NCBI GenBank assembly: GCA_030710605.1
Contig: CP092864.1
Location: 136,339,255 to 136,403,254 of the forward strand
From: Cordylochernes scorpioides
Lineage: Eukaryota; Arthropoda; Arachnida; Pseudoscorpiones; Chernetidae
DNA: 64,000 bases
Reading direction: 5' to 3'
Shown here piece by piece: positions 1 to 64,000 of this stretch; positions within the stretch are counted from its first letter, which is position 1; the number at the start of each line of letters is the position of its first letter. The translations under genes were made by a program, and so were the position numbers. The notes under the pieces are model-generated. The model was not told where the DNA came from. It was given only the letters and a program-made list of their open reading frames with translations, and made no database searches.

Positions 1-52
1 GATACCTTAATATGATTGAGTGGAGATAAAAAAGAAGAAGAAGGTTTAAAGT
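1..52 (+). mobile_element. LINE/SINE 3' tail with (GAA)n
   Basis: This tail (gataccttaatatgattgagtgg, then GAA repeats) recurs at about 20770, 27355, 45700, 58800 and 63827, and inverted at 48955. It is the shared 3' end of a LINE and of the GGTCCCAAGCC repeat. Truncated by the window start. Confidence 0.7.
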
Positions 53-82
53 CTGTGGTGGTAGGAATGGGATATTACTCAC

Positions 83-208
83 CCAAACATTCCTTCTTGT
101 TGGCTGAGAGCTGGAAACCTCTGGGACAGATACAACGGAAGCTTCCCTCACTGTTGGTACATTGTCCCCCGGTGCAGATTCCAGGGATGGTGACACATTC
201 ATTGATGT
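83..208 (-). CDS. Fibrillin exon: cbEGF31 counterpart
   Basis: A 126-nt exon, DINEC start, [10 protein letters not shown] motif, six cysteines. It is the last exon in the window. By collinearity with FBN1 the next exon, outside the window, should start TB6. Donor G|GTGAGT. Confidence 0.95.
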
Positions 209-3200
209 CTGCCATCAACACAACACACATTAATTATCTAATATCTACCATATTTTCATTCTAAAATATTCCTTAAAACTTTCTTCAATCTGTAAATTGT
301 TTTTCTCGAATACACACAATACTTTGACACTTTGGTTCTGCAATTAGGTGTTGTCCTTTACAAGGAGGTTCTATTGTGCAAGGTTTCTTACAAAGAATTT
401 CTACATTGCTAGTCTCACCTGGTTCTAAACCATTGTTCTTGTTAGTGTCCATCAAGTCAAGTTCACTTTTAATTGACCATTTGGACAAATATTCTCCAAT
501 TCAATCTGGTATTTGATCCATTTAGTTTCCGAGTGGTGCTTAATACAGAAGTGGTTTGTCAGTGCATTCTGCTGTCTATGCTGTTGGACAAATAAATTTG
601 GTTCTTTCACCTTTTTGGAGAAAATTCCCCTCCCAAGGACAAGAGAGTGTCCATGGGGGTCGGTGGAAGGATGGTCTAAACCATTGGTTTTCGACTGCTA
701 CGACCCAGGTTCGATTCCAGCATTGGGCACTTTTTTCTGATTAAAAAAAAAAAGCTCCAAAGGCCCCCGATTCTTGCAAAAGTCCAACCCCACCAGGGAG
801 TGCAAGTAACCAAACGGGGCTCTGGCACATTTGTAAGTGCAAAGTCGAACTGGTTTTCACATGTGTAGACATGTGGTACACTTAGAGTAAAAGCAGTCGC
901 CTATTTCTACCCACCATGATTATCATGGCCTATACCATGTGTGTAATATATCAGCGTGAAATATTCTGTGAACATTTTATTGCTTCTGTAATTCTTAAGT
1001 TGTCATCATCATTGTTGTTGTTTTGAATGTATATAATTTGCATTATTTTCTTCTTTATTGCATTCATTTAATTTAATATGTTTGTGTTTATTTATTTTGA
1101 TTAAATATTCAAATATATAAAAATAAATATATATATAGATAATAATAAAAATATATAACAATGAAAGTTTTATTTCTTCATTTCACTAAAGTTATTGCAA
1201 ATGGCGACGAGGATCTAAGCGTAAGTACCCGAAGAAAATAATTTGTTTTTGGATTTAATTTTTGATACTCTTGCAAATGGCTCGTTTCCAATTTGGTGAA
1301 TTTAATGAAGATGTTGAAAGTTTTAGCACGTTCTTTGAACGTTTAGAACAATTTTTAATTTTGGAAGACGCTAGCGAGGACAAAAAGAAGGCGTATCTCC
1401 TGCACTTATTGGAGCAAAAGCCTATGAGGTTTTAAAAAACTTATGCAGTCCAGAACTTCCGAAAAATAAGACCTTTGAGGAACTTACTGAAAATTAAATA
1501 CTCATTTTTCCCCAAAACGTTCAATTATAGTCCAGCGGTTTATTTTTTTTAAAGGGATGCAAGAAACAGAAGAAAGTGTTTCGCAGTATTTGGTAGCGAT
1601 TAAGCGGTTGGCAGCAACTTGTGTATTTGGGAACTTTTTGGAGGACTCTCTGAGAGACAAGTTTGTGTGCGGATTAAGCGATTCAAGAATCCAAAAGAAA
1701 ATTTTGTCTGAGGGAGATGTTTTCTTGGCTCGGGTGATGGAAATTGCTTTGTCCATGGAGGCGGCAGAACAGAATATTAAATTATTTCATGCAGGGGAAT
1801 TGGATAAAAGCGTGGATAAGTTGCGCATTGAAATGCAAAGAGAATCGAAAAACGGAAAAAGAAAATGCAAACATTGTGGAAATTTGCATAGAGACTCTTG
1901 TAGATTCAAGGACGCAGTGTGTTTCAAGTGCAGAAAAAAGGTCACATTGCCCCAGTATGTAGGAATCATGAAGTATATCCTATTAGGGAACAGGCGAGCC
2001 AACAGAATAGGATACATCAGATGGATGATCAGGGAGAGACGGAGGAATTGATCCAAAAAATTACATGCATGAGGACACCACACGATTATAGAATAAATAC
2101 TACGACAAGTGACCCTCACTATATCATAAGATTGAAAGTCGAGAACAATTTTATAGATTTTGAATTGGATACGGGAAGTTGTCTAACCTTGATATCGGAG
2201 AATGATTTCAAGAAGTATCTTCCAAATGCACAGTTAAAAACTATCGGAATGATCATCAAGACATATGACGGGACAGTAGTACCAATTCTGGGCGAAGTTA
2301 TCGTTAAGGTGGAATTTCAGGGCAAGACTTCAATGCTTCGAGCAGTAGTAGTCACAGGTGAAAAAAAGGCCCTGCTGGGGAGAGAATGGATAAATTTGTT
2401 GAAAATTGATTATTTTGCGGTGAACCAGATACCTTCGGAAATTGCTATTGCTGAATTTTTGAAAGAGCACCAAGTTTTGTTCAATGACACAGCAGAGCCC
2501 ATAAAAGGATTCACATTTTCAATGAATATTCGTGACGTCAGCCCAATATTTCATAAGGCTCGACCGGTGCCTTTTGCGATTAGAACGGCGGTTACAGAAG
2601 CTTTAGAAAATATGGTGACAAAGGGATACTTATATAGGGTGAGGAGTAGCCAGTGGGCAACTCCAGTAGTAGTGGTACCAAAAAAAAAAATAAGAAAATG
2701 AGAATTTGTTGTGATTTTAAGGTAACTTTGAACAGATTCTTGGATACAGCAGCTTATCCGCTCCCCACTCAGCAAGACTTGTTTGCTATCTTGGCCAAGG
2801 GGAAATATTTCTCAAAATTAGATTTGAGCAGCGCTTACCTGCAACTAGAGGTGGCAACGAGCACCCAGCCATTTTTAACTATCAACACACATAAGGGACT
2901 TTTCAGGTTTAGGAGAATGCCTTTTGGGCTGGCTAATGCCCCTAGTTATTTCCAATCTGTGATGGATAGGGTTCTGGCTGGAATAGAGGGCGTTATTTGC
3001 TATATTGATGATGTCCTCATAGCTACAGTTTCAGTGGAGAAACACTTGGCTGTATTGAAAACTGTGTTTCTGCGTTTGGAAAAATACAACATTAAACTGA
3101 AGAAGGATAAATGTAAATTTGTGCAAAGAGAAATCGAGTATTTGGGCCATCTTATCAAGGAAGATGGCATCCGACCTTTGGATCACAAGGTGCAAGCTTT

Positions 3201-6200
3201 ACAGAAGGCCAAGAGTCCGACAAACATCTCTGAGTTGAGGTCATTTCTTGGATTGGTGAATTATTATGGAAAATTTATTCCAAATCTACCGGATCTATTG
3301 AGGCCTCTTCACGAGCTGCTTCATAAAAAGAATTGCTGGAGCTGGACCAAGGAGTGTGAAGAGGCTATTGAAAAGTGCAAGAGTAGCATTACCTCTGAGA
3401 GGGTCTTAGTTCCGTACGACACCACATTGCCTTTGTTTTTGGCCACGGATGCATCCCAGATTGGAATTGGCGCGGTTCTGTCTCATGTCATCGGAGGCCA
3501 GGAAAGACCGATCATGTTTGCCTCTCGGACCCTATCAGGAGCCGAGCGCAACTATTCTCAGATTGAGAGGGAAGCTCTCACAATAATTTATGGAGTGACC
3601 AAATTCCATCAGTTTATTTATGGGAGACGCTTTACCCTGATAACGGATCATAAGCCGCTAGTGTCTATTTTAGGCCCAAAATCGGGAATTCCTACTTTAT
3701 CAACTTCGAGATTACAGAGATGGGCGATAATTCTGTCAGCTTATACCTACGATATCAAGTTTAAAAAAACTCAAGATCATGGAAATGCAGATCTTCTGTC
3801 ACGTCTTCCAGTTGAGAGTAAGGAAACTTCGAGACTGGATAACATTTATGCACTGTCCTACATGGAGGATTTGCCAATCACGGCTGAAGAAATTAGAATT
3901 GAAACTCAAAAGGATGAAGTGCTATCAATAGTGAAGTGCTATACCCAGCATGGCTGGCCTGAGAGGGTGCCAGACCACCTCAGACATTACTTTCAGAGAA
4001 AACTGGAGCTGACTGTGGAAGGAGAGTGTCTATTGTGGGGGATGCGGGTCATTATTCCTTCCTCTCTCAGACCGAACTTGTTGAGTTGCCTACACGAGAC
4101 CCATTCAGGGATGAGCAAAATGAAGTCTGTGGCAAGGTCTCATTTCTGGTGGCCGAATCTAGACAATGAAATTGAGTTCCTGGTAAACAGGTGTGGAAAC
4201 TGCCAACAGGTTCAGGATGGCCCAAATAGAGTGAAGTGGCAACCTTGGATTTGGGCAGTTAGACCTTGGCAGCGGATCCATATTGATTATGCAAACAAAG
4301 ATAACATCAATTTGCTAATTGTCGTGGATAGTCATTCTAAGTGGGTCGAGGCATTCCCAATGAGAGAGATAACCTCAGCAAAAACAATTGAGCAATTAAG
4401 ACGACTTTTTTCATCTTATGGTTTGCCAGAAGAAATAGTATCAGATAATGGCCCTCAGTTTACGGGTAGTGATATGAAAATTTTTTTGAAAAATAATGGA
4501 ATAAAACAAACACTGATTCCTGCGTACCATCCTCAGAGCAATGGCCTGGCAGAGAGAGCTGTCAAGATGATAAAAATGGCATTAGACAAAAATAAAAGAA
4601 AACCTGGGGATACCATTCAGGACACGCTATCAAAAATTTTGCTGGCATATCGTAGCACCCCTCATGAAACAACCAAGAAGGCTCCGTCAGAACTCTTTAT
4701 TGGGCGTTCCCTTCGAACCCGACTATCAATTATACATCCAAATCTGGAATCAATAGTAAAAGAGCAGCAGGCCAGGCAAATGAAATATGACCACGGATTT
4801 CAACAAGATGAGTTTGGAATAGATGACATGGTTTGGTGTCGAAATTTTAGAGGCGGGGATCGATGGATTCCAGGCAGAATAGTGGGGAGAAAAGGATCCC
4901 GAGTCTATACAGTTTTAATACACGGACAGGTCAAAAGTTATCATCGAGATCAAATAAGGAAGAGGTGGGAGAATGGTGGAGATGAAGATCGACAATATGA
5001 ACGCCAAAGAGAGGAAACTGATATCATCGTTCCTGAGGCTGATATGCCCAACAGAGGCAGAAGTGAATCGCTGCCTATAGAAACATCCAGACAGCAGCGG
5101 GACTCTGGACTCGTGGACCAGAATGATGGAGGCATTTCAGTGGAGTCGTCTCGTTCACCGGATCCCGAAGCCAGTAATGAAGGACCCATCCCAAGAAGAA
5201 ACCCACCAAGAAATCGGAGACCTCCTTCAAGATATATTTGAATGTAGCGGGAAGATGGTGTAATATATCAGCGTGAAATATTCTGTGAACATTTTATTGC
5301 TTCTGTAATTCTTAAGTTGTCATCATCATTGTTGTTGTTTTGAATGTATATAATTCGCATTATTTTCTTCTTTATTGCATTCATTTAATTTAATATGTTT
5401 GTGTTTATTTCTTTTGATTAAATATTCAAATATATATAAATAAATATATATATAGATAATAATAAAAATATATAACAATGGAAGTTTTATTTCTTCATTT
5501 CACTAAAGTTATTGCAATGTGTACTTAGGATAAGCCAAAAAAAAAAAAAGAGTGTCATTCTTATAGGAATGAAGTTGAAAGCTTATCCTGGTGTATTCGG
5601 TTCCCTTTTCTATTAGTCATCCTATTTAGAATGTTGCCTGCCCTCTATACACCAGAGAGTTGTATATACACAATTATATATATATTATACTAGATGAATG
5701 ACCTGGCTTCACTCGAGAATTCCCCTGAGTGCAATTTCCTTCATACTGAAAGTACATCAATAATAAATAGTAGAAATGCCATAGAATAGCAATACAGAAG
5801 TAACACATAAACCACAGGCAAAAAGTGTGTGTGATGGCAAAAATTGTATTATATTAGTGCTTAGGTATTTGATTTAATTGTTTTTTGCAATCCATTTAGT
5901 TGTTTCAAAATCAATATAGTTTAAATAGATTCCAGCTTTTCCACCCAACCCCTGAGGTACTCGCCTCCCCAGCGCATTAACCTTTGAAAATACCCGAGTT
6001 GAGCGAGTGACTGCGATGGATCTTGACTGCGATGCCCATCTTCTCAGTAAGAATAAGAAAAAATAGGTTTATAAAAAGAATTAATCCAAAATACTGGCAT
6101 GGTAAATATTTTTCTGTAAAAAATAAAAGAGCACATGGAAATTAGGCAAACATATGTGTTTGCTAATGACTTCACTGCATTTTAAACAATTTTTTTTTTA

Positions 6201-9200
6201 AGAGAAAAAAAAAAAGGGCAGAACAAAAATTAAAAAAAAAATACGAAAGCAATTATTTACATACAGTAACATTAATTTTATAAAGTTTTTTTAAAATTTC
6301 ATTGTGTACACTTACCATAACTTAGTAATATAAATTTCTCTCTCAACACTAATACTTTTGTAAAAAAAGTAACACTTGTATAAAAATATATTTCAAAAAA
6401 AGTATGCAAGCAACTTGAAAAAAAAAAGCAGATTGGTCTCTTAATTGGCCTGGTGTTGTTACTTTGTCTCGTATTTACTCCGCGTAAAAAAAAAAGTTCT
6501 TCAAATGAAAAGAAAAAAAATAAATAACCAAAAATATTAATCAAAATGTAGCCAAAAATTTTCCTCAGGTTTATAAAAAGCGACATGCAAAATTTGGTAC
6601 CAATTGGTTCAGTAGTTTTTGAGTTTATCGCGAAACAGATATTGACTTTTATATATAAGAAGATATGTGGTGATTTGTGAAGCAGTCATGGAAGTTGTGT
6701 AGCAAATGGTAAAGACGCACACAGGAGGCAAGATCCATAAGGAGTAGATCAGAGAAGAAAGAGAAAGCCTAAGGACCACCCTGGGAACAACTGATGTGGA
6801 GATGGCCTATGAGAGAACTGTCCCTTTATCATCAAATCCAGGTACAGTAGAACTTCCTCCCTGTAAAGGACACCTAATTGCAGAGCCAAAGTGTCCTTTA
6901 GTGAGAGGTGTCCTCTTATTGGAGTTGCTAAATAGTAAAAATGGTAATTCTTCAAATGAAAACTGTCCTTTGTGGAGAGGTGTCCACTAAAGGGAGGTTT
7001 TACTGTACTTTTAAACTATTTTAAGTAGGATAAATTATTCCCCAGGGGGAAGGAGGGTGAGATGGGGAGTTCCCGGAAATGTTTGTTTTTAGAAGGCTGG
7101 ACATATGCTCACCTAGGAGGTTGTATTGACCCCGTCATTTACTCTTCCCTTTCCTCATACTCCCATACAGACCATCTTTATTTGAATATTTCTAAATATT
7201 GTGACATATATGTGTAGGATGGAAGGGAAATGAGAAACGACTTAATATTAATTAAAAATAAAAAGAATGGGCCAACTTCAGGAAGAATAAAATGACTCAA
7301 CCAAATAAACAGCTATCTTCAGAATGCTGAGTGCACGCCCCACGTGGATCTCTATAGTAGGTAGTGCAAGTCCGATTTGCTTTTTCCGATACCTATTCTC
7401 CTCAAAGTTACTCCGATCTCCTTTCTTTATTTTCCTATTATTAATTCCCTGAAAGGCTCTATATTAAATTATGACATATTCATATATCATTCGTGGATGG
7501 CTTTTCTTGATTTATCAAGAAATTGGGTTGGCCAAATATCAGGGAACAGGCTAAATCAATGTTTAGTTGATTTCTGTTCCACCAGATGGCGCTCTGCCTT
7601 CTGTAAAGCACATGTGCTCCTGGTCAGGATATGCCATTTTTAATATATATTCATATGTATCGTTTTGAGAAACCCATAAATAGATCTTCAATTAAAAAGG
7701 CAAATATTGGATCAAAATATCATTTATTTTACCAATATTTCAGTTGGATGAACGCCAACCTTTTTTAAAGATATTATAACATATTGTGTATCAACAACAA
7801 ACTCCCCATTGAATATGGGCAAAAATATTTTTTTAACTTAGTTCTATTGACGCTATGTGGCGCTGAGTTTGTTGTTAACACACATTAATATAAGAAATGG
7901 AAGTATTATAAAACACGAATGTTTCTTTTTTCAAACACAAAACAAATTCTACTGTCCTTACTGCGATGAAAAAATATATTGGGAGGGCTTGGCTCATCAG
8001 TGGTGAACCCTCCCTGTGGTTTCGCCAATTTAATCTACCAGGCTGCTTCTCTTAAAGTTCCAATACTGTATTGGATAATTCTGCTTATATAGGCTGCAAT
8101 GACGGGTGGAATCTTAGAAATGGTATTCAAGCAAACTATGGATATAAGCTTTTAGGACAGCAGAATTACATATAAATATTTGCATCGAGCAACGCTCTTC
8201 CACAAACAATTAATATGTTATAATACCTTGATAAAGGTTGGCCTTCAGCCAACTGATATATTAGTAAAATAAATTATATTTTGATCCAATATAAGCCTTT
8301 TTAATTAAAAATACATATGTACCTACGATACAAGTACAGTGTTCTTGTTACCAAATAGTGTTACCTTCACAATTCCTCTTATCATGGGTCAGCTGGAAGC
8401 CTGGAGGACAGGTACATTGGAAGGATCCTTCAGAATTTTGACAAACTCCCTTGGAACACATCCCAGGCTGAAGGCATTCATTGATGTCTGTGTACACACA
8501 ATATTTACTTGGGCTTCATTTTCTTTATTTCAACACACAAAACGCGATATCCCGGCTAGGGATAATTGCATTTATTTACATTTTTTTAAACAGAAGCATT
8601 TATAATTTACCAGCAGAACAGAATAAAATCATATGGCATATATACCTGAGAGAAACTTTTTAAAAAGATGAAAATTTGATCAGGATGCTGAGTGTAATAG
8701 GTAAAGACCCTGAAATAGGCATAGAGCTGGTTAATCTAGGTTTGTAACCAGCAAGGTTACAATTCTGACAGATGGCACAAGCCATCAGCAACTTTAGTTA
8801 TACTATCAGGAGATGCATTTTTCTTAATTTATCAACCTACTCCCAGTACAATTTCACTTTTGTACTGTTTCTTCCCAAAATGAGGAGTGTTTTCTATATA
8901 AACTATAAGCCATATAGTTTAGAAAACACTCTTTATTTTGTGAAGAAATAGTACAAAACTGAAATTGTACTGGGATCAGGTGAATAAATTAAGAAAAAGG
9001 CATCTCCTGATAGGATAACTAAAAGTTGTTGATAGCTTGCGCCATCTGTCAGAATAAATATCAATAACTAATCGTTGATATTTAATTATTCCAGAATTGG
9101 CCAAATACCCTTTCATGATTAATCAAGAAAAGCTTTCACCACACTAATAAGGGCTAACAGCCCGAAATGCATACATGGTTAGGTTTTCTTGATTAATCAA

Positions 9201-12200
9201 GAAAGGGCATTTGACCCCAATTCTGGAAATTTTAAAAATTGATTAGTGTTGTTGTTTCTTATCCCCTTGTCTAAATATTACACGAATTCCATGAGATTAT
9301 TAGTTAATATTTATTCCAATAGATGGCGCAAACCATCAACTTTTAGTTACATGCTCAGGAGATATCTTTTTCTTAACTCTTTATTTTTCCTAACATTGGC
9401 TTTCTTTATATTTTTAACCATAGTGTAACTCTAATGCACACAACTAAATTCAAAATATTGATTTTAATTTAACCATATTTTTCTTAATTCCAATCACAGG
9501 CTAGTTATAAATTAAACTAAAATATTTTATTAAATCCAATATATGCCTTTTATTATCTAAAAAATTAAACTGTCTGTAATTAAATACTGACTCTAATTTG
9601 AGGTAGCATTTTGAGAATTGCAAAGTGAATATAAATGGAATTAGGATGAGCTGAAGTGATTCAATAACAATAAGTTAGGTTTAATTTGAACTGGAGAAAA
9701 AAGAAGTTTAAACTTACCCAAACAGCTTCTAGCATCAAGACCAAGCTCATATCCTTCCTGGCAGGAACACTGGAAGCTACCTATAGTGTTGCGGCATCGT
9801 CCGTTCAGACAGATTCCATATTGTGTCCGGCATTCGTCAACATCTGCACGGACATTGGCAAGTTGTAGCCATGTGGATAGATATTCTATATATAAGGTAA
9901 ATATAACTACAGGTAGAACCTTCAAGAGAGGACACCTCTCTACAAAGGACAGTTTCATTGCCAAAATTATCATTTTTACTACAGTAGAACCTCCCTGTAA
10001 AGGACATCTGATTTCAGAGCCAAATTGTCCTTTAAGGTGAGTTGTCCTCTTACTGGAAAGTTACTAAATAGTAAAAATGGTAATTTTACAAATGAAAACT
10101 GTCCTTTGTAGAGAGGTTTCCACTAGCGCGAGTGTTCTCTCATAGAGGTTCTACTGTATTTAGCAACTCTCTGGTAAGAGGACATATCTCCCTAAAGGAC
10201 ACTTTGTTTCTACAATTACGTGTCCTTCACAGGAGGTTCTACTGAATATGCGAATAGTTAAAATGTATGATACACATGTTCCCATCAACAGGAAACATGT
10301 CCAATTACTCCTGATTTAGGTATACAACTTGGATTATAGATTATAAACACAAGGTAATAAGACTTAATCCAAATAAATAGTGTCTGATGTTTCTGCAACA
10401 GCACTGTTACAATCATCAGACAAAATAACTGAATGCTGAAAATCCTTATATCTATAAAAATGAAATCCAAAATCGATGTTTGTTATTGCGTAGAGCAAAA
10501 TCTACTGAATCAATCATTATGAAATTTCGCATGTAGGTAGCTGAAGATTTCGTTTAACATATAGGCTATTCAAAAAACTAAAAAAGTTAATGTGCTTTTT
10601 TTTTTTAAATAAATAACCAAAAAGCGATAGTTCCAGCCTTTTACCGCTTGAGCGCAGCACTGGTCGCGACGATAAATGAATTTGATTGGTTAATAATTAA
10701 CACATGGTTAGTTTGTTCACACGATGAATGTTTTTAAAAGGTAAGATTATCCAATTGCCGTGAAACTTTAGGAAGTTATTTACTATACTACTGGGAAGAT
10801 TTCTGGTTTGAATTCGATTTGAAATAAATATTCTTTGCAATTTTATTTGCAAATTTTCTACTTTCACTCGCAAGCAGCGCCTCTCGCGGCATCTGGTGAA
10901 ATTACATTTATAAATTGTAAAAATGCTAAAATGTGTTCCAAGTATAATAAATTTAATTAGAAATATAGTAATATAATATTCCAAAGACGTTGTAAAAAAC
11001 TTGGCATTTCAATATTAATATATATTTAAAGGAAATATTGTAACGTTTTTGTGTTAAATGTTAAAATGTTGTAATGTTAAAATATATTTTTTACATTGTT
11101 AATTTAATTTGCTGTTGTTTTATAATAACGAAGATGCAAATTTAATTGCTGTTGTTTTTTATCGTTTGTTTATATAAAAAATTACATTGTATGTGATGAT
11201 GATAACAAAAATGAATTTTTAAATTAATATACATAATTCATTGAGAAATAAAAAAGAAATAATCTATATATATATATAAAATTGAATGTCTGTCTGTGTG
11301 TACTCTATAGATTCAAAAACCATACATCCAATCGCCGTGAAAATTTGGGATATTATTAGGTATATCCCCAGGAAGGTTTTTGAAAAATAATTTCTTGAAT
11401 ATCTTGAATATCCTTAGAGTTATTTGCAGATTTTTAGATTTAACTCGCAAGCAGCGCCACCATTGCGACGATGATAACAAGTTTTTTTATCTATAAGTTT
11501 TATTATCACTAAGTTTATTATCTTAAAGATTATTTATCAAAAGTAAGATTATCTCAGGATGACACGGCAATTTATTTGCGACAAGAATAATGATACAATT
11601 CCAAGGCGAAGATACTATTCCTTTAACTTCCAATTACCGAGGGAACCAATTAATATTGATTTTATTCAACTTATCGAGTATTTTTCAAGGGACCAGGAAA
11701 AAATGTTCACTAGATAAAACGATGATTTTGTAATGTAGAAAATTAGGAAAGACAAAATTCAGGATGACACGGCACACAGGGACTGGGAAAAAATGTTCAC
11801 TTTATCGAGAGATTCAAATTTATGAGTTTCAAATTATCAAAATATATATATTTTTTTAATATAAGTTTATAGAGAATTGTTTTAACAAATGTTCGTTAGA
11901 CAAACCTTTACTCGGGTAAAACCCCGGGCGAAGCCGGGTACATCCGCTAGTTAATTATAAAATCCACAAAGTGACAATATCTTATTTAAAAATTAATTAA
12001 TGTTTTTAAAAAAATTATGTTTCAAAAATATATTCAAACGCATATAACAATATTTATAAACTTGATAAGGCACAATTTGGATTATAGATTATAAACACAA
12101 GGTAATAAGACCAAATTCAAATAAATAAATAGTGTGTGACGTTTCGGTAACAGCCTTGTTACCGAAACGTCACACACTATTTATTTATTTGGATTTGGTC

Positions 12201-15200
12201 TTATTACCTTGTGTTTAATATTTATAAACGTTTATAAATCTATATATAGGTGGATTGGATGTTTTCTAGAATCGTTTTAACAAATGTTCGTTAGGCAAAC
12301 TTTTACTCAAGTAAAAACCGGGCGAAGCCGGTTACATTCGCTGAATACAGTTATTTACAAATGTTCGTTTGTGGCAAGATACTATTCCTTCAACTTTAAA
12401 TTACAGAGTGGACCAATTAATATTGATTTTTTTCAACTTATCGAGTATTTTTAAAGGGACCTGGAAAAAATTTTCCAATTATTGAGAGTATAGGCAAGTG
12501 TAGATTCAATATAGGGATTGGATGTTTGCTAGAATCGTTTTAACAAATGTTCGTTAGGCAAACCTTTACTAGGATAAAACCGGCGAAGCCGGGAAAATAT
12601 ATATAAATGTTTGTCTGCAATGCACGCCCTCAATTTGTAACTAATCTCGCTGAAATTTGAACAGGACAGAGAGTTAAATCTGGAAGAGTTTTTGTCGCGC
12701 TTTAACCAAGAAAAATTATAATTAACCAGGTACTAAGCAACAATATTTTTTTAGTCAGAAATGATGATGACAATATTGCTGTATCATGCTTGATTGACAT
12801 AAACAAAATTCTTTAGGGGAATATTCACTGAAACAGACCACGGGCGAAGCCAGATAATAATTTTCAGTAGACAGGAACAAAATTCTACCTGCAAAACATT
12901 CACTCGAGCAGAAGACACACGAAGCCAGGTCATCTCTATATATAAAATATCGTTTCTCGGCCTTTTGGCTAAGATCATGTAGTTTATCTCTAGATATTTT
13001 TATTTATATATATCTTTTTAAAAATATATTCAGTAGAGAGAGTGGATATGTTTGCTCGAAAAATATATTTTATATATTATATAAATGTATAACATAACGA
13101 ATATTATTATCATTATTATCATAATATTCTGTGTGTGTGTGTTCCGGAATATTATTATCAATTATCAATAATAAATATATTATCAATAATATTCCTTAGG
13201 CAAACTTCCACTCAGATAAAACTCGGGCGAAGCCGGGTACACATCCGCTAGTACTAAATAAAAAAAGTATTGAACCAGTACTTTTGTGTCTGATTATGGT
13301 AAAAATGCTGTTGGTGAACATCAGACACTATTTATCTAGATTCAGTCTTAATCTAAAGTACACTTTGGCTCCGTAATTAGGTGTTCTTTACAGTGAGGTA
13401 GTTCTACTGTATTTAGCAACTCTCTGGTAAGAGGGCACCTCTCCCTAAAGGACACTTTGGCTCTGCAATTAGGTGTTCTTTACAGAGAGTTAGTTCTACT
13501 CTATCCAGAACAACAGGTTACGAGTAGGGTCCATCGTACCAACACAATCCCCGTCTTGTCCCAGCTGAAATCCTTGATGACAAACACACTGGAAGGATCC
13601 TTGAGTATTCTGACAGGTTCCATTGGAGCAGGTCCGTGGCATTCTGGTGCACTCATCAATATCTACACAACCCACAGTTGGACTCCACAACTCTCTACTA
13701 CATCAGTAACACCACATACCTAGACACTGGTCGCCTGCTGGTGATAAAAAGAAGCCAGGGTTACAGGTACATCTGAAACTGCCTTCAAAGTTGGTGCAGA
13801 CACCATTTTGGCAGAGTCCTGGTCTGTCGGTGCATTCGTCGAGATCTGGAAACATTATACACTTGTGAGGTTGCCATATTTATCTCAGATGATACATTTA
13901 TGTACACAATATGCATAGAACACTCTCTATATGCACTCATGCACATAACTTTGGAAGTGGAAAGTCTTTATATCGCTGGTTATTTGTTTTTGAAGGAGAC
14001 AGAGGCAATTTTGTTCTCATTTGGTTATCTCGTGTTTCTTCAATAAAGGTCACTATAAAATCTTTCGGAGTTATTGTCTGAATCCCGATATACACGCTAA
14101 AAGGTACAACTTCCTTAAATTTTGTCCATGAGTGTATCTTTCAGAGTTATTGTCTGAATCCCAATATACATGCTGAAAGGTACAACTTCCTTAAGTTTTA
14201 TCCATTAGTGTATCTTTCAGAGTTATTGTCTGAATCCCGATATACATGCTGAAAGGTACAACTTCCTAAGTTTTGTCCATGAGTGTATCTTTCAGAGTTA
14301 TTGTCCGATTCCCAATATACATGCTTAAAAGGTACAACTTCCTTAAGTTTTATCCATTAGTGTATCTTTCAGAGTTATTGTCTGAATCCCGATATACATG
14401 CTGAAAGGTACAACTTCCTTAAGTTTTGTCCAAGAGTGTAGATGGAAATGGGGTTGTAAAAAGAATTATCTATTACTGTTTCTTTTTTAAAATAAAAATA
14501 CATTTTTCTGATTTTAACGAGAATGAAGAGAATTTTTGGAAATATATTGTTCTTCAGTGGTGATGGTCTCCCCATCATTTTCGCCAATTTAATCCACCAT
14601 ATCACTACAACTATTCTAACAATGGAGCTGGGTCTGATTGTTGCCATTGTTTAACTAAAATGGTTAAATCCAATTATTTAAATCTCTCAGCAACAATGAA
14701 TATTGATACCATTGTTACATCTTCAATCAACAATGGAGCTGGGTCTGATTGTTGCCATTGTTGAACTAAAATGATTAAATCCAATTATTTAAATCTCTCA
14801 GCAACAATGAATATTGATTCCATTGTTAGATCTGCAATCAACATTGGAACTGGGTCTGATTGTTGCCATTGTTGAACTAAAATTGTTTAATTCAATTGTT
14901 TTAATCTCTCAGCAACAATGAATATTGATTCCATTGTTACATCTCCAATCAACATTGATGCCATTGTTGAACTAAAATGGTTTAATTCAATTGTTTTAAT
15001 CTCTCAGCAACAATAAATATTGATTCCATTGTTATATCTGCAATGAACAATGAGGCTGGGTCAGATTGTTACCTTTGTTGAACTAAAATGGTTCAATCCT
15101 ATTTTTCTAATCTCTCAGCAACAATGAATATTGATTCCATTGTTACATCTCCAATCAACAATGTAGCTGAGTCTGTTTGTTGTCATTTTTGAACTAAAAT

Positions 15201-18200
15201 GGTTTAATTTAATTGTTTTAATCTCTCAGTAACAATGAATATTGATTTCATTGTTACATCTCCAAATAACAATGGAGCTTGGTCTTATTCAGTGTTGGGC
15301 ATTAAAAAATTATTTTTCAATTAAATTGAAGTGCAATTAACAATTAATTAATTGTTAATTAGAAAAGTTCAATTAACAATTAACAATTGATTAATTGTTA
15401 ATTGTGAAAATTACAATTAACAATTAATCAATTGTTAATCTTTAATAAATAATTTTAATTAATATTTGCCCAACACTGCCTGAGATAAAAAGTGTTTTAT
15501 TAAATACAACACACCTTTACCATCGTCAGCTGCAGTTGAACGCCTTTTTTCTTTTGCGACAATGACAAATCTGCCAAAGAGTCACAAATTGTCGGACAGC
15601 ATGTTCGAGAAGAGAGTGGTACTGAAATGCAGTGTTGGTCATTAAAAAAATATTTTTCAATTAAATTGAAGTGCAATTGACAATTAATTAATTGTTAATT
15701 AGAAAAGTGCAATTAACAATTAATTAATTGTTAATTGTATGAATACAATTGACAATTAATTAATTGTTAATTGTAAAAATACAATTAACAATTGATTAAT
15801 TGTTAATTGTGAAAATTACAATTAACAATTAATCAATTGTTAATCTTTAATAAATCATTTTAATTAATATTTGCCCAACACTGGTCTTATTGTTGTCATT
15901 GTTGAACTAAAATGGTTTAAATCAATTATTTAAATCTCTCAGCAACAATGAATATTGATTCCATTGTTAGATCTTCAATCAACATTGGAACTGGGTCTGA
16001 TTGTTGCCATTGTTGAACTAAAATAGTTTAATTCAATTGTTTTAATATCTCAGCAACAATGAATATTGATTCCATTGTTACATCTCCAATCAACAATGGA
16101 ACTGGGTCTGATTGTTGCCATTGTTGAACTAAAATGTGGTTCAATTAAATTGTTTTAATCTCTCAGCAACAATGAATATTGATTCCATTGTTACATCTCC
16201 AATCAACAATGGAGCTGGGTCTGATTGTTGCCATTGTTGAACTAAAATGGTTAAATCCAATTATTTAAATCTCTCAGCAACAATGAATATTGATTTCATT
16301 GTTAGACCTGCAATCAACATTGGAACTGGGTCTTATTGTTGCCATTGTTGAACTAAAATGGTTTAATTCATTTGTTTTAATCTCTCAGCAACAATGAATA
16401 TTGATTCTATTGTTACATCTCCATCAACAATGTAGCTGAGTCTGATCATTGCCATTGTTGGACTAAAATTGTTTAATCCCATTTTTCAAATTTTGCAGCC
16501 ACAATGAACATTGGTTCCATTGTTACATCTCCAATCAACAAAGGAGCTGGGTCTAATTGTTGCCATTGTTGAACTAAAATGGTTTAATTTAATTGTTTTA
16601 ATCTCTCAGTAACAATGAATATTGATTTCATTGTTACATGTCCAAATAACAATGGAGCTTGGTCTTATTGTTGTCATTGTTGAACAAAAATGGTTTAATC
16701 CTTTTATTTTAATCCCTAAGAAACAATGAATATTGATTCCATTGAACACAAGGTAATTAGACCAAATCCAAATAAATAAATAGTGTGTGACGTTCCATTG
16801 TTACATCTCTAATCAACAATGGAGCAGGGTATAATTTTTGCCATTGTTGAGCTAAAATGGTTTAATCAAATTGTTTTAATCTTGCAACAACATTGAATAT
16901 TGTTTCCATTGTTACATTTCAAATCAACAATGGAGCTGGGTATGTTTGTTGCCATTGTTGGACTAAAATGGTTAAATCCAATTGTTTAAATCTCTCAGCA
17001 ACAATGAATATTGATTTCATTGTTAGACCTGCAATCAACATTGGAACTGGGTCTTATTGTTGCCATTGTTGAACTAAAATGGTTTAATTCATTTGTTTTA
17101 ATCTCTCAGCAACAATGAATATTGATTCTATTGTTACATCTCCATCAACAATGTAGCTGAGTCTGATCATTGCCATTGTTGGACTAAAATTGTTTAATCC
17201 CATTTTTCAAATTTTGCAGCCACAATGAACATTGGTTCCATTGTTACATCTCCAATCAACAAAGGAGCTGGGTCTAATTGTTGCCATTGTTGAACTAAAA
17301 TGGTTTAATTTAATTGTTTTAATCTCTCAGTAACAATGAATATTGATTTCATTGTTACATGTCCAAATAACAATGGAGCTTGGTCTTATTGTTGTCATTG
17401 TTGAACAAAAATGGTTTAATCCTTTTATTTTAATCCCTAAGAAACAATGAATATTGATTCCATTGAACACAAGGTAATTAGACCAAATCCAAATAAATAA
17501 ATAGTGTGTGACGTTCCATTGTTACATCTCTAATCAACAATGGAGCAGGGTATAATTTTTGCCATTGTTGAGCTAAAATGGTTTAATCAAATTGTTTTAA
17601 TCTTGCAACAACATTGAATATTGTTTCCATTGTTACATTTCAAATCAACAATGGAGCTGGGTATGTTTGTTGCCATTGTTGGACTAAAATGGTTAAATCC
17701 AATTGTTTAAATCTCTCAGCAACAATGAATATTGATTCCATTGTTACACCCCCAATTAACAATGGAGCTGGGTATGTTTGTTGCCATTGTTGGACTAAAA
17801 TGGTTTAATACAATGGTTTTAATCCCTCAGCAACAATGAATATTGATTCCATTGTTATACCTCCAATCAACAATGGAGCTGGTTCTGATTGTTGCCATTG
17901 TTGAACAACAGTTAAACCTGTCTATAGCGCCCCTTCTTGGGACTCACCAAAATAGGGTGTTATAGAGAGGGGGTGATATAGATAGGTTGATTAATATTGA
18001 TGTAAATTGCATCGTACTATTTATAATCGAGCGCTTTATAGAGGAAGGCGCTATAGAGAGGAAGGCGCTATTTAGAGGAGGAGCTATAGAGTGGTTTAAC
18101 TGTAAAATGGTTTAAACCAATTATTTTAATCTCTCAGCAATAATGAATTTTGAGAGATTTGTTATAGCTCTCTAATCAACAATCAATCTCTGACAGTTTC

Positions 18201-21200
18201 AATTATCAGAGAAAATACACTTTCTATCAGACAATAATAGAAACATAAAAAAATGTACATTATGTACGTATAGCATGTATATCAGGATTCAGACAATAAC
18301 TCTGAAAGATAAGGCACAATTTGGATTATATATTATACAGTTACGAGCGTCATTCCTCATCTCCTAATCAATCAGTCATCAGTTTTCATCTCTGTCACCG
18401 TTTGCTTTTTTTTTTGGTATGGTGCCCTCCTATTGGTTGGCTACGGTCATGCCACCTTTGCCCCCCCCCCCCCCCCCCCACTCGCTATTTCGTCTTTGTA
18501 ATTATTGTGTTGGAGCGGGTCGCTCCCTAAATAAATGCATATATTAGATAATAACCAAATGGAATTCTCTCTTTCTTTTTCCCTGTAAAAGACGCCTACG
18601 GAAGCCAACAGTACATAGACAGATAAAGCACATAGGCTATAGTTATTAACTAACATATGCATTTATTTAAGGCGCCAATTTATAATTGTAACAAATAGTA
18701 TTTGAATCAAAACATTCAATCGGGTAAAACACGGGCGTTGCCCGGGTCATTCGGCTAGTATATTATAAACACAAGGTAATAAGACCAAATTCAAATAAAT
18801 AAATAGTGTGTGACGTTTCGGTAACAATGTTGTTACCGAAAAGTCACACACTATTTATTTGGATTTGGTCTTATTACCTTGTGTCTGAAAGATATTTGAT
18901 ACACAGTGAAGTTGAAGACACACAAGATAACAAAGTGTGAACAAAATTGTTTTGTCTTGAGATTTGAATTTATTGCCTTAGTATTGAAATTAATATTTTT
19001 CCAATGAAATCTAATCTCTCCATTTATAAGATCAAGTGATAGTCTTTTCAATTTTTAAATCAGATTTTGGAAAATTCCATCTATTTGTAATGAGAAATAC
19101 ATTAGAAATTACTTGATGCTTTTTGCAGAATTTAAGAAAAAAAATGTGAGAAAAAGAACTTACCCTTTTAATGATGTGTTTTCTCAACTTCTTGAAATAG
19201 AGGAGAGCTTCAGATCCTGAATTCTTTAACTTGAAAAGACTATCACTTGATCTTATAAATGGAGAGATTAGATTTCATTGGAAAAATATTTACTTCTGTC
19301 TTCTTAAAAAAGACTTTTCACCTCCCTAAGTTTTGTTTAAGAGTGTATAGGTAGCATATTGGGTTAAATGATAAGCCATAATTTAGATTATAGATTATAA
19401 ACACAAGGTAATAAGACCAAATTCAAATAAATAAATAGTGTGTGATGTTTCGGTAACAGCGTTGTTACCATCTTCAGACAAAAAAGTACTGGATAACAAA
19501 TTTTACCACAGTATGTTTTAAATAGTTACTGTTATCAAGTGTGTACATTGTTTTACACACTAACTATTTAAAACATGCTGTGGTAAAATTTCTCATTCAG
19601 TACTTTGGTCTGAAGATGGTAACAACGCTGTTACCGAAACATCACACACTATTTATTTATTTGTATTTGGTCTTATTACCTTGTGTTTACAATCAGTTAA
19701 AGAAATGCTTCAACTTCCAATAGAGAATTGTAGACAGAGAGAATTTACCGAGACAATCCCGTAGACTGTGAGCCAGCTTGTAGCCATCAGGACAGCGACA
19801 CTCGTAGCTACCAGGGTTGTTGATACACTGTGCTGATCTACCACACGGAGGAGGGGATTGGTCGCATTCGTTGGCGTCTGTCCCATCATGTAGGTCAGTC
19901 AAGGTCATTCAAAGGTCACTTCAAAGTCACTCACCATCACAAGTCAACAACGAGGGATTGTAAACATAACCTCTATAGCAATCACATCGGAAACTTCCAA
20001 CTGTATTGATGCAATAGCCGTTCTGACAAACCATCCCTTGGCATTCATCCACATCTGGAACAAAAAGGTGATCTTAGATCTTCAGGAGGTAGGATTAATG
20101 TGGTGTGGGAATTCTTAAAAGGAATACAAGTGCAGTCAAACTTCCATTTGAAGACATATAAAGTACAATTTACAAGAAAAATAAGACCAAATCCAAATAA
20201 ATTAATAGTGTCTGACATTTCGGTAACAGCACAGTAACAACAGCAGTACAAAAGTACTGAATAGATTCATGCTAAAAGATACAATTTCCTTAAGTTTTGT
20301 CCATGAGTGTATATAGGTATGGAGGGTTGAGAATGGAATTATTTAACACTATTCCTTTTTTAAATGAAGGAAAGATTTTGCTGAATTAAACCTGAGAATA
20401 AAAAGATTTGGAAACACTTGATTCATCAGTGGTGATGGTCTTCCCATCAATTTCACCAATATAAGCTACAAAATAAATACAACTATTGTAACAATGTAGC
20501 TGGGTCCTATTGTTGTCATTGTTGAACCAATATGATTTAGTTTATGATAACCACAGAGGCGTCTGTTACTTATGTCAGAGGCGGCCATTTATTTTGGAGC
20601 TAAGTCGGCCTGCCACAGAGTAGTGCTCCCAGTCTTAATGACAAAGGCAGACGAATTCTACTTCACCCTGTCATGATGGTTGTCAAACACATTATTGACT
20701 GTATAGACTCATCCATTAATGAGCTCTACTCATCCCCAGCAGACACCATCAACAAGCTCTACAAGCTTGATACCTTAGTATGATTGAGTGGAGCTAAGAA
20801 AGAAGAAGAAGAGACAGAGTAGACTATACAAGGAGGCCATCTACTCACCGTCCACCTCTCCAGTGATGGGGTTGATGATGGTGCCTGGTGTAGGACTGCA
20901 CAGCTGATGGTATTCCTCTGGACACACATAGATACACCATGTCTTATAGAATATAGTCATTTTACAACTGTTATACAGTGGAATACCTCATTATAACTGT
21001 CTCTTTTAGCCTCTTTATTATTATTCCTAGTACTTATGGTACATCATGAAAAATGGAAATTTAATGGAAAAATTAAAACATTCCCGAAATGCCCCAAAAT
21101 GCAATTCCCAACCAGCCAGTCCTGAATATCTATTGAATTATATCAAATCCTCCAAAAATGACCTCTGGGAAAACCCCAGGACTATAATAGAAAAGCTGAG

Positions 21201-24200
21201 AAAATTGGACCTAATGGAGATCATTTAAACGACTTGAGGAATAAGCAACAACACTTATGGTACAGGCTATGATAATCATGGCGGGTAGAAGTAGGTGGCT
21301 GTTTTTCTGTTAGTGCAACATATATTAACATATTAAAAACAAAATCGGCATTTACTGGCGGCTTACATGAACATTTTAGATGGCAGAATGCCATCTAGTG
21401 GGACAAAATCAACTAAACGTTGATTTAGTTTGTTCCAAAAATTATTAGCCAACCCAATTTCTTGATAAATCAAGAAAAGTCAACCATGTACATGTTTCAG
21501 GCTGTTGGCACTCCTTAGCATGATGCAGACTGCACCTTTACAACCAAAAGTTTGGGTTGGCCAAATATTTTTGGAACAAGCTAAATCAAAGTTTAGCTGA
21601 TTTTTGTTTCGCTAGATGGTGCTTTTCCATCTAAAAATGCTCGTGTGAGCAGTCATGAAATGCCAATTCTGTTTTTAATATCAACACCTGACCATTTTTT
21701 CTATCTTTTTCACACATCTTCAACTTTAGCACTTACAAATGTGCTAGAGAACCTGTTGTTTACTTGCACTTGCTGATGGGGTTAAACTTTTGCAAAAATC
21801 GAGGGCCATTGGAGCATGTTTTTTTATTTAAAAAAAAAGTGTCTGATGCAGGATTTGATCCCAGGTCATAGTGGTCAAAATGGTTTAGACCACTTATACA
21901 CCAAACCCTTTAGTCTTAATATGTGAATGATTAAACTTTTGTGATTCTATATAATGAAAGGATTTAAAAGCACGAATGTTTCCCTTATATACAATACAAA
22001 CTTCTAATGTCCTTACTGCAATAAAAATATATTGGGAGGGCTTGGTTCATCAGTGGTGAACCCTCCCAGTGGTTTCGCCAATTTAATCCACCAGACCGCT
22101 TCTCAGAGTTTTAATATTGTATTGGATGATTCTGCTTATATACGCAGCACTGAAGGGTGGAATCTCAGAAATGGTTTTCCCAATATACAGTTAAACCTGT
22201 CTATAGCGCCCCCTCTAAATAGCGCCTCCCTCTCTATAGCGCCAGATTTTAAATACGTAGTACGATGCAATTTACATTAAAAGTGACTATAGCACCCTAT
22301 TTTGGTGAGTCTCAAGAGGTGGCGCTATAGACAGGTTTAACTGTATATGGATGGCACGTTATTGCTTTGTGTTAATTTTGCGATGCTAAATTGCATAAAT
22401 AAATAATATTCAGTATGGTCTCTGGAAAGAGACTGCCTTAAGTCTGGTTGCTCCTGGAGAAGGTCTTTTACAAGTCACTGTCAACTTAGGCCAAGTCAAT
22501 GAGGAGTCTTTCAACCAAAGCCAAGTTTCTGATGAGAGACCACCTGGAGAGGCCAGGTTTATTCAGGTTTTTATGCAATGGTGTTTTAAGAGAGAGAATA
22601 TAATTTTGAAAACAGAGAAATCCATATAATGGGTCTTTTAATAAAAAGGCATATATTGGATCAAAATATAATTTATTTACCAATATTTCAGTTGGCTGAA
22701 TGCCTTTTTCAAATATAACAATATATATATGTTATATAAAGGTATTATTTAAAATATTTTATTTAGAATTGTTATATTAGGGTGTTATTTTATTTAAAAT
22801 TATATTTCATCGATTCAAATACTCTGTTTAAATCGACCGCCAGAGGTCACGCTTTCTCTATAAATACCTATTGTTGTTGTTCCCCAATGGCCGGCTCAAA
22901 TCTTTGTACATTATGTAAATAATCTTTTGGTTTCCTTGTTCTACTCGCCTTAAGACAATCTCTTATTAAAACTATTTTTGTTATTATACTTTCAAGATTA
23001 TTTTACCACGACTGCATTACCATAATCCTCAACATGATCAAAAATACAGCAGAAAATCTATCTTTTTTATATTATAAGATATCAATTGAAAAAGCCCTGT
23101 ACGATTTATAAATGAATAAAACAAAGCATCAATATATATATACATGTATATATATATATAGACTTGCTTTTGCTTGACTTTTTAACCATTCTATAGTAAA
23201 GCAGTATGGTAGATTTAACTGGCAAAACTGCTGGAAGGGTTCACTACTGATGAGCCAGGCAGTCCAATTATATTTATAACAGAAGTAAGAACAGGTGAAA
23301 ATTATTTTAATAAAAAGAATCAAGCATGTGTCATAAATATGAAAAATAGTAAAAAAGTGAAACTGTACTTAGATGAGGTAGATAAATTAAGAAAAGGCAT
23401 CTCCTGATAGTGTAACTAAAAGTTACTGATGGCTTGTGCCGTCTGTCAGAATAAATATCAACTCATTGTTGATTTTTAATTATTCCAGAATTGGCCAAAT
23501 ACACATTATTGATTTATAAAGAAAATGATATTCTCATGCCCAGCAATGGCCGCAGAAAATTGACATGAACCCAGAGCAGCAGCTATACACACCCAAGATG
23601 GAGAACATTGCGACTGCTGTGATAGAGATGTATGGAGACATCTGAGGTACTTCATTGGACACGAAAACAACAACAAAGAAAAGCTAACAACACAGATTTT
23701 TTTATTAATCAATAAAGGGTATTTGGCAACCTCTGGAATAATATAAAATCAACAATTCGTTGATATTTAATCTGACATATGGTGCAAGCCATCAGCAATT
23801 TTTAGTTGTACGATCAGGGGAGGTGTCATAAATAGTTTAAATTCCAAAAAAAGCTTTATTTTAATGTATTAGAAAAGAAAGAGATGCCAGAGTTACAAGG
23901 GAAATAAGACCTAATCCAAATAAATTAATAGTGTGTGATGTTTCAGTGTTGTTGCCATCATCAGACAAAAGAATAAATGAGAAAAAAGATCACAGCAGGT
24001 TCTTAAATAGTGTCCAGTCTGTGATATTCTTTCTCATTTATTCTTTTTTCTGATGATGGTAACAATGCTGAAACATCACACACTATTAATTTATTTGGAT
24101 TAGGTATTATTTTCTTGTATCTATAACCTATAATCCAAATTGTGCTTTATCAGAAATGTCATGGTTATATGAAGATGTCTAGGGTAGTTACTCACCAGAG

Positions 24201-27200
24201 TTGGGCTCAGGACAAGGCTCACATGGTTCACCCCAGGCTCTCCCTACGGAGCAGCAACAGCTCATCTTGGTCTGGTTGGACATCATGGGATGTTGGCAGT
24301 AGTCATCCAGTCTGTACTGTCGGTAGCACATGGATTTGCGCATGTCTGGAACACATGTTGTTGCTAGTCTCCATCAAGATGTGACTTTTGGTCTTTATAA
24401 AAGATATTTTTACCTGAGGCCTGATATTTTTACTCAATATTGATTCAAAGGATTTATTTATTGAAAAGACATCTCTCCTTAATGGACATCTTTACTACTA
24501 GGTTAAATCCTCTATTAGAGAATTTCTACTATATTGATCTTAGGTGCTGATCTTTTACCGTGTCCTGGGGTCACGATGGTGCTCAAAATGATTATTTTTC
24601 TTCCATGTTCCGGAGTAAGGTCTATTGGGAAGTGGATTCCGTTTTTCAAACTACAGCACCAGAGGCCCTGACTTTTGCCAAAATTGACCCATATCCCTGA
24701 CACCCACCTGAAGTCCTCAAAGATCTTAATTAGCTCCAACTGCCCACATCCTAGCAGATTAGCAGAAGGATGTCATAGGCTCATATGCCAGAATGTTTAC
24801 TCGGCTGAGTAACTGCTCTAGATGAAGAAGAGGCCCCATGTACTATATATTGATAATTGATAAATAATATTGATGAAAATATTCTACAATATTGATTGTA
24901 ATAGTTTACTTTTCCAAGGGGTCACTTGGAAATTGAATGTATAAAAGTGAGATAGAATTTTGTTGTTGTTTTCTCATCCCCTTGTGTAAAGATTACACGA
25001 ATTCCATGAGTTCATGCTCCTCGAGCAAATGGGGTGTTGGGGTGAGGCTTTTGTTGATCATGGTACCATGATCCAGACACACTTTGGTGAAAGTCTGACA
25101 TTGCCTGTAATTTGAGGACGTTCCTAGCATGGAAGCCTTTGCTGCTGACTCTAGCATGAGTACAGACACAGCTCCTCTGTATCCCTGGCGAGAAAGAATG
25201 TAAAGGTTGGTGAAATGACAGGGAACTCACCGATACAAGTACCGGAGGACACCAGGACAAACCCTGGGGGACAGAGACAGGTGTAGCCCCCCTGCTGGTT
25301 GACACAGGTCCCCCTCCCACAAATGGTGGGGTTACTGAGGCACTCATTGATGTCTGGAACACACCATATCATTCATATTTTTTATATATCTTGACTAATA
25401 ATAAGGCACAATTCGGATTATATAGTTTATAAACACAAGGTAATAAGACCAAATACAAATAAATAAATAGACATTTCTGTAACAGCGTTCAGATAAAAGT
25501 GCTGAATAAGAAAAATATCACAGCATGTTTTAAATAGTTACTAGTTACTTGCTAACAGTAACTTATGTTTATGTCTTGACTAACTCTTTTAAATCTATTT
25601 TACACACTCAGGTGTCCTCTAAAAGTTGTTGTTGTTTCTTATCCCCTTGTGTAAAGATTACACAAATTCCATGAGTTCATGCTTCTTGAGCTGTTTGATG
25701 ATAAGCAGTGGCCTCTCCCAAAGGTCCTGTTTAGTGCATCTAATGCAAGCCAAAATGTGCTCTGGATCTGTAGGTGCCAAGCTACATTTTGGACAAGTGG
25801 GGTAGATTTTGTTGTTATTTTCTATATTCAATGGTTTGAGATGGCCTGTTCTAAATCTTGTTAGTGTTGTTTGATGCTGTCTGAGGTTCAGAGCTCCTCC
25901 TGGATTCACTCCACTGTAGTACTGGAGGGTTTTTCGAAAGGCTATATGGTTTCAACTCCAATGAATAGAAAACCCCTATTTGTATCTCCCAGCGTGAGTA
26001 CAATTTTGGTAGAGATCGGGATATATCCTAATTGGATAGCCAACACAACAGGAGACCAAATTTGTTAAGCCATTATCAGTAGAAAATGGAAATACATGTC
26101 ATGATAATCATGGTGGGTAGTTGGGGGCTGCTTTTGCTGTAAGTGTACCACATGTCTACACATGTAAAAAGAAGTTCGACTTTTGAACTTACAAGTTTGC
26201 CAGAATCCTTTTTGACAACTTGCACCCACTGGAAGGGTTGGAATTTCATAAGAATCAGGACATTCAAGCAATTTTTCTTTTTCAGAAAAAAAGGGTCCAT
26301 TGTGGGAATTAATTCCGGGGCAGTGGAAATCATCAGTTTATACCAATCCTCTACTAATCCTTGTCATTCAAATTTAAAATGATCAAGAAGTAAATTATAG
26401 TATTATCCCTAGTACACGTGGTACAGGCCATGATAATTATGGTGGGTAGAATTAGGCAACTGCTTATTAGAGCTCTGAAAAGCGGTCTGGTGGAATAAAT
26501 TGGTGAAACCGCTGGGAGGGTTCACCACTGATGAGGTAAGCCCTCCCAATATATTTTTTCATCGCAGTAAGGACAGTAGAAGTTTGTTTTATGTATAAAA
26601 GAAAATTCGCGCTTTGAAATCCTTTTATTTTATTTTATATGTATAGATGGCGCGTTATTGCTTTGTGTTAATTTATTGCTTTGTGCTTTTACTGTAAATG
26701 CACCACATATCTACACATGTGGAAAGCAGTTCGACTTTACACTTACAAATGTGCCAGAACCCTGTTTGGTTACTTACACTTGCTGGTGAGGTTGGACTTT
26801 TGCAAGAATCAGAGGCCATTGGAGCATTTTTTAAATTAGAAAAAAGTGCCAAATGCGGGATTCGATCCCAGGTTGTAGTGGCCGTAAACCAATGGTTTAG
26901 ATCATCCTTCCACTGACCCCCTAAATTATAGTGATGATAATGGATGAGGTCTATATGATGGTGTCATCTGATAAGTTTCTATTATAGGATGAATATTAAT
27001 AGTGAAAGTTATTTTATATTTTATAAGAAATTGCACTCTATATATTTAGACCTTTGCCGGTCCCAAGCCCAAATGAAAAAGGAGGAGGGGGAGCAGTAAC
27101 AAGCTCGCTAAAAAACCTGGGCTCAGCTGGCCCGGCTGATAGTACCCTGTAAGGGCTCCTAATCTAGGGATACAGGATGAGCAGCGTTTGTACTCCATGT

Positions 27201-30200
27201 TAGGAGCAGCTGCACATGGCGTCTGTTCCTCATGTCAGAGGCTGCCATTTCTTTTGGAGCTAAGTCGGCCTGCCACTGAGTAGTGCTCCCAGTCTTAATG
27301 ACAAAGGCAGATGCATTCTACTTCACCCAATCATGATGGTTGTCATGCTTTACAAGCTTGATATGATTAAGTGAAGATAAGAAAGAAGAAGAAGAAGAGA
27401 TATCTTTAAAAGAAAAATAAAGGATATGAAATTTTATGCTACTATAATTATTTTATCATTTCATTCGGGGGTCAGTGGAAGGCTGGTTAAACCGTTTGGT
27501 TTTTGACCACTAGGACCCGGGTTTGATTCCCGCATTGGACACTTTTTTCTGTTTAAAAAAAAAATGCTCCAATGGCCCCCCGATTCTTGCAAAAGTCCAA
27601 CCCCACCAGCGAGTGCAAGTAACCAAACGGGGCTCTGGCACATTTGTAAGTGCAAAGTCAAACTGCTTTTCACATGTGTAGACATGTGGTGCGCTTACAA
27701 TAAAAGCAGTCTCTAATTACCCTCCTTGATTATCATGGCCTGTACCACGTGTACTAGGGATAAGCAAAAAAAAAAAGAAATTTTATCATTTCACAATTTT
27801 TTCACACATACACATTATAAACAAAGTCTTTAATAAGGCACAATTTGGTTTATAGATTATAAACACAAGGTAATAAGACCAAATTCAAATAAATAAATAG
27901 TGTGTGACGTTTAGGTGACAACGCTGTTACCGAAACGTCACACACTATTTATTTATATTTGGTCTTATTACTTTGTGTGTAAAGTTTTTAATAAATTACA
28001 TACCTTCGATTATTTCAAATCAAACAGAGTAAAGTAACAATATATCACTGATATATTTAAACAAAACAAACAGATCATCACCTAAGGGTAAAATAGTGAC
28101 ATTTTCTATTGCTAGGACATTCTAACAGTATCTGTGACCAAGATAAAGAACCACCTACCCACACAGTTGCGATGAGAGCTATCCAGGGTGTAACCTTCAG
28201 GACAAACACACATAAAGCTGCCAAAGGTATTGGAGCAACGACCTCCTAGACAGACATCTTCTAGCTCCGTGCATTCATCAATATCTGCACACACACAGCA
28301 ACAAGTTAGTGATATAAGGCACAATTTGTTGTGTGTTGTTGTTTCTTATCCCCTTGTGTAAAGATTACATGAATTATATGAACTCAAGGTAATAAGACCA
28401 AATCCAAATAAATAAATAGTGTGTGACGTTTCGGTAACAGCGTTGTTACCATCTTCAGTTAAAAGTACTGAATGAGAAATTTTACCAGTACTTTTGTCTG
28501 AAGATGGTAACAATGCTGTTACCGAAACGTCACACACTATTTATTTATTTGAATTTGGTCTTATTACCTTGTGTTTATAATCTATAATCCAAATTGTGCT
28601 TTATCATGAATTCCATGAGTTCATGCTCCTCAAGCTGTTTGATGAAAAGCAGCAGCCTCTCCCAAATCCTGTTCTAAATCTTGTTAGTGTTGTTTGATGC
28701 TGTCTTTTTAAGGTACAATTTGGATTATAGATTAGTAACACAAGGTAATAAGACCAAATCCAAATAAATAAAGAGTATATGGCATTTCAGTAACAGCGTT
28801 GTTACTGAAATGTCAAAAACTATTAATTTATTTGGATTTAGTCTTATTACCATGAGAGATAAGAAATGTCAAATTAAGGACATTCATTGATATCTGTTCA
28901 TACACATGTATGCAGAAGTTTATTTGCCCCAGGGTACAGGCTAAAAAATAATAATAATAAAGCCTCAAAGATACTCAGAGTGCCATGGACAGATATAAAA
29001 GAACAAATATTTCTATCTTAAATGAAATTAATCCTAATAGATACCTTAGAATCCCAAATATGTAAACAAAGACTAATCTACTTCGACACATAAAAAGAGC
29101 AAATGGTTTAAAAAAGGCACTGATGATGGGAAAATTTGAAGGAAAAGAGGAAGACCTGAAATTAGTTGGCTAGAAAGGTTCAAAAAACTACCAGAAAGTC
29201 ACTTGATGAGCTGCAAATAATAACACTAACAGATCAAATTGGAGAATATTTGTCCATATAGTCACCTAAAGTTGAACTCAACTTGAAGGTCACTAACAAT
29301 ACAGGCTATTTGTCATGTACATGCACAGACTAACACATGAAAAGGTCAAATTAACTGTAACCTTTGTGAAATGTGCACACTTTTGTCCACACAAACGTGA
29401 AAATACAAATTGTCTCGATGCATTATCTGCCCAATCATTTTCTTCTTCTTCAAAGCCTGTAAAGCTTGAGACTTTTAATGGTGTCTGCCGGGGAAGAGTA
29501 GAGCTCATCAATGGATGAGTCAGTGCAGTCAATAATGTGTCTTGGGGTTGCAGGCTGAGAATTGCACTTAGTACATAGTGGGAAAACCCTGTAACCATTC
29601 TGGAAAGTCATTGTCCGCAGATGACCAGACTTAAGTCTGGAAATCAAAGACTGTTGTTCTCTTGGGAGGACAGAACCGGTGCTTGTCCCTCCTGCTCTGT
29701 ACTGGTCATGTGTAGCATTAGATTCCCATTCCTGCAGGCATTGGGTTTTGATGGTACGGAGGAGGTCTCTTTCATCTAGTTGGGTGGTAGATTCTCTGGC
29801 TTCAGGTAGGGCCAAGAGCTCCAGCCTTTGCCAGAGAGTCAGCTAGCTCATTTCCAGGAATTCCAAAGTGAGCTGAAAGCCATTGCACTGTGACAGAGCT
29901 GTTGGCTGGGAGTCGGTTTACAGACTTAGCAATGTTCTTGAGGAGAGGTTCTTGACTGGAGAAGCAGCTTTGAAGGGTATAAATGGCTACTCTTGAATCA
30001 GAGTAGATTATTATTTTGCTTGGCGAGTTGATGGCTTTTAGAGCCGTAACTATTGCAGAGAGTTCCGATTTATAAACTGAAAGGTGTCTAGGGTGGGAGA
30101 GGGAGATTTTTTCCAGGATCTTATCTTTGTAGATAGCAATTCCACTGCCAGACAGTCCAGTTTCAAGTTGGATACCGTCAGTATAAATTGTGATGTCGAA

Positions 30201-33200
30201 GAGGGAGCTATTTTCCTAAATGATTTGGAGGCCAAGAGCTTTAAGTAATTCTGGCTAAGTTTCATGTTTGTGGGGATTGTCTGGTAGATGAGTGAAACAG
30301 GTGAGTTTGTTGCGAGTTCTGTGTGGGGGATAGGAAGTTCTGTGTTTGGGATTAATTGGGATGTCTAAAAAATTAGAGTTGTGGGCCAGGTTGAGAGGAG
30401 TGCGGCATTTTAGTCTTTGGTTTGGGACCCAATTTCTAATAAATTTTCCTGTAAGATGTTCTTTTGGAGAGTTCATCTTTTTTGTTATAAATTTTTAAAA
30501 CCATATTTTTCTCCTTAGGTGCAGGGTAAGAAGGTTGGATTCAAGTTCAACAATGCGATTTGGGCAGGATCCTCGAAGTCTGCTGATGATTTTAGCTGCG
30601 CTTGCTTGGATTCTGTCTATTTTGGATAGGTTAGTTTTACTTGCATTGATCCAGGCTGGTGTAGCATATTCCAAAATAGGTCTTACGAGTGCATGGTACA
30701 TTGTGCGTAAGATATTGGCATTCGCACCCCAGTTTAAGCCTGGTATTTTTTTTCAAGATTTTGAGCCTATTTTTGGTTTTGCTTATCATGGTGTAAAAAT
30801 ATATATATTTTTAAATGAGCGCAGGGTTCGAGTGTGAAACCAAGATATCTTGGGGAATCTGAATATTGGAGTTTTGAGTTATTTAAGGGAATACAGTATA
30901 ACCTCGTTATTTCGACACGCCCCATTTCGACACTCGGCGATAATTCGACCATGTTCTGATGTCCCGACCTCTTGCCTATCAAATAACAAACCGTAATTCG
31001 ACATATCGATAATACGACACTTCCGATAGTTCGACTATTTTAAAATTCAAATTTCGACAGTTGAATTTTTTTTTTACATACAACTTTACTGCTAAAAAGG
31101 TATTACAGCGGCGGCAAGCGTCGACAATCGGCGTCCGCCGATAGGATCGCACCTGCGCACTTTTGGTTTCTGTTAGTTTAAGTTTCACTTTGCAGTGCCG
31201 TTGTTGCGCAACATTGCAAATGTTATTGTTGTTTTTTTTTATGCTGGAATTTAGGCATTGCGCGCTAATAAATAATATTATAATAATTTCAACATTGAAA
31301 TATTTTAGTTATTTTAAAATTTATAAATAATTTCATTTTAAATAAATAAATCTTTATGAAATGTAGCCACAATGATTATGATAACATTTTATTTCAATAT
31401 TTTATTTCCATGTTATTATAAAAGATTTAAGCACAAAATCAATAACACCTGCAGCAGCAGTGGATGCCTTTAATACAATTCTTCGGAGGAAGAAAGACAT
31501 GCATGTCTTTTAAAAATAGACCATCTGCAATACATCCTGAATAGGATTTCAGTGCAAAACACATCTATATAAGAATTTTTTAAAATATCTTCATGGTTCT
31601 TTTTATAATTAATATTTTAAAAGTTTATTTTTATTTTCCATATTTTTTCCTTTCAACTGCTATATTCTTCAATTAGAATAAAATATTATTTGTAATTATT
31701 TATGTTTCAAAAATATGTATTAATGCCATTTTGTCCCTTATACTAAAAGTTATTTATGCAAATAAAAAAAAAATAAATACAAAAAGTACATACACAATGG
31801 TTTCAATTAATATCATTAATTTATTTTACAAAGCTATTTTAAAAAAATATTATTTTAGCCAGTTAGATGATTAGCTATCATCTGAATAACTTTAATTCAA
31901 CACTTCCTTTAATTCAACCGAAAGCTCTAATCCCTTGGGGTGTTGAATTAAAGAGGTTCGACTGTATATTCAAAGATATAAAATGATTTTAAAACATCTT
32001 TATCACATTATATAATACAATGTTTACTTGAAAAAATGGCTCTAATACCTTTTGGCTTCAAAGCACTCTTCAAGCATTGCACCTTTCAAATAAAGTTAAT
32101 GTGTTTTCTTTTTTCCATTTCATGTTTCCACATATTCTTCTTAAGTCTAGACTTCCTTTTGTTTTGAACCTGTCATGCAAAACCATTGCTGGCTTTAAAA
32201 TCGCCATAGTTCATGGCATAAAAAATAAATTTTGTTGCATCTATCTTCTTATCTGCCATCTTACACTCTTGATAACAGTTAACTACATGCTGTGATATAT
32301 TTCTCATTCTGTTCTTTGGACTGATGATGGTAACAATACTGTTACCAAATTATCACATGCTACTTATTTGGATATGGTCTTTTTATATTGTGTTTATAAT
32401 CTATAATCCAAATTGTGCCTTATCAAATAATAAAATATGGGATTGTCTGAGTCTCTACCTCAGATAAGTCCACAAGTCCTGGGGGTGGCCATTAAACTCT
32501 CCCTTCTTTCACTGTGTCCAGTTATATCTCTTGTTGCCATACAACCTACTCTAGGTGAATATAGGACTTCTACTGGAATTTTATAGAAAACTTGGGTATT
32601 ACAATAATTGATTTTATTCTTCCTCTGCCATACAAATGGTCAGTCAAGAGAGGGAAGGTAGAGAATATTTCCAGTGGTTGTTGGTCGAGCTTGTAGGAGG
32701 CCAGGTATATTATTAGAGATGGTATTGAAGAGGATGGTCATGTCTCAGGTTGGTCCCTTTGGAGCACTTTGTAGGAGAAAGATGCCAGGTAGAGTGGAAT
32801 GGTATTGAAGAGCATGATGGGAGAATCAGCTATTTCCAGTATCTTGGTTTGTTGGTCCCTTTGAAGCCAGCTTGTAGGAGGCCAGGTATATTGGGAAGAT
32901 ATTGAAGAGGATGAAAAGAGAGTATCTCAGGTTGGTCCCATTGAATCACTTCTTGGGAGAAAGATGCCAGGATAAGAGAGAGGAGCAGGGGTTGCTATTT
33001 TTCTTATGACAATAGAAAGATGATTTGGGGCTCAGATGGTTGAGTGTTGGTTCAAGAAATTCCATTTTAAATCCAAGAGGTATCTTGTGGACATCAACAG
33101 ACTAGATGTAAGAAGTTTTCTGATGGAGGTTCACCGATATCAAGGGATTTATTCCAAGAGGTTTATTGATCCGAGCAAATGATAATGAGCAAATTGATAT

Positions 33201-36200
33201 TCTCCATCATTAGAACAATTTTTTCTTGGGATTCCCTGCAGGAGATTTGATGGTTGGTTTCCAGCAGGCAGGACTTCAGTTGATCAGAGGACTTCAAGGG
33301 ACCCAAGGATGAGAGCCTGGCATCAGGGAGGGGGACCATCCGAACTGTGTTGAGACGGACCAGTGAAAGAGATGGAATGCCCAAAGACGGTTTTTCTAGA
33401 CCATGTCTAACTCATTTCAAGGCTGTAGTTCTGCCAAGTTACTTAATGGTAGTGTATCCAACAATTATGCTCACTGCAACATTAGTTAACTCTGCTGTAT
33501 TAGTAGTGCCTAGGGTCAGATCCTGTACCACTCTCTATTCCAGCTACTCTGAATTATATTGGAATATGCCACGTTTTATATTACACCATTGTCTCGTTCT
33601 GTATTGCCAGGCTTAGGGACCTGATAAAAAAATTTTGAAATGAAAATGCCAATGAAAAAAGAATTTGATTTTAAAAAAATGCCAATGCTTCCCTATAGCT
33701 TTAAGCCCTTAAAGGTCCCTTAGCCTGACAAAGCAAAATAAAACAATCCTGTAAATAAAACGTGGATACCCAATATAATCCGAGTATCTGAAATAAAAAA
33801 TGGCACAAGGCCAAACCAAAGACACAACGGACACAACAGCTTTAACTATTGCTACAGGTAAGCACAAGAGAGGGTACACTACCAAAAAATAGCCTGACAG
33901 AACTACAACCAAGAAATAAGCTAGGCACAGCCTAGGAAAAACACGCCTAAGGACATCCATCTCTGACACCAGTCAAATCTCAACTACAACAATGGGACAA
34001 TCCTTGGATACCATTTCTTTACTTTTTTTTTATCTAAATAATTTTAGAGTTAAATTATATTATGTGGAAAAACAAAAAATATAGAAGAAATAGACTTAGT
34101 CAAAACTCTTTGTTATTTAAGAGACATTACAGAGGAGGGAAGTCTTTTGAAAATAGATTAGCTGGAATGTGGCACCCTAAATAGGATTTCAGTGGGAAAA
34201 AACAGAGAGACATCCATAAAGGACTTCTTTTTAAAAGATCTTCAGGATTATTATTATTATTATTTTTTTAAATAATATTTTAAATAATTTAGTTTTTAGT
34301 TTCCATATTTATTTACTTTTAACTGCTACTATTCAATTAGATTAAAATTTTATTTATATGTTATGTACAGTATATAATAATTTATATAAAACAATACTTA
34401 AAGTTTCACCGCATAAGTTTCTTTTCCGTGAAAAATCAATATTTATTTCAAAGAGAAATATCCACTATTTCTAACTTTTTTGGATGAAGTATGAAAGGGT
34501 GAAAATATGAAGAGTAATGGCGAACGGAAAAATAAAAGTGTCCAGGGGTGGGAATCGAACCCATCCGGGCAGATGCCATGTCCACTAGGCTACCCTGGAC
34601 GTATTTTTCCGTTCGTAAATAATACTTAAAGTAACTTATAATACATTGTGTAATGATATTTGCAACATCTTCGTACACATTTATTTTAAGCAAATCTTTA
34701 TTGTCTTAGTAAAGTCTGATACAGCCTTTTATTGTTTATTTTCGGAACGCCAAAAAGTGACAAAAACAAATCAAAAAGGGATGATGATAACCTGCGTCTT
34801 GCAGATTAACATTTTCATAGAAACATATATATATATACATATTTATTGCTAGCTATATATCACCATCTTCTCTCTTCAAACACGAAATCTCACAGGCGGT
34901 CTCCTCGCTCGAGGTGGGTTCCGCCTTAGGACAGGACCCTCCTCTTTCAAGGCCTCGGGGTCCAGCGAGCGAAGAGGCTCCAATGACTTTCCATCGTCTG
35001 TATCACTCTGAACCTCTGAATCTTGATCCGACCGCTGGCTAGTTAGTCCTGGCGACAGCGACTCCATATAACCTCTGTCTCGTACAACCTCCGAGATTAT
35101 GGCACTGGGACCTGCTCCTCTTGAGTGCTTGGGTTGACGCTCTCCATCTCCACTCTCATCTTCCTCACCATTCCTCCACCTTTTTCTAATTTGATCCCTG
35201 TGATAGGCCTTTACCTGTCCGTGGATCAAAATGGTGTAGACTCTAGTTCCCTTCTTGCCTACAATTTTTCCTGGGATCCATTTATCACCACCTCTAAAGT
35301 TTTTACACCACACTAAATCATCTATCTGGAATTCTTCCAAATGGGTTCGCCGATCATACTTCATTTGCCTGGCTTGCTGGTCCCTAACTCTAGATGCCAA
35401 GCTGGGATGTATCAACGATACTCTGGTTCGAAGCGCACGCCCAATAAAGAGCTCTGATGGAGTCTTTCCCGTTGTCACATGCGGGGTGCTTCGATATGCC
35501 AGAAGAACTTTTGATAAGGTGTCTTGAATGGTATCCCCAATTTTCCTTTTATTTTTATCCAGGGCAGTCTTAATTGTTCTAACCGCTCTTTCAGCCAAGC
35601 CATTACTTTGCGGGTGGTACGCCGGGATCAATGTTTGTTTAATTCCATTTCCTTCCAGAAAACCTTTCATTTCACTACCAGTAAACTGAGGTCCATTATC
35701 AGATACAAGTTCCTCCGGTAGACCATAGGAAGAAAAAAGTCGCCGTAGTTGCTCAATGGTTTTGCGTGTGGTGGTCTCTCTCATTGGGATGGCTTCGATC
35801 CACTTCGAATGACTATCTACTACTATTAATAAATTAATGTTTTCCTTATTTGCAAAATCAATGTGGATTCTTTGCCAAGGTCTGGTTGACCATCTCCAGG
35901 GTTGCCATTTTCCTTTATTTGGCCCATCCTGGGATTGCTGACAGCTTCTGCACTTATTTACCAAAAACTCGATTTGGGTATCTAGATTTGGCCACCAAAA
36001 ATGTGATCTTGCTACAGCCTTCATTTTGTTCATACCGGAATGAGTCTCATGAAGACAGTTCAACATTTTTATTCTGAGAGATGGTGGAATGACAACTCTC
36101 ATTCCCCAAACCAAACACTCCCCATCTACAGTTAGCTCAAGTTTCCTTTGAAAATAAGGTCTGAGGTGATCAGCCACCTTTTCAGGCCAGCCTTGCTGAG

Positions 36201-39200
36201 TATAAAATTTGGCCAATGAGAGCACTTCGTCTTTTTCAGTTTCCGTGGCAATTTCCTCTGCTGTGATCGGCAATTCTTCCACAAAGGATAAAGCATAGAC
36301 ATTATTTAATCTTGGAATTTCTTCACAGCCCACAGGAAAACGTGACAGAAGATCTGCATTCCCATGGTCTTGAGTTCTTCGAAATTTAATATCGTAAGTA
36401 TAAGCTGACAAAATAAGCGCCCAACGTTGCAATCTTGAAGTAGATAAGGTGGGGATTCCTGATCTTGAGCCCAAAATGGTCACCAATGGCTTATGGTCTG
36501 TAATAAGAATAAATTTTCTTCCATAAATAAATTGATGAAACTTGGTAACTCCATAAATAATGGCTAGAGCCTCCTTCTCAATCTGAGAATAATTCTGTTC
36601 TGCTACCGATAAAGTCCGTGAGGCAAACATAATCGGTCTCTCCTGGCCTTCTATAATATGTGACAACACAGCGCCCACTCCAATCTGCGATGCATCAGTG
36701 GCCAAACACAATGGCAAAGTCGCATCATAAGGGACTAGCACCCTCTCAGAGGTAATGCTATTCTTGCACTTGTCAATGGCCTCTCCACATTCCTTTGTCC
36801 AAACCCAAGGACGTTTTTTGTGAAGAAGCTCATGAAGAGGCTTCAAAAGCTCTGGCAAATTGGGTATGAACTTCCCATAAAAGTTTACCAAACCAAGAAA
36901 TGACCTTAATTCAGAGATATTCGTAGGCGTTTTGGCCTTCTGTATTGCTTGTACCTTATGATCTAAAGGTCTGATGCCCTCTTCCGTGACAAGATGTCCT
37001 AAATATTCAATTTCTTTTTGCAAAAATAGGCATTTTTCTTTCTTTAGTTTGATATTATACTTCGCCAAGCGAGCAAATATAGTCTTCAACAACGCCAGAT
37101 GTTCTTCAATTGATGCTGTGGCTATAAGGACATCATCAATATAACAAATTACACCTCCTATACCTGACAAAACCCTATCCATTACAGATTGAAAATAACT
37201 GGGCGCATTTGCCAATCCAAATGGCATTCTCTTAAACCTGAAAAGCCCTTTATGAGTATTTATCGTTAGTAACGGTCGGGTGCCTGGGTCCACCTCTAAT
37301 TGCAGATAAGCGTTCCTCAAGTCCAATTTAGAAAAGTATTTTCCCTTGGCCAATGTGGAGAATAAATCTTGCTGTGTGGGAAGGGGATAGGCCGCAGTGT
37401 CCAAATATTTATTTAGAGTTACCTTGAAGTCGCAGCAAATTCTGATCTCTTTATTTTTCTTCGGCACTACAACCACAGGAGTGGCCCATTTACTGCTCGC
37501 CACCTCACATAGATAACCCTTAGCCACCATTTTGTCTAATGCTTCAGTAACTGCTGGCCTAATGGCGAAAGGCACCGGACGAGCCTTATGGAAAATTGGA
37601 TTCACATCACACATGTTTACTGAAAATGTGAAACCTTTTATTGGTTCGGTTGTCTCCACAAATAGGGCTTGATTTTCCTTCAAAATTTCCTCAATGGTAT
37701 TTTCCACAGGCATATGTTTTACCGCGAAACAGCCCAATTTCAATCTATTTATCCATTCTCTTCCCATCAAAGCCCTCTTTTCTCCTTTCACCACCAACGC
37801 TCTAAGTTTGTAAGTAATATCTTGACACTCCACTTTGACATTGATTTTACCCAGAATGGGTACCACGGTACCATCATAAGTTCTTACAATAATACTCGCT
37901 TTTTCCAATTTCAAGTGTTGAAGACTATTTTTAAAATCCTTTTCTGATATCAGTGTTAGACCACTACCCGTATCCATTTCAAATTTAATAAAGTTTCCTT
38001 CTACTTTTAACTCCATCAGATAGGGAGGGTCACTTGAGGCAAAATTAATTTTATACTCAGGTATCGTCACGCTTATAATTTTCTGGACATACTCTTCCTC
38101 CTCTTCTTGGTCTCCTATCTGATGTATATTTCCCGGCTGATTCTGATGTTGCCTTAGATTTCTTCTACTGCTCCAACATATTGAGGCAATGTGTCCTTTT
38201 TTATTACACTTAAAGCATACCGCCTCCTTAAATCTACATAGTTCTTTATGCTGTTTACCACAATGTTTACATTTACCATTCTGGAAATTTGATTCAACCT
38301 TGCGTTCCATCCTCAACTTATCTACACAATCTTCACCCTGCTCCAAGTGAAATAATTTTGTATTTTTCTCGGCCGCTTCCATAGATAATGCTATCTCAAT
38401 TACTTTAGCTAAAGAAATGTCGCCCTCCGACAAAATTCTATTTTGTATTTTGGCATTATATAATCCACAAACCATTTTATCACGTAAAGAATCCTCCAGA
38501 AAATTTCCAAAGTTGCATGAGGAAGCCAAACGCTTAATTTCCACCAAGTAATCCGAGATGCTTTCTTCCTTTAATTGCATTCTTTTAAAAAAAATGAACC
38601 TCTCTACTACAATTGAGCGCTTTGGAGAGAAGTGCCTTTTCAAGATATCTATTAGGTTATCAAAAGTTTTATCTTTAGGTAGAATAGGACTGCACAAATT
38701 CTTCAAAACACCATATGTTTTACTTCCCATGAGGGTTAGGAGATAAGCCTTTTTCTTCTCATCCCCTGCCTCCTCCAATATGAGAAACTGTTCCAATCGT
38801 TCATAAAACGTTTCAAAAGTTTCAGTTTCCTCATTATATTCCTTAAATTGGTAACTAGCCATTTTTCTTTTCACTCTTTCTTAAATTTGCATCCTAAAAC
38901 TTTGCAATTTGTGACTTTTAAAATTTACTTTCAATTATATGCAAAATCAAAGATATTTTCTAAAAATATTTACTTCAAAATTCGAGGGTACTTACTCTTA
39001 TATCCTCGTCGCCAAATGCAACATCTTCGTACACATTTATTTTAAGCAAATCTTTATTGTCTTAGTAAAGTCTGATACAGCCTTTTATTGTTTATTTTCG
39101 GAACGCCAAAAAGTGACAAAAACAAATCAAAAAGGGATGATGATAACCTGCGTCTTGCAGATTAACATTTTCATAGAAACATATATATATATACATATTT

Positions 39201-42200
39201 ATTGCTATATTTCTCTTTGAAATAAATATTGATTTTTCACGGAAAAGAAACTTATGCGGTGAAACTTTAAGTAATGTTTTATAATCACACGCCGCAGTCC
39301 TTTATAATGAATCATTTATATGTTAAAAAAAAATGTATTAATGCCATTTTGTCCTTGACACTGAAAGTTAATCATGAAAAAAAAAAAACAATGGTTGCCT
39401 GTAAAGTCGGTTTTACGGGCGAAGATTTTACGTGACAACGGTAGAATATTTATTGATATGAATATAATTAAATTGCACAATAGGAACAAGGAATTGAATG
39501 AAAATAAGAATTGCACAAATTTTAACTATAGAAATATATTTTGTTTACTAAAACATTGTACATGTAAACTTAAACTTAACTAATTCCTATTTGAGTGATT
39601 TTGTTGAGGATAGGACGATGATAGGAGAAATATGAAATGAAAGGAAGTGTTTCTGTTGTAATGTGTCTTGCGAAAGTCAAGTCGATAGTTGTTCCTTTTA
39701 ACGTAGTTGACTTAGAAACGTTTGATACGCAATCAAGATTATACGTATTTTTCATGAAATTAAGAAACGAGTTGTCAGGCTTTACGTTTTTGTTAAAATC
39801 ACCACACAGAAGAATCGGTATACTAGAATCAACTTGCACGAACGGTGGCACGTACTGGCTGTTGTGAATGTACGGACCGAGTCCTTGCCATAGTAACATT
39901 CCAATATCCTGCATACTAGCTCCTGGATGAATATATACAGCACCGAGTATAAACTTGAAGCTAGTATTAGCGGCGAAGCAAGTAACTTCAGTCATGCACA
40001 TGTCACCCTTGGTTTTAATGACACGAGTTACGTCTGTAATCGCAACTTGGAACACTTCCGCCGTAGATGTCGATGATAATTTACGATAGATCGCCACTCC
40101 ACCAGCCGCGTTGGTATTTGAAAATCAAAACACTTATTCAGATCGAAGGTTCAAATTTTTGCTAAATAAATTTGAAATTAAATAATATTTGTAATTGTAA
40201 ATGATGAAGTTGAAAATTAAAACATTTACTTAAATTAGATGTTAAAATTCTTGCTCAACACAGTTTAAATAAAGTTTTCTTATATCTGCCACTTTTTCTT
40301 AATATTTGTAATTTTAAAGAATCAATTCGAAAATCAAAACATTTATTCAGATCGAAGGTTCAAATTTTTGCTAAATAAATTTGAAACTAGTTAAAATTTG
40401 TAAAATAATAATTAATTAATTAATTGATTTTAAACTAATAATTTACTTAACACTATCAACATTTATCAATAGTATGACATAACCTATAAACTCAGTTTCT
40501 CAACTTTTGTGTCAATCTAACAATTAATCAATCAATCATAGTTTACGATAATGAAATATCAGTGTACAATTATTTACCTTTATTGTTGTAGTTGTTGTAA
40601 ATGACGAATCTAAGCACTCCACATTTTCACTACAGACACAGCTGACGATACTTTAACCACACGTGTGAACTTGTATTATGACGCTTTCTTGTTTTTCCAA
40701 CGCCAAGAACGTTCGAGAAAGACAAAGACAGAGACAAGCATGCGCCGATTCAATGCGCCTAATTCTCTAGCGCTGCGCGCGCAGCACTCTCGTTCGGTGA
40801 CTCATCGTAACGTTACCGGGCGTTACACTTTTTCATAAGTGACTCCCAGCCGCAACCTAATTTAAGACGTTGTCACGTCAATAAAAAAGTACAATGGTTT
40901 CAATTAATATTAAAGTATTTTAAGAGTGAATTCATCACGTTTGAGTTTGTCGCCGTTAAAAGAGTGCTACCTTGGCCACTCTTTTTGTTGAATTTTTACG
41001 TGAGCTTGATGAAATTGTAGCCACACGATATGGATTTAATGATGTCTGTTTCTATATGGATAATGCAAGAGTGCACATATCCGCAGAAACATCTGTTATT
41101 CTGCTAAGAAGCAGCGTGAAGTTATGGTCACCATATTCATATATGCTATATACAATTGAAATTTCATTTAGCAAAATTGAACAACATTGGTAAGGTCGCT
41201 GCTTACTCGACGTGACATCACATTAGGCGAGGTTAACACTGATGCAATCAGCAGAATTAAATCAGGAGAAAGGGAAGGATGGTTTACTTGTATTTACAAA
41301 AATTGCTTCCTGGCCACACAAGATCACCATTTTATCCAATAAAGTCTGTTTCTAATTTATTTCGAAGTTATTTGCTCCTATATTAGTGTTGGACTTAATG
41401 TCAAATGTATTTAATTAATCTTTATGATATTGTATTTTAATTTTAAACAATCTTATTTTTAAAGGCGGCAAACTCATTTTAAAAAGTGACAAATATATTT
41501 TAATAAGTGACGAATTTTAAAAGTGACGATTTCACTCTTAAAATGTTATATAATTAATCTAAAAAGAATACATTAGTGAGTTAGATGAGTAGCTAATCAT
41601 CTGACAAACTTTAATTCAACACTTCCTTTAATTCAACCGAAAGCTTTGATCCCTTGGGGTGTTGAATTAAAGAGGTTCGACTATATTTGGAGTCCAGTGG
41701 CGAAGGTGGTTGTTGATGGTGAAGAGGCCAATTTCAGATTTGCTGATGTTAATGGATAATTTCAGTTTCTGAGTTACCTTTTGCAGATTTTTCATGGCTT
41801 TATTCAGAGAGTGTTCTGCATCGGAGAGGTTTTTTTTTTGCTTATCCCTAGTACACGTGGTACAGGCCATGATAATCATGGTGGGTAGTTAGCGACTGCT
41901 TTTTTTACTGTAAGTGCACCACATGTCTACACATGTGAAAAGCAGTTCGACTTTGCACTTACTAATGCCAGAACCCCGTTTGGTTACTTGCACTCGCTGG
42001 TGGGGTTGGACTTTTGCAAGAATCGGGAGCCATTGGAGCATTTTTTTTTTCTTTAAACAGAAAAAAGTGTCCAATGCGGGTTCGAACCCGGGTCCTAGTG
42101 GTCGAAAACCAAACGGTTTAACTTTTGTTTTTGGAGACCCAGATGATTATGTCATCTGCGTAAAGGGCAATTTTAGCTGGTGGTTTGATAAAAGTGTGTA

Positions 42201-45200
42201 CATCATTTAGGTAAATATTGAAGAGAATAGGGCTTAGAATTGATCCTTGGGGTAGATCTTGGTAAATACAAGTGGTTTTTGATTTGATGTTGTTGAAGTT
42301 AACCTGTATGGTGCGTTTGGATAGAAAATTGCTGATCAACTCAGCATACTCCCTCTATTCCAAGTTCATCGAGTTTGAGAATTAGCTTTTCCTTCCAGAC
42401 TCTGTCAAAGGCTTGGGAAAGGTCGATGAAGGCTGCTATAGTAGATTTTGTAGGTTTATGATGGAAGCTGTCCTGGATTTATTGAACGAAGTAAAATATT
42501 GAATCTTCTGTGCTTTGATATTTTTTAAAAGCTCTTTGATGAGGGTTTAGTAGGTTATTGAGGTTAAAATAAAAATTTAACCTATTGAGAATCATGTGTT
42601 CCATGATTTTGCAGGGAATAGAGGTCAGAGAGATGGGTCTGTAGTTGGTTGGGTGGTTCTCAAGCTTGCCTGGTTTGTGGAGGGGATAATTGTGGCATGT
42701 TTCCACTCTTTAGGGAGGGTAGACGAGCTCCAACTGTAATTGAAAATGCTTAAGAGTTCTAGTTTGCCATGGGAACTGAGGTTTTTCAACATGGGTCCAG
42801 TGATGTTGTCTGGACCAGGAGCTTTTGTAGGGTCAAGATGACTTAAAGCTTCATCCAGTTCATGCTCTTGAAAAGGTTTACTGAAAATATTGTGGCTGGG
42901 TTTGGATTTTGCAAGGTTTCTGGTGAGCCTAGATTTTCTACCTATTATTTAATCCTGTAAATTAAAATTAAGTTTTGCGGAAGAGCTGCAATGGTGGGCA
43001 AAATGATTTGCTATGCTGTATTTGTCTGTGAGATGGTTTCCAGAATTATCCTTGGAGGTATTTGAGCTGCTGTGAGATGGAGTGTCCTGATTGAGGGCAT
43101 GTAGTAGTCTCCATAGTTTCGTGTCGCTGTTTTTTGGGTCAATTGAAGAGCAGAGTTCAATCCACTTATTCTGTTTGATTTGGTCAGTCTTAAGCTTAAT
43201 TTTTGCAGCAAGGTGATTGTAATCTCTGATGAGGAGGGTGTTGTTGTGTTCTCAATAAGGTCTTGGTAAACTTGGTTCCTATCTTCTATTTCATCTTTCA
43301 AAAGATCTAGTACCTCTCTGTATCCAGGAAAGTAGAATTTCCTGTTTCCTCTGGGGATATTTGTTTAGCAGAAATTAGGACTGTAGACTTCCAGTTCTTC
43401 CACCTGTCTTCCAAAGAGGAATTTAGTGGGATTTTGCTGAGAAGACTATCTAACAATGTTTTAAATGAATTCCAGGAGGCTTTCTTATAGTTCCAGAAAA
43501 GTCTTTGTGAAGATTTTGGGATGGAGGTGGAGTTTTCTGTTAGCAAAGTTACCAATCATAGTTACTTAAACCTCCCATGAGAAACTATCCAAAAACTTTC
43601 GATTCTCTTGGACTCTCCTGGAGGTAATATCTTTCTTTGAAAGTTGGGTTGATGTCAGATCGTTATTTACATTTAAAGCCTGGTTGCTCAGGGAGGTGGT
43701 CATTCTTTCAAGGTTTTTCTGCATCAAGTTTTTATATAAAAAAGGTTTTCCTCCGATCACCGAAGTTAAGCAACATTGAGCCCGGTCAGTACTTGGGAGG
43801 GTGACCACTTGCGAACACCGGGTGCTGTTGAGGTTTTGCTGCATTAAGTTTTTATAAACAAAGGTTCTTGTCCTAACACCAAAGTTAAGCAATGTCAGGC
43901 CTGGTCAGTATTTGGGAGGGTGACCACTTAAGACTGTAAGCTAATTCCTTTTCTGGTGTGTAGAGTTTGCATTAAAAAAAATGCTCCAATGGCACCCGAT
44001 TCTTGCAAAAGTCTAACCCCACCAGCGAGTGCAAGTAACCAAACAGGGCTCTGGCACATTTGTAAGTGCAAAGTCGAACTGCTTTTCACATGTGTAGACA
44101 TGTGGTGTGCTTACAGTAAAAAAGCAGTCGCTAACTACCCACCATGATTATCATGGCCTGTACCACGTGTACTAGGAATAAGAAAAAAAAAAAAGAGTTT
44201 TCATAAAGCAAATGGCACGTGCAGGAGAAATGAATTGTTGTTTGATAAGAAAGTGGTTCCCACAAATGATGATCTACTCACCTTCAAGAATGACTGTGAT
44301 CAGGTTGGGTCGGAAGCCGTGTCCACCAGGACAGAGTTCCTTGTACTCCGCTGAAACATCCATTTAATGTTATTCTATAATATATTGACCACAGATGTGT
44401 TTTTTATTTATTATCCTCTTGTATAATTATACAAAGTCATGGAGACTGAATTCATGGATTAAAAATCTTGGTAGGGTTTAGTCCACAAGTCTCCATGATG
44501 GGGAGTTACTGTCATAGGCTGGCTATCCACATGGAGGTGACAGTCAGACTGTTGTCAGAGGTGACAAGTTCAACTTTTCCTGACATTTTTTCAGCAGTTC
44601 TTGATAAAATGCGCAGAAGTGGTTTGTGCCTTCTTCCATCAATGAAATTGGCCAAATAAATTTGACTCTTTCACTTTTTGGGCGATTTCTCCCCTAAGGA
44701 CAAAAAAGTGTCTTTCATTACAAGAATGATGTTAAAACCTTATCCCAGCTTTTATTAAGTCCTCTTTTGTATTAGCCATTCCATTAGGACATTGTCTGCC
44801 CTCTACCAGAGTTGTACACACACTAGAATGTACAAATAGGGGTTTTCCATTCATTGGGATTGAGACCAAATGACATTTATCAAAACCCTCCAATACTTCA
44901 GGAGAACTTTTACTCTGTATCTTGCTGTATATCTTATATATAAAGTTGTCCCAAAAGTTCATGTTTTTCTTATTACTTGGCGAATAATATTATTATGGCG
45001 AATACATCCATACGTCGACGGAATCATTTGCAACAATAATACATATATGTATAAAAAAAGAAAATAAATCAAAACTGACAGCTTATCCAAATCATCACTG
45101 GTACAAACCATTGAAACAATTAGAAGAACTTCAAAAACTCAATAGAAATCAATAAACAGCTTTAGCAAGACTAAGAAGTGGCCATATTAACCTTAAAATT

Positions 45201-48200
45201 TCAAAATGGACAAAAAAGCCTTCAATAACTGCTTGAAATGAATTAGTGCAGAAGTTTCTCTGGAGCATATCTTGTCATGCTCAGAACTGACAATAGAGGA
45301 CCTATTTTCCAGGTCTATAACTACCATTGCAAAATTGGAGAGGAGTGGGCTTCAGGAATTGGTTTAACTATGGAGATAAGCACCACCACCAGCACTACTC
45401 AGTGACAGGCCGACTTAGCTCCAAAAGAAATGACTGCCTCTGACATGAGGAACAGATGCCATGTGCAGCCACTCCTAACATGGAGTACAAACGTTGCTCA
45501 TCTTGTATCCCTGGATTAGGCGCCCTTACAGGGTACTATTAGCCAGGCTAGCGGGGCCCAGGTTTTTAGCAAGCTTGTTACTGCTCCCCTCCTCCTTTTT
45601 CATCCTGGCTTGGGACCGGCGAAGGTGGAGTCCCAGTCTTAATGACAAAGGCAGACGCATTCTACTTCACCCAGTCATGATCTCAAGCTTTACAAGCTTG
45701 ATACCCTAATATGATTGAGTGGAGATAAGAAAGAAGAAGACCATCACCAGGATCTACTGTATGTAGCTGTGAAGGCAGGTGCTACCTACTGGAGTTCTCC
45801 TGCGGACAGATCTCACACTGAGGACCCCAGGCCTTGCCCAAGGAACAACAGCAGGCAGGACGGGTGAGACTCTGTCCAACCTCTGTGTGACAGATGCCGC
45901 GGTTGTTGTAGATCCCTGTGACATCCAGGTAGCAGGCTCCCTCTCTCTTGTCTACACACACACACAACCTCTACTAGAGCCTTTACTACACTCTATACCC
46001 ATCTATAAACACAAGGCAATACCACCAAATATATAGTTTGTGACGTTTTTGCAACAGTTATGTTACCATGTATTAACACAAGTTGTAAGTTAACAGTTTG
46101 TATTATGTATAAAAGAAACATTTGTGCTTTTAAATCCTTTTATTTTATATGTACTGATGGCGCGTTATTGCTTTGTGTTAATTTATGCCTAACTGGCCTT
46201 GTCTTTATTGTTTGCTGAAGTGCATTGCTCGAGGCAAAAATTTGAATGTAATTCTACTGTCCTATAAACTCATGCCCATAGTGTTCTTGAAAACCATTTC
46301 TGAGATTCCATCTTTCAGTGCTGCGTATATAATCAGAATCGTCCAATACAGTATTAGAGCTCTTAGAAGCGGTCTGGTGGATTAAATTGGCGAAACCGCT
46401 GGGAGGGTTCACCACTGATGAGCCAAGCCCTCCCAATATATTTTTTCATCGCAGTAAGGACAGTAGGAGTTTGTATTATGTATAAAAGAAACATTCACGC
46501 TTTTAAATCCTTTTATTTTATATTTACCATGTATTGTTACCATAGTAAAAAAATTGCTACTAGAACATACTCACAATTTCGAAATTTGGATTTGATGTTT
46601 TTTTTTTTATTTGTGTTTCTAATCTATACTCCAAATTGTGCCTTATCACGTCAAAAATAGTTCAATTTTCATATTAGCTTAAAAAATGTTTGCATACATT
46701 TCATTCTAGAAAGCTTTAAAATGTTAAAATAAAAAGAATTAAATAAGGAAATTTTTATCAAATTTTCCTACTATTACTATTGCTTGTATAAAAAGAATTA
46801 GTATACAAGGTAATAAGACCAAATACGAATAAATAAATAAATAATGTGACGTTTCGGTAACAGCATTGTTACCATCAATAGACAAAAGTACTGAATGAAT
46901 GCTATTTACTGAAATGTCACACACTATTTATTTGGATTTGGTCTTATTATTTTATGTTTATAATCTATAATCCAAATTGTGCCTTATTATGAATTATTAA
47001 TTGGTAAAAAGAGCTTATGTCCTTAGTTTACTTGAATACCATTTCTAAGATTCTACCCTTCAGTGTAGCATATATAAGCAGAATGATCCAATATAGTATT
47101 AGAGTTCTAAGAAGTGGTCTGGTAGATTAAATTGGAGAAGCCACTGGGAGGGCTCACCACTGATGTGTGTGATCCAAACTCTTACAATATATTGTAACAA
47201 AGTATTTATTATTTTAGCAGAGTATTCATTTTTATGTTTATATTTTGCTATACTCTGTAAATTTCCCTCGTGGCTTATCTTTTGTTTTACCATTCATAGT
47301 TTGTCCTTCCCTGAAATAAATTTTTGTTACCTCCTGAAGTTTTTGTCTTCCCTAATTTTCCACGTGGCATTTTGGTGGAGATGCTGGGTAAGTTAGGGAA
47401 GACAAACTGAAGACCGCCGAGAAGACCTTGAAGCGATGGGTGCTGTGATCTACATTTTCAGAGACTGACTCCAGGATTCCACCGCCGTGCTAAAACAAAG
47501 ACTTCTCTCGAAGATGAAGATGTCCCTATAGACGATACGACGACAAAGCCGCTCTTCACGCCGCAAGAAACAGACGCAAAGGTTCTAGGGACAATGTTCA
47601 AGACTTCGATGGAATCCTTGGCAGAAGCACGTCAGACCCATGTCAGTATCTATAATAATTGCTAGCTGTGGGTCACAGCTCCAATAGGGAAGAAGCTATG
47701 TAACAAAGAATTTATTATTTTAGCAGAGTATTCATTTTTATGTTTATATTTTGCTACTCTGTAAATTTCCCTCGTGGCTTATCTTTTGTTTTACCATTCA
47801 TAGTTTGTCCTTGCCTGAAATAAATTTTTGTTACCTTCTGGAGTTTTCGTCTTCCCTAATTTTCCACGTGGCAATATTATTTCATCTCAGTAAGGACAGT
47901 AGAAATTTATTTTATGTGTAAAAGAAAGTATATTAATTTTTAATTTCCTGTATATAGGATGGTGCATTATAGCTTTATATTAATTGGTGAATTAAAGAAC
48001 TTGAGATAAAGCACAATTTGGATTATAGATTATAAACATAATGTAATAAGAACAAATCCAAATAAATAAAAATTGTAGCGAAGCATTTATTATTTACACT
48101 AGTATTAACAGAATATCATTTTTTGTTTATATTTTACTACTCTGTAAACTTCCCATATTCCTTATCTTTTGTTTATCATTCATAGTTTGTTCTTGTCTTA

Positions 48201-51200
48201 AATAAATTTCTGTCTCATCCTGAAGTTTGTCTTCCCTAATTTTCCACGTAGTAATAATATGTATGTTTTGGTAACAGCGTTGCTACCATCTTCAGACAAA
48301 AGTACTGAATGAGAAAATATATCACAGCATGTTTTAAATAGTTACTGTTATCAAGTGTGTAAACAAGATAGCAGAAAAGAAGAAAATGGTTTTCTAAGAA
48401 CCCTAAAATATTTTTTTCACTTATAATTCAAAGAATATTAATTTAAGAGTTTTTATAGAAAACTATCTTCTTATTATCTGCTATCTTGTTTACACACTTG
48501 ATAACAGTAACTATTTAAAACATTTTGAAAATAGAGCAATCCATACTTAATTCATTAGATAATAAAAGGCATATATTGGATTTAATAAAATATTTATTTT
48601 GCCAATATTTCGGCTGGCTGAACGCCAACCTTTATCGAGGCATTACATTTTTGTATTGTGTATACAAAAATGTAATGCCTCGATAAAGGTTGGCGTTCAG
48701 CCAGCCGAAATATTGGCAAAATAAATATTTTATTAAATCCAATATATGCCTTTTATTATCTAATATTTAAAACATGATGTGGTAAAATTTCTTTTTTTTT
48801 CATGTAGCTCAGTGGTAGAACGTTCGCTTCACATGTGAAAGACCCCGGGTTCAATCCCCGACATCTCCAGTTTTTTTTTTTTTTTGGCTCAAAAATCATA
48901 CATTTTGGTTAGTAACTTGTAAAACCATATTTTCTCACCAATTTCTATTCTTCTTCTTTCTTATCTCCACTCAATCATATCAGGGTATCAAGCTTGTAAA
49001 GCTGTAAAGTGTGTCAGTGGCAGGCCGACTCAGTCCCAAAAGAAATGGCCGCCTCTGACATGAGGAACAGACACCGTGTGTAGCCACTCCTAACATAGAA
49101 TACAAACGCTGCTCATTAAGTACTTTTGTCTAATGGTAACAACGCTGTTACTGAAATGTCAAACACTATTTATTTATTTGGATTAGGTCTTATTACCTTA
49201 TAAAGAATTTGTTTAAATAAAAAGGCATATATTGGATCAAAATATCACTTATTTTACCTCCATAAATAAATATTTAAATAAAAAGGCATATATTGGATCA
49301 AAATATCATTTATTTTACCCTATATTGGATCAAAATATCATTTATTTTACCGTATATTGGATCAAAATATCATTTATTTTACCGTATATTGGATCAAAAT
49401 ATCATTTATTTTACCCTATATTGGATCAAAATATCATTTATTTTACCCTATATTGGATCAAAATATCATTTATTTTACCGTATATTGGATCAAAATATAA
49501 TTTATTTTACCGTATATTGGATCAAAATATCATATATTTTACCGTATATTGAATCAAAATATCATTTATTTTACCCTATATTGGATCAAAATATCATTTA
49601 TTTTACCGTATATTGGATCAAAATATCATTTATTTTACCGTATATTGGATCAAAATATCATTTATTTTACCATATATGGGATCAAAATATCATTTATTTT
49701 ACCTTGTTGTTAAGGAATCAATACCTAGATAAGTCAGTATACCAGGACTTACCCACACAGGCTGTCTTGGACGGTGTGAGCTGGTAGTGTGGTGGACAAT
49801 GGCACATGAAGGAACCAAGAGTATTGATGCAGGTGCCATATTGACATATCTCCGGGTTCTCACATTCATCAGTATCTGCACATTCAGTAACATGTCGATA
49901 ACACTGGCTCATCACTTGGCTTATCAACCAAGCCCTCCCTATATTTTTTAATTGCAGTAAGAACAGTTGAAGTTTATATTTAAAAAAAGAAACATTCATG
50001 CTTTAATGTTTCCATTTCTTATACAGTTAAACCTGTCTATAGCGCCCCCTCTAAATAGCACCTCCCTCTCTATAGCGCCCGATTTTAAATACGTAGTACA
50101 ATGAGATATTTACATTAAAAGTGACCTGTCTATAGCAACCTAATTTGGTGAGTTCCAAGAGGGGACGCTATAGACATGTTTAACTGTATATTTGTATTAT
50201 AAGAATGGTACAATACAAGGAGTACAATACTCACCAGTACAGTTGCCTCCAGAGGAGTCCAGCTGATAACCAACATTACAGATGCACCGGAACATTCCAA
50301 ATAGATTCTCACATTGTCCAAATACACAGATGTTGTGGAACATGGTGCATTCGTCAATGTCTGGAACATCAAACATTAGAATCATATGTAAATATGTATT
50401 TATATAGCTAACAAACATAGGGTAACAATGTGGGAAAATAGTACAAATATGATATTGTACTGGGATATGGTTCATATACAGTAAAACCCCGCTAAGACGA
50501 ACCATGGATATAACGAACCTTCCCTTATAACGAACCCATCGAAAATCCCAATTCCATTCCATTAAAATTACCATCATTATAACGAACTTTTCAATTTTCA
50601 AACTAGCGAACTATCGCTATAACGAACCCAATTTTGGTCCCAAAATATTAAATTCTATCAAAAATAACATGCTTATAACGAACTTCTAATTTTAATTCCA
50701 AAATTATAATTTTCAAAACTAATTAAAATTTTGTGTGAGCTCTAGCTCACAGATCGCAATTCAAAACAAAGAATTTAGCGACATTGGGTGTTTTTATTTA
50801 CGTTCTATTTTTATACTGCGCCCTTTTATAAATTTTTCATGCCTTATTGAAAACTAAATTTCTTAACTCTACATTAGGAAAATTCCTTAAAACATGATTT
50901 AAATTATTAAAACCAGTTTTAAAAGATAATGGAAGTGCCAAAGAAAAAGTCGCTCGTACCAAGATATCACTTGAAAAGAAATTAACCATCATAAAAGCTA
51001 TTGAGAGTGGTACATCGCAAGCGGAACTTCGGAAGAAAATGAAAATGAGCAAAAGTAGCATTTCTACGATATGGGGCAAAAAAGAAGACTATAAAAAAAA
51101 ATGCTACAAAGAGGAATCAATCCCAACTATTGCCGCTATCGTCAGTGTCATTATCCACTTTTAGAAGTCTTGTATACGTGGTTAGTACAAGCTAGGCTTC

Positions 51201-54200
51201 ATTTAAAAAAATGAAGATTTCTTTGCTAGATATGAAACCAAATTTTTGAGGAATATGTTAAAGCAGAAAAAAATAACAGACTTCTTCAAGTAAGCCTTTG
51301 TATCCTATATTGTAATATAATATTTATTTATATAAAATATATTGTTATACCTTTTAAAATATTATTAATAAAGTTTTTATTTAATTTTTATATATAAGTT
51401 TAACTTTTCTTGGATTTTTTTGACATATGGGGGGCAGGTTGCATTTATACTAATTAAATTATCAGAGGAACTGATCAAAAAGGCAATATTTTCACATGAT
51501 TTTGTTTTTATTTTAATATACAGCTTTAATATATAGAAATAGGTTAATTTAGGGGGAAAAAAGCAGCCAATATTAAGAGGTAGCCTTTTTTTTTTTTTTT
51601 TTTTGCGCATGCCCTTTAATTATATCCTCAAAAAAAAATTAAATACCCAAACCGTGGCTATAGTGAACCGTGGCTATAGTGAACCAAAAGTCCCGTCCCA
51701 ATGGGGTTCACTATAGAGGGGTTTTACTGTATTAAGAAAAAAAAAAAGGCATCTTCTTATCATGCAACTGAAATTTGTTGATGGCTTGCGCCATCTATCA
51801 GAATAAATATCAACTATTCGTTGATTTTTAATTATTCCAGAATTGGTCAAATACCTATTCTTTATTAATCAGTTGCATTTCAGTTGCACAATAAGGAGAT
51901 GCCTCTTTTTATTATTAATAAGGTAACAAGCCCAAAAATCCAAATAAATACACTCATAGACATATTTAATACATATTGAATCTTTAGAATTTGTTTTGAT
52001 AAAAGAGATTCAGAATAGCTAAATACGCTCATGGACAAAACTTAAGGAAGTGTAAAGCCTTTGATGCCACTAATCATCTAATTTTTTTTTTGGAGACAGA
52101 TGCAATTTTGTTCACACTTGGTTATCCATTGTCTTCAATAAAGGTCACTGTAATATCTTTCAGAGTTATTGTCTGAATTCCGATATACATGCTAAAAGGT
52201 ACAACTTCCTTAAGTTTTGTCCATGAGTGTATCTTTCAGAGTTATTGTCTGAATCTCGATATACATGCTAAAAGGTACAACTTCCTTATGTTTTGTCCAT
52301 GAGTGTATCTTTCAGATTTATTGTCTGAATCCCGATATACATGCTAAACCAAACGGAGCCCTGGCATATTTTTAAATGCAAAGTCTAACTGCTTATCACA
52401 TGGGTGAACATGTGGTGCTCTTACAGTAAAAGCAGTTGCCTACTTCTACCCAACATGATTATCATGGCCTGTACCATGTGTACTAGGGATAAGAAAAAAA
52501 AACATGCTAAAAGATAAAAGTTTTGCCCATGAGTGTATATATAGTATTTGGATTGGGTGATGTTACTTTATTTCACAATTCTGTGTTATTTTCATGGATA
52601 ATTACCGACACAAATGTGGTCTTTTTCCTCAGGTACAAATCCCATGTCGCACTCGCAACGATAACCTCCAGGATAGTTGATGCATTGTCCGTTGTCGCAG
52701 AGAGCTGGGTTAATGCTGCACTCATCAATATCTGCCAACAAGATCATCAGTTTCTGAGCCGTCACAAAGTGTGGAATACTTCACCTCTGCAGGAGAGACC
52801 ATCCCCTGTAAAGCCTTCATCGCAGGCACATTTGAAAGAACCCTCTGTGTTGATACAGGCTGCGTCCGTGTCACATCCACCATTGTCTCGAAGACATTCG
52901 TTGATATCTGCAACAATATTGCTCTTCTCAACATGGTTAAGTAGACAATTTGACAATTAAAATAATTTTATTGATATTTTATCAATACATGCAAAAGTGA
53001 ACAGTCTGCACTATTTTAAAATGATAATTATATACAGTAGAACCTCCCTGTAAAGGACATCACCTAATTGCAGAGCCAAAGTGTCCTTTAGGGAGAGGTG
53101 TCCTCTTACCGGAGAGTTGCTAAATTGTAAAAATGGTAATTTTCCAAATGAAAACTGTCCTTTGTGAACCCGCTAGCAGGGTGTCCACTAAAGGGAGGTT
53201 CTACTGTATATATATATATATATGCATAACACTATGTACAATGAATATGGCGCCTCTACCACCACTGCAGAGTTTGGTAGATAATCAACAGCGGGTCTCC
53301 AATGACACCGCAAATGGTTAAGTAGATAAGGCACAATTTGGATTTTAGATTATAAACAAAAGATAATAAGACCAAATCCAAATAAATAAATAGTGTGTGA
53401 TGTTTTGATAACAACATTGTTACCAAATATCACACAGAATTTAAACACAAGGTAATAAGACCATATCCAAATAAATAAATAGTGTGTAAATTTTGGTCTT
53501 ATTACCTTATGTTTATAAACTACTAGCCAAATGACCCGGGCAACGCCCGTGTTTTACCCGATTAAATGTTTTGATTCAAATACTATTTGTTACAATTATA
53601 ATTTGGCGCCTTAAATAAATGCATATGTTAGTTAATAACTATAGCCTATGTGCTTTATCTGTCTATGTACTGTTGGCTTCCGTAGGCGTCTCTTACTGGG
53701 AAAAAGAAAGAGAGGATTCCATTTGGTTATTATCTAATATATGCATTTATTTAGGGAGCGACCCGCTCCAACACAATAGTTACAAAGACGAAATGGCGAG
53801 TGGGGGGGGGGCAAAGGTGGCGTGACCGTAGCCAACCAATAGGAGAGCGCCATTCCAAAAAAAAAGCAAACGGTGACAGATATGAAAACTGAAGAATTAA
53901 GAGATGAAGAACGCATGACGCTCGTAACTGTATATAGAATAATCCAAATTGTGCATTATCACACACTATTTATTTATTTAGATTTGGTCTTATTACCTTA
54001 TGGTTTAGTAGAGAAATATACAATTTAACTTCTTCTTTAATTCAACACCACAAGAGATCCGAATTTTTCAGTTGAATTAAAGTGTCAGTGTTGAATTATA
54101 ATTATATATATATATATTTTTTTTTATTATCCCCTAATGTATAGTTATAAAAGTCATAAAGATAAATTTCATAGATTTTAAAGTGTTGAATTATAGTTGG

Positions 54201-57200
54201 TTAAGCTAAACTAAAAATATCCTTATTAGGATTTGAAAAAAATGGTTGAATTAAAATAGGTGTTAAATTAAAGACAGTTAAATTGAAGAGGTTATACTGT
54301 ACCTTACTTTTCTAAATTTTTGATAAAAATAGGTGTCAAATTTATATATATAGTAGTACCTCTATTAGAGGACACAAGCATAACAGCCTAATTCAATAAT
54401 ATAGCGTTATGAAATATTAACTGGGAGGGTTCACCACTGATGAGCTAGGTTCTCTCATTAATTTATCATTGCAACTTTGCCTTTGCCGGTCCCAAGCCCG
54501 GATGAAAAAGGAGGAGGGAGAGCAGTAACAAGCTCACTAAAAAAACCTGGGTTCAGCTGGCCCGGCTGATAGTACCCTGTAAGGGCTCCTAATCCAGGGA
54601 TACAGGATGAGCAGCGTTTGTACTCCATGTTAGGAGCAGCTGCACATGGCGTCTGTTCCTCATGTCAGAGGCGGCCATTTCTTTTTGAGCTAAGTCGGCC
54701 TGCCACTGAGTAGTGCTCCCAGTCTAAATGACAATGGCAGACACATTCTACTTCACCCAGTGTGGAGATAAGAAAGAAGAAGAAAAAGAAGATATGTGTC
54801 AAAAAGAGTTCAAATTTGTCTTATATGTAAAAAAGGGTTCAGACAATATGTATATAAGACCACAATAATCTCCTTTTTTTTTTTTTTTTTAAAGAATATT
54901 TAAAGGTTATTTTATTTCTTATATATTCAAAATATTATATATATATAATACTAAAATTATTATATTAAAAATAATATAATAAATATATAGAATGTCGTTA
55001 AATTTTGAAATTTATAAAAGTTGATTTGGTTGTCCATATTGGTAATGGAAGAAATACAAGTCGGGGAGACTAGCTTCTTTTATAAGAGGACGATCGTACA
55101 AGTTTTCGGGCAAGATGTCTTTCTTATAAAAAATTTTTTTTACTCATTAAAGGACATCTTGCCTGAAAGCTTGTACAATCAAACTCTTATAAAAGAAACT
55201 CTTCTCTCCGACTTGTTTCTTCTTCAATATGTGTGTAAGTTTGACTTACCTCTGCAGGTTTGTCCATCTCCTCTGAAGCCGGGCTTACACTTGCAGTCAT
55301 AGGACCCGACAGTGTTGATGCATTCAGCGTTCACATCACAGACGGCAGTTCCCATTTCACATTCATCTTCATCTAACAGCAAACACACATGTTGTGTGAT
55401 CTGGTTACATGCGTGTTTGTGTTTATACCTTTGCATGCAGGATCATCTGGAGGTTTAGATGAGAAGCCGGGGTTACAGTGGCAGATGTAGGAACCAGGGG
55501 TGTTGGAGCAGATACCACTATGGCAGATATGGGGGGTGACGCTGCATTCGTCTATATCTGGGCACCCACAAAACTTTTTCAATAGGACAACACAAAGCTG
55601 ATGTAGAGAATTATAATGAATGAAGACTGCAAGAATTTCACTACATATTACAAGGTAATAAGAACAAATGCCTGCAGGAATTGAAATCTAATGCTGCACA
55701 TGACTGGTACAGAGCAGGAGGGACAAGCACTGGTTCTGTCTTCCCAAGAGAACAGCAATCTTTGATTTCCAGACTTAAGTCTTGTTATCTACGGACTATA
55801 ACTTTCCAGAATGGTTGCAAGGTTTTCCCACTATGTACTAAGTGTCAACCTGCAACCCCAAAACACAATATTTACTCTATTGATTCATCCATTGATGAGC
55901 TCTACTCTTCCCTGGCAGACACCATCAAAAGACTCAAGCTTATCCTCTTGTGCCAAGATTACACAAGTTCCATGCTCCTCGAGCTATTTTATGATAAGCA
56001 GCTGCCTCTATCAAAGGTCCTGTTTAGTGCATCTAATGCAAGCCAAAATATGTTCTGGAGCTGCAGGTGCCAAGCTATAATTTGGACAAGTGGGGTAGAT
56101 TTTGTTATTTTCTATTTTCAATAGCTTGAAATAGCCTGTTCTAAATCTTGTTAGTGTTGTTTGATGCTGTTTATTTCTGAAATATTAAAAACAGATGTAA
56201 AATAATATTTAAAAAACTGTTTTGTAGCTGCATTCCTAAACTTTAATATCAGAAAAAAGAGATAAATATAAGGTAATAAGACCAATTCCAAATACATAGG
56301 TGGTGTGTGACAGACAAAAGTACTGAATAAGAAAAAAATTACTGAATTACTGAATGAGTATGATACAAGAAAATAAGACCTAATCCAAATATTTTAAAAG
56401 TGTGTGACGTTTCGGCAACAGCATTGTCACCATCATCAGACAAGAATAAAACTTGTTCAAGAATTTAGTCTTGTCTGATGATGGTGAAAATGCTGTTGCC
56501 GAAACGTCACACACTATTAAATTATTTGGATTAGGTCTTATTTTCTTATATTATAATCTATATTCCAAATTGTGCTTTATCATACTGAATGAGTACTTTT
56601 GTCTAAAGATGGTAACAATGCTGTTATCGAAACATCACACTATTTAATTATTTATATTTGGTCTTGTTTCCTTGTGTTTATAATCTATAATCTAAATTAT
56701 GCCCTATCAGATAAGAGAGATGTTAAAGTGTGAAGTAACACAAGGAGAATACAAAGATGGTAGAATAGAAGAGTAAAGGAACAGCCTACCTACACAGGTT
56801 TTCCCGTCAGGGGATGGCATGACCCCGTTGGTACAATGGCAGCTGTAGGATCCCAGGGTATTGGTGCATTTACCACCTTTGCATATGTCCAGCTTGCACT
56901 CATCCAAATCTGTAACCATGCACTCTTGGTGATGACATTTTTTTTAATAGAGGAAGTTAGACATGACTAAGTCTGACTGTCACCTCCATGTGGTGGATAA
57001 GGGAATATATAGGGGATCGGTGGAAGGATGGTCTGAACCGTTAGGTTTCGACCGTTAGGACCCAGGTTCAATTCCCGCATTGGGCACTTTTTTTCTTATT
57101 AAAAAAAAAAAGAAAATGCTCCAATGGCCCCCGATTTTTGAAAAAGTCCAACCCCACTTAAGTTTTGTCCATGAGTGTATATTTCAGAGTTATTGTTTGA

Positions 57201-60200
57201 ATCCTGATATACATGCTCAAGGTACAACTTCCTCAAGTTTTGTCCATGAGTATTTATTGAACAATCACGCAACAACCTCCATGAAAGGAGACTCATGCTG
57301 ACATGATACCTCTATACAAAGGACAGTTTACATCACCAAATAAACCATTTTTACTAATTGGTTGCACTCCGGTAAGAGGATGCCTATCTTTAATGAACAC
57401 CTTAGCTATGCAACTAGGTGTTGTTCTTTACAGATAGGTATTTCTACTCTATAAGCAACAAGAAAATAATAAAGATGGCATACATAAATAGCTAGACTGC
57501 TATTATCAAAATTCTAAAACTGAAAAATTCCAAACAATTCTTCTAAAAAAAGTGATTGCCTCTTAAAGAGACACTACCTCAATGATCAAAACTATTTGGT
57601 CATTCAATAAAGAGACAAGTTGGGGGGTCAGTGGAAGGATGGTCTAAACTATTGGTTTTCGACCGCTACAACCCGGGTTCGATTCCCGCATTGGGCACTT
57701 TTTTCTGATAAAAAAAAAAAATGCTCCAATGGCTCCCGATTCTTGCAAAAGTCCAACCCCCCAGCGAGTGTAAGTAACCAAAAGGGGCTCTGGTACATTT
57801 GTAAGTGCAAAGTCGAACTCTTTTCACATGTGTATACATGTGGTGCACTTACAGTAAAAGCAGTCATCTTCTTCTACCCACCATGATTATCATGGCCTGT
57901 ACTACATGTATTAGAAAGAGACACTACCTCAATGATCAATACTATGTTCCTTTTCTATAAAGAGCCAATTTATTACACAAGGAGAGAAAGTAGTAAACAA
58001 TATCTTCTTACAAAAGTTGTTGAAAGAACTTACCTCCACATGATATACCATCAGGCAACAACATGAAACCAGGTTTACAGTCACACTTGTAACTCCCAGC
58101 TGTGTTGACACATATATCCTGGCAGTTGGCATTGCGGTTGTCACATTCATTGATATCTGGACAAACATTAGAGTTCATTTAAACAAAAACAGAAAGGAGA
58201 CAAATATGTATTGATTCACAGATATTTGCTAGATGTCCAAAATTCTATTTAAAAATAAAGGTTATTTTTGTGAGAGGCACATTTTGAATTTTCAAGAAAT
58301 TGGTATTTCAATATTTCACTGGAGACCTTTTTAGGTGATATCCTATTATACTCTACTTTGGTGGCAATGTTTCCAAGTACATAATCATTTATATGGGATA
58401 TATACATAGCATTTATATGGGAAGTTGAAACTATTTTACAGAGTGTATGTTTCATTTCAAATAAAATAATTTTCTACTGCCATTACATTTAACTCCACCT
58501 TTGCTGGTCCCAAGCCCATATGAAAAAATAGGAGGGAGAGCAGTAACAAGCTTGCTAAAAAACCTGGGTTCAGCTGGCCCGGCTGATAGTACCCTGTAAG
58601 GGCTCCTAATCCAGGGATACAAGATGAGTCTGTACTCCATGTTAGAAGCGACTACACATGGCGTCTGTTCCTCATGTCAGAGGCAGCCATTTCTTTTGGT
58701 GCTAAGTCGGCCAGCCACTGAGTAGAGCTCCCAGTCTTAATTGACAAAAGCAGACGCATTCTACTTCACCCAGTCATGATTGTTGTCAACTCTACATGCT
58801 TGATACCCTAATATGATTGAATGAAGATAAGAAAGAAGAAGATTATTACATTTATAACAAAAAAAAAAAATGAAGGGCCTGACTCATCAGTGGGGAACCC
58901 TCCCAGAAGCTTCGTCAGTTTAATCTTCCATACTGTACTGGGAGGATTCACCACTGATGAACCAGATCCTCTCAATATTTTTATCATTGCAATAAAAGCA
59001 GTAAAAAATTATTTTACTTGAAAAGAAACGATGCACTGTAAAATAGTTTCAATTTACCAAAACAGATGACCGCTAATACATCTTGTTTAATTTATGTTTA
59101 AAATAGCATTTATATGTTAATTTTAAATATCATCTTTTCATTGTAATTTTTTGCATAATCATCTATATTAATTGTAGGCACTATGCACCTATGTATTTGA
59201 TAATGATGTCAATAAATATTTTTTAATTGTCACTATATCTATGAGCAGCATGCTTAACTTTATATTATGTTGATGTTGTTTCTTATCTTCTTCTGTAAAA
59301 ATTACACGAATTCCATGAGTTATGCTCCTCGAGCTGTTTTATGATAAGCAGCGGCCTCTCCTAAAGGTCCTATTCAGCACATCTAATGCAAGCTAAAATG
59401 TGTTCTGGAGTTGCAGGTGCCCCAAGCTATATTTTGGGCAAGTGGTTTATATTTTATTATTATTTTCTATCTTTAATGGCTTGAGATGGCCTGTTTTAAA
59501 TCTTGTTACTGTTGTTTGGTGCTGTCTGAGGTTCAGAGCTCCACCTTGGTCCACTCCATTGCACCAGCTGTGCTTATATAGTATCTTCTAGTTCTTGTTT
59601 TTTATTTGGTTAATGTCTTTATTTCTTTAAAAGTAAATTTATTATTCCAAGTGGCAAAGGTTCTCTTGTGGCCTTTTTTTTTTTTGAAAGCACATCAGCA
59701 ATGTAGTTCAACTACAAGTACAATAAAACTAACAGTTTATGCACCAATTTTAAACAGAACAGGTGTCGCTATGATAAGAATTGAAACATGCACACATGTA
59801 GAAATATAATTCAATTTTACACATTGTCATAGCCACATACACACATAAGACATTAAGCATATGATCTCTAAAAAAGTCACACAATTCATGATTGGGTACA
59901 ATTGGGATTATAGGTTAAAAACACAAGGTTTAAGACCAAATTCAATACACATTATTAATTTATTTGGATTTGGTCTTATTACCTTATGCTTTTAAATCTA
60001 ATATCCAAATTGCACCTAATCATTTTTGATAGACTTCGATGGACCTAAGAAATTATTATTACTATGTAAACCAGTGCATGCAAGTAACCAAATGGAATTT
60101 TGGCACACTTGAAGAGAAAAAGTCAAACTGCTTTTCACATGTGTAGATATGTGGTGCACTTTCAGTAAAAACAGTCGCCAACTACTATCCGCCATGATTA

Positions 60201-61724: not shown

Positions 61725-61754
61725 CTGTAAACACCTTATATTTGTAATATATAT

Positions 61755-61985
61755 AGTAAATAAATGCTATATACAGGGTGGGTGTATTGATACGCCCGGT
61801 AAGCGGAACACTGTGGGTTCGTTTCCCATCCCTGGACACCTTTAATTTTTACGTTTATCATTACTCTTCACAATTCACAAAGTTAGAAATAATCGCTATT
61901 TCTCTTTAAAATAAATTTTGATTTTTCATTTAAAAGAAACATTCGCGGTATAATTGCAATTTTCGTTTTAAAATTTACAACTTAA
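61755..61985 (+). mobile_element. tRNA-core fold-back element, one-armed copy
   Basis: Plus-strand tRNA-like core (CCCGGTAAGCGGAACACTG, GGGTTCGTTTCCC) and the right arm; the left arm is missing. Confidence 0.7.
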
Positions 61986-62034
61986 TCACAAGCTAATTAA
62001 AAAAAATCTAAATAAATTAATATACAGTAAAACT

Positions 62035-62183
62035 CCACTAAAACAAACCTGGGATATAGCGAATCTTCCCTTATTAATGAACATGAAATAATCCCCATTT
62101 TAATTTTATAATACAGTCAACTATTGCTATAATGAACCATATGTTTCAGTCCTATTGGGATTCACTATAGAAGGGTTTTATTG
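62035..62183. mobile_element. Pogo-derived MITE (149 bp)
   Basis: Ends CAGTAAAACTCCACTAAAAC and TATAGAAGGGTTTTATTG, TA flanks; a short relative of 50479-51729. Confidence 0.8.
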
Positions 62184-62240
62184 TATTATATTATAATATA
62201 TAGAAATATAATACAATATAATGCGGCTTATGATTGTAGA

Positions 62241-62611
62241 ACATTTGACAAGTTTTACCACAAATGTTTCTTTTGAACGAAAAATCGTAATTTATTTTAA
62301 GGAGAAATAACTACTATTCCTATCCTTAGGGATGAATTATGAAAGGATGAATTGTGAAGAGTAATGATAAGCGGCAAAAATAAAAGTGTCCAGGGATGGG
62401 AATCGAACCCACAGTGTTCCTCTTACCGGGCAGATACCATGTCCACTAGGCTACCCATCCCTGGACACTTTTATTTTTCCGTTCATCATTACTCTTCACA
62501 ATTCATCCTTTCATACTTCATCCCTAAGGATAGAAATAGTCGTTATTTCTCCTTAAAATAAATTTTGATTTTCGTTCAAAAGAAACATTTGCGGTAAAAC
62601 TTGTCAAATGT
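62241..62611. mobile_element. Fold-back element with tRNA-like core, complete
   Basis: 371 bp: arms of about 160 bp in near-perfect inverse orientation (ACATTTGACAAGTTTTACC at both ends), with a tRNA-like core between. Another copy begins at 63880 and runs off the window end. Confidence 0.85.
62393..62462 (-). pseudogene. tRNA-like core of the fold-back element
   Basis: Minus strand GGGATGGGTAGCCTAGTGG start and GTGGGTTCGATTCCCATCCC end: acceptor pairing and a perfect B box, but no clear anticodon arm. Probably a pol III promoter-bearing module rather than a working tRNA. Confidence 0.65.
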
Positions 62612-62869
62612 CATTTTACAATACAAATATATTGGAAATTTAGAGTATAAAATTTTTTGAATTTGGTCTTATGTTGTACTTTTAAATTATAATCCGAATT
62701 GTACTTAATCATTTACAACTGTATATATATGTTCTTATGGCCTAAATGTATATTTTAGGCATTTGTTATAAAGGAGTGTTATCTTTTTTGTTCATCAATA
62801 TTATCATTGTCATTACAATGTATTCTGGTTTAAAATCAACCTTAAAACATCACCAGCTAAAAACTCTTT

Positions 62870-63155
62870 AGCAGATTTGACCAATTTCATAACAATTCTT
62901 AAAGAAGCTCACCAGAAATTCAACCATCCAGGAATTTCTCAACTGACTAGGATCATCTGCGCCCAATACTTTTGGAGCGGAATGTCAATAGATATTCATG
63001 CCTTCATTAAGAATTGTAACATCTGTCAAATGAGCAAAACCCCAAAAGGACCGAAGTATGGAGAGTTGAGCGAATTGCCAGAATCCCCACTGCCATTCGA
63101 TCTGGTCTCTATGGACACTATAGCCGGGTTTGCTAGATATGGGATAGCTTGAAAC
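62870..63155 (+). pseudogene. Gypsy integrase N-terminal fragment, separate lineage
   Basis: Frame from 62877 holds an H-H-C-C zinc finger (HQKFNHPG, FIKNCNICQMSK) and the first catalytic Asp region (FDLVSMDTIAGF), then is cut by HHR-A sequence. It is clearly different from elements 1 and 2. Confidence 0.8.
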
Positions 63156-63159
63156 TGTG

Positions 63160-63270
63160 GTATACAGGTATAATACAAGAAAATAAGACCAAATCCAAAT
63201 AATTTAATAGTATGTGATGTTTCAGTAACAGCATTGTTACCATCACAGTAAGTCATTAAATAGTAGTGTT
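63160..63270 (-). repeat. HHR-A half copy
   Basis: Minus-strand arm and decayed ribozyme (CATCACAGTAAG) that truncates the integrase fragment. Confidence 0.7.
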
Positions 63271-63317
63271 CTCAAGTTGTCTTAAAAAACTATTTTTCCT
63301 TATCTGTTATCTTGTTT

Positions 63318-63695
63318 AAACACTGATAAGGCACAATTTGGATTATAGATTATAAACACAAGGTGATAAGACCAAATCCAAATAAATAGATAGTGTGTGA
63401 CGTTTCGGTAACAGCGTTGTTACCATCTTCAGACAAAAGTACTGAATGACTTTTGACTTCAGTACTTTTGTAGGAAGATGGTAACAACGCTGTTACCGAA
63501 ACGTCACACACTATTTATTTATTTGGATTTGGTCTTATCACCTTGTGCTTGTTTAAACAATAACAGTACTATTTAAGAACTTGCTGTGATATTTTTTCTC
63601 ATTTATTCTTTTGTCTGATGATGGTGACAAAGCTATTGCCGAAACATCACACATTATTAAATTATTTGGATTTGGTCTTATTTTCTTGTAGGTTG
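63318..63695. repeat. HHR-A palindrome inserted in another HHR-A copy
   Basis: 63322-63549 is a complete long palindrome. Host HHR-A sequence (CTTGTTTAAAC, CACTGATAAC/AATAACAGTA) is duplicated on both sides, so one family member landed in another. Confidence 0.8.
63399..63432 (-). ncRNA. Hammerhead ribozyme motif (intact core)
   Basis: Minus strand CTGAAGA, T, GGTAACA/TGTTACC, loop ACGC, GAAACGTC. Its plus-strand partner at 63472-63505 has AGGAAGA instead of CTGAAGA. Confidence 0.8.
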
Positions 63696-64000
63696 TTGAC
63701 CTGTTGTATAACTGTTCCAAAACTGGTGTTATGGCTTTTCCAATGATGTAAACATGAAGGTTCTAATCAGAAAAGATTTTAAAAACATTATTTTAATGCA
63801 TTTATTAAAAAGGAGGCATTACAGGCTTGATACCTTAATATGATTAAGTGGAGATAAGAAAGAAGATTGATGTTTAACAAGTTTTACCTCAAATTTTTCT
63901 TCACACAGAACGAAAAATCATAATTTTCATTATTTAAGGAGAAATAACGACTAACCTATCCTTAGGGATGGAATATGAAAGGATGAATTGTGAAGAGTAA
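63696..64000. other. LINE tail and start of a fold-back element
   Basis: 63827-63870 is the GATACCTTAATATGATTAAG(GAA) tail. 63880-64000 is the left arm of a tRNA-core fold-back element, cut by the window end. Confidence 0.65.

Follow-up and report, generated by a model that had tools for sequence, protein, structure and literature searches.

The window analysed here, a stretch of 64,000 nucleotides on contig CP092864.1 of the pseudoscorpion Cordylochernes scorpioides (positions 136,339,255 to 136,403,254), contains many copies of a dispersed repeat family, HHR-A, that carries a hammerhead motif. The element in which the motif was followed up (28368..28612) consists of a short-ended arm on the minus strand joined head to head to a tail-bearing arm on the plus strand. 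It is flanked by CATGAATT repeats at 28368-28375 and 28605-28612, with a target-repeat score of 8 that lies below the cut of 10 and places the element outside the counts given below. The minus-strand arm has its hammerhead core at 28425..28458, where the 12-nt core and stem II are intact and stem I is broken (TAA vs ACA). In the plus-strand arm the core at 28498..28531 is intact and is closed by a 3-bp stem I (TGT/ACA), with a predicted cut after 28531. According to family-level evidence, the 3' part of this arm (28532..28606, plus strand) would hold two end sites, at about +41 and +74 from the cut, and a tail hairpin.

Other copies in the window show the same arrangement in different states of preservation. 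The element at 19374-19705 has an intact core in its left arm (19444..19477, minus strand) and another in its right arm (19610..19643, plus strand). A head-to-head element nested inside an older copy (56361..56582) is bounded by a 13-bp target duplication, TACTGAATGAGTA (56348-56360, 56583-56595), and has a GGTGACA/TGTTGCC variant core at 56406..56439 (minus strand) and, in its right arm, a core with a partly broken stem II at 56475..56508 (plus strand), with only 5 stem II bases paired in the window scan. Another (63323..63547) was inserted in a further copy with a 12-bp target duplication, CTTGTTTAAACA (63311-63322, 63548-63559); its core at 63399..63432 (minus strand) is intact, as is that at 63615..63648 (plus strand) in the older host copy, which was absent from the earlier list. 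An old copy at 10386..10419 (minus strand) keeps its core and the stem II TGTAACA/TGTTGCA, and its stem I is broken. Two elements are compact: 12062..12216, whose arms are joined within stem II, has the 13-bp target duplication AATATTTATAAAC (12049-12061, 12217-12229), with a score of 11 but of 9 with narrower flanks, which leaves it outside the counts; 27837..27980 has the 14-bp duplication AAAGTYTTTAATAA (27823-27836, 27981-27994). Near-intact cores with one mismatch lie at 48262..48295 (minus strand) and 56603..56636 (plus strand).

The initial annotation had named seven intact or nearly intact cores, and all of them (19444, 28425, 56406 and 63399 on the minus strand; 19610, 28498 and 56475 on the plus strand) have 0 core mismatches when the window is scanned for CTGANGA, one base, stem II, a 4-nt loop, GAAA, N, N and TC. 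The same scan gave 0 mismatches for 10386 (minus) and 63615 (plus). Seven motifs in the window combine a complete core with at least 5 stem II pairs and a stem I of at least 2 bp, and 20 Markov shuffles gave 0 each; the stem I filter removes 28425 and 10386, in both of which stem I is broken. A looser scan allowing two core mismatches was discarded as evidence, as it was unspecific and found 13-26 matches in each of ten Markov controls. The named cores were borne out. The size of the family had been understated, as an nhmmer profile detected 45 HHR-A half-units in the window.

The family is very abundant in the 2.62-Gb genome (24-contig assembly). The exact HHR-A motif occurs 18,939 times (9,370 + 9,569) vs 0 for the reversed-pattern control, and the general core CTGANGA-14 to 20 nt-GAAACGTC occurs 53,058 times (26,651 + 26,407) vs 16 (8 + 8) for its control. 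By eye, the general-core matches listed (about the first 100, on contig C1) were mostly HHR-A and a second family with the stem GACAAAA/TTTTGTC. Scans of viral contigs gave 0 matches and a sequence search of the PDB also gave 0. The flanks common to HHR-A units were other repeats only, with no identifiable shared continuation.

The same genome contains autonomous Penelope elements with hammerheads of this kind. A search for GIY-YIG domains yielded 17,015 candidates; 150 of these were scored, and at least 146 were matches. Among 30 fetched GIY-YIG loci, 13 have a strict hammerhead (0 in 20 shuffles), or 14 without the stem I filter. Moreover, in 16 of 20 sampled 900-nt pieces lying 3' of GIY-YIG ORFs, hand-chosen for long open frames and varied match type, there is a sense-strand hammerhead with no core mismatch, and a 17th piece (L081) fits the pattern of the P1 family. 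Three autonomous families were distinguished: P1 (stem I CTC/GAG), P1b (with a longer stem I) and P2 (stem II GGGCAG/CTGCCT, stem I GAC/GTC, and a helix III pair that is G-C instead of C-G). In one ORF from each family, RVT_1 and GIY-YIG share a single reading frame; Penelope elements in which the endonuclease comes first are named Naiad. Eleven pairs of GIY-YIG matches less than 5 kb apart, picked by eye among the at least 146 matches, were all head to head (11/11).

No such ORF was found with HHR-A. The earlier remark that the family has no visible RT held when four Penelope frames, taken from the genome's own elements, were compared by tblastn with the window and 92 HHR-A loci: no coding remnant was detected, while 29/29 control loci matched. 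HHR-A is therefore filed here as Penelope-type and ORF-less, and not as an autonomous member. A full-length parent with a Penelope RT and GIY-YIG domain had also been suggested as a target of search, and none with an HHR-A pseudo-LTR was present among 50 GIY-YIG loci (20 of them 900-nt pieces), where L034 gave one weak partial match. For this reason we can only infer that HHR-A is mobilized in trans.

The arrangement of the copies was studied in two samples of loci. The first comprised the window, L002-L028 (chosen by similarity to the window palindrome), L059-L061 and L083-L102 (taken in order along C1 from exact-motif matches), without L001, which is part of the window, and L062, which overlaps L061. 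The second comprised 40 loci in C1 order from exact-motif matches, with neighbours merged, and skipped 3452166, 5098313, four places between 8804137 and 8804771, 11573402 and 11574400. Neighbouring units less than 400 bp apart were head to head in 79 cases of the first sample, tail to tail in 31 and on the same strand in 15 and 6; the second sample gave 39 head-to-head vs 12 tail-to-tail neighbours, with 2 and 3 on the same strand. The earlier reading had overlooked the prevailing form of the copies, a head-to-head palindrome with unequal ends and a centre that nearly always differs from copy to copy. Target duplications (score of at least 10) flank 56/120 head-to-head pairs vs 23/1,172 controls with swapped flanks (31/81 vs 15/799 in the first sample and 25/39 vs 8/373 in the second). 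After duplicate loci were dropped, 49 of 52 duplications were 10-18 bp long, with a mode of 13, and the other three were of 22, 22 and 29 bp. Complete insertions are about 130-490 bp long. HHR-A thus has the inverted head-to-head pseudo-LTRs and the short target duplications of Penelope elements; in the available parts of PMC3846280, a tail on one inverted pseudo-LTR and head-to-head palindromes are described in rotifer elements.

The arms end at two sites past the cleavage site, with medians of 41 and 74 nt, and the longer end includes a tail of about 32 bp, in agreement with the optional 30-40-bp tail carried by one pseudo-LTR of Penelope elements. In P1 and P1b the 3' ends behave in a similar way, as 11 of 24 lose the match at 38-57 nt and the other 13 at 78-83 nt. 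The anole element cuts and extends both strands in vitro, and two start sites bound the tail (PMC11167929). In HHR-A the two ends are strictly paired: exactly one end is long in 54/54 elements that have a target duplication and in which both ends are callable (29/29 in the first sample and 25/25 in the second), and 2 further duplication-bearing elements had one uncallable end. Dropping the duplicate loci L007, L060, L061 and L137 leaves 50/50 (plus 2 uncallable), a count in which two neighbours in L138 are probably not independent of each other. Exceptions to this one-tail rule occur among pairs that have no clear duplication (of 81 pairs in the first sample, 7 have two tails and 10 have none; of 39 in the second, 1 and 2, respectively), and 20 pairs overall had an uncallable end. 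Since an end is classed by the profile position at which the match breaks off (84-108, or 112 and beyond), single cases may be miscalled. This strict long/short pairing was unpredicted by published in vitro work, which shows no strand difference in start site (PMC11167929).

Downstream of the cut, ATTTGGAT can pair with ATCCAAAT in HHR-A, with a mean of 7.33 of 8 pairs in 61 distinct units vs at most 4.59 when slid. The stems of this hairpin are hardly better conserved than its loop (0.94 vs 0.92). A hairpin of unrelated sequence is predicted at the same place in P1, P1b and P2, as in HHR-A, with z of only -1.4 to -1.7 each. In HHR-A, the proximal end falls within the hairpin loop, and the distal end directly follows the hairpin. 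From these ends, and from a hairpin predicted at the same place in four families, we infer that the tail hairpin may be the start hairpin of the RT.

The centres of the palindromes are nearly all different between elements and often contain filler or an overlap of a few bases; one exact junction, counted across all 2.62 Gb, is present a single time. Recurrence is seen in compact copies, whose arms meet inside stem II, and the palindromic stem II itself can explain it. Arm length is measurable up to 103 nt upstream, the start of the reference, and 3/76 rows (L059-L061) reach that point. One element has a full-length 5S rRNA (114.3 bits) and a T run between its arms, within a 13-bp target duplication, and the second 5S-bearing copy is a 99.4% duplicate of the whole region. 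Since centres nearly all differ and one of them holds 5S rRNA and a T run, most palindromes seem to have arisen from RNA during insertion, and not through the copying of existing palindromes. The element of the window (W28376), L002, L003 and L004 nearly share a junction, with the tail on the same arm in all 3 that have a placeable tail, and this could reflect occasional copying of a palindrome. An amplified palindrome family with a shared junction was considered and rejected: the junction is found exactly once in the genome, and the flanks of L002 resemble those of the window copy.

As regards the ribozyme itself, HHR-A has the CUGANGA, GAAA and UH core elements in order, together with stem II, as in a minimal type I hammerhead. 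The core is intact in 37 of 66 distinct units, 29 of which also have 7/7 stem II pairs. The initial annotation had drawn on the variation of stem II with its pairing kept. Within the family the evidence for compensation is weak: the changes are mostly CpG decay and one-sided G-U changes, the closing pair of the 66 units is GC in 44, GT in 11, GA in 5, AT in 2, TC in 2, AC in 1 and TA in 1, and variation is concentrated at CpG sites and the free core position. Within-family variation was thus dropped as evidence, while covariation is real in comparison with the other Penelope families. In an alignment of 16 rows hand-chosen from all families, every one of which had already passed the stem II filter, 95.5% of 132 cells are paired vs 72.5% when shuffled and at most 68.1% when slid; the paired share was reached by 0/500 shuffles, and 7/9 stem pairs have double-sided changes. 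Five rows from L063-L082 had also been filtered for a stem I of at least 2 bp and those from L029-L058 had not; the intact window cores 28425, 19444 and 56475 were left out, and 10386 was retained in spite of its broken stem I. In the aligned rows of all families, CTGANGA and stem II are separated by an extra base. This base is found in vertebrate elements as well.

The Rfam hammerhead models, proposed earlier as a check, gave no match, yet 8 autonomous Penelope hammerhead loci were missed too (E up to 5). For that reason the silence of Rfam carries no weight, and it was set aside as a test with no power for minimal type I hammerheads. From the genome counts, the presence of the same hammerhead in autonomous elements and the covariation of stems across families, we conclude that the HHR-A motif, as read from its sequence, is a Penelope-type minimal hammerhead for which cleavage is predicted. 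The suggested link to Penelope-like retroelements is therefore well supported, as the motif occurs with unrelated, covarying stems 3' of RT and GIY-YIG ORFs in the same genome, and HHR-A copies also have the tail and inverted-arm anatomy of Penelope.

In the available parts of PMC6155905 and PMC7761336, Penelope hammerheads are described as minimal motifs that sit in the pseudo-LTRs, are perhaps active as dimers and have no known role. The anole motif was cleaved only in the presence of protein (PMC11167929). For the arm with the core at 28498, stems I and II of the hammerhead contribute -7.7 kcal/mol by themselves. The most stable predicted fold of this 111-nt arm has -16.8 kcal/mol; stem II is retained in it, the downstream hairpin forms as well, and some core bases are paired. 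In the predicted folds of two whole-palindrome transcripts (-135 to -154 kcal/mol) the motif is hidden in hairpins, and the transcript of a compact palindrome folds at -101 kcal/mol. Since predicted palindrome folds bury the motif and the anole motif is cut only with protein, self-cleavage activity of HHR-A is no more than plausible. Divergence of the core among copies averages 0.065 vs 0.04-0.05 in the flanks, so that the core is not better conserved, and HHR-A copies behave like decaying relics. Thus, the earlier proposal of a non-autonomous ribozyme retroposon stands as regards an ORF-less, Penelope-type element, but the term may overstate the role of a ribozyme that is buried in the predicted folds.

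According to these data, HHR-A is likely to be a Penelope-type retroelement that lacks an ORF. Its unit would be a pseudo-LTR in which the region where the RT starts comes after a minimal type I hammerhead, and the element would insert by twin priming. At each insertion, a Penelope RT/endonuclease supplied in trans would cut both strands about 13 bp apart, and one cDNA would be primed from each side of the cut. One cDNA would begin at the distal site and so keep the tail; its partner would begin at the proximal site, which lies in the tail hairpin's loop. Synthesis of either would generally end inside the hammerhead or no more than about 100 nt upstream of it, and the two cDNAs would be joined head to head via microhomology or filler. 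Trimming of tandem or read-through RNA would probably be the task of the hammerhead, which may act only when dimeric or assisted by protein and would be masked in transcripts of finished palindromes. We also put forward, more tentatively and as a proposal that may well prove wrong, that in each Penelope-type insertion one RNA hairpin provides two different start sites, used in a coordinated way by the two cDNAs, that a fresh palindrome therefore arises every time, and that HHR-A is the simplest parasite of this route, reduced to the hammerhead and the start hairpin.

HHR-A copies might instead be 5'-truncated, dead-on-arrival products of an autonomous Penelope-like element, extant or recent, with no separate ORF-less family. 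This is a considerable possibility, although we are inclined to doubt it. The anatomy of HHR-A is the same as that of the autonomous elements, whose ORFs also lie head to head, and the arms vary in length and can be measured only to 103 nt upstream; on the other hand, the four Penelope frames left no remnant in the window and the 92 HHR-A loci, with 29/29 controls detected, and the 50 GIY-YIG loci contain no clear HHR-A unit. A different question is whether the hammerhead-like sequence is still a ribozyme, or is kept only as part of the binding site of a Penelope protein. The concealment of the motif in predicted palindrome transcripts, the absence of preferential conservation of the core and the observation that mutating the anole ribozyme left insertion in vitro unchanged (PMC11167929) all fit the latter. 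However, stems covary around an invariant core in three families, which would be needless for a protein site with unrelated stems, and we consider this explanation rather unlikely.

Two further types of element deserve attention. A metazoan retrozyme, that is, a non-autonomous tandem element spread via circular RNA from canonical type I hammerheads, would share with HHR-A the short length, the type I core and the lack of a detected ORF. Direct tandem units were found in one case, three 92-bp units at L098, as opposed to the 79 head-to-head neighbours within 400 bp vs 15 and 6 on the same strand. Moreover, HHR-A has no helix III, unlike the invertebrate retrozyme motifs described in the available part of PMC7229834, and its ends fit the tail sites of Penelope; this origin is very improbable. 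Palindromes with long inverted arms and target duplications would also be expected of a foldback or MITE-type DNA transposon whose inverted repeats happen to hold hammerhead-like sequence. However, the centres differ, one exact centre occurring once in the genome, the ends are unequal by one tail, the duplications vary in length, the motif is common to Penelope elements, and the 5S rRNA and T run at one centre are as expected from RNA copying. HHR-A copies have neither a shared internal sequence, except that compact copies do share the stem II junction, nor symmetrical ends with a duplication of fixed length. The foldback transposon is thus largely refuted, chiefly by centres that are nearly all different, and retains hardly any probability.

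The value of HHR-A as an ORF-less Penelope-type element lies in the record of insertion kept in its copies, by which the obscure jumping mechanism of Penelope becomes testable. In the available parts of PMC7761336 and PMC11167929, the role of the hammerhead and the route of insertion of Penelope elements are unknown or merely outlined. With motifs that are intact in tens of thousands of cases, and with many insertions that are complete and have no ORF, this genome provides statistics beyond laboratory work on one element. In vitro insertion assays can be held against three sharp predictions: the one-tail rule, the two distances at which arms end, and centres that differ. HHR-A also illustrates the possible nature of minimal hammerheads dispersed in non-coding DNA. 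In the literature, searched by titles and opening lines of abstracts, no palindromic Penelope hammerhead element that has no ORF and follows a one-tail rule was described.

The closest known systems are elements of the Penelope/Poseidon type (GIY-YIG). In the available parts of PMC3846280, PMC11167929 and PMC7761336, these have, as HHR-A does, a minimal type I hammerhead without helix III, inverted head-to-head pseudo-LTRs, a tail of about 30-40 bp on one pseudo-LTR, short target duplications and two staggered ends. HHR-A differs from them in that no ORF was found, in its short insertions, in its thousands of intact motifs and in the strict one-tail rule of its complete insertions. Metazoan non-LTR retrozymes are also short and non-coding, carry a type I hammerhead and are probably aided by Penelope proteins, but they form direct tandems of 150-450 bp, their hammerheads are canonical and they have circular RNA (available part of PMC7229834), whereas HHR-A is mostly head to head and has a minimal motif. 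Terminons carry Penelope-like minimal hammerheads (available part of PMC7761336), as HHR-A does, and unlike it are giant, telomere-linked elements. With foldback and MITE transposons HHR-A shares only the palindromic outline, since its centres nearly all differ, its ends are unequal and its duplications variable. Thus, the HHR-A ribozyme is of a known kind, and the element that carries it is a new variety of Penelope-type element, palindromic and highly repeated.

Long Penelope open reading frames also seem to have been inserted as palindromes, since the close pairs of hits to GIY-YIG, the endonuclease domain of Penelope-like elements, lie head to head in all 11 cases that we chose by eye from the list of such hits (contigs C1, C3, C13, C14, C22 and C24). 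In one genomic locus with a GIY-YIG hit, L029, a frame of 476 aa (1402-2829 within the locus) carries the GIY-YIG domain at residues 34-114, that is, with the endonuclease first, and this type of match is common to 12 of the 30 GIY-YIG loci. When these 12 loci were scanned with 1.5-kb flanks, none had a strict hammerhead, defined as a complete core with at least five stem II and at least two stem I pairs.

Among the palindromic HHR-A elements, the one at locus L109 (C1:3003100-3004000) holds a full-length 5S rRNA sequence between its two arms, at 384-502 of the locus. This element is flanked by a 13-bp target duplication, and a duplicate of it lies in L137. Two further motif pairs at C1:8804137-8804805 have the same spacing, 193 bp, as the 5S-holding element; locus L135 has a similar motif spacing and contains no 5S sequence. 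Within the window, a diverged 5S rRNA-like copy is found at 43717-43833 (49.9 bits) and a second, partial one at 43856-43927.

Other coding-like sequence in the window includes two Gypsy-type copies with reverse transcriptase, RNase H and integrase, at 34879-38880 on the minus strand, as a single open frame of 1,334 codons, and at 2650-5238 on the plus strand; they are in opposite orientation and are 76% alike across 2.3 kb. An exon-like frame of an EGF-repeat gene (50200-50610, minus strand) was identified by Pfam as EGF_CA, and similar minus-strand frames were recognised by eye at 9644, 25015, 49721 and 55376. A 32-bp tandem repeat at 49193-49768 retains open reading frames that are 111 and 169 codons long.

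HHR-A is also in contact with other repeats. A tandem array with units of about 111 bp (window 14550-17989) is interrupted at 16741 and 17462 by pieces of HHR-A arms, which look as if they had been duplicated along with the array. HHR-A units themselves stand in direct tandem at L098 421-688 (three units of 92 bp each). In four copies (window 18470-18789 and 53492-53811, L014 near 975 and L027 near 977), a repeat with a GC-rich hairpin followed by a terminal CTAGT adjoins, at an almost identical place, the HHR-A tail, the extra 32 bp or so on the long end of the element; we take such an end to be Helitron-like.
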